Shown here piece by piece: positions 1 through 64,000 of a stretch of 64,000 nt of DNA. The stretch spans positions 6,129,501 to 6,193,500 of the forward strand of contig JAYJMM010000114.1 in assembly GCA_037349105.1 (NCBI GenBank), in the 5' to 3' direction. The stretch's first letter is position 1. Each line of letters opens with the position of its first letter. The notes under the pieces are model-generated. The model did no database searches. It saw only the letters and a program-made list of their open reading frames with translations, and was not told the DNA's origin. The position numbers were made by a program, and so were the translations under genes. The DNA comes from Limnomonas spitsbergensis (Eukaryota; Chlorophyta; Chlorophyceae; Chlamydomonadales).

Positions 1-1560
1 TTTGGCTGAGTAAGCCGGGTACAGTAAGCCCTGCTGCTCAGATCAACCTTTGGCTGAGCAAGCCGCCGGGTACAGTAAGCCATGCTGCTCAGACCAGCCT
101 TTGGCTGAACAAGCCGCCGGATACAGTAAGCCCTGCTGCTCAGACCAGCCTTTGGCTGAGCAAGCCGCCGGGTAGAGTAAGCCCTGCTGCTCAGATCAAC
201 CTTTGGCTCAGTAAGCCGGGTACAGTAAGCCATGCTGCTCAGACCAGCCTTTGGCTGAGCAAGCCGCCGGGTACAGTAAGCCCTGCTGCTCAGACCAGCC
301 TTTGGCTGAGCAAGCCGCCGGGTACAGTAAGCCATGCTGCTCAGACCAACCTTTGGCTGAACAAGCCGCCGGGTACAGTAAGCCATGCTGCTCAGACCAA
401 CCTTTGGCTGAGCAAGCTGCCGGGTACAGTAAGCCCTGCTGCTCAGATCAACCTTTGGCTCAGTAAGCCGGGTACAGTAAGCCATGCTGCTCAGACCAGC
501 CTTTGGCTGAGCAAGCCGCCGGGTACAGTAAGCCCTGCTGCTCAGACCAGCCTTTGGCTGAGCAAGCCGCCGGGTACAGTAAGCCCTGCTGCTCAGACCA
601 GCCTTTGGCTGAACAAGCCGCCGGGTACAGTAAGCCATGCTGCTCAGACCAACCTTTGGCTGAGCAAGCTGCCGGGTACAGTAAGCCATGCTGCTCAGAC
701 CAGCCTTTGGCTGAGCAAGCCGCCGGGTACAGTAAGCCATGCTGCTCAGACCAACCTTTGGCTGAGCAAGCTGCCGGGTACAGTAAGCTCTGCTGCTCAG
801 ACCAGCCTTTGGCTGAGCAAGCCGCCGGGTACAGTAAGCCCTGCTGCTCAGACCAACCTTTGGCTGAGTAAGCCGGGTACAGTAAGCCATGCTGCTCAGA
901 CCAGCCTTTGGCTGAGCAAGCCGCCGGGTACAGTAAGCCCTGCTGCTCAGACCAGCCTTTGGCTGAGCAAGCCGCCGGGTACAGTAAGCCATGCTGCTCA
1001 GACCAGCCTTTGGCTGAACAAGCCGCCGGGTACAGTAAGCCATGCTGCTCAGACCAACCTTTGGCTGAGCAAGCCGCCGGGTACAGTAAGCCATGCTGCT
1101 CAGACCAACCTTTGGCTGAACAAGCCGCCGGGTACAGTAAGCCCTGCTGCTCAGATCAACCTTTGGCTCAGTAAGCCGGGTACAGTAAGCCATGCTGCTC
1201 AGACCAGCCTTTGGCTGAGCAAGCCGCCGGGTACAGTAAGCCCTGCTGCTCAGACCAGCCTTTGGCTGAGCAAGCCGCCGGGTACAGTAAGCCCTGCTGC
1301 TCAGACCAGCCTTTGGCTGAACAAGCCGCCGGGTACAATAAGCCATGCTGCTCAGACCAACCTTTGGCTGAGCAAGCTGCCGGGTACAGTAAGCCATGCT
1401 GCTCAGACCAGCCTTTGGCTGAGCAAGCCGCCGGGTACAGTAAGCCATGCTGCTGAGACCAACCTTTGGCTGAGCAAGCTGCCGGGTACAGTAAGCTCTG
1501 CTGCTCAGACCAGCCTTTGGCTGAGCAAGCCGCCGGGTAAAGTAAGCCATGCTGCTCAGA

Positions 1561-3389
1561 CCAACCTTTGGCTGAGCAAGCTGCCGGGTACAGTAAGCCC
1601 TGCTGCTCAGACCAGCCTTTGGCTGAGCAAGCCGCCGGGTACAGTAAGCCATGCTGCTGAGACCAACCTTTGGCTGAGCAAGCTGCCGGGTACAGTAAGC
1701 TCTGCTGCTCAGACCAGCCTTTGGCTGAGCAAGCCGCCGGGTAAAGTAAGCCATGCTGCTCAGACCAACCTTTGGCTGAGCAAGCTGCCGGGTACAGTAA
1801 GCCATGCTGCTCAGACCAGCCTTTGGCTGAGCAAGCCGCCGGGTACAGTAAGCCATGCTGCTCAGACCAACCTTTGGCTGAGCAAGCTGCCGGGTACAGT
1901 AAGCCATGCTGCTCAGACCAGCCTTTGGCTGAGCAAGCTGCCGGGTACAGTAAGCCATGCTGCTCAGACCAGCCTTTGGCTGAACAAGCCGCCGGGTACA
2001 GTAAGCCCTGCTGCTCAGACCAGCCTTTGGCTGAGCAAGCCGCCGGGTACAGTAAGCCATGCTGCTCAGACCAACCTTTGGCTGAGCAAGCTGCCGGGTA
2101 CAGTAAGCTCTGCTGCTCAGACCAGCCTTTGGCTGAGCAAGCCGCCGGGTACAGTAAGCCATGCTGCTCAGACCAACCTTTGGCTGAGCAAGCTGCCGGG
2201 TACAGTAAGCCATGCTGCTGAGACCAGCCTTTGGCTGAGCAAGCCGCCGGGTACAGTAAGCCATGCTGCTCAGACCAACCTTTGGCTGAGCAAGCTGCCG
2301 GGTACAGTAAGCCATGCTGCTCAGACCAGCCTTTGGCTGAGCAAGCTGCCGGGTACAGTAATCCATGCTGCTCAGACCAGCCTTTGGCTGAACAAGCCGC
2401 CGGGTACAGTAAGCCATGCTGCTCAGACCAGCCTTTGGCTGAGCAAGCCGCCGGGTACAGTAAGCCATGCTGCTCAGACCAGCCTTTGGCTGAGCAAGCT
2501 GCCGGGTACAGTAAGCTCTGCTGCTCAGACCAGCCTTTGGCTGAACAAGCCGCCGGGTACAGTAAGCCATGCTGCTCAGACCAACCTTTGGCTGAGCAAG
2601 CTGCCGGGTACAGTAAGCCATGCTGCTCAGACCAACCTTTGGCTGAACAAGCCGCCGGGTACAGTAAACCCTGCTGCTCAGACCAGCCTTTGGCTGAGCA
2701 AGCCGCCGGGTACAGTAAGCCCTGCTGCTGAGACCAGCCTTTGGCTGAACAAGCCGCCGGGTACAGTAAGCCATGCTGCTCAGACCAGCCTTTGGCTGAG
2801 CAAGCCGCCGGGTACAGTAAGCCATGCTGCTCAGACCAACCTTTGGCTGAGCAAGCCGCCGGGTAAAGTAAGCCCTGCTGCTCAGACCAGCCTTTGGCTG
2901 AACAAGCCGCCGGGTACAGTAAGCCATGCTGCTCAGACCAACCTTTGGCTGAGCAAGCTGCCGGGTACAGTAAGCCATGCTGCTCAGACCAGCCTTTGGC
3001 TGAGCAAGCCGCCGGGTACAGTAAGCCATGCTGCTCAGACCAACCTTTGGCTGAGCAAGCTGCCGGGTACAGTAAGCTCTGCTGCTCAGACCAGCCTTTG
3101 GCTGAGCAAGCCGCCGGGTACAGTAAGCCCTGCTGCTCAGACCAACCTTTGGCTCAGTAAGCCGGGTACAGTAAGCCATGCTGCTCAGACCAGCCTTTGG
3201 CTGAGTAAGCCGGGTACAGTAAGCCCTGCTGCTCAGACCAGCCTTTGGCTGAGCAAGCCGCTGGGTACAGTAAGCCATGCTGCTCAGACCAGCCTTTGGC
3301 TGAACAAGCCGCCGGATACAGTAAGCCCTGCTGCTCAGACCAGCCTTTGGCTGAGCAAGCCGCCGGGTACAGTAAGCCCTGCTGCTCAG
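1561..3389. repeat. Segmental duplication within the satellite (partner 7141-8969)
   Basis: About 1.83 kb here is repeated 5580 bp downstream at 7141-8969, with only about half a dozen substitutions seen by eye (for example near 2098/8098 and 3134/8714). The copy has the same order of variant units, including rare ones such as GTAAAGTAAGCC, GTAATCCATG and GTAAACCC. Such near identity over dozens of unit types implies a recent block duplication, not independent unit drift. Confidence 0.85.
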
Positions 3390-3589
3390 ACCAACCTTTG
3401 GCTGAGCAAGCTGCCGGGTACAGTAAGCCATGCTGCTCAGACCAGCCTTTGGCTGAGCAAGCCGCCGGGTACAGTAAGCCATGCTGCTTAGACCAGCCTT
3501 TGGCTGAGCAAGCCGCCGGGTACAGTAAGCCATGCTGCTCAGACCAACCTTTGGCTGAACAAGCCGCCGGGTACAGTAAGCCATGCTGC

Positions 3590-5351
3590 TCAGACCAACC
3601 TTTGGCTGAGCAAGCCGCCGGGTACAGTAAGCCCTGCTGCTTAGATCAACCTTTGGCTCAGTAAGCCGGGTACAGTAAGCCCTGCTGCTCAGACCAGAAT
3701 TTGGCTGAGCAAGCTGCCGGGTAAAGTAAGCCATGCTGCTCAGACCAGCCTTTGGCTGAGCAAGCCGCCGGGTACAGTAAGCCCTGCTGCTCAGACCAGC
3801 CTTTGGCTGAACAAGCCGCCGGGTACAGTAAGCCATGCTGCTCAGACCAACCTTTGGCTGAGCAAGCTGCCGGGTACAGTAAGCCATGCTGCTCAGACCA
3901 GCCTTTGGCTGAGCAAGCCGCCGGGTACAGTAAGCCATGCTGCTCAGACCAACCTTTGGCTGAGCAAGCTGCCGGGTACAGTAAGCTCTGCTGCTCAGAC
4001 CAGCCTTTGGCTGAGCAAGCCGCCGGGTACAGTAAGCCATGCTGCTCAGACCAACCTTTGGCTGAGCAAGCTGCCAGGTACAGTAAGCTCTGCTGCTCAG
4101 ACCAGCCTTTGGCTGAGCAAGCCGCCGGGTACAGTAAGCCCTACTGCTCAGACCAACCTTTGGCTCAGTAAGCCGGGTACAGTAAGCCATGCTGCTCAGA
4201 CCAGCCTTTGGCTGAGTAAGCCGGGTACAGTAAGCCCTGCTGCTCAGACCAGCCTTTGGCTGAGCAAGCCGCCGGGTACAGTAAGCCATGCTGCTCAGAC
4301 CAGCCTTTGGCTGAACAAGCCGCCGGGTACAGTAAGCCCTGCTGCTCAGACCAGCCTTTGGCTGAGCAAGCCGCCGGGTACAGTAAGCCATGCTGCTCAG
4401 ACCAACCTTTGGCTGAACAAGCCGCCGGGTACAGTAAGCCCTGCTGCTCAGATCAACCTTTGGCTCAGTAAGCCGGGTACAGTAAGCCATGCTGCTCAGA
4501 CCAGCCTTTGGCTGAGCAAGCCGCCGGGTACAGTAAGCCCTGCTGCTCAGACCAGCCTTTGGCTGAGCAAGCCGCCGGGTACAGTAAGCCCTGCTGCTCA
4601 GACCAGCCTTTGGCTGAACAAGCCGCCGGGTACAATAAGCCATGCTGCTCAGACCAACCTTTGGCTGAGCAAGCTGCCGGGTACAGTAAGCCATGCTGCT
4701 CAGACCAGCCTTTGGCTGAGCAAGCCGCCGGGTACAGTAAGCCATGCTGCTGAGACCAACCTTTGGCTGAGCAAGCTGCCGGGTACAGTAAGCTCTGCTG
4801 CTCAGACCAGCCTTTGGCTGAGCAAGCCGCCGGGTAAAGTAAGCCATGCTGCTCAGACCAACCTTTGGCTGAGCAAGCTGCCGGGTACAGTAAGCCATGA
4901 TGCTCAGACCAGCCTTTGGCTGAGCAAGCCGCCGGGTACAGTAAGCCATGCTGCTCAGACCAACCTTTGGCTGAGCAAGCTGCCGGGTACAGTAAGCCAT
5001 GCTGCTCAGACCAGCCTTTGGCTGAGCAAGCTGCCGGGTACAGTAAGCCATGCTGCTCAGACCAGCCTTTGGCTGAACAAGCCGCCGGGTACAATAAGCC
5101 CTGCTGCTCAGACCAGCCTTTGGCTGAGCAAGCCGCCGGGTACAGTAAGCCATGCTGCTCAGACCAACCTTTGGCTGAGCAAGCTGCCGGGTACAGTAAG
5201 CTCTGCTGCTCAGACCAGCCTTTGGCTGAGCAAGCCGCCGGGTACAGTAAGCCATGCTGCTCAGACCAACCTTTGGCTGAGCAAGCTGCCGGGTACAGTA
5301 AGCCATGCTGCTCAGACCAGCCTTTGGCTGAGCAAGCCGCCGGGTACAGTA
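3590..5351. repeat. 2487-bp-offset duplicated block (partner about 6077-7838)
   Basis: The unit order from about 3590 to 5351 recurs 2487 bp downstream. It includes the rare TTAGATCAACC unit, the unique CAGAATTTGGCTG variant (3696 and 6183) and the CTACTGCTC variant. One private difference is GATG for GCTG at about 4900, which creates a TGA in the otherwise open frame. Confidence 0.85.
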
Positions 5352-5964
5352 AGCCATGCTGCTGAGACCAACCTTTGGCTGAGCAAGCTGCCGGGTACAG
5401 TAAGCTCTGCTGCTCAGACCAGCCTTTGGCTGAGCAAGCCGCCGGGTAAAGTAAGCCATGCTGCTCAGACCAACCTTTGGCTGAGCAAGCTGCCGGGTAC
5501 AGTAAGCCATGCTGCTCAGACCAGCCTTTGGCTGAGCAAGCCGCCGGGTACAGTAAGCCATGCTGCTCAGACCAACCTTTGGCTGAGCAAGCTGCCGGGT
5601 ACAGTAAGCCATGCTGCTCAGACCAGCCTTTGGCTGAGCAAGCTGCCGGGTACAGTAAGCCATGCTGCTCAGACCAGCCTTTGGCTGAACAAGCCGCCGG
5701 GTACAATAAGCCCTGCTGCTCAGACCAGCCTTTGGCTGAGCAAGCCGCCGGGTACAGTAAGCCATGCTGCTCAGACCAACCTTTGGCTGAGCAAGCTGCC
5801 GGGTACAGTAAGCTCTGCTGCTCAGACCAGCCTTTGGCTGAGCAAGCCGCCGGGTACAGTAAGCCATGCTGCTCAGACCAACCTTTGGCTGAGCAAGCTG
5901 CCGGGTACAGTAAGCCATGCTGCTCAGACCAGCCTTTGGCTGAGCAAGCCGCCGGGTACAGTAA
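4741..5964. repeat. 612-bp higher-order repeat, two tandem copies
   Basis: 4741-5352 is repeated head to tail as 5353-5964, that is 12 x 51 bp. Both copies start with the rare TGCTGCTGAGACC variant and differ by very few bases. This is the clearest true higher-order repeat in the array. Confidence 0.8.
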
Positions 5965-8900
5965 GCCATGCTGCTCAGACCAACCTTTGGCTGAGCAAGC
6001 TGCCGGGTACAGTAAGCCATGCTGCTCAGACCAGCCTTTGGCTGAGCAAGCCGCCGGGTACAGTAAGCCATGCTGCTCAGACCAACCTTTGGCTGAGCAA
6101 GCCGCCGGGTACAGTAAGCCCTGCTGCTTAGATCAACCTTTGGCTCAGTAAGCCGGGTACAGTAAGCCCTGCTGCTCAGACCAGAATTTGGCTGAGCAAG
6201 CTGCCGGGTAAAGTAAGCCATGCTGCTCAGACCAGCCTTTGGCTGTGCAAGCCGCCGGGTACAGTAAGCCCTGCTGCTCAGACCAGCCTTTGGCTGAACA
6301 AGCCGCCGGGTACAGTAAGCCATGCTGCTCAGACCAACCTTTGGCTGAGCAAGCTGCCGGGTACAGTAAGCCATGCTGCTCAGACCAGCCTTTGGCTGAG
6401 CAAGCCGCCGGGTACAGTAAGCCATGCTGCTCAGACCAACCTTTGGCTGAGCAAGCTGCCGGGTACAGTAAGCTCTGCTGCTCAGACCAGCCTTTGGCTG
6501 AGCAAGCCGCCGGGTACAGTAAGCCATGCTGCTCAGACCAACCTTTGGCTGAGCAAGCTGCCAGGTACAGTAAGCTCTGCTGCTCAGACCAGCCTTTGGC
6601 TGAGCAAGCCGCCGGGTACAGTAAGCCCTACTGCTCAGACCAACCTTTGGCTCAGTAAGCCGGGTACAGTAAGCCATGCTGCTCAGACCAGCCTTTGGCT
6701 GAGTAAGCCGGGTACAGTAAGCCCTGCTGCTCAGACCAGCCTTTGGCTGAGCAAGCCGCCGGGTACAGTAAGCCATGCTGCTCAGACCAGCCTTTGGCTG
6801 AACAAGCCGCCGGGTACAGTAAGCCCTGCTGCTCAGACCAGCCTTTGGCTGAGCAAGCCGCCGGGTACAGTAAGCCATGCTGCTCAGACCAACCTTTGGC
6901 TGAACAAGCCGCCGGGTACAGTAAGCCCTGCTGCTCAGATCAACCTTTGGCTCAGTAAGCCGGGTACAGTAAGCCATGCTGCTCAGACCAGCCTTTGGCT
7001 GAGCAAGCCGCCGGGTACAGTAAGCCCTGCTGCTCAGACCAGCCTTTGGCTGAGCAAGCCGCCGGGTACAGTAAGCCCTGCTGCTCAGACCAGCCTTTGG
7101 CTGAACAAGCCGCCGGGTACAATAAGCCATGCTGCTCAGACCAACCTTTGGCTGAGCAAGCTGCCGGGTACAGTAAGCCATGCTGCTCAGACCAGCCTTT
7201 GGCTGAGCAAGCCGCCGGGTACAGTAAGCCATGCTGCTGAGACCAACCTTTGGCTGAGCAAGCTGCCGGGTACAGTAAGCTCTGCTGCTCAGACCAGCCT
7301 TTGGCTGAGCAAGCCGCCGGGTAAAGTAAGCCATGCTGCTCAGACCAACCTTTGGCTGAGCAAGCTGCCGGGTACAGTAAGCCATGCTGCTCAGACCAGC
7401 CTTTGGCTGAGCAAGCCGCCGGGTACAGTAAGCCATGCTGCTCAGACCAACCTTTGGCTGAGCAAGCTGCCGGGTACAGTAAGCCATGCTGCTCAGACCA
7501 GCCTTTGGCTGAGCAAGCTGCCGGGTACAGTAAGCCATGCTGCTCAGACCAGCCTTTGGCTGAACAAGCCGCCGGGTACAATAAGCCCTGCTGCTCAGAC
7601 CAGCCTTTGGCTGAGCAAGCCGCCGGGTACAGTAAGCCATGCTGCTCAGACCAACCTTTGGCTGAGCAAGCTGCCGGGTACAGTAAGCTCTGCTGCTCAG
7701 ACCAGCCTTTGGCTGAGCAAGCCGCCGGGTACAGTAAGCCATGCTGCTCAGACCAACCTTTGGCTGAGCAAGCTGCCGGGTACAGTAAGCCATGCTGCTC
7801 AGACCAGCCTTTGGCTGAGCAAGCCGCCGGGTACAGTAAGCCATGCTGCTCAGACCAACCTTTGGCTGAGCAAGCTGCCGGGTACAGTAAGCCATGCTGC
7901 TCAGACCAGCCTTTGGCTGAGCAAGCTGCCGGGTACAGTAATCCATGCTGCTCAGACCAGCCTTTGGCTGAACAAGCCGCCGGGTACAGTAAGCCATGCT
8001 GCTCAGACCAGCCTTTGGCTGAGCAAGCCGCCGGGTACAGTAAGCCATGCTGCTCAGACCAGCCTTTGGCTGAGCAAGCTGCCGGGTACAGTAAGCTTTG
8101 CTGCTCAGACCAGCCTTTGGCTGAACAAGCCGCCGGGTACAGTAAGCCATGCTGCTCAGACCAACCTTTGGCTGAGCAAGCTGCCGGGTACAGTAAGCCA
8201 TGCTGCTCAGACCAACCTTTGGCTGAACAAGCCGCCGGGTACAGTAAACCCTGCTGCTCAGACCAGCCTTTGGCTGAGCAAGCCGCCGGGTACAGTAAGC
8301 CCTGCTGCTGAGACCAGCCTTTGGCTGAACAAGCCGCCGGGTACAGTAAGCCATGCTGCTCAGACCAGCCTTTGGCTGAGCAAGCCGCCGGGTACAGTAA
8401 GCCATGCTGCTCAGACCAACCTTTGGCTGAGCAAGCCGCCGGGTAAAGTAAGCCCTGCTGCTCAGACCAGCCTTTGGCTGAACAAGCCGCCGGGTACAGT
8501 AAGCCATGCTGCTCAGACCAACCTTTGGCTGAGCAAGCTGCCGGGTACAGTAAGCCATGCTGCTCAGACCAGCCTTTGGCTGAGCAAGCCGCCGGGTACA
8601 GTAAGCCATGCTGCTCAGACCAACCTTTGGCTGAGCAAGCTGCCGGGTACAGTAAGCTCTGCTGCTCAGACCAGCCTTTGGCTGAGCAAGCCGCCGGGTA
8701 CAGTAAGCCCTGCTACTCAGACCAACCTTTGGCTCAGTAAGCCGGGTACAGTAAGCCATGCTGCTCAGACCAGCCTTTGGCTGAGTAAGCCGGGTACAGT
8801 AAGCCCTGCTGCTCAGACCAGCCTTTGGCTGAGCAAGCCGCTGGGTACAGTAAGCCATGTTGCTCAGACCAGCCTTTGGCTGAACAAGCCGCCGGATACA

Positions 8901-10453
8901 GTAAGCCCTGCTGCTCAGACCAGCCTTTGGCTGAGCAAGCCGCCGGGTACAGTAAGCCCTGCTGCTCAGATCAACCTTTGGCTCAGTAAGCCGGGTACAG
9001 TAAGCCATGCTGCTCAGACCAGCCTTTGGCTGAGCAAGCCGCCGGGTACAGTAAGCCATGCTGCTCAGACCAGCCTTTGGCTGAGCAAGCCGCCGGGTAC
9101 AGTAAGCCATGCTGCTCAGACCAACCTTTGGCTGAACAAGCCGCCGGGTACAGTAAGCCATGCTGCTCAGACCAACCTTTGGCTGAGCAAGCCGCCGGGT
9201 ACAGTAAGCCCTGCTGCTCAGATCAACCTTTGGCTCAGTAAGCCGGGTACAGTAAGCCATGCTGCTCAGACCAACCTTTGGCTGAGCAAGCCGCCGGGTA
9301 CAGTAAGCCCTGCTGCTCAGATCAACCTTTGGCTCAGTAAGCCGGGTACAGTAAGCCCTGCTGCTCAGACCAGCCTTTGGCTGAGCAAGCCGCCGGGTAC
9401 AGTAAGCCCTGCTGCTCAGACCAGCCTTTGGCTGAGCAAGCCGCCGGGTACAGTAAGCCCTGCTGCTCAGACCAGCCTTTGGCTGAACAAGCCGCCGGGT
9501 ACAGTAAGCCATGCTGCTCAGACCAACCTTTGGCTGAGCAAGCTGCCGGGTACAGTAAGCTCTGCTGCTCAGACCAGCCTTTGGCTGAGCAAGCCGCCGG
9601 GTACAGTAAGCCCTGCTGCTCAGACCAACCTTTGGCTCAGTAAGCCGGGTACAGTAAGCCATGCTGCTCAGACCAGCCTTTGGCTGAGTAAGCCGGGTAC
9701 AGTAAGCCCTGCTGCTCAGACCAGCCTTTGGCTGAGCAAGCCGCCGGGTACAGTAAGCCATGCTGCTCAGACCAACCTTTGGCTGAGCAAGCCGCCGGGT
9801 ACAGTAAGCCATGCTGCTCAGACCAACCTTTGGCTGAACAAGCCGCCGGGTACAGTAAGCCCTGCTGCTCAGATGAACCTTTGGCTCAGTGTGCCGGGTA
9901 CAGTAAGCCATGCTGCTCAGACCAGCCTTTGGCTGAGCAAGCCGCCGGGTACAGTAAGCCCTGCTGCTCAGACCAGCCTTTGGCTGAGCAAGCCGCAGGG
10001 TACAGTAAGCCCTGCTGCTCAGACCAGCCTTTGGCTGAACAAGCCGCCGGGTACAATAAGCCATGCTGCTCAGACCAACCTTTGGCTGAGCAAGCTGCCG
10101 GGTACAGTAAGCCATGCTGCTCAGACCAGCCTTTGGCTGAGCAAGCCGCCGGGTACAGTAAGCCATGCTGCTCAGACCAACCTTTGGCTGAGCAAGCTGC
10201 CGGGTACAGTAAGCTCTGCTGCTCAGACCAACCTTTGGCTCAGTAAGCCGGGTACAGTAAGCCATGCTGCTCAGACCAGCCTTTGGCTGAGTAAGCCGGG
10301 TACAGTAAGCCCTGCTGCTCAGACCAGCCTTTGGCTGAGCAAGCCGCCGGGTACAGTAAGCCATGCTGCTCAGACCAGCCTTTGGCTGAACAAGCCGCCG
10401 GGTACAGTAAGCCCTGCTGCTCAGACCAGCCTTTGGCTGAGCAAGCCGCCGGG

Positions 10454-11703
10454 CAGGGTAACCCGGTACGGAAACACGGTACGGGAATACGGTGCGGTAC
10501 GGTACGGATACGGTACGGGCAAAAGGGACAATACGGTAGGGCAATACGGTCCAAGATTTTTTCGCATTTTCAAGGCTCTGAACAGCAGGATCCACACAGA
10601 GAAACACATGCATGCAACACTCCCATGACTGTTCGACCCCATGCACATCCTGACATACTGCATGGCTGCATGACAGCCCCCATGCAATTTTGCATGGCCC
10701 CCAAATAAACACCTAGGATCTCCATGCATGCTTGCAGATTTACCATGCTGACATGCTAGGGGAAAATATGATCATTGATTCAATCCCAAACTCCTCACAC
10801 ATCGCCATTACAATGTTCCAACATGCCATTCAGCATTTCAGTAATTCAGTCAGTCCATATAAACGCTACCCACCAGCATGGCACATGAAATTTTGCATGC
10901 ATGAATCTAGCAATAGAAACAAGAGGCCTCAGAATCACCTTGCATAGTTGCTGAGTTGCATCATTACATGGCATGCATGGAAATCACTTCGTAAGGAGAC
11001 ACGGAGCTCCTGTGTCTTGCCTCCCTCATGGGAGTCCTGGACACGGATGCTCCTACTACTCCTAGCCTCCTCCCTCCATGTACGGTATGCAGCTTTGGAT
11101 TGTGACTTGGCGCCAAGTTGTGTCTTATTGCCACTGAGTATTGGAGTAGACTTGGACTTTCACGAGCAACGAATGCCTCTTTACCTCTGGAAGCGAGCGA
11201 GCTTACGTAGATTTTGATGTCCTGTCACAGTCCACACGACTGTGAACTTTGTGGACTTGCCAGACGAGGGAGACGATCACACGACATCACCGCTGTATGC
11301 ATGTATCACCCGTCCTAATAACGCCTTACCCTTTTACACGCCGCAACTTGTCCTGCTATGCCCGCGAGGTGATTTGTAAATCGCATATAGTGCCGACGAT
11401 CATCTTATCGCTAAATTTACATCGCCCACTCTTGGCCTGGCCAGCCTTCGATGATGACGCACGGCTGCAAAATCCAATGCGCATCAGCCGTGTACGCTGC
11501 CTTCCTAGGACTTGTTCTCAGCGCTGCCCCTACGTCCATCCTGATAATATCTGATATGTCTGACTGGTCTGTGCACTTCTGCTCCCATGCAGTCATGCAG
11601 TGCAGGAAATGGCGGCCGTACTTGGCCGTGTTGCAAACGGTACGGTGCGGTACGGATACGGTACGGGATTTTAGGCCAATACGGCCCGTACTGGGTAACC
11701 CTG
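10454..11703. mobile_element. Non-autonomous hAT-like DNA transposon, 1250 bp, inserted in the satellite
   Basis: The element begins CAGGGTAACCCGGTACGG and ends with the near reverse complement, giving imperfect terminal inverted repeats of about 18 bp with 2 mismatches. The flanks are perfect 8-bp duplications CCGCCGGG at 10446-10453 and 11704-11711. Removing the element plus one duplication restores an intact 51-bp unit. Both subterminal regions are dense in the motif TACGG/GGTACGG (10470-10550 and 11639-11690), arranged in direct orientation, like the subterminal transposase-binding repeats known from hAT elements. The interior has no recognisable transposase and many short CATGCATG-type words. 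CAGGG ends with 8-bp target duplications are the hAT signature; superfamily assignment is inference from these ends only. Confidence 0.88.
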
Positions 11704-14700
11704 CCGCCGGGTACAGTAAGCCATGCTGCTCAGACCAACCTTTGGCTGAACAAGCCGCCGGGTACAGTAAGCCCTGCTGCTCAGATGAACCTTTGGCTCA
11801 GTGTGCCGGGTACAGTAAGCCATGCTGCTCAGACCAGCCTTTGGCTGAGCAAGCCGCCGGGTACAGTAAGCCCTGCTGCTCAGACCAGCCTTTGGCTGAG
11901 CAAGCCGCAGGGTACAGTAAGCCATGCTGCTCAGACCAGCCTTTGGCTGAACAAGCCGCCGGGTACAATAAGCCATGCTGCTCAGACCAACCTTTGGCTG
12001 AGCAAGCTGCCGGGTACAGTAAGCCATGCTGCTCAGACCAGCCTTTGGCTGAGCAAGCCGCCGGGTACAGTAAGCCATGCTGCTCAGACCAACCTTTGGC
12101 TGAGCAAGCTGCCGGGTACAGTAAGCTCTGCTGCTCAGACCAGCCTTTGGCTGAGCAAGCCGCCGGGTACAGTAAGCCATGCTGCTCAGACCAACCTTTG
12201 GCTGAGCAAGCTGCCGGGTACAATAAGCCATGCTGCTCAGACCAGCCTTTGGCTGAGCAAGCCGCCGGGTACAGTAAGCCATGCTGCTCAGACCAACCTT
12301 TGGCTGAGCAAGCTGCCGGGTACAGTAAGCCATGCTGCTCAGACCAGCCTTTGGCTGAGCAAGCTGCCGGGTACAGTAAGCCATGCTGCTCAGACCAGCC
12401 TTTGGCTGAACAAGCCGCCGGGTACAGTAAACCCTGCTGCTCAGACCAGCCTTTGGCTGAGCAAGCCGCCGGGTACAGTAAGCCATGCTGCTCAGACCAA
12501 CCTTTGGCTGAGCAAGCTGCCGGGTACAGTAAGCTCTGCTGCTCAGACCAGCCTTTGGCTGAGCAAGCCGCCGGGTACAGTAAGCCATGCTGCTCAGACC
12601 AACCTTTGGCTGAGCAAGCTGCCGGGTACAGTAAGCCATGCTGCTCAGACCAGCCTTTGGCTGAGCAAGCTGCCGGGTACAGTAAGCCATGCTGCTCAGA
12701 CCAGCCTTTGGCTGAGCAAGCTGCCGGGTACAGTAAGCCATGCTGCTCAGACCAGCCTTTGGCTGAGCAAGCCGCCGGGTACAGTAAGCCATGCTGCTCA
12801 GACCAGCCTTTGGCTGAGCAAGCCGCCGGGTACAGTAAGCCATGCTGCTCAGACCAACCTTTGGCTGAGCAAGCTGCCAGGTACAGTAAGCCATGCTGCT
12901 CAGACCAGCCTTTGGCTGAGCAAGCTGCCGGGTACAGTAATCCATGCTGCTCAGACCAGCCTTTGGCTGAGCAAGCCGCCGGGTACAGTAAGCCATGCTG
13001 CTCAGACCAGCCTTTGGCTGAGCAAGCCGCCGGGTACAGTAAGCCATGCTGCTCAGACCAGCCTTTGGCTGAGCAAGCTGCCGGGTACAGTAAGCTCTGC
13101 TGCTCAGACCAGCCTTTGGCTGAACAAGCCGCCGGGTACAGTAAGCCATGCTGCTCAGACCAACCTTTGGCTGAGCAAGCTGCCGGGTACAGTAAGCCAT
13201 GCTGCTCAGACCAACCTTTGGCTGAACAAGCCGCCGGGTACAGTAAGCCCTGCTGCTCAGACCAGCCTTTGGCTGAGCAAGCCGCCGGGTACAGTAAGCC
13301 CTGCTGCTGAGACCAGCCTTTGGCTGAACAAGCCGCCGGGTACAGTAAGCCATGCTGCTCAGACCAGCCTTTGGCTGAGCAAGCCGCCGGGTACAGTAAG
13401 CCATGCTGCTCAGACCAACCTTTGGCTGAGCAAGCCGCCGGGTACAGTAAGCCATGCTGCTCAGACCAACCTTTGGCTGAACAAGCCGCCGGGTACAGTA
13501 AGCCCTGCTGCTCAGACCAACCTTTGGCTCAGTAAGCCGGGTACAGTAAGCCATGCTGCTCAGACCAGCCTTTGGCTGAACAAGCCGCCGGGTACAGTAA
13601 GCCCTGCTGCTCAGACCAGCCTTTGGCTGAGCAAGCCGCCGGGTACAGTAAGCCCTGCTGCTCAGACCAACCTTTGGCTGAGTAAGCCGGGTACAGTAAG
13701 CCATGCTGCTCAGACCAGCCTTTGGCTGAGCAAGCCGCCGGGTACAGTAAGCCATGTTGCTCAGACCTGCCTTTGGCTGAGCAAGCCGCCGGGTACAGTA
13801 AGCCCTGCTGCTCAGACCAGCCTTTGGCTGAACAAGCCGCCGGGTACAGTAAGCCATGCTGCTCAGTACAGCCTTTGGCTGAGCAAGCCGCCGGGTACAG
13901 TAAGCCATGCTGCTCAGACCAACCTTTGGCTGAGCAAGCTGCCGGGTACAGTAAGCCATGCTGCTCAGACCAGCCTTTGGCTGAGCAAGCCGCCGGGTAC
14001 AGTAAGCCCTGCTGCTCAGACCAGCCTTTGGCTGAGCAAGCCGCCGGGTACAGTAAGCCATGCTGCTCAGACCAACCTTTGGCTGAACAAGCCGCCGGTA
14101 CAGTAAGCCATGCTGCTCAGACCAGCCTTTGGCTGAACAAGCCGCCGGGTACAGTAAGCCATGCTGCTCAGACCAGCCTTTGGCTGAGTAAGCCGGGTAC
14201 AGTAAGCCATGCTGCTCAGACCAGCCTTTGGCTGAGCATGCCGCCGGGTACAGCAAGCCCTGCTGCTCAGACCAGCCTTTGGCTCAGTAAGCCGGGTTTA
14301 GTTAGCCCTGCTGCTCAGACCAGCCTTTGGCTGAGTAAGCCGGGTACAGCAAGCCCTGCAGCTCAGACCAGCCTTTGGCTCAGTAAGCCGGGTACAGCAA
14401 GCCCTGCTGCTCAGACCAGCCTTTGGCTGAGTAAGCCGGGTACAGCAAGCCCTGCTGCTCAGACCAGCCTTTGGCTGAGCAAGCCGGGTACAGCAAGCCC
14501 TGCTGCTCCGACCAGCCTTTGTCTGAGCAAGCCGGGTACAGTAAGCCCTGCTGCTCAGACCAGCCTTTGGCTCAGTAAGCCGGGTACAGCAAGCCCTGTT
14601 GCTCAGACCAGCCTTTGTCTGAGCAAGCCGGGTACAGCAAGCCCTGCTGCTCAGACCAGCCTTTGGCTGAGCAAGCCGGGTACAGCAAGCCATGCTGCTC

Positions 14701-14704
14701 AGAC
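11704..14704. repeat. 51-bp satellite array (right arm) and degenerate edge
   Basis: Continuation of the array after the transposon. Its first about 650 bp duplicate the last about 650 bp before the insertion: the unique variant CAGATGAACCTTTGGCTCAGTG occurs at about 9870 and 11782. From about 14230 the array switches to mainly 48-bp units reading GTACAGCAAGCCCTG, with scattered substitutions, and stops at about 14704. A diverged edge is typical of satellites that are homogenised in the centre. Confidence 0.93.
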
Positions 14705-16352
14705 GTCCAGCCAGGCCATAAGTTCGGCCCCAGTTGTCATGGACAACAAGACAGGGTATATCGAAAAGGATATATGCAAGGACACACAGGTGCTCCCCCC
14801 CGCCCCCCTACCCTGTACCCTATGCCGGTTATCTTAAATCCACTGGGCCCTTGATAGTCTGATAGACTGCTAGCTTTCCTACGACAGGCTGAGAAGCTGC
14901 GTGTGGGATCTAAATCCAGAGCACATTATCTTGACTTTAGGAAAATCTGAAACCTTCCCAAATTCTGAACATATCGAGCCGTGGCAGGCAGGGGAGCAAG
15001 ATCTACAAGATCTACATCCAGAGCCATGCACCGTATTGAAGTGAAAACTGACCCTGAAACCCTAAATTCAAAACACACACCTTGCGAGAGTGGGCAGAGG
15101 ATCCGAGGGTGGAAGGAGGACCCTGTCAATCGCATAGATGACGGAGCTCCCAGCCTTTATGTTCCTCTCAACGATATTGACACCAATAAACGTGATGTTA
15201 TCCCTGCAAAGAGGGGATCAGCAGTATACTTCAGCAACACTTGAGCACACTTCAGCCTAAATGCGGCCGGAGGCTCAGCAAGCCCAACCCTGTTCAACCC
15301 GCTTAATATTCCTCCCAACTCCCTCCGGTTGTCCCAACCACCCTCCCCCACATCACGACTGCTCCCAGGGCCGATCAAGCCCTTGACCCCTCCCCCTCTT
15401 TCCATGCATATCTCATGACCCTCATGCACCTTCTAAACCGTAGGCTGTAGGAGGATGTTTTTTGGGTCTCAAGAAAGAAAGAAAGCTACGCTTGGTCCCA
15501 AGCTGCATAGATGTGACTGCCCGGATACTCTCGTCAGGTGTTCTGGTGCGCGCTAAAATAAAACATTTAAGTACTGCTGAGACAGGCTATCCAAAATTTC
15601 CAGGGATATGCCGCACGCTGCTCAGTCAATATGTGATACCCTGACTCAGAGCGTGTGGGTTCTAAGATGCTCAGGTTTTTCAAGTGGTTTCAGGTCAAAT
15701 GTGAGGTGAAGGCTGGGGTAAGGAGACATTCAATTTGAGCAAGCCCAATCTGTTTTTGAGCAGCCTGGTATCGGTTGGGGCAGAGAGGGATGAGGTCATA
15801 TTGGTTGAATGTTTAGATGGGGCTTTTTTTTTTGATCTTCCGTACCGCACCTCATTTTGAGAGATTTTTCAAATGCTGCTGCAATCTTGAATGTAGGAGG
15901 GACAAGTTTCATTGTCCTTGTAAACAGAATTACAGACCTTCATTTTGGTATAATCCTAGTTTCCAAACTGTCCCAGCCAGGATCCCAGCGGATAAGGATG
16001 GGGCCATGAAACGATATATAGTGCACTGGATCAGTGAAAGGCCTTGTACGAGGTGCGCATCAATGCAGTGAGCTGCGTGAGTGAAGAGACGCATGGGAGG
16101 CTGGTATCAAACCAGTTTGCCGCTTGAGGGACTTGTAGAGGTGGTGCACATCACCGCTATGCTGCATGGGTGCATCAACGCATCGCACTGCATCAGTGAA
16201 AATGCATGCAAGAGGTCCACATCAAAACAGTGCTCTGCATGAGGGAGAGGTGGAACGTGCACAAACTCTTTTGTTTCTTCCTGGTACTCTTGCTTGGGTG
16301 ACTTTGTCCAGCAGGAGGTGCTAGTCTTCTCTGCATCTTGTTCTATCACCCA
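14705..16352. other. Gene-poor interval between the satellite and the SAND gene duplication
   Basis: Unique-looking sequence with only short open frames, none with recognisable protein features. It holds an AAGAAAGAAAG microsatellite at about 15473, a T-run at 15826-15834 and repeated short words with GCATCA and CAGTG at 16060-16240. I see no gene here. Confidence 0.5.
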
Positions 16353-16914
16353 GGCAAACCGAATGACAAGTATCGCTTTCGGCCCCGAGTCTGGAGTGCT
16401 CCACGGAACAGAGGTAATCGCGGGGAGATTTCGGGGGGTCAAACAAAGTATACACATGACGAGTTTGATGCGTGAATGATATGCTTTCTATTGCGAATGC
16501 GATGTGCCGACGAAAGCAGGGCAAGAACGCAGGGGGGTGGCTCAGATTCAAATCGCACCCCAACTTGCCCGGCCAAAAAGCAACCAACTTCGTCAAGTCA
16601 TAGCAAATTCACCAGGTCGGTTCCCGTTAACCGGACGTAAACGTAGCAGCTATTTATGCCCTAATCTTTCGCGAAATATATCTATATCCGTGTAGACATA
16701 GAGAGAGAGGCCTGAGGCCCTGGCCTGAGGCAAGGTCTCAAATTCTGGTTTCTCTTGATCTACCCCACTCCTTTACCGCACGCCGTGACCTGGTCGAGGA
16801 AGCTCCTGCTGTTAGCGCCCTCCTAGGATGGCGCAACAGTATTTTGAACATTTGCAAGAGACAGAGGTGGAGAGGGCAGAGCGGATACGACCGGTGCGTC
16901 GCGCGCGAGACAGC

Positions 16915-16922
16915 TTAAAAAA
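16915..16922 (+). promoter_or_regulatory. Possible TATA-like box of SAND gene copy 1
   Basis: TTAAAAAA lies about 29 bp before the proposed ATG at 16951 and is conserved as TTAAAAA at 21073-21079 before the ATG of copy 2 (21108). The distance would give a very short 5' leader, so this is only a candidate. Confidence 0.25.
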
Positions 16923-16950
16923 GGGGAAGGGCTGAGAGAGGCCGGCAGGC

Positions 16951-19900
16951 ATGACCCTCATGCCAGAACAGAATCCAACCATGCGACCCTGGTCAAAGCA
17001 TGTATTTGCAGCTTTGTGCGTACGGATGCCCATGTCAATCTAAAGGATACCTTTCCTTATCTATTGGGCGTTCCCTATCCATTGGGTGGCCTTGAAGACA
17101 CAGCAAACTAAAAGCATGTGGTGTGTCTTCGCATGTGGCCCATGCACGGGCGCCTGGGCATGTGTACCAATACTGGGCACGGCGCATGCATGGCGCGCCC
17201 TAGCTGATAAAAAAGTGTACATGCAGGATAAGGTTCTATTTGCATGCCTTAGTAGCATGAATGTGTAAATCACGCGCAATCTAAACCTGCCAACCAAGGG
17301 CCATGGTCGGTCATGGATGTACATACCCACAGAATACATCATGCCACCTCGCTCTTGCAGTTAATTATTCTGGCTGACACAGACCATGAAGGGCGTACTG
17401 AAGCATGGCCTCTGTTGACACTACGTGCTGCGACCCAGGCGCATCCTAAGAACCCCACAGTGCGCAAGACATGCAATGCGTGTGACATATTTATTATTCT
17501 ATGCAGCTTACCTCAGGTCTATAACTGGGACCCCACGATGCAATCCTGCGGGGCTGAAGACTCACTTGTGCTGCCTCTTGTGAACAGGCCGGACAGGATC
17601 CAAATGATGAGACCTCTACCGAGTCAGACTCAGGAGTCAGTGAAGCTCCTGTTCCAACTAAGAGTGATGACGATAAGCCTCTGGACCAGCTGCAGCGGTG
17701 GCAAACGCCATCAGGAACCGCAAATAACGATGACACCGAGAGGCTGAGCCACCTGGACCGTCCCCCGTCACAGGTGCGCATGCCCCTCTTTCAGCCTTTG
17801 CAGGTGTGATAGGTAGCTGATTCATGCTACCTCCATTTGAACAGGAGGCAACCAGGAGTGACATCAATCTGTTTAGTAGGACACTACCTGGAGGAGCATC
17901 AGCTGTGGGGGGCGTGCCCCTGCAAACTGATGGTGCCTCACCTGGGGCAGGCGAGGATGGCATGGCTCCAGAGGGGCTGAGCATGCCTTGGTGGGAGCAA
18001 GGAGCCTTGCAAGGTGGCAGCTTGGATTCGGCAGCTCCAGGAGACATTCCCCCTCATCCTGGAACCTCCAGTGGCCTTCTTGGCAACGGCCTTGGACAGG
18101 TCCCCAAGGTCATCATGATCAAGGCTACCAAAGGCGGCGAAACTGCACTCTGGCACTTGGACAGCTTTTACAGCGGAAATATGGCTTGCATTGAGCTGCC
18201 TGACAAGACAATGCTCACACCCACGGGTTAGAACCATGTCAAAGGATGCTGCGGGGGATTTTCGTGTCATGCACTTTGTCTCTTAAATATTTGAGCTGAT
18301 ACTCGTACACCTGATTTTGACCCTTGAGGTGCTGCACTGGTGTTGAAGTCTTAAACATATGGTTCCACGCCGCACCTTCCAGGGGCGGCGTGGAACCATA
18401 TGTTGTGTATGGGCACTGCCAATTTTCACTCCAGGGACCAGGGCATTGCTTTCATTGAAAGTGCAGCATGGCATCATTACCCATCGCCACAATTCTGCCT
18501 CCATCAACACCGCATCACAACCAATTTGCTTGACTGTGCCCATATTTTTCTTTACGGCTGACTGGATTTCAACCCTCAAATTGCAGAAGCTGAACGCCAT
18601 TTCGGAATGGGTTCCTGGAAGAAATGGAGGATATCATTCAAGACCCAGCACCCTGTCAGCAAGGAAATGATCTTCTTGGGCCAGTAAGTCCGGATGCTGT
18701 CAGCCTTCAATATCACTCTGTGACCGTCGCATGGCCCAGATGTCTTTAGCTTCCGGTAGTTGGATTGGGGATTAGGACTTTTTGTTTTGTTTTTGAGGGG
18801 GTCTCTTTCCTCTTTCTCTTAAGTTTTTAACCTTGCTGTTGGACGCCGACGCGCCAGAGCTTTGCAGCATGGCCCAGTGGTGTAACGTCATTGACTCTGT
18901 GACCGTCTGATTTGAAAAATAGTTAACCTTGCATAAATGAAGGGTAGTCACTGACCAGAGCATCCTGCACTTCCAGTGTTTGTGGTGGTTGGTCGCCCTG
19001 AAAATACAGTGAAGCTGCAGAGGGATCCACTTATTAAACTTTAAACTGAGGGAGGCACCCAGGGCGCAAAAAAACATGGCTGGAACATGCTAGCATGCTG
19101 TACAATTCTGTACCAGTGTACCTCAAACCCTGGCTGGTACAAGTACAAGTCTGTAGCATTTTACTTTGAACCCTTGCTGGTATGTTGTACAATTATGTAG
19201 CTGTGTACTTCATACCAAAGCTGGCATGATCTGATACAATTCAGAAGCAATGTTACGCCAATTATGGCCCTAATGAACAGGTTTCTGGATCTGATGTGCA
19301 TGTGCACTGCAGGTTCCTGGATCTGAATCGCGAACCGAATGCTCCGGTGCCATCCAATGTGCCTAACAGTCCTGTTAAAGCTCGGAAGCAGGACTCAGCG
19401 GCTGAACTGAGCAACATTCTGCTGCAGCAACGCGGACTAGCAGGAACGGCATCTGATACTCCGAAAGACAGCGGACAGGCGCCAAGCCTACCTGGCAGTG
19501 TCCCGCGTACCGAGGTGTGAGCATTAAGTTGTGTCCTCAACCCTCAACCCTCAAATAGGGTTTGTACCTGTAGAAGGTGTTTGGTTTTTATAATTCCGCA
19601 TGTCCCAGATATACTCCGGCCCCCAGCAAAAGGCCCCAGGTGTCGCTAGCCATGGTGGTTGTGCTACCGGCTGTAGCTTGGACCAAGTTTTGTCCCAATG
19701 GGGCCTTTGGCAGCTGAGATGAGGCCTGTCAATGCTCGTAGCTGTAAACAGAAACGCTACTCGTGGAATAGGCCGCCTAAAGATCTGTGTCATGCTCGTC
19801 CAAAGATTGCTTAACATGAACCGGTCAGATCCTTAAAACTACCGATGTGACATCCCACTTTCCCAACAATCCCATCTGCTTCCATTTCTGCCTTCGAAGG

Positions 19901-20274
19901 TGGTGATACTGGATGAGGTGCAGCAGGAGCCGGTGCAGCCACACACTGCTTCTAAGGAACCATCGGAGGAACAGCAGGGGCCTGAAGAGGAGGAGGAGGA
20001 GGAGCAGGTAGTCCTGGGAGAACCTGTCTCTCCACACCAAAAGCACCAGCGCCAGGATGAGCAGGCGGACACGGAGCTGGAGCTGCCCAGTCAGAAACGC
20101 AAGGCTTCAGAATGGCCAAGTGAGCAGCAGAGGCGGACGCGTGCCATGCTGTCCGGGGAGCTTCAGGGAAGAGCCGGGGCATCATCAGCACGGCGCAGCC
20201 ATCTTTCTGACAGCAGCAAGGTGGGAATGTGGTTTTATGGCATCAGGGTGTGTGGAATGTGGCTAAGAAGTTAA
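16951..20274 (+). CDS. SAND-like domain protein, copy 1 (3'-truncated)
   Basis: Six exons: 16951-17001, 17588-17773, 17845-18226, 18587-18683, 19313-19514 and 19900-20220. All phases agree. If the last donor is not used, reading continues to a TAA at 20274 (about 430 aa). Exons 3 and 4 join a SAND-like domain: ALWHLDSFYSGNMACIE, then an MLTPT core, then FGMGSWKKWRISFKT after the splice. This is the cysteine, TP and G..KKW..S pattern of SAND DNA-binding domains, which include the volvocine RegA/VARL family. That places it as a likely nuclear transcription regulator; VARL membership is inference. Exon 2 is acidic/serine-rich, exon 6 is glutamate-rich with a basic QKRK. It lacks copy 2's exons 7-8 and carries an inserted hairpin in intron 3. 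It may be a shortened paralogue, an expressed pseudogene or the 5' part of a read-through transcript. Confidence 0.62.
18356..18402. repeat. Perfect 18-bp hairpin inserted in intron 3 of copy 1
   Basis: CATATGGTTCCACGCCGC (18356-18373) and its exact reverse complement (18385-18402) are separated by 11 bases. The paralogous intron of copy 2 (about 22460-22500) lacks it, so it arose after the duplication or was lost from copy 2. It could be a very small foldback element. Confidence 0.85.
19076..19235 (+). repeat. Short degenerate tandem repeat in intron 4 (also 22978-23130)
   Basis: Three or so units of about 55-60 bp share CTGGCTGGTAC, TGTACAATTNTGTA and GTGTACTTCATACC. The paralogous intron of copy 2 has the same repeat with a different number of units. 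Confidence 0.5.
19595..19800 (+). repeat. Dispersed intronic repeat family A (also 23757-23965, 25705-25885, 57268-57485)
   Basis: Four places share a run of the type CCAGGTTTGTTCCCAAT, GGGCCTTTGGCAGC, then AGGCCT and TTGTAGCCG. Two are paralogous copies in the SAND genes (intron 5), one is in intron 7 of copy 2 and one is in an intron of the downstream minus-strand gene. All lie in introns. No terminal repeats or duplications were identified, so the type of element is unknown. Confidence 0.55.
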
Positions 20275-21107
20275 TACTATCTTCCTCAATTGCTAGAATT
20301 GACTGTGCCCTTGAAGCCCTGGCTCGTAAGTCACCTTCGCACTCGGCTTTGGAGAGACACTAAGGAATACACATTTGTAGCCCCCTGGCTGTTAAACGAC
20401 TTTCAGCCTGACAAACCGAATGATTAGCATCGCTTTCGGCCCCTGTCTGGAGTGCTCCGCGGAACAGAGGCTATCGCGGGGAGATTTCGGTGGATCGAAC
20501 GAAGTATAAATAATACGATTTGATGAGTGAACGAAAGGCTTCGAATGCGACGTGCCGACGAAAGCAAGGGACGAAAGCATGGGGAGTGGCCACCCGGGGA
20601 GTGGCTCAGATTTAAATCCCGCCCTAACTTGCCCGGCCAAACAGTAACCAACTTTGTGAAGTCCTAGCAAATTCACCAGTTTGGTGTCCGTCTACCAGAC
20701 GCAAACGTAGCTGATATTATGCCCTAATCCTTTTCGAAAATAAGGATCAACGCGCTACGGCCTGCCGGGGGTGGGCGTGGCTGGAAGGGGGGCGAATATC
20801 GACGAGGGGGGGGGGGCGGAGGCTGGGAATCTCCCGAGGTCCTGTATCCTTGTTAACATAGAGAGAGAGGCCTGAGGATTGCCTGAGGCAAGGTTCCGAT
20901 TACTGCTTTCTCTTGATCTACCCCACTCCTTCCCCGCACGCCGTGACCTGATCGAGGAAGCTCCTTTTGATCGCGCCTTCCTATGATGGTGCAACGGTAT
21001 TTGGAACATTTTCTGGAGACAAAGGTGGAGAGAACAGATCGGATACTACCGATGCGTCGCGCGCGAGACAGCTTAAAAAGGGGAAGGGCTGAGAGAGGCC
21101 GGCAGAC

Positions 21108-24100
21108 ATGACCCTCATGCCAGAACAGAATCCAACCATGCGACCCTGGTCAAAACATGTACTATATGCAGCGTTGTGCGTACGGATGCTCATATCAATC
21201 TAGAGGACACCTTTCCCTATCCATTGGGTGGCCTTGAGTGCTTATCAAACTAACAGCATGTGGTGTGTCTTTGCATGTGGCGCATGCACGTGCGCATGGG
21301 CATGTGTACTGAAACTGGGCACGGCGCATGCTTAGCACACCCTAGCTACCGCAAGAAAAGTGTGTACATGCAGGGTAGGGTTCTATTTGCATACCATCGT
21401 AGCATGAATGTGTAATTCACGCGCCATCTACACCCCCAACAAATGGCCATGGTCAGTCATGGCTGAACATACACACTGAATGCATCATGCTACCTCGCTG
21501 TTGCAGTTAATTATTATGGCTGACACTGTACATAAAGGGCATACTGGGGCATGTTGATACTACGCGCTGCGACCTAGGCACATCCTAAGACCCCTCAGCG
21601 CGCCAGGCATGCAATGTGTGTGACATATTCTTATTCTATACAGCTTACCTCAGGTTTATAACTGGGACCCCTTGATGCAATCCTGCGGGGCTGAAGACTG
21701 AATTGTGTTGCCTCTTGTAAACAGGCCGGACAGGATCCAAATGATGGGACCTCTTCTGAGTCAGACTCAGGAGTCAGTGAAGCTCCTGTTCCAGATAAGA
21801 GTGATGGCGATAAGCCTCTGGACCAGCTGCAGCGGTGGCAAACGCCATCAGGAACCGCAAATGACGATGACACCGAAAGGCTGAGCCACCTGGACCGTCC
21901 CCCATCACAGGTGCGCATGCCCCTCTTTCAGCCTTTGCTGGTGTGATAGGTAGCTGAGTCATGCTACCTCCATTTGAACAGGAGGCAACCAGGAGTGACA
22001 TCAATCTGTTTAGTAAGACACTACCTGGAGGAGCATCAGTTGTGGGAGGCGTGCCCCTGCAAGCTGATGGTGCCTCACCTGGGGCAGGCGAGGCTGGCCC
22101 GGCTCCAGAGGGGCCGAGCATGCCTTGGCGGGAGCAAGGAGCCTTGCAGGGCGGCAGCTTGGATTCGGTAGCTCCAGATGACATTCCACCTCATCCTGGA
22201 ACCTCCAGTGGCTTTCTTGGCAACGGCCTTGGACTGGCCCCCAAGGTCATCACGATCAAGGCTACCAAAGGCGACGAATCGGCACTCTGGCACCTGGACA
22301 GCTTTTACAGCGGAAATATGGCTTGCATTGAGCTGCCTGACAAGACAATGCTCACACCCACAGGTTGGAGCCTTGTCAAAGGATGCTTTGCAGGATTTGT
22401 GTGTCATACTGTCTTGCACTATGGCTCTCACATATCTGAGCTGATACTCATAGCGGTACACCTGATTTTGACCCAGGAGTTGCTGCATGTTGTGTATGGG
22501 CGTTGTCAATTTTCACTCAGGGGACCAGGGCATTGCTTTCCTTGAAAGTTCAACGTGGCATCCCCCGACCAATCGACTTAACTCTGCCTCCATCAACACC
22601 GCATCACAACCAATTTACTTTTCTGTTCCCATATATATCTTGACGTCTGACTAGAAAATCCCATCCCTCAAATTGCAGAAGCTGAACGCCATTTCGGAAT
22701 GGGTTCCCGGAAGACTTGGAGGCTGTCGTTCAAGACCCAGCACCCAGTCAGCAAAGACATGATCTTCTTGCGCCAGTAAGTCTGGATAAGGCCAGCATTC
22801 AATATCACTCTGTGAACGTCTGATTTGAAAAATAGGCATCCTCGCATCAATGAAGGGTAGTCACTGACCAGAGCACACTGCACTTTCGGTGTTTATGGTG
22901 GCCGGTCGCCCTGAAAATACAGTGCTTCAGAGGGATCCGTTTTGTAATTAAAGTGAGGGAGGCGCCCAGGGTACCTCAAACCATGGCTGGCAGCATGCTG
23001 GCATGCTGTACAGTTATGTAGAAGTGTACCTCAAACCATGGCTGGTACGTGTACGAGTCTGTAGCAGCGTACTTTGAACTTATGTAGCTGTGTGCTTCAT
23101 ACCATGGCTGGCATGATGTACAATTTGGAAGCAATGTTCTGCCAATTATGGCCCTAATGAACAGGTTTCTGATCACGCTGGTGTCCAGCAGAGCCAGTGC
23201 GATATGTTACCTGCCACTAGTAGGGAGTGTCATAAATAAAGTTGTATTTTTGGAAGACAAGAACACATTCAGCGGAGCGCCCCTCGGCTGTGGAAAGCCA
23301 GATTCGGGCTCAAGCAGGGCTAGCCTTTGGCCGGCAGCCCATGCAGCATGCAGGCCATCCATGAGGGTCTGGTCGGAGGTAGCTAGGTAGTTGTGCTGTA
23401 GCTGAACGGTTCCTTAGCCAACACAAAAACTGCTTACTGGCACATGTCTTTATACTGATGTGCATATGCACTGCAGGTTTCTGGATCTGTATCGCAAACC
23501 CTCTACTCCGGTGCCATCCAAAGAGCCTGACCGTCCCGTGCAAGCCCGGAAACAGGACTCGGCTGCTGAATTGAACAGCATTCTGCTGCAGCGATGCCAG
23601 CCAGCAGGAACGGCATCTGATACTCCGAAAGACAGCGGACAGGCGCCAAGCCTACCTGGCAGTGTCTCACATACCGAGGTGTGAGCATTAAGTTGTGTCC
23701 TCAACCCTCAACCCTCAAATAGGGTTTGTACCTGTAGAAGGTGTTTGGTTTTTATAATTCTTCATGTCCCAGATATACGCCGGCCACCAGCAAAAGGCCC
23801 CAGGTGTCGCTAGCCATGGTGGTTGTGCTACCGGCTGTAGCTTGGACCAAGTTTTGTCCCAATGGGGCCTTTGGCAGCTGAGATGAGGCCTGTCAATGCT
23901 CGCAGCTGTAAACAGAAACGCTACTCGTGGAATAGGCCGCCTAAAGATCTGTCTCATGCTATTCCAAAGATTGTTTAACATGAACCGGTCAGATCCTTAA
24001 AACTACCGATGTGACATCCCACTTTCCCAACAATCCCATCTGCTTCCATTTCTGCCTTCGAAGGTGGTGATACTGGATGAGGTGCAGCAGGAGCCGGTGC

Positions 24101-27100
24101 AGCCACACACTGCTTCTAAGGAACCATCGGAGGAACAGCAGGGGCCTGAAGAGGAGGAGGAGGAGCAGGTAGTCCTGGGAGAACCTGACTCTCCACACCA
24201 CAAGCACCAGCGCCAGGATGAGCAGGCGGACACGGAGCTGGAGCTGCCCAGTCAGAAACGCAAGGCTTCAGAATGTCCAAGTGAGCAGAAGAGGCGGACG
24301 CGCGCCATGCTGTCCGGGGAGCTTCAGGGAAGAGCCGGGGCATCATCAGCACGGCGCAGCCATCTTTCTGACAGCAGCAAGGTGGGAACGTGGTTGTCTG
24401 GCCTCAGGGCGTGTGGAATGCGAGTAAGAGGTCAATCAGGGGGTGGGGGCAATCGTCTGGTAAGAGTACAGGCCACATACAGATTTCGTGGCTTGTAAAA
24501 TGGTCCACTTTGCATCGTGATCCGGGACCGCCCCTGCCACCCCCCAAAGCAGTGCCCCCATCAGGCCCCCTGTCACCCTCAGCCTGGCAAAGTTTAAGTT
24601 CCGAAACTTTCTCGACACGAAACCTTTGCAGTCGCTCCTCTTTTTTCGAGTTCGCACACGTTATTCATGCACGTCAGAAATCTCTCGCACGAACGGAAGC
24701 AAGGCGCGTCGGTGCCCTGGACCTGTCAGGCCTTCCTTTCGCTAGAGGACACCGAATCGATCGCCGATTGGCCCTGACCAGCTTAAAAGAATCCGAGTAC
24801 TCGTTTTACAGCCATATATGTGCTCTAGGGTACAGAACACGCGATTTGACAAAAAAAACGCCCCGGAACCATTGGTTGCCCCCCCCCCTGAGGTCAATAC
24901 TATCCGGTGTACGGCATTTAAAATCCCGTATTCCTCAAGCCACGCTCAGGCGTTTTCTTTCTTTCTATCTTCCTCAAATGCTGGATCGACTGTGCAAGTT
25001 CCCCCTGAAGCCCTGGCTCCTGGGTCACCTATGCACTCGGCTTTGGAGAGACTCTGTAGAATACACATGTGTAGCTCCCTGGCTCACTCAAGCTCTGAAA
25101 CCAGTTCACTAGTAGCGCTTGATCTTATCACGTAACAGATCGGGTCCCAGACACTGCTGATGTGGCAACCTTTGTTTTCCGTGTTTACCTTGATAGGAGG
25201 AGGAGAACGAGGACGAGCGGAAGAAACGGAGGAAACGGCAGCTGCGGAAGCAGCGGGTGCAAGGCGCTGCTAAACAACCACAGGAGGAGGAGGAGGAGGA
25301 GCGGAAGCAGCGGAAGCTACGGCGGCGGAAGCAAGGCACTTCAAGTCAGCCACGGGAGGAGGAGGAGGAGCGGAAGAAACGGAAGCAGCAGAGGCAGCGG
25401 AAGCAAGGTGCTTCAAAACAGCCACAGGAGGGGGAGGAGGAGGAGGAGGAGGAGACTGATGAGGAGGAAGATGAGGAGAATTTCGAACTGAACAGCCAAC
25501 GGCAACGGCAGCTGGGGACGCGCAAACGGCGTGCCCCGAAGCGCAGGATCGGGCGAGCTGGAGTGAACACAAAAACTGGGCGGCGCGCTTTAGACAGGCG
25601 AAGGAAGCTTGTTGGCAGCAGCGAGGTGGGAGCTTGCTTTGCTGCCTCTGTGCAAGTCTGCATGATGATTGGGGCTTCAAGCTTTTTGTTTTCGTGACTC
25701 AGCCACATGTTAGGTACATTCCGGCCGCTGGCCGGAGGCCCCATTCATGTCCAGCCCTGCTGGTTTTGTCGCCAGTTGCAGGTCGGTCCAGGTTTGTTCC
25801 TAATTGGGCCTTTGGCAGCCGCTGGGTGTCGAGCCAAAGTTGAACTTGTAGCCGGAAAAGAAGCACTGCTAGTTCAGGGTGCATATGCTCGTCCTGGAAA
25901 GCAAGAAATTACTGCTGAAGGGCCCGTCAGCACCTAGGCAGCCGTCACCTGGGCTTTAAAGGTCACCAAGGCCCTAGGCTACAAAGGCCACCTAGGCACA
26001 TAGGCACATGGCACTCAACAGATTCAAAAATCCCTAGAATGGTACACTGGTTACTGCCTTTCCTGGACCCCTCTAAACAAAGTGCTCAACATCAACGGGT
26101 CAGCTCTCCATCCCTGCTGACCAGTTATTTTCCTTCAAAATATGCAATTAATTAATAAAATCCTGAGGTGTGAGAAAGTGTGGACGGCGCGGCAATGCCG
26201 CGCGGGGGGGGGTGCGGGGGCCAGCGGCCCCCGGTGGGGGTTTCAGGGCAAAGCCCCCAAAGTTCAGAAACAGTTTGTGGTTTCAACTCAGATTATTGTC
26301 CCAAATCAGTTGTAATTTAACTGTGTTTGTCCATTCAGTCAATGTTTTGATGTTGAAAGAAAGAAAGAAAACGCCTGAGCGTGGCTTGAGGAAGACGGGA
26401 TTTTAAATGCCGTACACCGGAGATAAAGGCGGCACCGAACAGTGATTGCGAGCGACTCCGGAGCGAGCTACAGGCGTACAGCCGCTACGCAGCTGCGATA
26501 AGCCCTTGGGCCAATGTTTCAGTCAGGCTTTTTCCTCAAAATATAATTACCGGTAATAAAAAAAGCCCAATTATCGCCTGAGGCCATTTAAAGCCTAAAA
26601 AAAACACTGCTGCTGACATGACACTCCATGTACCTCCGGTATCTGCCTGAACAGGAGGACGTGGTGCAGCAGCAGCAGCAGCAGCTTGCAATTAATCAGC
26701 AAGAAGAGGAGCAGGAGCAGCAAGAGGAGCAAGATGAGGGGCAGCAGCAACAGCAGGATGTTCTGCAGCAAATATCCGTGGAGCAGCTGAAGATGATGCT
26801 GGATGCTTTTCAGAAGCTGGAAGAGGACAAACGGCAGCTGGAGCTCCAGCTGGAACTTGCTCTGCAGCCGCGAGAGACGGATCAGCAGCAGCAGCTGCAG
26901 GATGCTGTACAGCCGCAAGAGGGAGGCCAGCAGCGCCAGGTGATGATTGGCGCTCCCAGCCACGGAAATGAGCCTCCGCTACCGACGCCCTTCCTTTTGG
27001 GACAGGTTATGGGAGAGCAGATGCTGATCATCCGCCAATTGGTTGAAGAGGAGTGTCAGAAGGAGCGCGCAGCCTTGGAGGAGGAGCGCGAGGTGGATCG

Positions 27101-27575
27101 CAAGGCACGGGAGGAGGAGCGCGAGGAGGAACGTAAAGCGCGGAAGGCGGAGCGGAAAGTGCGGGAGGAGGAGATTGAAGCAGTGCGTGTGGTGCTGGAG
27201 GAGGAGCGCAAAGCTTGGAGGGTGGAGCGTAGAGCACGGGAAGAAGAGCGTGAGCGTGAGAGGGAAGTGCTTGAAGACGCGCGCAAAGCGCGGGAGGAGG
27301 AGCAGGAAGACGAGCGTAAGGCGCGGAGAGAGGAGCGCAAACTGCGGGAGGAGGAGCTCAAAGACTTGAGGGAGGACCGCAAGGCGCGGGCAGAGGAGCT
27401 TGAGGAGGAGCGTCGCGCGCTGAAGGAAGAGCGCAAAGCAAGGGCGGAGGAGCTTGAGGAGGAGCGCAAAGCGTGGAAAGAGGAGCGCAAAGGGCGGGAG
27501 GAGGAGCGTGAGCGTTGCTTTGAGGAACACAAAAAGCTTGTGCAACTATTGACGCTGCAATGCAAAGCAGTATGA
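21108..27575 (+). CDS. SAND-like domain protein, copy 2 (full length, charged coiled-coil tail)
   Basis: Eight exons in agreeing phases: 21108-21158, 21725-21910, 21982-22363, 22679-22775, 23477-23678, 24064-24381, 25197-25625 and 26655-27575 (TGA), 861 aa. The SAND-like domain spans the junction of exons 3 and 4: SGNMACIE, MLTPT, then HFGMGSRKTWRLSFKT. Exon 7 is a block of alternating basic (KKRRKR, RKRRAPKRR) and acidic runs, likely nuclear-targeting and nucleic-acid binding. Exon 8 starts with polyglutamine and leucine heptads and continues with about 180 residues of REEER/EERKA repeats, predicted to form a long charged single helix or coiled coil. Probable role: sequence-specific regulator, as for other SAND proteins; targets unknown. 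The start ATG and its 17 codons are conserved between the copies. A TGTAA at 28179 could be the poly(A) signal. Confidence 0.68.
24437..24890. mobile_element. Non-autonomous hAT-like element, 454 bp, in intron 6 of SAND copy 2
   Basis: Starts CAGGGGGTGGGGGCAA and ends TTGCCCCCCCCCCTG, giving terminal inverted repeats. It is flanked by perfect 8-bp duplications AGGTCAAT (24429-24436 and 24891-24898). Copy 1 of the gene retains the near-empty site (GTTAATACTATC at about 20271), which confirms insertion after the duplication. No coding capacity. Confidence 0.9.
24904..24966 (+). repeat. Inverted repeat arm upstream of exon 7
   Basis: This 63-bp segment, from CCGGTGTACGGCATTT to GCGTTTTCTTTC, is present as a nearly exact reverse complement at 26354-26420. 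The two arms flank exon 7 (25197-25625). The arm is absent from the matching place in copy 1, so it is an insertion. Its (TTTC)n end suggests a small retroposed or foldback element. Confidence 0.8.
26187..26258. repeat. Cluster of three GC-rich hairpins
   Basis: Three adjacent foldbacks: GCGCGGC-AAT-GCCGCGC (26187-26203), GGGGGCC-AGC-GGCCCCC (26216-26232) and a G5TTT...AAAGC5 stem (26236-26258). They lie in intron 7 of SAND copy 2. The style resembles mobile GC palindromes seen in algal and organellar DNA; a similar GCGGC-AAA-GCCGC lies at about 27893. Confidence 0.7.
26354..26420 (-). repeat. Inverted repeat arm downstream of exon 7
   Basis: Reverse complement of 24904-24966, with one clear mismatch in the shared 60 or so bases, including an AAAGAAAGAAAG run at its outer end. 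See the upstream arm. Confidence 0.8.
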
Positions 27576-29611
27576 ACTGACTGGATTGAATGGGGGAGAA
27601 GGCATGGTTGCCTGGTGCCATGTGTGTGGTTGCATGCATGCAATGCATGAATGGTGGCTGTGTTGAAAGTCATGCTGTATTTTATAGGGTACCTTGTTGC
27701 CATCCGTCAGCAGCACGCGAGGCTACAGCGGGCTGAGGCACCAAGTCCAGGGGGGGTACCAGCCTTTCTTGTTTGCCGTCCTGGTATTTTTTGGGCAATG
27801 AAGCTGGATTGTGAGAACCTTTCACATGCATCAAACATGATGCTTCCCTGGAATATCGAGTTTCCGTTTTTTTCACGAGACCTGAGTACAGCCGCGGCAA
27901 AGCCGCAGGGAGCATCCGAAAATAATGGATGCAGATATCTGGATCCAGATGTCTGGTGTGGTGGATCTGGATCAAATCCGGTGCAGGGTTCGGGATATAG
28001 ATCCAGTGCGGAACCGATGGGGAGTCGGGGAAGGGTGTTGCACAGCCATTGGCCTGCAGCTTTGAAAGTTTGTCCTCTCAACCTGATGCTTAAGATCCGC
28101 GCATGCGAGCGAATCATATGATGGGGATGACAAACCCATGGACCTGTACGAAGACTTTGATTGGGCCTTGTCCCATCTTGTAAAAGTATGTGCCTTCTTG
28201 GCTTTAGATACATTTTACGAAACTGAAGCATCGTTGTGATCCAGCGTTACTGTTTCTTCCAGGTTGCTTGAGCCACGGCCTAGAGGGGCTTCGTGCAGTG
28301 AGCCCTGATCCTTGGCCCTGCAAGGTCAGGCTTCCACAGACCAGTTATAGCTGGCCTGTAGCCTACCAACGATGGTGCGGTGCAAAATGTTGTCCCTTGT
28401 GACCCCTTACCTACCCATGTTCAGCAACACCCTCCAAGCCTTCATCCAGAAAGGACAGCAAAGGATGAGTGCACACTTCAGGTCCCACTCAGGCATCCTG
28501 GGCAAAGACGTTACATGTGACCCACGAGGAAAATACCGGCAATGAAGCTGCACTTCTGGGCCATGCTCAAAAGGCTCGGCCGCAGGGGCGCCCAACTGTC
28601 TGGTCTGGAGGAAAATAAACAAATCACTAAACGTCCAAGGACAGAAATAGACGGAAAATGAAGGGGGGGAACTAAAAAGGAAAGTACGTCTGACGATTCT
28701 CCAGCCCGGCCAGATCCTAGCCATGAACTCAGGAGAAGGGGGGATTGAAGGCAAGAGGGGAACAAGAGACCCACCCCCGAAAGTAAAGGGAATCAGAAGG
28801 TTCCCCAGCCCTTAAAGACCCTAGCCCTCAACATCTCGCTATTCTGCACTTCCTAGGACAAGGGCAATGCTGGGTAAACGGTTCAAAAATCCCTGGTATC
28901 TGGTTGCTTTATAAATCTGACTCCAGCACCAGCCCTGATTTAGACCTGGATGATGAGATCACTCAGGACACGCCAACCAAATCCTAGCAATGTCGGGGTA
29001 GATAGGTGCACCCTAAACAATGGGTGACTCAAGCAAAATGAACACAACGAAACCGAAAACAATAAGTTCAGTCAAACGCATGCTGCAGTCATGCGTCGTG
29101 ACAGCATCTGACGACGCTGATCTTCAGCCTGTTGATCTTGAGTGGCACAACTTCTGACATCTGCTGCCAGGTTGTAATCAAATTGGCTGGGGTCAGGGCA
29201 AGGGCATCTGTGGTCACTCCGTGCCATGCCAAGTTTGTGTAAGGAAGGCAACGAGCAACTTGATTAGTTTGTTTTAGTTGGATCAGGGGATTCAAGGATT
29301 CAGTTTCAAACTTTATTTCATGATCAAAATATAAAGCGCACTATAAAGCAAAAAGAGACTCTAAGACTTTATAACAATTATTTTTCTCGATTGAACCCCT
29401 GATTAAACAAAACCACGCGTACAAATCGGTACACCTGTAAACCCTGCTCAAAAAGGCCGCATGGGGCCCAACTTTCGGTTGAAGGGGGGAAATGGTCCAG
29501 GAAGGAAGAAAGAGGGGAAAGAAAGCTTAAGGTCAGGCACATGCTGGAAAATAAGCACAGTCAAAGGACTCCCTAGCCTCTGAAACGTCTACGCCTCAAC
29601 GATTTCTACAG
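27576..29611. other. Gene-poor interval after SAND copy 2
   Basis: Holds the putative 3' end of SAND copy 2 and two copies of dispersed family B (28552-28620 and 29441-29500). Both carry CATGCTC or CTGCTC, AAAAGGC, then GGGCGCCCAACT or GGGGCCCAACT. Related copies are at 47410-47475 and 48500-48560. Each copy here is followed by G/A-rich sequence and by a weakly conserved CCCTAGCC..CTCAAC stretch. I see no convincing gene. Confidence 0.5.
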
Positions 29612-29709
29612 CATCTTCCATAAAAACTAGGGCATTCCACCCTTGTCTGCCCTAGTACAACATCTTCCATACAAACTAGGACATTCCACCCTTGTCTGCC
29701 CCGGTATCA
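29612..29709 (+). repeat. 49-bp tandem duplication
   Basis: Two units starting CATCTTCCATA at 29612 and 29661, ending GTCTGCCCTAGTACAA and GTCTGCCCCGGTATCA, about 90% identical. Confidence 0.85.
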
Positions 29710-30243
29710 CTTGAGGAAGTATGTGGCACTACCTGGGGGACTAGCTCATCCCTGCTCCCTTCGCTTGTTATTGAAGCCAAGGGATTGGAGGCAAGTATGT
29801 CCCGCGTTCTCCACAGGCTCTCTATCTCCCCTACCACAGCATCGCTGGCAGCAGCGTGCATCACGCCACTAACTGCTGCGCCATCCTCTAGTGCCAGCCG
29901 TGCCTACTGCGCCGGGCCGCAATCTCAACTTGGGGCGCATAGGAGCACACTGCCTCTTTGCTGCCTGGCGCTGTTTGAAAATGGCGGCTCCTGGCTCGAG
30001 CTCCACCAGTGCACCCAGCAGGTCACCACACCAGGTGCACCCCGAGGGGGCTGTGTTGCTGTGCTGCTAGTGCCACCGCTGCGTTGCCTAAGCTAAGCAC
30101 CTGCTGGAACCAAGCTTGCCGTAACGGCTGGATCTGCAACTCCCTGATGACCCCCCTGCTGGCGGCAGCCACTGGTAGCCCGGCAATTATGCAAAGGTGC
30201 TGAAGCAGGCTGGACTGCAGCCTGTTATTCAGGCAGTGCTGTG

Positions 30244-30588
30244 GCCCGAGGTGGCCTGTGGCTCATGTCACACCTTGTTAGCTGGCTGCAGGCGCTGCAT
30301 AGACAGCTGCCAAGCATACACGTGTGGGCAGATGTTACCTTGGCTGCCATGTTTGTGAACACAAGTTAGCGCCGCAGCCAGAGGTGCCGCTCTACCTTGC
30401 ATGGCCTTGTTCATGCTGCCATTCTCGTGCTGAAGGATACCAAACTTGCATTCCTGGACACGCTTCAGCATGACCCTATCTGGGTTGAGCGTGCAGACAT
30501 GGACTGGCTGTCGGTACTGCTCTGCAAAGCGGCCACCAAACTCAAGATTTCTGCCCTGCTGACGTTAACCTGGAGCTGTATTCCGCCA
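30244..30588 (+). pseudogene. Degenerate open reading region, unidentified
   Basis: One plus-strand frame reads a hydrophobic, protein-like stretch with HLVSWLQALHRQLP, an internal TAG at about 30366, then HAAILVLKDTKLAFLDTLQ and WVERADMDWLSVLL. The amino-acid composition is more protein-like than the surroundings, but there is no start, no clear exon structure and a stop in the middle. It may be a decayed transposon gene or an exon remnant. I do not recognise the family. Confidence 0.3.
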
Positions 30589-31710
30589 CGTATTCAGAGC
30601 ATCCAGCTTGCGCTGTAGCCTTGCCTGGGTGCAGCATAGCAGGGAATTTCATCCGCATAAAGCAGGCAGAGCAGCTGACACCCTGCCCTGGCATATGCCG
30701 TCTGCTGGGCGCTAGGCTGCAAGCATGCTCGGCAGGCCACTGACGGCCGCGGATTACCCAATGTGTTGCCGAGCTGAGCTTGTGCGGGATCTGGGACGCT
30801 GGTCTGCCTCCTTGGTAGAGACGGATAGAGCGAGGTCAAATGCCAGACACAAAAGTAAGTCCTGCAGGGGGCGATGGGAGGGCTATTACAAATACCAGTG
30901 GGGACAAAGGAAATAAACGGGAAGGCCCAATCCGTAGGGTGGTTAGTACCGAATTGTTCTGCACTGCCACAGTAGGCACGTACTGGTGTCCGAAGCCCTG
31001 CGAGAATCTGCCTTACCCTTGCTCGGGGGCTGATGCATGAGCTGCATTGGTTACTGAGTGGATGGGTACTGGTGAAATTTAGCTGGTCTCGTACTGCTAG
31101 TACCCAGGCAGTTTTTTGCTTTCATGCCCGCCCATGGAGTGCATGGGCAAACACAAACAGACAGAACCACCATGCTCCACTCATCCCGTATATTAACATG
31201 TTTGGCGCAACCTCTATGATAACGGCTGACGTGGGATGGATAGAATGGGCTGCTGATCTTCAGGGTTGAGGAGGATCTCGTGCCATAGCTTCTCTTTGTT
31301 TCAAGATATCTACTCAGAGGAGATAAAAGGGGATGCTGGACGGATCACAGCCAGGGCATGGTGGCGATTGCTTGCATTACCATAGAGAGACTTCAAGAGA
31401 TAGCAGCCAGGTGGTGATATGGAATTAAGGATTCTAGGATTGGGAATGAGGACCATAGTCCTGGAACAGGGTTAAATAAAACGACGCACTGCAGTAATTT
31501 GGTTGGTAGGGTTTGGCTTGCACCTGGCTTGCCCCCGATTTACTTTTCTTGATCCGTATCTCCCGAATACAAAATTGATGGGACGGACCTGCCTAACAAT
31601 CGTGTGCATACATTGAGAATGCCGCTGTTCTATGTCCCATTACATTGAACTTGACTGAACTGCTGAAACACGATTCAAATCTGCAGTATCTTGCTTGCAC
31701 CTCGCGTCCG

Positions 31711-31791
31711 ATGGCGAAGGATGTCGAGAATCCCGTCGATGCACGAGGCACAACGGCTGTCGCAGAAGAAGTCTGGGCTAGGGAAATTATG
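31711..31791 (+). other. Candidate alternative 5' exon of the SYCP2-like gene
   Basis: An ATG followed by 27 codons ends at the strong donor ATG|GTAAGC in phase 0. It could splice in frame to the acceptor GATTCAG|AGCCGC at 32324/32325, replacing the first six codons of the annotated exon 1. No homology supports it. Confidence 0.25.
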
Positions 31792-32306
31792 GTAAGCACA
31801 TTTATACTGATGATGCACCCTCGGACTGTTGTCATGTATATAGCGGGGGGTAGATAAAAACAAGGCCGGCCAGTTCAAATTGACGAGGAGTGAGCGGCTC
31901 GGGTCCCACTCATTCGAATTTGATGTCTTCGGGTGAGAAAAGAAACAAAAGACGAATCAAGTAGGGAGGGCAGTCTCAAAGATACCTCAATTACGGGATC
32001 TTAACACGTCAGAGGTCATCTCTTGATGGATTTGCTCCTGGCCTCAAACACCCCCTCCATGACAACACTCCTACTAAGAACCTACTTGCTTCTGCACACA
32101 AAACAATTCCAGGGTTGTTTTCCGTTCGTAAGCCCACCCAGCCATGGCAGCAAGCATTACCTGTACACCAATCCAAGCTGGGTAGCAGGCTAGCAGCTGT
32201 ATGCCACCAATAACCAGGGAAATGAAGTTCATGCTGCAAATTTTGAAAATGAATATCGCAGGCTCTATTATCAAGCCCCAGCTCAGACAGCCAGCTGACG
32301 TCAAGC

Positions 32307-35300
32307 ATGAAGAAATTGATTCAGAGCCGCACAGCAGCCTTGGAGAGTGGATTGGACTCTGGTGGAGACCAGGGGGAGGATGACGGAGGCATACAGCTGC
32401 TACCCAGCTTGGATTCCAGACTACTCATTGATGTACTTGCAGCAGCCAGCCAGAAGATGATGCAGGTTGGAACTGAGAAGAGAGATGCTCATTCTGTTTT
32501 TAACAAGCACCCCAGGGCTGTGGTGCTGTCATATAGATCACCACCTTTGGCTGTTCAGATTTTACGCTGCGCAATAGCCGAAATGGCAAATATAAATCAC
32601 TGCTAGGAGACGGATATTTTAACCTGTATCCATGCACCCTGCTTGTTGATGACTCAGCCAGGCCAGGCCATAATCCAGCAAATGCAGATTCGCAGAGGCT
32701 GATCATCAGGGGGGGGAACACAAAATCATTCCCCGTGATGCTGATATGCGCAGCTAGCGAGCTTGGGTTCTGAGCTGCTTCACCAGTCTCTCAAGATGTC
32801 GACTGCCAGCGCATTACTGCGTCTGCTGCCATCTCATGTTGGGTAAGATGTAGTTTTCGAAATCAAAATTCTCGATTAAAAAATGCTGATGAGCCAGGGC
32901 AGCCAGGGGGTGGACATTCATTCCGCATAAATGTCTGAGAGATGATGCTTAAGATGAATGCTGTATGGGCTGGACGTTACAAGGTACTGAACACTCTACT
33001 AGCCTTATTTTGTGTGTGTGTTTTCAGTTACACTTCAGCTACATCCAGGCCTGCCGCCAAACTGCCTGGTGCAGCAGAATATACTGCTCCGACTGCTGAC
33101 CTTAGGCCGATCATATTGTGGTCCCCATCAGCCCAGGCATTGGTGGCTGCACAGCAGCCTCCCTGCTTGGTGTGCACTAAAATCATCATTGGTACCTACC
33201 CCTCTTGTTAGATTTCTTACAACCTGCCAATGGTCTGTAACACCTTGCGGGTCACCATGTCCTATTTCATGCTTTTAAGTATTTAGATGTGTCCAACCTC
33301 AGGTCAGTGCCTACCTGTACCCCTGAGCCCTGTCTATCGGATCGTTTAGGTCCATTCTCATTATTAATTTTCCGACTCCTGGTCCGCCATGCACGTAGGC
33401 CAGCCCAGGCTAGCGCTCTCGTGTCTGTCGGCTTCATCGGCGCCATAGCTGCGCTGATGCAGGCCTTTGCTGGATATAGGGGCGACCTGCAGGTGGGTCG
33501 GATCATCGGGTGCAGTTGAGCTGATCACCAAGCAATCCAACAAGGTTTTGTTCCTCTCATCATTAGCAAAAAAAAGCAACCTTTGCAAAGTAAATATTGC
33601 CATGAACTTGAATGGATTGTGTGAAGTCCTCTAGGGACCATCTCGCTCTTTCCCTGAGTAAAAACTGGACTAACTATTGGTAATCAACAGTCACTTTGTC
33701 TCTTCTCTTCTCTCAACTTCTTGTGCACCATTCTTGCAGGTCTTGGAGGCCAAGCCTGAGGGGCGTGAGCTGCTGGGCCTGCTGCTGCAGAGCACTACTG
33801 ATATCTCTAAGGCCTCGTTTAAACGTGAGTAGTCTCATAGTCTACACCTCGCCCGCAATTGTTATTGCACCACCACCACACACACACACTGAGAGCCCCC
33901 CACCCACAATAATTGCATGTGTTCACCTTAACTCAAGAAAAGTCTCCTTGTGTGCCTAGCTCCTTCCCAATTCTTGTATGTATGTGCTTTCATCCTGCTT
34001 GCGCTACCCCCGTAGCTAATTCTTACGTACCGTGGTCCCACTTGCCTCTTTCCTGCCCAGAAAGTACCTGAACAACTCATCTGTCTGATCCTCTGCATCC
34101 GTGCCCCCTTGCTTCTCAACCCTGCCGATGACCATTTCCATACTGACCTCTTGCATTTCCCACCTCCCTACGCTCTTTTCAGGGGGGCAGAGCCCGACCA
34201 TCAACTGTAAAGATATCTGCGGCACCGACCTCCTGCCGTCCCTTCTGGCGTTGATGCCGAGGATCAGGTACAAGGCATCCCAATAAAACAGTTGAAGTTA
34301 GGACCTCTGCGTAAAAGGCACCAAGTGACTTATGGCCTGGAGCACTGGTCATGTGTACGACATCAACTGAGAGCCTGTACACCTGATTGCGGTTGGCCAG
34401 TCATATCATTATTATTTTTAGCGAAACAACTTAAGGCAGATTGCACAGAGTGAAATGCTTCAGCAGATGCTTCTTTGCAGTGGGGGTTGGAGGGTGCAGT
34501 GTACGACCCTCATTTAAGTCCTGTTGGAAGTCCTATCCAAACCCCAGGTCCAAGCTGTCCCATACGCCCCTAAACCCAAAACTGTCACTGTCTCGACCTG
34601 CGCAGCGGCCACGGTGTCGTGACCAAGCGCCTCGCAGCCGGCCTCCTGCTGGAGCTGGTCACCAAGTCTCGCGCTAACGCCAGCCTCATCCGACAGGCCC
34701 AGGGGAAGGGCAGTGGCGGCACCAGGCAAGCCCTCGTGGGCATGCTGTGCGCGCTGCTGCCAGCCTGCGCTGACTATGCGACACAGGTAAGCCTGTTCTT
34801 GTAGAACATAATGGCGCACGCTGCTTTGCCTGTCACCAAGTCAGACTGCAAAGGATGCTTGTCTGTCTCTTGCAGTCTTTAAACTGCACCCTGCCTTGCA
34901 CTGCTGTGTTACTGAAGTATTGAGGCCTTCGATTTCGAATATTTAAACATGGAACTTGAGTCACAAGCTCAATGTTATGTGCCTGCTTTGGCACACTTAG
35001 ACTGCTACAGATCTGGACGTCAGGCCATACATCCAAATTGATTGATGCAGGCAGGCTGAATACCTGAAAGTGGGCTGGAACCACGCCCCCGTTTGAAACC
35101 TATGTCTCAAGGCCTTATGCTTAGATCCTGGACCTCGTCTTTGTATTCCAGGCGGACCTTGTGGAGGTGCTTTACCGCCTGGCCAGGAATGGGGTGGACG
35201 ACATGCACGCGGTTGTGCTTGCGCCGGCGAGGCGGGGTGACCGGAGTGTCAAGGGGCCTGCGGTCATGGCATTTGAGGACCTCATGGCAAAACCTGTCAA

Positions 35301-38300
35301 GGTAGGCTGCCTCAAGCAGGGGGGCCAATACTAGGCAAGATCCTGATCGAAAGAAGGGAAGCTACACCCCACGGAGGCGTGTGAGGGTTGAGGAAACAGT
35401 GCTGCATGGGCTAAGACTGCGCCCCTGCCGTGGCAATCAAGATGTTAACATTGGCATGGCTGCTAGTTTGGCGAGATGGACAGTGTATTGGACGCCGTTT
35501 GAATCGTATAAAAGCCAGCTGCATGAGGTGCCATGTTTTAGGCCACCCTAATTCTTCAATCCTTTTCTCCATCAATTTTGCCAAGCCTTCAAAAATCTAG
35601 CATTGTTTTATTTTCGTTTACCTATGTTAGGAGCTAAATCTTCCACCTGCTGTCGCCTGCTACAGGAATTTGTAAACCGGCTGGTTGCTTTATTCCCGGG
35701 CAGAAAAGTTGTTTGTAATCGGTGAAAGATAAACTGGATACCAGCGCAAGCCCTGAAACAAAAAGTCAACCTTGTTGCCCAGGTTCAGCCGGCCTCTATC
35801 TTACTCGAGCAAATCCTTTCAAATGACCTGGGCACAAATAAGGCTTAACCTGAGGAAGCCCGAGAAAAATAAAGGGCGTCCTGGTGGTTCCCGAGGTTTT
35901 TCATAGGGTGTTGTATGACCCTGACCACAAAACCTCCAATCAAATCCCTGTGGATGCCTGCCTCCCTTGTTCAAACTCAGGACATGGATCTGGTCGCGGA
36001 GCTGCGACTTGTTCTGCTCGCCTTCAATTCTCAGTTGGGCCCAAGCGCCACGTAGGTGTTTGGGAAGTATAAATCACTAATCTGGAAGTCTGACCAGTTA
36101 TTTGCTTAACTCATACCGTAGTCTGGAGCGTTAATACTCATTGGTCACAGTATGTCTCAGGTGGATTACACCAGCATGGGGTTTGCTCTCAAGAAACAAA
36201 TGTTAACATCTCAGAGAGATTTGACGTAAACGGTACAATGTAGAGATTTTCAGAAGATAAACTGCGATAGTGCTATCTTTCATGATACAAAATGAAAAGT
36301 AAAGGGACAGACACACATTTCAGATGGAAGCCTGCTAACAAATCCTTCCATCCGGCCACACCTTGCTCATAGCGTACGCACACTCCAAGCTTCATGCATC
36401 GAGACCTCCATGCCGGAGCATGTGAGGAGCGCTGGCTCTTGGATAGACATCTGCGCAGACCACCGGCTCGCAATCAGCGTGGTGGTATCAGAGCCTGGGG
36501 AGGTAAGGGCCCAATCAGGAGAGTGGGAACCAGTAGCCAAGGGGAAGGTGCCAAGGCAGTCATGACAGGACACTGTGAGTCTGGGAAATATTCTATGAGT
36601 TCAGTAAAAATAAAATGCAGCTCGCTTGATAGAAGTATACGCAGTGTTGTCTAATTTCCTGGGCTGATCGCATGTCCTTTACGGCTTGGCAGACAACAAC
36701 AGGTGACGTACTCTTACCTCCTTCGATTTAATTGCCACACTATGGCCCATGGCTGGCTCCCGATCAGGTGGTGAAACTCTCTCACCGTCCAACCACTTTC
36801 AACCACCCTCTGTAGGACCCCTCGGACCCGCCACCTGCGCCTGAGGTATTAGACATTCCCTTGGACGACATTGTGTCGGTTTCTGTGGGCTCGCTCGACC
36901 CGGACCGTACGGTTAACAGCAGGCATCAGGGTGGGCAAGAGCGACCGGCTATTTTTCTGACAATACGACTGAGCCGACTGCCTAAGACCCTGCAGCTGCT
37001 AGAGGTTGAGCCCCAAGACACCGACAGGTGGATTCAAATTTCAAATATAGATTCAGGAACTGCGTTGTGGGGGAAATATTATGGGGATGCAGTGGGGCTG
37101 TGAGGCTAAAATACTGAACCGTATAATTGAAAGGCAGGACAGACACGCCAAGGCGTCGCCGTCTAAATTGGCCTGTGTACAACCGGTAGCTAGGCTTGGC
37201 TCTGATGGGCATGCTATGTTTTATTCATTGCTTCAGGCCTTCCATGGTTATCCTCCGTCTCTGAACTTCAATGCCTGGATTTGGAACTAGCACATTATCA
37301 CAGGGAGCCTCTGCACACTAAATGATATGCCCTTTAACCCCACACCAAAACCTTACAGTTGTAAACCCTTTGCACTTGACTCTGATAAACGTTGCATGCA
37401 TCCAACTATCTTTTGGAAACAGGCCCCTGGTAATCTTCATCACCGCCCCGGAGCACGTTGCGAGGGAGCTGCAAAACTCTCTGTGCCCCGCAACACCCAC
37501 GGCCCTTGGAAACACAGCTGCCACCCGAGCAGCCTTGCCTCCCAAGCCGCCGGTCTCCTGTCACCCCGTCACGACCGTATTCTCTGCTGCAGCCGGAGAA
37601 GGAGGTGCTATAGCGGGAGGAGGCGGCACAGGCATCCCCCTCCTGCTCGATTCCCAGCCCGACTCCCAGCCCGCGGACCTATGGGAGGAGCTGACGCAGC
37701 CGGGCGGGCGGGGCAAGAGTGGCCACGCGCTGCCCAAGAAGCGCAAGATGTCTGTGTGAGTGCTGGCTCGGGGATTGGGGACTCAATGTCCTGGAATGAA
37801 ACAATTATCACTAGCGTTACTCTTTCCGGCTGAGATGCGTCCCATGATAGGGCGCCTCTTGGCTGCCAGGGGCCCCTGCTGGGGTCCCCTCTGTCGGCCC
37901 CCTTTGAAAGGCCCTACAGGCACACGCCCAAGCAGCATGGTTGGCTGCTCAGGAGGCCGATCAGTGCCTAAAATGTAGATGATGCGGCCGAGCCACGACA
38001 AAAGAGGCACTACCAGGTACAACTGGCACCACCCTTGCCAGCCATAAAAGCTCTACTAAGACTTACACCGTTCGCACAATACAGGCATGAATGCACCTGA
38101 CGGCGGGCATGATCTGTACAGGGATCATACTTTGTGCCCGTCGCCTCCCCTGTTACTACTTCCCACAGCAGCTGAACCTCAACATTAAGCCCCCCCTTCC
38201 TTATGTCAGAATTCATAAATCAAGCATGGATGCACCTGCTCTGCCCCTGGCCCAGGAGGCTCAACATAGACGGCACACGTACTTTGTGCCTGCCCATCCC

Positions 38301-41300
38301 CACTTTTCAATCACGCAAAACCTCAAGTTTACCTCATATCATGGCCAGAGAATCTCCTATAGGGCGCAGGCAAAGAGCTGCATGCTGTGCAACGCCCCTG
38401 GCACCCTCCTAGCCGATGCTGAAGTTATTTTTAGACTTCCTATTCAACATAGACCCCTGTCACCCTCCCTACCGATTCCCAAGGTATTTCCCGGTGACAT
38501 ATTTCCAATGTAACCCAATAACCTCTGTTGCACAGTCCTTGCAGGCAACACATTTTGGATGCACTCCTGGCACTGTTCTTAATGATCCCAGGGTACCGGT
38601 TTGTTCACGAGATTATTTTGTATGCCCCTGGCACCCTCCTGTATCCTCAGAGGCATGACGGTGTACAAGCCGCTGATTCTGGAGCATGCCAAGCTGGCCA
38701 AGCACGTCCCTGCAAGCACAGAGAGGGACACGGTTGTCCCGCTACCTGCCGTTGCAGCTGTGGCCTTCCGCGGCGCCCTTGATCCCCTCTCCGCAGAGAT
38801 GCAGGTGATGCTGATGGGATGCAGGGGAAATGGGCACACCTGCTTGGGTCTCATGGCACGGATCCAGGGAGCAGCACTTGAAGGTCGTTACGCTATTGAG
38901 GCCCCAATCAGACCCTCACTGCATCCTATCTGCAGTTACCGGTACTACCAGTAGGGCCATAATCTGAACTCCTAAAACTGGAAATCGTCTTATGCTCATG
39001 CCAAAATGGGAGGCTTCCTCAAAACAAGCCCACGGCCGTGTTTATTTCATTATTTGACTCCAGGGTTCTTAGCACTTGTATGGCCGTCCCTGCCACAGAC
39101 TACAGAGCCCAAGCCTAAGCTTCGGCTTGACTTCGGAGACACCCCAGCCGTGCATCCTCCCTCAGTGGACGCATTGCAGCTGCCTCCTTTGGAAGAGCAG
39201 GAATCGTTGCGGAGCCACCTGGTTCGCGGAAATAGGCAGGCGACATCTTCTGGCCTGTCCAAAGATTCAGGGGCGGCAGCTGGGGCTTCACGTGAGGGCC
39301 CCAGACGGGCGGCCTCCGCCACCCAACTCCCGCAGCCTCCCTCTGAGCAGCTGGAGGTCCTCGCAGAAGATGATCTCCCTGTCCCATCTTCAAAGGCGGA
39401 CCGGCCAGTAGTCCAGGTTGCCTCACCTGCCCCGCCCAGCAATCGAGCGGCGAGATCGAGCGAGCATCATGAAGGCGGCCAGCGGAAGCAGCAGACAAAG
39501 CAGTACGATGAGGAGCAGGTCAAGCATGTACCCTTCCCTACCGTTGCCAAGGCGGGTATCGCTGCACGCCCACCCGTGGCCCCAAAGAAGAAGGCTGCGC
39601 CATGTCAGCAGCCCCAGCCAATGCAGGAGCAGCAGCCCAGGGGCAGGAAGCGTCCGGCTGCTCTTGGGTCTGTGCTGGACGCAGCCTGCGGTGAGGAGGA
39701 TCCCTTTGAAGCTCCACATCAGCAGCTGAGGCAGAAGCAGCAGAAGTGTCCGGATTCCAAAGGCAAGGAGCCAAACGCAAACAAACCACAGACAAATCAG
39801 TGCACTGATGAGCCCATCGTCGGCCAACTTTGCAGCCTAAAGCAGCAGCAGCAGCAGCAGCAACAGAAAGAAGAGCTGGAGCAGCAGCAACAAGATCAGC
39901 TGCAGCAGCAGCAACAGAAGGAACAGCAGCAGCAGCAGCAGTGGCAGCAGCGGCAGGAGCAACAGGAGGAAGAGCAGCAGCAGCAACAGCAGCAACAGCA
40001 GCAGCAGGGTCTTAAGAAGAGCAAAGACAAGAAGCGTCTGACAAACGCAGAGGATGCTGGTTATCAGAGCAGCCCGCCAGAACAGCAGCATCAGGAGCCG
40101 CAACACCAGAAGCAGCAACAGCCGCAGGAGAAGAAACCCGCCAAGGGTGCAAGGAGGAAGAAACAGGAGGCCAGTGAGCCGATGCCAGTGGCGCCGACTC
40201 ATGCAGAGGACAACCCCGCCGGCAACGGATCCGACAGCGACCTTGATTGGCTCCTGAAGGGTGCAGGCGCTGCCTCTGCGGCTGCCGCCCCTGCCCGTGC
40301 CCCCTCCTCTCTGGCACCCTCAGGGGCCACAGGGGAAATCAAGACATTCAAGAGCAGGAAGCCTGCACCCAGCATAACACCAGTAATCACGGCGGACAAG
40401 ACCGTGGCATTGGCACCGGGAGGGTTACAGGTGAGTGTCCTGTAGGCCTCCCTGCAGTAGGTGGGGCTGGCAGGAGGCGGCAGTGGGCAGTAGCGCTCAG
40501 GCTCTCTAGGCCCCAAGCGGGTGCATTAGCACAACCTGGAGGTCGCAGGGACGCAGCCATAGCCCACTCATCACCCTCATCACACATTCACACTAACAAT
40601 CTTGTTTCTAGCCGGAGGGCTAACAACCATTGGCATGTCATAGTATGCCAAGGGGCCTGTCACTAGGGGGGTCGGACTAGTCCCCCGACACCCCCCCGGC
40701 TTAAAATGCGACCTCATGGTCGGTGCCTTAGCACACGGAAGAATCGACTGGCGTTCAGGACTTAAGCCATTGAATACAACATGGAACATCGCTGTTTTCC
40801 TGGTCGATTCTTCGCTGTGCAAAGGAGCCAACCGGGCACTGAAAACCCCTGCTTGAGGGACTAGTCCGACCCCCTCAGTGACAGGCCCCTTAGTATGCCT
40901 AGTGAAGCCTAGAAATCATTTGTTTGTTAAAGCTTGTGAACACACAGCAATCGCCCATCCATATGCCACAGGGAAACACAGGCGCTGGTATCTTTGATGT
41001 GGTCTGCGATTCAGACGACGACGAGCCTGTCCTCACCGGTGATCGACTGACCTCTCAGGTGCGTGCCTGAGACGTCAGGCCGGGTGGGTGATTTTGAATG
41101 ATTAGTACTTGCCAGGTGTCAGAATCGGAAGCCTGGACACTGGAGGATGCCTGCTTACTTCATAAAGCTCCGCCACCTTTGTCACTGTCATATCACTGTC
41201 AGTTCTTTGTCACATTGGATTGTCGGGAGAAGGGGATTTTCCTCTTGAGAGGTTTTGACCTGGCTGCCGCAGAGTCAAATGTAGCATCTCCCGCAATATT

Positions 41301-42989
41301 TATCTCAAATCCTTTCAGCTACATCGCGGCCCGCGGTCACGGAGATCTATTGAGGCAAGCCTGGCTTCTCAGGCCACCGGCTGTAGGATAGTCAAGATAT
41401 GGCCCCCAATCCCCCCTTTTTCTTGTGGTGGCCGCCCGACGGCCATCCAACTGTGGTCTAGGGCGCTCAAAAATGAACTCTGGTCTCCATTAGAACTGAC
41501 CCATTCCTTCATATCTCAGGCCCAGGCGTCTGACTCAGAGTCCGATGGTGCCTATGTTCCTCAACCACGAAAGGCAGGAGGAGGCAGGGGGGCCACAGCG
41601 CCAGCGGCGGCAGCCGTGAAAACCAGCCCGCGGCGAGGCCGGCGTGCAGGCACAGGCACTGGGGTGCAAGGAAAGCAGAAAGCAGCCTCTGCGATGAAGG
41701 CCAAGGGCAAGGCCACTGCTGCTAGCCGGGGCAAGGCTGCCGCTGGAGCCAAGGGCAAAGCGATGGCAGCTGCTGGATCCTTAGGCAACACCGCTGTGGA
41801 CACTGAGAAAAGCGCGAGGGCTGCTGCTGCTGCTGCTGCTGCCCATCCTCCAAGCAGGGAGGTGTCACACACCCGCTCGACTGCAGCAGCAGCATCAGGT
41901 GCGGCTGCGGATCCAGCGGATGCTGCAGTGGCCGGTACAGGGGTGCTGGCGACAGAAGCAGAGGCGGTGGCATCTATGCAACATGAAGGGCAGGCCTGCC
42001 TTACGTCTCATATCAAGTCCCGCCACGGCCCTTTGCGCCTTCAAGGCCTGTCACCCATATCCACATGCGCCCCGCTGTCTCCAGTGCCTTCCCCATCAGC
42101 TGAAGCATTCCAGGATCTCGGGCCTGATGACGTTCTGCAGCCGAATGAATGCAGCGGCGAATCGGGAGCGGCAGCAGCAGCGGTCAATAGGCTGAATGAT
42201 CAGGAGGAGGCTGCTGGCAACGTCCTTCAGGGGGACCAAGAGCCACAACAGCTGCAACAGCAACTGCAACAGAAGCATGAGCAGCATCAGTGCCGAGCCC
42301 CAGCCTTGATCGACAGCGCCTACAGGCAGGCGCCAGCAGTTGCTGCGGGCAAGGCCAAGGGCCTCCCAGCCCTCGTGGGCTTCCCGCCCATCTCCGCAAA
42401 CGATACTCATGTGAACAAAAAGCTGCAAACCATGCCTCTACAACAGAGGCAGCAAATGCAGGATCTGAAGCAAGTGCCTGGGCCTGCCGCTGGGGTGGAG
42501 GCGGAGGGCCTGCCTGACCCGGCGTCAGAGGGCGAGGGGGGGGCACTGCTGGGCCACGGCATGGGGTATGACTTTGGGTACGGCGAGTTCGACCCTGCTT
42601 GGGAGGACAATGTGGAGCAGGACCTCATAGCGGCCCGCAGGTATGGAGAGTGTAGATCAGGGGGGTGATGGATTGTTCTGCCAGGAAGTATGAGGATACT
42701 GTAGTTCTATATCAAGAGAACATTCACAGAAGCAGTGTTGTTGCATTGCCAGTGGTTCAGGCCGCTTGAAATTGAACCCGATGTTACACCTTCCACATAA
42801 ATCACTGCTCTGACCACCCTGAAACCTGAATTAAAAACACCTCTCCATCTTTTATTCGAATTTAAATGTGCAGGGCGCTGAACTTCAGTGGACTGAAGGA
42901 GGAGCCTCCCAGTGGGAAGGACCTGCAGCAGCAGAAACAGCAGCACCAGCACCAGCACCAGCAGAGGGAGCAGCAAAAGCAGCAGCTGG

Positions 42990-43020
<31 letters not shown>

Positions 43021-46000
43021 AATGGAGCAGCACAAGAAGCAGCTAGAGCAACTGCAGCAGCAGCAACGGCAAGGACAACGGGCCAAACGGTGCCAGAAAG
43101 GAGGAGGCTCGGCCCAGACCGCGACCGTTGCCGCCGCCCCATTGCCCTCCCTCCTGCCTCCACTGACTCTCAAGCTAGGCGGCGTGCTGTGTGGCCTCAA
43201 ACCGCCGCTCGGAGCCCGGGCTGCAGCTCACGTGTCAACAGAGTGTGACCACCTGGCCAACGACGACTTGAGCAGCAGCAGTCCTGAAGCTCAGCAGCAG
43301 GAGCAGGAGCCACAGCAGCAGCTGAAGGGCCTGCAGCTGCAGGGACGTGAGCGCGGGCGTGTCAAGCCGCTGCCTGTCCCTGATGGTGCTCTTCAGAGCG
43401 CACTGGCCGCCCTCATGATGAGCGGACAGCAAGGAGAGGATTACGAGGGGGATGAGTGAGTCACAGCAGGCTGGGTTTCTTGATACTTTGACTGCGAGGG
43501 AAAGTGGTTTACGGCGCCAGCAGGCCCTTGACACAAGTCCCAAGTGCCTGCGAGCACCTTAAAGACCGAATAACTGAAATGTGAAAAAACGAGTGCGGAT
43601 TTGTGGACAGGTTGAAAAGTGCCCTGCTTGTCGTATTTGAACGTGAACACACGTGGCCTTAGAGTCTTTCTCATTGCCCGTTGAGGTGTGAAGCCTGAGC
43701 CCTAACCCATGCCCCAATGCCATTGACAGTGATGACGCCAGCATGGCGCAGCTGCAGCTGCTGGTGGCTCAGATTGCTGAAAGGAAGAAAAGCAAGCTGG
43801 CCAAGAAGAAGCAGGCCATGATCCAGGTGAAAGGAGGGGGGGGTCTCTAATTCAACATTCAGGACCCGCTTATACTTATATTAGTCTGTGAATAATGGAT
43901 GTCTTGGGCGTTGGTAGGTTGAATTACCCTTAATGGCAGCTGTTATCAAGCGTCATCATTTAATTGTGAGTCAGATCGCCCTTGGCTGGCAGCTGGCAAG
44001 CCACCGCTGGGCGGATGAGGATGACATGTTGACCGGCCTGTAGCTGGAGGCCAAGATAGCAGGGCCAGCGACAACAGGATCGTCTGCCTATATGCCAAGA
44101 TGTACCTGAATTGTAGCTTAAGCACCCTCAAATTAAGTGTACAGTTTGGGACTCATACGAATATCCAGTGGGACATAAGAGCAATTGAAGCTTTGACGTT
44201 TGATTTCATTTGCAGATCATCCACTCGATATTAACATATGTCGCCAGGGTCTTTCGTATAACTAACATGAATACTCGACAAATCCATGAGCCAGGACGTT
44301 CCTGCCCCCTGGTTCCTGCCAGTATCATAACTGTTTGATTTTCTGTATTACGATATATTTTCAGGACCTGGAGCAGCGTCTTCAGGATGGCTGTCAGCGC
44401 CTGGAGCAGTATCTCAAAGCGGGAAGGAGGACTCTCCAGCAGGAGCAGCGACAGAGTATGGCTGTGGTGCAGGCAAGTGGCGGCCATACGGAATTCAAGA
44501 ATTTTGCATCATCTTCAGCATTTCATGCACTTCAAAACCAGGATTTACATGGACTCTCGTGTTGACAGTCTGCTGCTGGCTGCAGTGGTAGCAGTGCCCT
44601 GTAAGCTCTAGGGCCCTTGAGTCTAGCTGCTGCATGCCGCTGCGCTCATCTAGGTATCTCGCCTGAGGGGGGGGGGGGCACCAGTTTTCTTCCTTCCGAG
44701 AATATGTGCTACCGGTATTTTCCTTACCGATCCTACGGTACTTGCATCGTCCAACTGTATTTTCAGCATGCTGAGTAATTTCTGAGTGGATTGACCCTGT
44801 TCCTTGCGCACATTGCCCTGTCTGCCTGACCCTCGTCCGCTGGGGCCTTAGAATTTCAAGACACAGGCGTCCCTAGGTGTGACTGAGTTTGAACCTGCTG
44901 CTTGTCCCGGCTGCTGGACCCTGGCCCACAGGAAGCGCTGGAGGGAGGTACTCAAAGATACAGGCGTTCATACTTTTGGCTGGATTCTTCTATATGTACT
45001 AAATTTGACCCTACTGCATTCCCTAGCTACCGGACTATTTCACGCAGGAGGGGCTTAAGGGGAAGTAATGAGATCCACAGACGTGCATGGATTTGACCTT
45101 GATGCTTCCTAATTACCGGACTGTTGCCCGTAGGAGGCCCTGGAGAGCAAGTACTCGGAGATACAGGCATACATGGAACAGGTCCAGTCGCGTGTGGGCG
45201 CGCTGTGGGGCGAATACAACGAGGTGTACCTGCAGGTCCAGGAGGGGAAGAAGGTGAGGAGCACGGGGGGCTGGGAGGCAAGAGGGTTCATGTGCGGGGT
45301 GTGTGTGGTGCTGAGATGCAGGGCCCCTGGCATGGGTCTTGTGCCAGGAGGACGAGAGTATGGAGAACAGGCAAGTGCTAACAGGGTGGGAAGGAGGGAA
45401 AGGAGAAAAACTGGGTAGCGCAATTTGCAGTGCTTTGGATCTGAGATCGAAAGTGTGCCCTCCTTGGGGCATAAGATGGAGGTTCGCAGTGTAGCCAGGG
45501 GTGGAAAGGAGGAGGGACAGTTGTGACGGAGTTGCGATTGAGGTGGGTCGGGTGGGAGGTATGGATGTGTAAACGGTGTGATCAGCGCCTGTAGCATGGG
45601 CCAGGAATGAGGAGGTGAGATTAGATACCTGTAGGTCTATCCTTTTCAAGAGTATGAAGAGGGGGAGAGGTATGGAGGAGGGGACGGGGCGCGGTCTTTC
45701 TGGTGCCCCAAGCTAGGTGTGTGAATGTGCAGTCCATGAGGAGTACAGATGTGGGTAACAGGACTCCTCAAGAACATCAGCACAGGACCCATAGCACAAT
45801 TCCACCGCTCAACTAATGTCCCCTCTCCCCCTAGTTGCCATGGAAAGACATGGCTGCACGCTGAAGGCATAGATTGCGACAACCACTTAGACACATCTTT
45901 TGGAAAGACATGTTTTCCCCTGAGGCATAAAGTGCGGCAACCACTTTGACACATCTTCTCCACATACCGGTAGCTGTGTGTCCTTTTCGCCCAACAGACT

Positions 46001-46436
46001 GAAATAAATCTGAGATCTGAAATTTAAATACTGCAATGGCCAGGACTTGGATACTGCAAGGAGCCGCCAGCAGCTCAAGGACAAGAAGCTGGTCAGAAGC
46101 TACGCCGACGAGGCGACATCCCACATTGCCTCTTTGGAGGCCGCACTCTTTAAGATGGATGCGGGGAGCAAGGGCGTGGCCAAGGTGCTGGCAGCAGCAG
46201 CGGCGGGGGCGCAAAGCAAGGGTGGGGGCAGGGGGAGGCAGCGGGGGGCTGGAGCGGCACCGCCTGCTCCTGCTGCTCCTACTGCTGCTGGCAAGGGCGG
46301 CAGGGGGGCGACCGCAGGGCTAGGTGGGCTTCCTTCGCTGCTTATGCCTGGGCACGTGAATCGCGCAGGGAGGGGCGGAGGGATGGGGGCAGCGGCCGGG
46401 GGGGCAGGACAGGGGATAATGTCGTTCTTTCTTTAA
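32307..46436 (+). CDS. SYCP2/Red1/ASY3-like meiotic chromosome axis protein
   Basis: Twenty exons, phases consistent throughout, 1849 aa: 32307-32465, 32787-32842, 33399-33492, 33740-33824, 34183-34267, 34606-34786, 35152-35301, 35981-36051, 36373-36502, 36816-37027, 37423-37755, 38651-38804, 39099-40430, 40972-41058, 41520-42640, 42874-43455, 43730-43826, 44365-44472, 45134-45253, 46044-46436. Residues 1-300 are leucine-rich helical repeats like the armadillo-like domain of SYCP2; DMDLVAELRLVLLAFNSQLG fits its last helices. About 310-435 resembles its Spt16M/PH-like domain (SWIDICADHRLAISVVV, PLVIFITAPEHVAREL). PKKRK near 515 is a nuclear signal. About 570-1610 is disordered, Q/A-rich, with CAG tracts. 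Residues 1611-1760 form a coiled coil (LEQYLKAGRRTLQQEQRQ) like the SYCP2/SYCP3/ASY3 tail. It ends GIMSFFL. SYCP2-class proteins organise meiotic chromosome loops and recruit HORMA proteins. The start is the first ATG after an in-frame TGA at 32250. Intron 18 uses a GC donor. Confidence 0.72.
38090..38650 (+). repeat. Degenerate repeats near the 3' end of intron 11
   Basis: GCCCCTGGCACCCTCCT occurs at about 38395 and again at 38626, just before the exon 12 acceptor. ATGCACCTG, CATAGAC and TACTTTGTGCC recur at about 38092-38140 and 38228-38290. The pattern suggests old tandem duplication of the acceptor-proximal sequence. Confidence 0.45.
40650..40891. mobile_element. Foldback MITE, 242 bp, in intron 13 of the SYCP2-like gene
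   Basis: Ends AAGGGGCCTGTCACT and AGTGACAGGCCCCTT are exact inverted repeats, and similarity continues inward (GGGGGTCGGACTAGTCCC; GAAGAATCGAC), so nearly the whole element is a hairpin. It is flanked by direct 8-bp duplications AGTATGCC (40642-40649 and 40892-40899); TAGTATGCC (9 bp) is possible if the ends are read one base shorter. No coding capacity. Superfamily undecided between hAT (8 bp) and Mutator-like (9 bp). Confidence 0.9.
44780..45133 (+). repeat. Decayed tandem copies of the exon 19 boundary
   Basis: Before the real exon 19 (45134) lie two or three degenerate copies of the same intron end plus exon start. One has CCCACAGGAAGCGCTGGAGGG (44927-44947) followed by TACTCAAAGATACAGGCG. 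Another has CACGCAGGAGGGGCTTAAG (45042-45060) followed by GAGATCCACAGACGTGC. They compare with the real CCCGTAGGAGGCCCTGGAG and GAGATACAGGCATAC. A fainter copy lies at about 44850. Frames are broken in the copies, so they look like dead duplicated exons with surviving acceptor-like AGs. Confidence 0.75.
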
Positions 46437-48219
46437 CGATGGTGAGTGTCTGGGCTGATCTTTGGGCTTCAATCTGTTTCTCCTGGCCGGTTTGGAGGTC
46501 TGAAAGCCGTCTGACTTTCCAAATTTGAGACAGACTGCTTGCTGGACTATAAGCGCTCATCGACCAAAGGAATGGGCCCGAGTGCTTGTGTGGCTGTGTA
46601 TCATCTGTAAATCTGGGTAAGAGATGAGGTTTAAGGGTTGTGGGCTACATGCTGTGATTCCGTAACTCTTGAAGGAGGGATTTGTGGATAAGCACTTTGC
46701 ACCAGCTTGGGGTAGTAGCAGCGGGTCACGGATTGGATCAAGCAGACAGCAACCTTTCTTGCTGACCCTCTGAAGCCACTCCATGGAACTGAGCATGACA
46801 ACTACACAAGGCCACAGGGGGTTCCATCGTTGGCTATGGCTAGGGCATACGAACTCTTACGACGATGGCCCCATATATCAATGCTGTCGGACTCTATGAT
46901 CTTATCTGGCATGAGTCCACGAGTTGTATGGCCCCCGATGAAAACCTCTGCAAGGCTAAAAGTCTGGAACGGACGGAGAAAAGCAGGCTCGCGGTGCGAA
47001 TATTGAGCTGATAACACCTGGAGGAGAGTTTGTGACTAGCAGCATTCACAAATTCGAATGATATCCAGGGATGATAATGTTCTCCCATGGAGCCTGACAA
47101 TCGTTCTAAACTGACAATCGCTGTGAATGCCTTGATTTCTCCAAGCTGGACTTTTGAAAGCTAAGGCTAGAGCGTGTCCCATCACATGCCCTGCACCTCC
47201 ATGAACGAAAGGGACAGGGTGGCGCTGAGTGAAACAATTCCAATGACGAAAGCTGCAAGACATATGTCACATGGCGCTTGCGTGACAAGGCTGCACAGGA
47301 ATGAGGCAAGAAAATTCTCTCGTGTATACAAGATATTGAATAACTGGAGTCTTGCTGATAGCCCGTGGTCTCCTCATGACCTCATCCAGGTTTAATGACG
47401 TTGCACTCCTAGACCCTGCTGAAATGACTTGGCTGCGTGGGCGCCCGACTGTCAGGTTAGGAAGAAAATATAAGGAGAGGAATATCAGCCAGGGTGAATG
47501 CCTGAATGGTAAGGAACGAGTCATTTGTTTGGTGCTCTAAGGTTGTACTATTACACCTTCTGGCTGGGATGCCAAGGCCGGAATTTAAATGGTCAAAGAT
47601 CCCTAGTCGGCTCCGGAGTGTAGTAGAGTCAAGTACTCAAGACACCTTCCTGAACGGCAATGTGACGTTTTGTGAAGTTTTACAGTCCAACGGGGCATCA
47701 CATTTGATGCATGGGACTTATGTCCGAAAACCGGTAATTTATTCCGTATGTCAAGTCAACTGATTTCGACCCCCTGTTTCAACTAGAGACAAGCCAATGT
47801 TGAACTTTCTGGTTGAAGCCAAGCCAAAAAATATAGCATACGAGAAAGGTACTCGACACCTTTCTAAACAACAATGAGGCATATTTATTCCGCCTGTCAA
47901 GTCAACCGATTTCGCCCCCCTGATTCAACTAAAGACAAGCCAATGTTGAAGTTTATCGTAGAAGTATTGAAATGGTGAAAAAACAGCCAAGAGCGCTACC
48001 AGGGCAGCTTAACGCCAGCAGTCTCACAGCCCAAGCAGTAGCTCCCTGACCTGCCTCACAACATCAGTGAAATGCCGCTTTCTAGAGTCGGTATTCCAGA
48101 AGTTCAACCAGAGCGCTACGAGGTTCGGCCTATACGCAGCGGTCTCACCGCCTGAGCAGCACTCAATTCCTGCAGCTGCCCCACAGAATCAGATTCAAAC
48201 CGATTCTGCAGCTGTCCTT
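46437..48219. other. Convergent intergenic region between the two large genes
   Basis: No supported gene. It contains 3' sequences of both genes and dispersed family B at 47410-47475. There is also a diverged tandem duplication: 47632-47815 and 47855-47970 share TTTATTCCG, TGTCAAGTCAAC, GATTTCG and AGACAAGCCAATGTTGAA. A second short duplication has GAGCGCTAC at 47991 and 48111. Confidence 0.6.
46606..46610 (+). terminator. Likely poly(A) signal TGTAA of the SYCP2-like gene
   Basis: TGTAA, the usual chlorophycean polyadenylation signal, occurs 170 bp after the stop codon. The short word makes chance occurrence possible. Confidence 0.4.
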
Positions 48220-51200
48220 TCATCGCCTCTTCTTGTGAGGACAATCGTAAGACCTGCAGTTAATACCAGGGCGGAGGCAAGGAAGACATTCAGAAACATT
48301 TTCTCCCCCCAGCAGGGGTCCCCACCTAAACCCTAAACTACCGTCACTAGACAGACCAGCAGTCATCACTGGCTGGAGGCAGGCAAGGCATTCGGATACG
48401 GTATACCTGGGGCATTGAGAGTGAGGGGAACAGTAGGGGCCAGATACGCAACGTCCACCCTGTTACCATGCACCAGGGTCAATGACGTCACACCTTGGGC
48501 CCTGCTAAAAAAAGGTTCGGCCTCGTGGGCGCCCAAGTGTCTGGTTAGGAGGAAGAAAGAAAGGTACATGCACCATGGTTGCTTATACTCTCCGCTAACT
48601 AGCTTACCCGCCAATGCCTTCAACCCTACTCCCCCACCTAGCACCCACCAGTGCCCTTCCTCCTTGCAGTGGTAGCAGGTGTTCCTCGCCTTCTTGAGTG
48701 CCGCCTTCTCGGGGCAATTCTGAGACCAGTGCCCCTCCTTGTGGCAGTGGTAGCAGGTGTCCGCAGAGCGCTTGTTGCTGGGTGGGACAGCCCACGGGCA
48801 CTTGCTGGTCCTGCATGGGATCGAGAGGTAAGGGTGGTTAAATGGGCAGGCGCCACAGGGACGTGAAGTTGCGTAACAGCATTCCATAGCCATGGTGATG
48901 CAGTGCAACTCAATAATATCCACAGGTTGGTGCAAGGAAACTTCAATTCAAAATAACTCCGTCTCTGCACATCCGAATAGCAATGTTTTTGAGGAACTCT
49001 AGTCACAGCAACTCAGGATGGCAATGATGGCATTTAAGACACTGATACAGCATCAGTGCTGTGCAATTGCGCCGTAATTCATAAATCACGTAAGTAATTA
49101 CGGGCCCTTGCGGATACAATTAGCTGATTTTGCCTTGAAAATGACTGAAACTCAGCTATGCAATTCAGCTACTGTAAAGACCGTAATCGGCACAGCACTG
49201 TACAGCATGCTGTGGCAGGGCTCATCATTACAGCGTTGGGGTCATATTGTTGCCCCCCCCCCTTGTCCGTCCAGCCTTCATAACAAGCTATACGCAGTTG
49301 CCGGTACAGCGTTGAAGCATCCACCCATTTTTGCCTCCTTGAAAGACCCAAACAGGAAACCAGGAAGAGCAGAGAACATCGGGATAAGATCACATCAAAA
49401 AATTGCTTCGTTCCAATTAAGTCCTCAACAAAGCCTGTCATTCACTAATCACAGCCCGTGCTTGAGCAAACATTCCACGTTCCCTTATCCCGAGCCTCCG
49501 GATGCATGGCACTTGTTTACTTTTGCCAAAAAGCAGACATAGCCTTTGACCCCAATCTGCACAGCTCCTTTGACACCCATCCCGAGAGGAGAACCCCTCA
49601 CCTCCTTTCTTTACCGCCCATTCCCCCTGGCCCAAGGACTCACCAGTGCTCGGTGCTGAGGCATACGGTGCAGCGGTGTTGGGGGGGAGTCCCAGCCTGG
49701 CTGTTTGGGGCCTGTGATGTCCCAGGGGATCCAGAGGGACCAGCCCCTTGGCTCCCCAACTGATGCAGGCTGGCAGCTGGAGTAGATGGGCTCGCCCCTT
49801 GGCCACCCCACTGATGCTGGCTGGCAGCTGGCGTCAGTGGGTGGCCAGCCCCTTGGCTGCCCCACTGCAGCTGGCTGGCAGCTGGGGTAGATGGGCTTGC
49901 CCCTTGGCTGCCCGACTGATGTAACAAGGGCAATGGAACATGCCCGAAGCTGTCTGAGGTGCAGGTCTTCTGGTGACCTGTCGTCGGAGTCGTCGCCTGT
50001 CTACCTAAGAGGGAAGGCGGGCCCGTCGATAGAGGCGCAGGCGCTGGGCCAGACGGGACGTCAATGAATTCACACATTCCTCGACCACACCTGAGGAGCG
50101 GATGTAGTCAGCGGGCACGAGCAGGAGGAACGTGAGACACAGGAACATGGAGAGGCAAAAGTGGAAATGAGGTATCGGTGCGCCTATTTCTTTTCTGCCT
50201 TCTTGACGGAAGGGGTCAAGATACAAAAGTGATAGTGGTTCAAAAGAGTGATGCTTTATTAGGGCTGAGCCTCATTCTTGGAAACCACCATCCTATCAGG
50301 GCCCAGTTGTTTCTCTTAGTCATTTGCTAGCAAGGAAAGTTGCAAGCAGTTGCTAGCAATTGCAAGCATAAGTTGCAAGCAGTTGCAAGCATAAGTTGCA
50401 AGCATTTGCAAGTTTTAACGCAAGCATAGAAACAGCAAGGAAAATTGCAACAGTTCCAGCATAGACGCAACTACCCTCAAGCCCTAGGTGGATAACAGAT
50501 TCGTCACTCTTCCCTACTTAAAGTGTGCCCTGTTGGGATTGGCCATATGGGTCCTCAACGATCACCACTTTTCCTCACTCATCCCCACCTGAAGTACATC
50601 CTGTTGTGTCTGGGGGCAACGATTCAATATCAGCATCACTCTTTCCCACTCTTCCCCACCTGAAGTACACCCTGTTGGGATAAATGGTCATGAACAACCA
50701 GTCACACCACTCTTTCCCACTCTTCCCCACCTGAAGTACATTCTGTTGGGATCAGCGGTTGAGCCCCAAGCTTGCTCGCAAGGCTCCGGAGGCTCACAGT
50801 CACACAGGGGGACGGGCAGACTGACCCCCTGCTGGCTTGATGCTGGAGCTGCTGCCTGCTGGCTCCCTACTGCTGCTGCCTGCTGGCTTTCTGAGCCTGT
50901 TGTTGCCGCCTTGGGGCCATCTGGAATTAAGAAGAATTCACACTTGCCACTGCCACACCTACAAGTCCATTGGGCAGGCAAGGTGTAATAACACTGCTTT
51001 CAGCATACCAGTGCTTCAGCTACATTCAACTACATTTCAGCTGTTTTCCAGCTACACTTCAGCCATGTCCTGGCCAGCGGCCAAGGGTCCTTGAGGAGCG
51101 CGCCCTGTTGCTGGGGCTGCCAGCCGTGGGTGGGTTGTGGATTAGTCCACTCTTACCCAGTAGTGTATGCGAGGCAGCCCCCACAATAGTTTTGCTCATT

Positions 51201-54200
51201 TGCGGCCCAAAGGTCAAAATACGTGATCTGGCAGGCCTGGCGGATTTATTTGCATTTAAGTCAATATTGACCGTGGACTTTTAGGAACATTTCACAAAGT
51301 GATCTGCAGGTGCAAAGGCTCGTGTGTCGAAGAGTGAAATTATAAACAAAACACGCGCCAGTGGCAACACTCATGCGTTTCTTCACAACTAGGGAGGAGC
51401 AAACAAAACGGCCCCAAAGGCATTGCAGGGTGGGATGCAGGGCGGGAGGGAGGCAGGCAGGCCAGCAAGGCTTGATCATTGCGGTACACAACAAAATGCA
51501 GGGGCCAAGTATGCCTTTGATGGGAGTCGAGTCGGTACAAGGTTCCTCAGCAGCATCACTCTCCCCCCACTCTTCTCCACCAGAAGTACAATCTGTTGGG
51601 GTCTGCGGTCATGGCTAACCAGCCGCATCACTCTTCCCCACTCTTCTCCACCAGAAGAATACCCGGTTGGGGTCTGCGATCATGACTAACCAGCCACATC
51701 ACTCTTTCCCACTCTTCCCCACCTGAAATACATTCTGTTGGGATCAGCACTTGAGCCCCAAGCTCGCTTGCAAGGCTCCGCAGGCTCACAGTCACACAGG
51801 GGGGCGGGCAGACTGACCCCTTGCTGGCTTGATGTTGGAGCCGCTGCCTGCTGGCTTGCCTCTGGTGCCACCAGTGTCCCCTGCTGGCGCCTTACTGCTG
51901 CTGCCTGCTGGCTTGCTGCTGGTATCGCTGCCTGCTGGCTCCCTACTGCTGCTGCCTGCTGGCTTGCTGAGCATGTTGTTGAAGCTGGAATTAAGAAGAA
52001 TTCACACTTGCCACTGTCACACCTACAAGTCCATAGGGCAGGCAAGGAGAAATAACATTACTTTCAGCTAAACTTCAGCTACATTTCAGCAATGTCCTGG
52101 CCAGCGGCCGAGGGGTCCTGGAGCAGCAACCCTGCTGCTATGGCTGCCAGCCATGGGACGGTCGTAGATTGGTCCCCTGTGACCCAGGAGTAAATGCCAG
52201 ACAGCTCCCAAAATATGACGGCTCATAGGCGTCCTGAAGGTGTAAGGAAGTGAACAGGGCCCGGCAGTCTTATTTACAAAGTCCCGCATGTTTACAATGG
52301 ACTTTTAGAAACATGTCACTTCGTGGTCTGCATGCGCAAAGGCTCATGTGTTAGAGGGTGGACTTGTAAACAAAACGTTCGCCGGTGGCAACACTCATGC
52401 GTTTCTTGACACCCAAGGAGGAGCAAGCAAAAACGCTCCGAAGGCAATGCAGGGCGGGAGGCAGGCAGGCCAGCATGGCTGGATCATTGCGGAACACGAA
52501 AAATGCAGGGAAATAGTATGCTTTAATGAGAGTCGAGTCGGTACAAGGTTCCTCAGCAGCATCACTCTTTCCCACTCGTCTCCACCAGAAGTATACCCTG
52601 TTGGGGTCTGCAGTCATAAATAACCAGCCACATCACTGGTTCCCACTCTTCCTCACCTGAAGTACATTCTGTTGGGATCAGCGGTTGAGCCCCAAGCTTG
52701 CTCACAACGCTCCGGAGGCTCACAGTCACACAGGGGGACCGGCAGACTGACGCCTTGCTGGCTTGATGCTGGAAACGCTGCCTGCTGGCTTGCTGCTGGT
52801 GCCGCCAGTGTCCCCTGCTGGCTTCCTACTGCTGCTGCCTGCTGGCTTGCTGAGCCTGTTGTTGCCGCCTTGGGGCCGTCTGGAATTAAGAAGAATTCAC
52901 ACTTGCCGCTGCCACACCTACAAGTCCATAGGGCAGGCAAGGAGATATATAACTGCATTAAGCATACCGGCGCTTCAGCTATATTTCAGCAATGTCCTGG
53001 CCAGCGGCCGAGGGGCCCTGAAGCAGCATGCACTTTTCTGGGGCCGCCAGCCATGTGCTGGTCGTAGGTTGGTCCCCTATGACCTAGGAGAACATGCCAG
53101 ACAGCCTCCAGAAAATATGATTCATTAGCGTCCCGAAGGTCTAAGGACATGAGCAGGGCCCGGCAGTCTTATTTAACACAAAGTCCCGCATGCTTTCAAT
53201 GAACTTTTAGGAGCATGCCACATAGTGGCCTGCAGGCGCAAAGGCTCATGTGTTAAAGGGAGAAATTATGAACCAAACGTGCGCCGGTGGCTACACTCGT
53301 AAGTCCCTTGACAGCCAAGGAGGACCAAACAAAAACACTTCAAAGGCAATTCAGGGCAGGAGGCAGGCAAGCCAGCATGGCTGATTCATTGCGGTACACA
53401 ACAGAATGCAGGGAGTGAAAATCAGTGCAGTGCCGATTACGGTCCTTGCGGTGGCTGAATTACGCAGCTGAGTTTCAGTCACCGTAATTTCAAGGCAAAT
53501 TCAGCTACTGTAACCAGGAAAGGACCGTAATTACTTACACAATGGATGAATTACGGCGCAATGGCACAGCACTGGTGAAAAATGCTTTGATGGGAGTTGA
53601 GTCGGTACAAGGTTCCTCAGCAGCATCACTCTTCCCCATTCTTCCCCACCCGAAGTACATTATGTTGGGGTCTGCGGTCATAAATAATCAGCCACATCAC
53701 TCTTTCCCACTCTTCCCCACCTGAAGTACATTCTGATGGGATCAGCGGTTGAGCCCCAAGCTCGCTCGCAAGGCTCCGGAGGCTCACAGTCACACAGAGG
53801 GACCGGCAGACTGACCCCCTGCTGGCTTGATGCTGGAGCCGCTGCCTGCTGGTTTGCGGTGGAAGCCACTGCCTGCAGGCTTTCTGCCGGTGCTGCTGCC
53901 TGCTGGCTTGCCATTTGATATGGGCCTACCGCTGCCGCATTGGGGCTGTCTGGGATGAAGAAGAATTCACATTTGCCACTGCTACACCTACAAGTCCATT
54001 GGGCAGGCAAGGAGAAATAACATTGCTTTCCAGGGCAGTCACCGATTCTGCTCGCCCGAAGCCGAACTGCCGTCCGAATTTGGTCGGCCATAATAGCTGT
54101 TTTACATTATCCAGCCGAATCGATATTATTTTTTCTTCGGCGTGGAGGACACTTACACTGGCTGTCCCCACGACCAGGCCCACACTTCTTCGGAGGTGTA

Positions 54201-57200
54201 AATCTGAGAGCAACATGTCCCGTCATGGCAACTCGGCTCCATGGCGGTTATATATAACGATCGTCTCATACACGTATGTGAAGGTTTCGTGCTGAAACTA
54301 TGTGGAATCCGTCCAGCAGCGAGGAAGATGTCGAGATGAGCTGGAATGGATCCGAAACAAGCATGTCTTGTTCGGCTTCAAAATTTCCACACTCGTACGG
54401 GTATCATGCTGCATTTCAAGTACATTTCAGCGGTGGCCTAAACAGCAGCCGAGGGGGCCTTGAGTAGCATGCCCTGTTGCTGCGGCTGCCAGCCGCGGGT
54501 GGGTTGTGGATTTGTTCCCTTTTACCCAGTAGTGGATGCCGGGTAGCCCCCGAAGAGTATGGCCCATTGGCGTGCCGAGGGTATACGATCGTGAGCAGGG
54601 CTTGAGCAGGGCCTGGCACTTTTATCAACCACTAAGTCCAGACTCTTTTTTTAACAGACCTTGATGAATATTCCAGATGGTGATCTGCAGGTGCAATGCC
54701 CATGTGTCTTAAGGGTCCTTACCAAAGGCCATTATTAAGTAAAACGCTCGCTGATGGCAGCACACATGCGTCGATTGACCCCCAAGGAACAGCAAACAAA
54801 AACACCCATTGGCGACGCAGAGGGGGTGGCAGGCAGGCAGGCCAGCAAGACTGAATAGAGGCGGTGCAAAACCAATTGCAGGCAGCTAGAAACTAAAAGT
54901 GTCTTAATTATCGTCGTTCATCACTTCGTTCCTCAGCTGCATCACACTTTCCCCACTCTTTCCCATATGAAATACACCCTGCTGGGGTCAGCAGCTATGA
55001 CCAGCCAGCCACACCACTCTTTCCCACTCTTCCCCACCTGAAGTACATCCTGTTGGGGTCGGCGGTTGAGCCCCAAGCTTGCTCACAAGGCTTCGGTGGC
55101 TCACAGTCACACAGGGGGACGGGCAGCCTGGGCAGGCCAAGCGAGATGAGGCCAGCAGGAGATCCAGACCCAGATCCCAATGCCGATCCTACTGCAAGTG
55201 GTCCCTCCTCGTTGGATGCGCCCACATTGCATCCTTGGGGAGTGGCTGAGGGTCCCGGCAGAGCAGTCAGGGGTGGAGGGCCAGTAAAGCAATGCAAATT
55301 CCCAGCCGGAGCTGAGAGTCCTGATTGGGCAGTAAGCGGTGGTCGGTCCTCAGAGGACTGCAGATTCGCAGCTGGAGCTGAGGGGCCTGACGCAGCTGGA
55401 GCTGAGGGGCCTGACGCAGCTGACAGGGGCGTTGGGTGGGCAGAGGAATGTATATTCGCAGCAGAAGCTACTCCAGCACCTTCCAGCAGGCCTGGATCAG
55501 GATTTCCAGTTCCAGATCCAGATCCAGATCTAGGAGTCAGAAGGGGCTTCGAGTCCTGCGCACCGCGCCTGGCGGCGTCCCTGTCATCGTCGGAGTCCAC
55601 GAGACTGATCACCTCAATGGGAACAGCCTCCGAGCCAGGGCTGGCAGCCAACTGCTCCGCGGCCTCCACATCGCCGCCGCCGTCGAACACGAGCCGCCTG
55701 ACGGCCCCCGAAGGCTGCGAGAAGTAGCCTCGGATGCTGGTTTGGCGCATGCCCGAGCCGCCACCGCCACCGCTACCAGCGGCACCGCCTCCACCTGCAT
55801 CCCCATCGGCCGTGCACTCCACCTTCATCATGCCAGAGCGATGCTTGTCAGGGCCAGTGCCGCCGCCGCTGTCACCTCTGCAACCTGCCGTGGGATCCCC
55901 AAACTGCACCCTCACTTCTTGCGCCTCGTCCCCCTCACTCTCACTACTGAGCACCTGCTGCTGGCGATAATGGATACGAGACCGCGTCTGGCTGTCGTCT
56001 CCGAAACCGAACGGTCGAATTGTACCGCCCCCGGAGCCGCGCTGGAGGGACGTCCCGCCATTCGGCGGCGAGGGCCTCGCTTGGTACTGCCGGCCTGCCC
56101 CCGGCGCAGCGCCTGCTGGCGGCGCCATCGGCAGAGGTCCATGAGCGCCTGGGCTGCTGCCTGCTGCCTGCTGTACATCCTGCTCCGGGTCCCGGCTGTC
56201 CCCGCCTCCTCCTTCACCCCCTTGGTCCCCTTCCCCCGCTCCACCACTGACCCCTTTGCCTCTGCCTCCACCCTGGTCACCTCCGTCACTGTCATCGCTG
56301 TCAGCTGGGCTGTCCCCTCCACCCAAGTCACCACCCCCTCCATCCCCATCCTCACTCCCAGCCTCTTCGTCATCTGCATCGTCCTCCCAATCAATATCGC
56401 TCTCATACCCCTCAGGGTCAGGGTGCAGGGCGGCCAGCACGTCCTGAGCCTGAAAGGAGAGAGAGAGAGAGAGGGGGAAGTCAGTACGGCGGGCATGTAC
56501 ACATTATATTATTTCAGGACCATAGGTTTCTATCATTCTTTCAAAATCACAGGATCCCAGACATAAGATTTGTTGCGCACGACAGTATGCACCCTGGTGA
56601 TTCCCTGGTGCCCCGATTGAATGCACAGAGGGCATTGGGAACCCAACTGCTTACCTTCGCCTTGCAGCAGGTACCCTGCACCCTCCAACAGCTTACCTAT
56701 ACCACACAACCTCAACAGCTTCCCTACACCCTCTGGCAGCTTCCCTACCCTCCCTGGGTTCCAGGTTGAATTCACATGCTCAAGATCATACTCCCGGGAC
56801 GAAGCAATAACTTTTTTTTCACATGGCAGATACACGCGCGCATACGCCCAGGGGCACAGTTCAATGGAGCACATCGTTTTTTGCTCCAGCAACCGGTATC
56901 CACAGGCGGTGGGGTGTGCAGGTCCTTACCCTTCACAGCCAAGTTCCTGATGGGATCCAGAACTAAAGAACTTGTAAACCATATTGTCTATGTTTGCCGA
57001 GCTGGCAGCAGACTCACATAGATATGCTTGCAACCCTTCAAGCGGCACCCTGAGTCCCGCATCCTGAATGCTGACCCCCCAAGCCCTGTGCCACCGACAT
57101 CTGCAGTCCTCACCCAGTGACCACACAGGGGCATTTCCTTGCGGTTCTGCTCCTTCTCGTTAAACACCTTGCCCGCGTTCTCCGCCCTGAGTGCAGGAAA

Positions 57201-60200
57201 GGCAGGCATGACGATGACACAGACGCAGAAAGATGCCCGGGGGGTGAAAATCTATGTTTTTTTCGTGACTCTCTACATGTCATTTACTCTCCGGCCTTTG
57301 GCCTTTGGCCGGAGGTCCTATTTTGGGACAGCCATCCTGCTTTGGACATAATTTGTAGGCCGATCCAGGTTTGTTCCCAATCAGGCCTTTAGCGGCTGAG
57401 GTGCGGCCTATCAGAAGGTGGCCTTGTAGCCGAAAAAATAAACATAGGTGGCCATATTGTTGCAATGCACTACTAGTTCATAGGGTGTTTATTGTCACAT
57501 GCCTGACCAAACTGCAGCACAGAAGGGCTGTACACATCACTTAACAGCAGTACACAGAGTACGGACCCAGGAGCACCCAGCACTACATCATCACTCACTT
57601 GCGGTACAGTGTCAGCCAGTGGCTAAGCAGTTTCTTGTCATCCAGGATCTCCTCCATGGCTGCTCTGCCCAGCTCCCGAGAACGCCTGGCCTGGCCGGAT
57701 TTGTCCATCCTCCTTTTCAACTCCTTGCGCAAGGCTGGGCATGAGGAGGACGGGGACCAGTGTGCAAGGCTAGGCATGAGGAGGGCGGGGACCAGTGTGC
57801 AAGGCTGGGCATGAGGAGGGCGGGGACCAGTGTGCAAGGCTGGGCATGAGGAGGGCGGGGACCAGTGTGCAAGGCTGGGCATGAGGAGGGCGGAGACCAG
57901 TGTGCAAGGCTGGGCATGAGGAGGGCGGGGACCAGTGTGCAAGGCTGGGCATGAGGAGGGCGGGGACCAGTGTGCAAGGCTGGGCATGAGGAGGGCGGGG
58001 ACCAGTGTGCAAGGCTGGGCATGAGGAGGGCGGGGACTAGTGTGCAAAGCTGGGCATGAGGAGGGCGGGGACCAGTGTGCAAGGCTGGGCATGAGGAGGG
58101 CGGGGACCAGTGTGCAAAGCTGGGCATGAGGAGGGCGGGGACCAGTGTGCAAGGCTGGGCATGAGGAGGGCGGGGACCAGTGTGCAAGGCTGGGCATGAG
58201 GAGGGCGGGGACCAGTGTGCAAGGCTGGGCATGAGGAGGGCGGGGACCAGTGTGCAAAGCTGGGCATGAGGAGGGCGGGGACCAGTGTGCAAAGCTGGGC
58301 ATAAGGAGGGCGGGGACCAGTGTGCAAAGCTGGGCATGAGGAGGGCGGGGACAGTGTGCAAAGCTGGGCATGAGGAGGGCGGGGACCAGTGTGCAAGGCT
58401 GGGCATGAGGAGGGCGGGGACAAGTGTGCAAGGCTGGGCATGAGGAGGGCGGGGACCAGTGTGCAAGGCTGGGCATGAGGAGGGCGGGGACCAGTGTGCA
58501 AGGCTGGGCATGAGGAGGGCGGGGACTAGTGTGCAAAGCTGGGCATGAGGAGGGCGGGGACCAGTGTGCCAAGCTGGGCATGAGGAGGGCGGGGACCAGT
58601 GTGCAAGGCTGGGCATGAGGAGGGCGGGGACCAGTGTGCAAAGCTGGGCATGAGGAGGGCGGGGACCAGTGTGCAAAGCTGGGCATGAGGAGGGCGGGGA
58701 CCAGTGTGCAAAGATGGGCATGAGGAGGGCGGGGACCAGTGTGCAAGGCTGGGCATGAGGAGGGCGGGGACCAGTGTGCAAGGCTGGGCATGAGGAGGGA
58801 GGGGACCAGTGTGCAAGGCTGGGCATGAGGAGGGCGGGGACCAGTGTGCAAGGCTGGGCATGAGGAGGGCGGGGACCAGTGTGCAAGGCTGGGCATGAGG
58901 AGGGCGGGGACCAGTGTGCAAGGCTGGGCATGAGGAGGGCGGGGACCAGTGTGCAAGGCTGGGCATGAGGAGGGCGGGGACCAGTGTGCAAAGCTGGGCA
59001 TGAGGAGGACGGGGACCAGTGTGCAAAGCTGGGCATGAGGAGGGCGGGGACCAGTGTGCAAAGCTGGGCATGAGGAGGGCGGGGACCAGTGTGCAAAGCT
59101 GGGCATGAGGAGGGCGGGGACCAGTGTGCAAAGCTGGGCATGAGGGCTGGTGCTTAAATTGAACCATGTCCCGACTTACAGGTCCAGAAACCATTTCACC
59201 AACGCACCTGCCATAAGCCGGGACCTAAGCCCTAAAACCTACACCTCTAACCTGCCATCAGCCGGGCCCTCAAGCCTTCACCTTACCCCCTCACCTGCCA
59301 TCAGCCAGACCCTGCAACCTTAGACCCTACCCCCCTCACCTGCTATCAGCCGTGCCCCTCACCCTACTCTCTCACCTGCCATCAGCCGGGTCATGAACCT
59401 TTTACCCTGATCCCTCACTTGTCATCAGCTGTGTCCTAAACCCTAAACCCTACCCCCTCACCTGCCATCAGCTGGGTCATAAACCTTTTACCCTAATCCC
59501 TCAACTGTCATCAGCCGTGCCCTTAACCCCAAACCCTACCCCCTCACCTGCCATCAGTCTGGCCCTGAAATGCGTTAAGCCATGGTGGAGCATCACTCGG
59601 TCGCCGCAGTTGCTGCCCACATAGTACTCATGAGCGGGGGGCAGATTCACATGGGACTGCTGCCTGCTCCCGCTCCCGCTGCCACCCTGATCAGTTTCCT
59701 CCCTTTCCTCCTCCGGCATCAGCAGCCCAGTGTGCATGTCCTGCGGGCGGCCTGACAGGATCAACCTGGAGGAGTAGGCAGGGAGGGGGGGGGGGGGCAA
59801 CAGGACCTAGTCAGGTGACAGCTGCCCCATGCGCATGTCGTTAAGGCGATCAACCTGAAGGTGTAGGCAGGGAGGGGGAGGCAACAGGAACTTGCCAGAG
59901 GAAATATATGAAGGGGGTCCATGACAGAGCTACAGAGAAATCCAACATTTCCAGCATCAGCTTTCGCATATCCTCCAACAGCTTCCCAGTAGCCTCAGAA
60001 AATCTCCCCACAGCCCATGGCAAATTACAATGACCCTCAAATAGCTTCCCTCGCTGTTAGGAAGCTTCCCCACATCCTCCATCAGCTTCACTACACCTTC
60101 TAACAGCTTCCCTACACCCTCCATCAGCTTCCCTATACCTTCTAACAGGTTCCCTTCACCCTCCACCAGCTTCCCTTCACCCTCCAGCAGCTTGCTTTGA

Positions 60201-61859
60201 CCCTCCCGCAGCTTCCCTACACCTTCTAATAGTTTTGCTACACCCTCCGATAGCTTCCCTTCACCATCCAATTGCTCTCATTCACCTTCTCACAACTTCC
60301 TTGTGCCTCCTGACAGCTGCCCGGCACCTTCCAACAACTTCCATTCACCTTGCAGCAACTACCCTATCACTTCCAACAGCTTCCCCACACTCTCCAACAG
60401 CTTCTCTACACCTTCCGAAAGCTTCCCTGTACCCTCCAGCAGCTTCCTTTTCCTTCCTGGCTGACGTACACACCTCCTCAGGTAGTGTCTCTTGTTCCTC
60501 TTGCGGTTGCACAGACCACACTTATTCTTCCATTCTGAGCCATAGTGCACATAGTGCTGGCGGCCGCCATCAGAGACAAAGTCCCGCTCCTCATCTTGCC
60601 CTTGCACCCGCTCCTCCTCCTCCTCCTCCTCCGGGTCATCATGCCCATCCTGTTCCGGATCCTCAATGTGCTGATCAGGTTCTCGTTTCAGGTTGGGGTT
60701 CCCACCGCCCCCGTTCTGTCCGGCCGATGCGCAGCAGGCTGCCCCTGCACTCTGCCCTGCACCATGCAGCTGACAATGCTGCTGGTCACGAGAAAGATGC
60801 CGGCAAACAGGATCAGACTTGATATCCTGGCTAGGGCGCAATGAATGGGTCCCCGCCGCCGCAGCCGCCGCCGCAGCAGCAGGAGTGGCGGCAGCAGGTT
60901 CAGCAGCTTCTTCCCTGCCGCAGGCAGTAGCAGCAGCAGGAGCATCAGCAGCAGCATCAGTGGCAACAAGTACAGGCGTCTCCTGGCCGCCACTGGCTTC
61001 AGCCTCATCGTCATCCTCCATCACCAGCACTCGGACACCTCGGCGACGGAGGCCCGGACCAGCCGCCAGCCTGCCCGCTCTATCCGACTGCACCGCCAGT
61101 GCCTCGTCCTCCAGCCCTTCCTCCTCATCCAGGCCCAGTGCCATCAGCTTGCAGCCGCCACCCATCCCGAGCTGCTGCTCAGCCGGCTGCTGCAGCGGCT
61201 CAACCAGTGCTTGCTCATTGGTGGTAGATGGGTTCAGTAGCCGGCGCACACGGCAACTGGACGAGTGGACAGGGGCAGCAGCAGCGGCAACAGCAGCAGC
61301 AGCCATGGCCTTAATTGGTTTAGCCTCAAGGGGCCGCGATGCAGCTGCCGCCGCTGCTGCTGCTGCTGCTGCCGTGGTTGCAGCTCTCCTTGTCCACGAG
61401 GTCGGCCCAGCATCACCACCCTCGCTGCCGGTAGACATCGTAGCAGAAGCAGCATGAGGGGCTGGCACCTGCAAGGCTCTGCCCCTCGTCCGCAAAGCAG
61501 GCCCAGCATCACCACCCTTGCTGTCAAAGGTTGCTGCAGCGGGGGCAGTCTGAGCAGCCGACAGCCGATTGGCTCTGCGAGCACCTTTCCCTGCCACTTG
61601 ACCAGCTGCTGATGCTGCAGTTTTCTGACCGCTGCCTCGCGTTGACCTTCTTGCAGCTTTGCGGCAACCAACCTCCACGTGCTCCCTATGCTTGGAGTTG
61701 AGAATGTCCGCTACTTGGTGAGGCCTCCTCCTCCCATGGCCCTCCTCATCTGGCGACGTGTCATCCGAGCTGGAGGCTCCATCAGAGCTAGCGGCTTCAT
61801 CAGGGGTGGCCTGACCACAGGGTCAGGGTCAGGGTCAGGGTCAGGGTCAGGGCCGGGGC

Positions 61860-61932
<73 letters not shown>

Positions 61933-63253
61933 AGGGTCAGGGTCAGGGTCAGGGTCAAGGTCAGGGTCAGGGTCAGGGTCAGGGTCAGGGTCAGGGTCAG
62001 GGTCAGGGTCAGGGTCAGGGTCAGGGTCAGGGTCAGGGTCAGGGTCAGGGTCAGGGTCAGGGTCAGGGTCAGGGTCAGGGTCAGCTAACTTCAAGATGCA
62101 TGTTAGATATCTACTGCAAAGAATATCAGGGGCCACTGATCCCATCGACACATGACAACGGTAGGTGATCCAACCCAATGGGGTGCCAGCTAACAGCCTG
62201 CTGGGGATTCAATGCCGATAGGTGGGCCTGGCTTGACAAGTCATGGCAATCAATGCATTTCATCTTCAATTCCACCATGCAGCTCCACTGCAGGACACGA
62301 ATTCAGTGGGTCTGATGGGTGGGGACCGAATGGATAAGTGTGAAGTCCCCACGTCTCGACTCGACTTGAAAAGTCAAGGCAAGGGCCATCCCGGCCGCCG
62401 CCCTCTGAGGCAAGGTAAGCGTCTATGTCAAGGACCAGTTCAGCGCAAAGCTGAGTGCCATGTCAGCACCAATGAAGTGCAAACCGGATTGCCACATCAG
62501 CACGCCATCAGCACAAAGCTGAGTGCCACATCAGCACCACATCAGCACCAAGATGTGTGTCCTGTCAGCACCACATTGGCAAATGTCGGCGCATGGCTAT
62601 CAGGCCCTGAGCATGCCTACCTCCTCAGACGCCACATCTTCATCATCCTCATCATCTGGCGCAACGAAGTCCTCGTCCGAGGAGCGAGGGTCGTCCCTTG
62701 CAGGGCTCCATACCTGTTTGCGCAGCTTGAAGTACGGGCTGGTGGGAACATGGTGCGCACCCGCTGCGGTGCGGCCAGCACGCCTCAACCTGCCACGTTG
62801 TCCCCGCTCTCCCTCATCGCCTGCACGCTCATCGTCGCGTTCTTCTGCTGCGGCAGTGCGGCGGGCTGAGACGCGGCGCCTTGCATCGGCCTTGCGCTTC
62901 TTTGGCTGCTTCCGAGGCCTGCCGCTGTGTCCCAAGTCGTCACCATCACCTGCCCCATCTCCACTGCTGCCGCCGCTACCGCTGGGTCCTGCCGGCACTC
63001 CCAGGGGCCGCTTAATCCCGCTCCGCCCATCCTCCGGGAATGCAGAGGAGGGGGCACCAACAGCACCGCCCGTCAAGGCTGACATCAGTGCCCAAGCCGC
63101 CGCATCGACCCCCTTTCCGTATTTGCCGCCGCCGCCGCCGCCATAACCATTGTCTTCAGAATCTCCGTCGCTGTCGTCGGTGAGCTCCGGACGCTCGCCC
63201 AGCTCGATGCAAGGAAGGCCGTTGAGGAAGTCACGGAGACCCTTTTCGCCCGC
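48220..63253 (-). CDS. DUF4211 - PIP - SIM - 5x GRF - 3x CCHC multi-zinc-finger protein (5' partial)
   Basis: Thirteen exons in transcript order, all phases agreeing, 1835 codons: 63253-62621, 61810-60474, 59765-59548, 57734-57599, 57186-57114 (or to 57018), 56449-55038, 53987-53721, 52917-52657, 52022-51723, 50958-50731, 50090-49644, 48810-48649, 48253-48220. Exon 1 has GRPRKQPKKRK (nuclear/AT-hook-like) and DEDFVAPDDEDDED. Exons 2-5 resemble DUF4211: CGLCNRKRNK, LILSGRPQDMHTG, YYVGSNCGDRVMLHHGLTHF. Exon 6 has a canonical PIP box QTSIRGYF (55744-55721) and the SUMO-binding-like VISLVDSDDD (55612-55583). Exons 6-11 encode five GRF zinc fingers of the TOP3A type (LCDCEPPEPCEQAW, NRMYFR|CGSGKCEFF) with A/Q/S-rich linkers. 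Exons 11-13 encode three C-x2-C-x4-H-x4-C knuckles, then KKRR and TGA. GRF and CCHC modules bind single-stranded DNA or RNA; the combination is unknown to me. No catalytic domain seen. The true start lies upstream. Confidence 0.75.
49054..49200. mobile_element. hAT-like MITE, 147 bp, in the penultimate-but-one intron of the zinc-finger gene
   Basis: Ends CAGTGCTGTGC and GCACAGCACTG are inverted repeats. The flanks TACAGCAT (49046-49053 and 49201-49208) are a perfect 8-bp target duplication. The interior has GTAATTACGG and CCGTAAT inverted words. Same family as 53423-53574. Confidence 0.88.
50090..55140 (-). repeat. Tandemly duplicated GRF exon-intron modules
   Basis: Half-GRF exons begin at 53987, 52917, 52022, 50958 and 50090, spaced 868-1070 bp. 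Each begins in phase with the single base that completes an arginine codon and starts with the second half of one GRF finger. The first four end with the first half of the next finger. Intron sequence is also shared (for example AAACAAAAC, GTGGCAACACTCATGCGT at 51364 and 52387). Each copy of the donor end (CTTCAG|GTGGGG) is followed inside the intron by one or two decayed copies of itself, at about 50595, 50660, 51590, 51650, 52590, 53650 and 54970. Confidence 0.88.
53423..53574. mobile_element. hAT-like MITE, 152 bp, between GRF exons
   Basis: Starts CAGTGCAGTGCC and ends GGCACAGCACTG. The flanks GTGAAAAT (53415-53422) and GTGAAAAA (53575-53582) match at 7 of 8 positions. Its interior is related to 49054-49200 in opposite orientation (GGACCGTAATTAC, TTACGGCGCAAT). 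It sits in the intron between the first and second full GRF exons. Confidence 0.8.
56640..56765. repeat. 21-bp-type intronic minisatellite (small cluster)
   Basis: CAGCTTCCCTACACCCTCYRR-like units, four or five diverged copies, just upstream (in the transcript sense) of exon 6 of the zinc-finger gene. The same motif forms a larger cluster in another intron of the same gene at 59985-60465. Confidence 0.65.
57735..59143 (-). repeat. 35-bp minisatellite, about 40 units, carrying a repeated 3' splice site
   Basis: Highly uniform 35-bp unit (plus-strand example 57771-57805) with GGCATGAGGAGGGCGGGGACC. In transcript orientation each unit reads a pyrimidine-rich CCCCGCCCTCCTCATGCCCAG followed by CCTTGC, which matches the real acceptor and first bases of exon 4 (57734). 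The array fills the 3' end of that intron and abuts the exon. One unit has a 1-bp deletion at about 58352. The minus strand is free of stops in the exon frame across the whole array. Confidence 0.93.
59200..59550 (-). repeat. About 45-bp repeats copying the exon 3 donor
   Basis: About nine diverged units, each with a version of CCTCACCTGCCATCAG (plus strand) and CCTAAACCCTACCCC. In transcript sense this is CTGATGGCAG|GTGAGG, the true donor of exon 3 at 59548. At least three upstream-strand copies (about 59290, 59377 and 59457) keep an intact GTGAG donor. Confidence 0.75.
59766..59895 (-). repeat. Duplicated acceptor region of exon 3
   Basis: GATCAACCTGGAGGAGTAGG then CAGGGAGG..GGCAACAGGA occurs at the true acceptor (59760-59805) and again, slightly changed (GATCAACCTGAAGGTGTAGG), at 59849-59892. 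Confidence 0.75.
59985..60465. repeat. 21-bp-type intronic minisatellite (large cluster)
   Basis: About 20 diverged units of AGCTTCCCTACACCYTCYAAC type directly downstream of the exon 2 donor of the zinc-finger gene. In the transcript sense it can be read as EGVGKLL heptads without stops. The splice that restores the DUF4211-like domain removes it. Confidence 0.8.
61818..62084 (-). repeat. (CCCTGA)n hexanucleotide array at an acceptor
   Basis: About 44 units of AGGGTC on the plus strand, with an internal GGGGTC subtype block at 61849-61931. In transcript sense, (CCCTGA)n and (CCCCGA)n run directly into the acceptor CTGTGGTCAG|GCCACC of exon 2 (61810), so the array replaces the usual pyrimidine tract. 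It is not the plant/algal telomere repeat. Confidence 0.9.
62085..62620. other. Remainder of intron 1 of the zinc-finger gene
   Basis: Contains a short repeated motif, TCAGCACCA/CATCAGCACC, five or six times at 62463-62575. No gene seen. Confidence 0.5.
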
Positions 63254-63740
63254 CTGGAAAGCATGGAAGAGAACTGAACGTACAATATAGCGGTACAGTA
63301 TACGTGGCTTGGATCCATAGAATTGCAAGTTGATCTGGAACAGCATGTGGTTTTACATCCATTAAGTTAGTTGGGGACATAACAAAGGCTGAAGGCCAAG
63401 GCATGAAAGCAACGTTGTTTCAGTCCTGGGCTAAACGGAAGTGCCCTTCATATCTGCAGCCCATTGGGCACCAAGAGGGCACGTGAGAGTTGGGGCAGAT
63501 CAGTAGTTACTGATCCTCCCTGCGGCCTCAACAGACTGGATGTTCCCTTCCTTTGCCCATTTCAGAGCATCCATTAATTTTCTGATTGTTCCCCCCTGAA
63601 GTATCATAAAACGTACTCATGGCCAGTTTCAGGCGATGCCTCTTTCTCAGCTCCCTCCCACGTTTTTATTTTATTTTATATTAATCCAAAACATATGAAT
63701 GGCATACAGGAAGCAAATGAGCCAGATGGACGCAATTTAC

Positions 63741-63851
63741 CTGCCCAAAGAAAGTTTCATTCATTGAGGGTTGGGCCCTCAACCCTAAACCCTTATTTGG
63801 AATGATGAATTTCAAATACGGATACCGGTACTGGTCGAGAAATGCAGGACC
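63741..63851 (-). CDS. Candidate upstream exon of the zinc-finger gene
   Basis: A 37-codon segment bounded by a good acceptor (AAGCTGCAG|GGTCCT) and donor (GGGCAG|GTAAAT), phase 0 at both ends, matching the phase-0 start of the next exon at 63253. It would read GPAFLDQYRYPYLKF and end NETFFGQ. No family match, and part of it contains a foldback (GAGGGCCCAACCCTC). More exons must lie beyond 64000 because no start is evident here. Confidence 0.3.
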
Positions 63852-64000
63852 CTGCAGCTTCACAGTGCTGGCGGTTGTTCGCGTACGGCATACAAATACG
63901 AAATGTCTTGCTTCTGCTCTGTATGCCCGTCCCTTCCTCACTCACTGGCCCTCAAGAAAAGCACTAGGGTACCCTACTGAAGTGGATCTTCTGGAGATGC

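Follow-up and report, generated by a model that had tools for sequence, protein, structure and literature searches.

Introduction

PARI, like Srs2, reads SUMO-modified PCNA through motifs of its own. In Srs2 the PIP and SIM motifs lie near each other, and the six residues between them are judged insufficient to span a 36-Å gap; the same source quotes the PIP consensus as Q-x-x-[ILMV]-x-x-[FY]-[FY] (PMC6116012). In the GRF fingers of ZCCHC4 and APE2, residues F61, R68, F76 and W78 are named for nucleic-acid binding (PMC6834594), and an aromatic rule has been given for nucleic-acid-binding CCHC domains (PMC9369019). DUF4211 (PF13926), a domain of unknown function, is common to the animal proteins QSER1 and PRR12, the latter also carrying AT-hooks (PMC11050278).

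Parts resembling all of these are found in one predicted gene of the green alga Limnomonas spitsbergensis. The window referred to throughout is the whole 64,000-nucleotide stretch that was analysed.

Gene Structure

A sequence-only reading of the window had proposed a gene of 13 minus-strand exons from 63253 to 48220. The exon chain holds almost to the base: phases close, introns are GT-AG and the product ends in ...CPHKKRR followed by the stop. The upstream limit of the gene does not hold, since 63253 is a splice acceptor rather than the start of the gene, and four more exons beyond the window carry the model to 66889 (locus L003). The full model has 17 exons and 16 GT-AG introns with closed phases, its sole stop at the end, and a predicted spliced product of 2255 aa. 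Splice sites were picked by eye for phase and motif. The exons are as follows, in window numbering.

66889-66034, 65602-65493, 64583-64404 and 64218-64105, minus strand: upstream exons 1-4 (locus L003)
62621..63253, minus strand: exon a, the gene's 5th exon and the first inside the window, placed by phase and splice sites; 63253-63164 encodes the end of the DUF4211-like N-terminal half, followed by a low-complexity insert
60474..61810, minus strand: exon b, low-complexity insert, then the start of the DUF4211-like C-terminal half (CGLCNRKR..., 60568-60474)
59548..59765, minus strand: exon c, DUF4211-like C-terminal half (LILSGRPQD...), then HEYYVGSNCGDRVMLHHGLTHFRA
57599..57734, minus strand: exon d, segment past the DUF4211-like core
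57114..57186, minus strand: exon e, from the gene model
55038..56449, minus strand: exon g, a single open frame with a low-complexity stretch, PIP, SIM and the front half of finger 1
53721..53987, minus strand: exon h, 267 nt, phase 2-2; finger 1 back half, linker, finger 2 front half
52657..52917, minus strand: exon i, 261 nt, phase 2-2; finger 2 back half, linker, finger 3 front half
51723..52022, minus strand: exon j, 300 nt, phase 2-2; finger 3 back half, linker, finger 4 front half
50731..50958, minus strand: exon k, 228 nt, phase 2-2; finger 4 back half, linker, finger 5 front half
49644..50090, minus strand: exon l, finger 5 back half, SQ-containing linker, first half of knuckle 1
48649..48810, minus strand: exon m, remainder of knuckle 1, knuckle 2, most of knuckle 3
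48220..48253, minus strand: exon n, end of knuckle 3, KKRR and stop TGA

Exon e joins exon g directly, both in phase 0; a 17-nt micro-exon between them was rejected as it puts exon g out of frame. Read-through from exon c into its intron was also rejected. Since the exon c frame stops at 59501, the 35-bp minisatellite is not plain coding sequence; this minisatellite fills much of the intron before exon d, whose acceptor lies at its edge. An Rfam search of the window gave nothing at gathering scores.

Candidate PIP and SIM Motifs

Three short motifs of exon g were considered.

55721..55744, minus strand: PIP QTSIRGYF, residues 1455-1462, pattern match
55685..55699, minus strand: RRLVF, a weak fit to the cyclin-docking RxL pattern
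55583..55612, minus strand: SIM VISLVDSDDD, residues 1499-1508, pattern match

Both docking motifs named in the earlier reading stand as exact pattern matches that are rare in shuffles. QTSIRGYF matches the canonical PIP consensus in full, and VISLVDSDDD fits a SIM rule of the analysts' making, a hydrophobic core with an acidic flank. Across 2000 whole-protein shuffles the strict PIP pattern appears in 0.85%, a looser PIP pattern in 2.25% and the SIM rule in 0.65%; across 20000 shuffles of residues 1220-1660 the strict PIP appears in 0.12% and the SIM in 0.26%. PIP and SIM are short motifs, and chance occurrences are expected in a proteome. That these candidates would dock a nuclear scaffold on PCNA and SUMO is a reasonable interpretation, and the 36 residues between them could span the 36-Å gap. 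RRLVF was set aside as a cyclin-docking site, the protein having 10 such patterns.

An in-frame Met1453 stands two residues ahead of the PIP (MRQTSIRGYF...), and the model may have joined two adjacent genes, the first DUF4211-like and ending near exon e or early in exon g, the second starting at Met1453. The second product would then be about 800 aa long, with an N-terminal PIP, the SIM, five GRF-like fingers and three knuckles. Repair proteins such as UNG2, MSH6 and LIG1 often carry a PIP box at the N-terminus. Top3 is known to end in GRF and then CCHC (PMC9369019), an order that recurs at another locus of the same genome, L002. In the frame test on exon g, another same-strand frame scores higher in one of 14 segments (residues 1280-1340), and an antisense frame scores higher in three segments past residue 1520. 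Against the division, exon g stays open for 470 codons between its acceptor and finger 1, and its junction with exon e keeps the phase. Residues 1251-1452, which would lie ahead of the second gene, prefer the predicted frame at 0.34 bits per codon, compared with 0.19 and -0.27 for the other frames and -0.07, -0.03 and 0.11 for antisense. The green-algal poly(A) signal TGTAA is absent from the same strand between 57114 (the end of exon e) and 55750 (Met1453), although the 12 copies in 20 kb predict only about 0.8 for this interval. Two genes are an unlikely explanation, and a single gene is preferred.

The C-terminal Zinc Arm

The predicted C-terminus contains five fingers of the form C-x-C...R-x-Y-F-x-C...C, every one of them interrupted by an intron and restored on splicing; the finger pattern has five matches in the product and none in 2000 shuffles. 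All four zinc ligands (C-x-C...C...C) and R-x-[FY]-[FY] before the third Cys are present in 5/5 fingers, with the signatures NRMYF or IRMYF followed by FFLIP, FFFIP or FIDVP. The G of G-R-x-F and the Trp after Phe-Phe are kept in 0/5 fingers, the conserved Trp being replaced by Ile or Val. Finger 5 is the most diverged (back half CGRGMCEFIDV), with the second Phe and Trp positions lost.

The finger family was compared with GRF by several routes. Pfam does not report zf-GRF (PF06839; gathering score 25.9 bits) on the intact product or on five pieces of it. The L002 finger (G000:C114 near 3.94 Mb, spliced by eye) served as a closer reference. When the five fingers are placed behind it, the GRF stretches found by Pfam (E up to 10) rise from 1 to 4, whereas column shuffles with fixed Cys leave the number at 1 in 4/4 trials; the total GRF score becomes slightly lower (49.2 vs 51.3 bits). 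Scores of fingers 1-5 against the L002 finger are matched by 1, 12, 12, 0 and 14 of 1000 Cys-fixed shuffles, and against the L001 finger by 2, 4, 5, 0 and 34 of 1000. Profile-profile comparison gives a GRF probability of just 12-17%, with the match confined to the final 20 finger columns and a score reached by 1 and 2 of 150 shuffles and by 2 and 1 of 200 in a second set. Two NEIL3 fingers give no significant score, and no relatives of a finger were found in the PDB. A finger query across the genome has 10 matches, eight of which fall within the locus itself; the remaining two are weak, at 20.7 and 17.4 bits. Of the two weak matches, L014 was rejected as a paralogue, with nothing GRF-like in the part read by eye; the other is L015.

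These results favour distant homology to GRF for fingers that appear degenerate and weakly conserved. The claim of five GRF fingers keeps its ligand pattern in every copy and the advantage over Cys-fixed shuffles, but falls short of the Pfam cut-off. The accompanying claim of many ssDNA/RNA-binding fingers is unsupported. Net charges of fingers 1-5 are -1, -2, -3, 0 and -4, compared with +1 to +7 for six reference GRFs whose lengths differ from those of the array fingers, and at most two of the four residues F61, R68, F76 and W78 are kept in the analysts' own alignment. Neutral-to-acidic fingers lacking the conserved Trp make such binding doubtful.

The three CCHC knuckles ending in KKRR were correctly recognized: 3/3 have the C-x2-C-x4-H-x4-C spacing, and zf-CCHC (PF00098) passes the Pfam cut-off of 20.8 bits with 28.7 bits on the full product and 41.8 bits on the tail. 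By the aromatic rule, knuckles 2 and 3 have both aromatics and knuckle 1 fails.

Linkers between the fingers are Q/S/A-rich with many SQ sites, the residue pair preferred by ATM/ATR-type kinases. Residues 1690-2180 hold a cluster of 21 SQ/TQ sites where 8.7 +/- 2.5 are expected, a count reached in 0/5000 shuffles; single segments give p 0.04-0.35. Exon duplication inflates the SQ counts. The sequence-only reading is silent on this cluster and on the exon-duplication logic of the array.

An arm of this composition would also suit a protein of RNA metabolism that binds RNA through its zinc domains, as ZCCHC4-type or other zinc-knuckle proteins do, with the PIP and SIM coincidental or used for SUMO-dependent nuclear bodies only. 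GRF and CCHC of ZCCHC4 contribute to an RNA-binding surface (PMC6834594), knuckles 2 and 3 carry the nucleic-acid-binding type of aromatics, and the fingers match the ZCCHC4 finger (30-41) about as well as the APE2 finger (32-46). On the other side, the product has neither a methyltransferase nor any RNA-binding domain except zf-CCHC above the Pfam cut-off, and its PIP is a full canonical match. PRR12 has been described as nuclear, and QSER1 as an epigenetic regulator (PMC11050278). A role in RNA metabolism is given a low probability.

Relationship to DUF4211

The DUF4211-like domain appears to be split. Its N-terminal half is taken as 128 residues (323-450), 98 of them encoded by the four exons outside the window; the C-terminal half follows after a low-complexity stretch of about 595 residues. 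Pfam does not report DUF4211 (gathering score 27 bits) on the intact product or on five pieces, and the joined window halves give no Pfam DUF4211 match. Against all Pfam families, the intact product has only zf-CCHC above the cut-off, with two others listed below it. The profile check proposed with the earlier reading therefore succeeds for zf-CCHC and fails for DUF4211 and GRF at curated thresholds, the outcome which that reading had itself named as a refutation.

Shuffle-controlled tests were more sensitive. Blocks from the gene were set into a carrier, a DUF4211 family sequence that itself scores 188.9 bits. The N block gives 122.7 bits (four shuffles, 113.4-115.7), the helix block 113.5 bits (three shuffles, 108.7-110.8) and the C block, which in exon c runs up to LLMPEEER, 149.5 bits (nine shuffles, 135.6-144.0). 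Set in together ahead of the carrier C part, the N and helix blocks leave a match over the carrier only (56.9 bits, profile 93-137). Global alignment of the joined halves to a DUF4211 family member, with the insert left out by the analysts' choice, scores 20 vs -32 +/- 12, equalled by 0/500 shuffles. Aligned locally, the joined halves do not reach significance (219/1000 shuffles as good); by half, the C half alone is equalled by 18/1000 and the N half by 155/1000. A six-frame DUF4211 search of the genome found no match, its controls being equally silent, and a PDB search with the C half returned a single chance-level match (E 0.65).

The finer of these tests mostly favour a distant homology to DUF4211; some tests gave no support. 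The proposed DUF4211 region survives in three blocks that beat every shuffle tried, and not as a Pfam assignment. As the cases for DUF4211 and GRF both rest on shuffle-controlled tests, both are termed "like" domains here.

With these blocks in its N-terminal half, the protein could be a chromatin regulator of the PRR12/QSER1 type, in which the zinc arm is incidental and the PIP couples renewal of chromatin or DNA methylation to forks. GRPRK at residues 531-535, with a basic flank, loosely resembles the usual AT-hook pattern, and a query with the DUF4211-like core matches this locus alone in the genome (8/8 matches within this gene). QSER1 is described as counteracting DNA hypermethylation (PMC11050278). 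The sub-cut-off membership in DUF4211 stands against this explanation, which is considered quite improbable.

Exon Duplication in the Finger Array

The duplicated exons h-k differ in length, yet 4/4 are multiples of 3 and all are phase 2-2, and dN/dS among them is 0.13-0.57 in 6/6 pairs. Growth of the array through duplicated phase 2-2 exons under purifying selection can be read from the sequence itself. Introns halve every finger, so that one duplicated exon adds one whole finger; the array shows cleanly how a series of zinc fingers can grow. Because each exon joins a back half to the next front half, frame and fingers stay intact upon exon gain or loss, and the number of fingers is changeable by gain, loss or skipping. 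The array flanks are rich in repeats. That setting and the decay of finger 5 would suit a relic array whose exons were duplicated recently and are mostly skipped or left untranslated, but exon lengths in multiples of 3, the dN/dS values and the intact zinc ligands in every finger make this very improbable.

Proposed Function

The preferred explanation, held tentatively and at somewhat less than an even chance, is one gene encoding a large, presumably nuclear scaffold that docks on PCNA, possibly in its SUMO-modified form. The scaffold would be mostly low complexity and probably disordered, with the diverged, insert-split DUF4211-type domain as its N-terminal chromatin-associated part. The PIP and SIM would allow a single molecule to hold the front face of PCNA and SUMO together, and would direct the protein to sites of replication or repair; the SUMO may sit on PCNA or on a neighbour. 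The C-terminus would form a zinc arm of GRF-like fingers and linkers followed by the knuckles. Knuckles 2 and 3 and the basic tail may touch single-stranded nucleic acid, whereas the fingers may be mainly a protein-binding or spacing array. The SQ linkers could be substrates of ATM/ATR-type kinases, and finger number may vary through exon gain, loss or skipping with the frame preserved. The scaffold part of the earlier proposal is fair from its motifs; its ssDNA/RNA-binding fingers, being degenerate, are not retained.

A more specific form is improbable: a DUF4211-type reader of SUMO-PCNA with bivalent PIP and SIM, linkers phosphorylated at SQ by checkpoint kinases, and one to five fingers set by in-frame skipping. 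If true, it would tie DUF4211 directly to replication, and a DUF4211 relative with PCNA and SUMO motifs would make that link testable.

Comparison With Known Systems

The predicted protein shares with DUF4211 proteins three blocks in the same order (FVVPDDDE..., the SSHW helix and C-x2-C-NR...SGRP), and differs from them in its sub-cut-off score, its insert, and its PIP, SIM and zinc arm. Topoisomerase III tails likewise place GRF before CCHC, with several of each and the first two ligands one residue apart. The fingers of the window gene are, in contrast, degenerate and neutral to acidic, and Pfam finds no topoisomerase catalytic domain on the full 2255-aa product. L002 has one GRF and then knuckles, and finger 1 aligns with its finger from P-x-C-x-C to D-x-P; unlike the window fingers, the L002 finger clears the Pfam cut-off at 48.2 bits and retains both G-R-x-F and Trp. 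ZCCHC4 (PDB 6uca) also combines an altered-motif GRF finger (RRFYAC) and CCHC in one chain; the window fingers keep its binding residues in part by the analysts' own alignment, and Pfam finds no N6-adenine methyltransferase domain of the ZCCHC4 type on the full product. Compared with Srs2, whose PIP is non-canonical, the window gene has a canonical PIP and a spacing of 36 rather than 6 residues, and by Pfam the product lacks the Srs2/PARI helicase domain. The excerpted literature on DUF4211, GRF fingers and SUMO-PCNA names no protein combining DUF4211-like, PIP, SIM, GRF-like and knuckle parts. The parts are of known kinds, and their combination looks unusual.

Gene model

The gene model was put together by eye from the minus strand of the window (C114:6129501-6193500, in a scanned genome of 260 Mb and 124 contigs) and from sequence beyond the window. 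The predicted gene has 17 exons and 16 GT-AG introns, with closed phases, 6768 nt and a single stop codon at its end. All 13 exons proposed in the sequence-only reading, from 63253 to 48220, are present in the rebuilt model; the first four exons lie outside the window, so that 63253 marks a splice acceptor rather than the start of the gene. The features are as follows.

66889 to 64105 (window-style numbering), minus strand: exons 1-4, beyond the window
63253 to 48220, minus strand: 13 exons, named a-e and g-n
61818-62084: hexamer CAGGGT (plus-strand reading), 44.5 copies, just upstream of the exon b acceptor
57729-59145: 35-bp minisatellite, 40.5 copies, most of intron c-d, touching the exon d acceptor
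53987-49644, minus strand: finger-array linkers, residues 1690-2180
53617-53749, 51548-51742 and 50563-50752: 71-bp tandem units overlapping the ends of exons h, j and k
14-14704: satellite array, about 290 copies of a 51-bp unit

Read on the minus strand, the 35-bp minisatellite is open throughout in two frames (526- and 478-codon ORFs) and interrupted in the third. The 71-bp units, by eye, consist of the repeated exon end and donor site, which places candidate alternative 5' splice sites a short way downstream.

DUF4211-like domain

The DUF4211 proposed earlier drew no Pfam report on the intact 2255-aa product, on its pieces or on the halves joined without their insert, but its blocks set into a carrier, and its global alignment, beat shuffles. 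The carrier, a fungal-type DUF4211 sequence, reaches 188.9 bits with PF13926. With the window N block it scores 122.7 bits and the match begins at profile position 2, compared with 113.4-115.7 bits and a start at position 23 or later for four shuffles of the block. The window helix block gives 113.5 bits (108.7-110.8 in three shuffles) and the C block 149.5 bits (135.6-144.0 in nine shuffles; 136.6 for the carrier without C block). When the window N and helix blocks were followed by the carrier C part, the match ran over the carrier only (56.9 bits, positions 93-137). Global alignment to a DUF4211 sequence scores 20 against -32 +/- 12 in shuffles, better than 500 of 500; the local alignment of the joined halves is unremarkable, with equally good shuffles numbering 219 of 1000, against 155 of 1000 for the N half and 18 of 1000 for the C half.

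A low-complexity insert of about 595 residues, with boundaries set by us, separates the halves, and all eight genome matches of the core lie inside this gene, with none elsewhere. The domain is termed DUF4211-like here, being probably a homologue of DUF4211 but no certified member. Within the insert, exon a encodes a basic stretch, GRPRKQPKKRK (residues 531-541), which loosely resembles an AT-hook and a nuclear signal. PRR12 and QSER1 both carry DUF4211, according to an excerpt of PMC11050278.

PIP and SIM motifs and the extent of the gene

Both short motifs proposed earlier hold at the level of pattern, and both lie in exon g. QTSIRGYF (residues 1455-1462) matches the canonical PIP consensus as quoted in an excerpt of PMC6116012, and VISLVDSDDD (residues 1499-1508) matches the hydrophobic core and acidic tail of a SIM. 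Per protein, and with chance matches also arising across a proteome, the strict PIP pattern occurs in 0.85% of 2000 whole-protein shuffles, a looser one in 2.25% and a SIM rule of our own in 0.65%; when residues 1220-1660 alone are shuffled 20000 times, the rates are 0.12% (strict PIP) and 0.26% (SIM).

The strongest rival to a single gene has a second gene begin at Met1453, which precedes the PIP by two residues. Exon g, however, is a single open frame of 470 codons that joins exon e in phase, and residues 1251-1452 score best in the predicted frame, at 0.34 bits per codon against 0.19 for the runner-up, although one of 14 exon g windows scores higher in another sense frame and three windows past residue 1520 do so in an antisense frame. 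Frame and phase are suggestive of one gene rather than decisive against two. If there were two, a PIP-SIM-GRF-CCHC protein would remain and its link to DUF4211 would be lost.

Finger array

The claim of five GRF fingers stands in so far as five copies exist and are GRF-like against Cys-fixed shuffles, but Pfam reports no GRF on the intact product or its pieces, and neither the G of G-R-x-F nor the Trp is present in any of the five. A six-frame genome scan with PF06839 matched two other places and not this locus, as expected of fingers that are intron-split or below threshold. The pattern C-x-C...R-x-Y-F-x-C-x4-C occurs in all five. Against the finger of L002, a canonical GRF-CCHC gene of the same genome, fingers 1-5 score 48, 40, 38, 51 and 38, reached by 1, 12, 12, 0 and 14 per 1000 Cys-fixed shuffles; for L001, another canonical GRF locus, the counts are 2, 4, 5, 0 and 34 per 1000. 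Scores were not significant against two NEIL3 fingers and mixed against those of ZCCHC4 and APE2.

With the five fingers set behind the L002 finger, the count of GRF stretches (E up to 10) goes from one to four; each of four Cys-fixed column shuffles leaves it at one, and the total GRF score drops a little (49.2 vs 51.3 bits). With finger 4 as the only addition there are two stretches, and the total rises to 53.3 bits. With hhalign, the probability of a match to GRF is 12-17% over the last 20 columns only, a result matched by 1 and 2 of 150 shuffles and by 2 and 1 of 200. Net charges are -1, -2, -3, 0 and -4, against +1 to +7 in six reference GRFs of differing length. The sequences point to GRF-like fingers for which strong ssDNA binding is doubtful.

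The third Cys of every finger is parted from R-x-Y-F by an intron. The four exons h, i, j and k (267, 261, 300 and 228 nt) are all phase 2-2, and each runs from the back half of one finger through a linker into the front half of its neighbour, so their gain, loss or skipping can leave the fingers unbroken. The duplicated exons are 84-95% identical, with dN/dS of 0.13, 0.43, 0.45, 0.47, 0.48 and 0.57 in the six pairwise comparisons. The introns preceding them share 70-83% identity over aligned columns, with 136-559 columns of gaps; to these, the final intron (k-l) shows 46-49% identity. A finger query found ten matches in the genome, eight in this locus and two weak.

Linkers and zinc knuckles

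SQ sites are targets of ATM/ATR. An SQ/TQ cluster, which the earlier reading did not mention, occupies residues 1690-2180, with 21 sites vs 8.7 +/- 2.5 (none of 5000 shuffles as high), a count inflated by exon duplication, as single linkers give p of 0.04-0.35. The unduplicated exon l has 7 vs 3.7 (p 0.04), and residues 1-1660 have 6 vs 9.8.

The three CCHC knuckles are found where they were placed, at the protein's end; at the two positions that count for the aromatic rule, knuckle 1 has T and W, and knuckles 2 and 3 each have Y and W. Under this rule for single-stranded nucleic-acid binding by CCHC, as given in an excerpt of PMC9369019, knuckles 2 and 3 could be fit to bind, and knuckle 1 is probably not a binder.

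Comparison with known proteins

Among the parts named, zf-CCHC alone lies above its curated cut-off; the others are like-domains and short motifs. The parts are of known kinds, and any mechanism of the combined protein is unproven. L002 (G000:C114:3938985-3939080 plus flanks) is a separate gene, split by introns, in which one canonical GRF finger precedes a complete CCHC knuckle and the front half of another (by eye and Pfam). The canonical finger of L001 is on the minus strand, at about 1450-1650 (G000:C63:440179-440301); its frame, read by eye, also holds VVDLTEDDD, which is SIM-like, and QLTLEACF, which is PIP-like, and perhaps, as a guess, it is an APE2-type tail.

The order GRF then CCHC is common to this protein, L002 and Top3 (excerpt of PMC9369019), and ZCCHC4 has both within one chain (excerpt of PMC6834594). 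In Srs2, PIP and SIM are six residues apart, judged too short for a 36-A gap (excerpt of PMC6116012), whereas the 36 flexible residues between the predicted PIP and SIM here could be long enough to span it.
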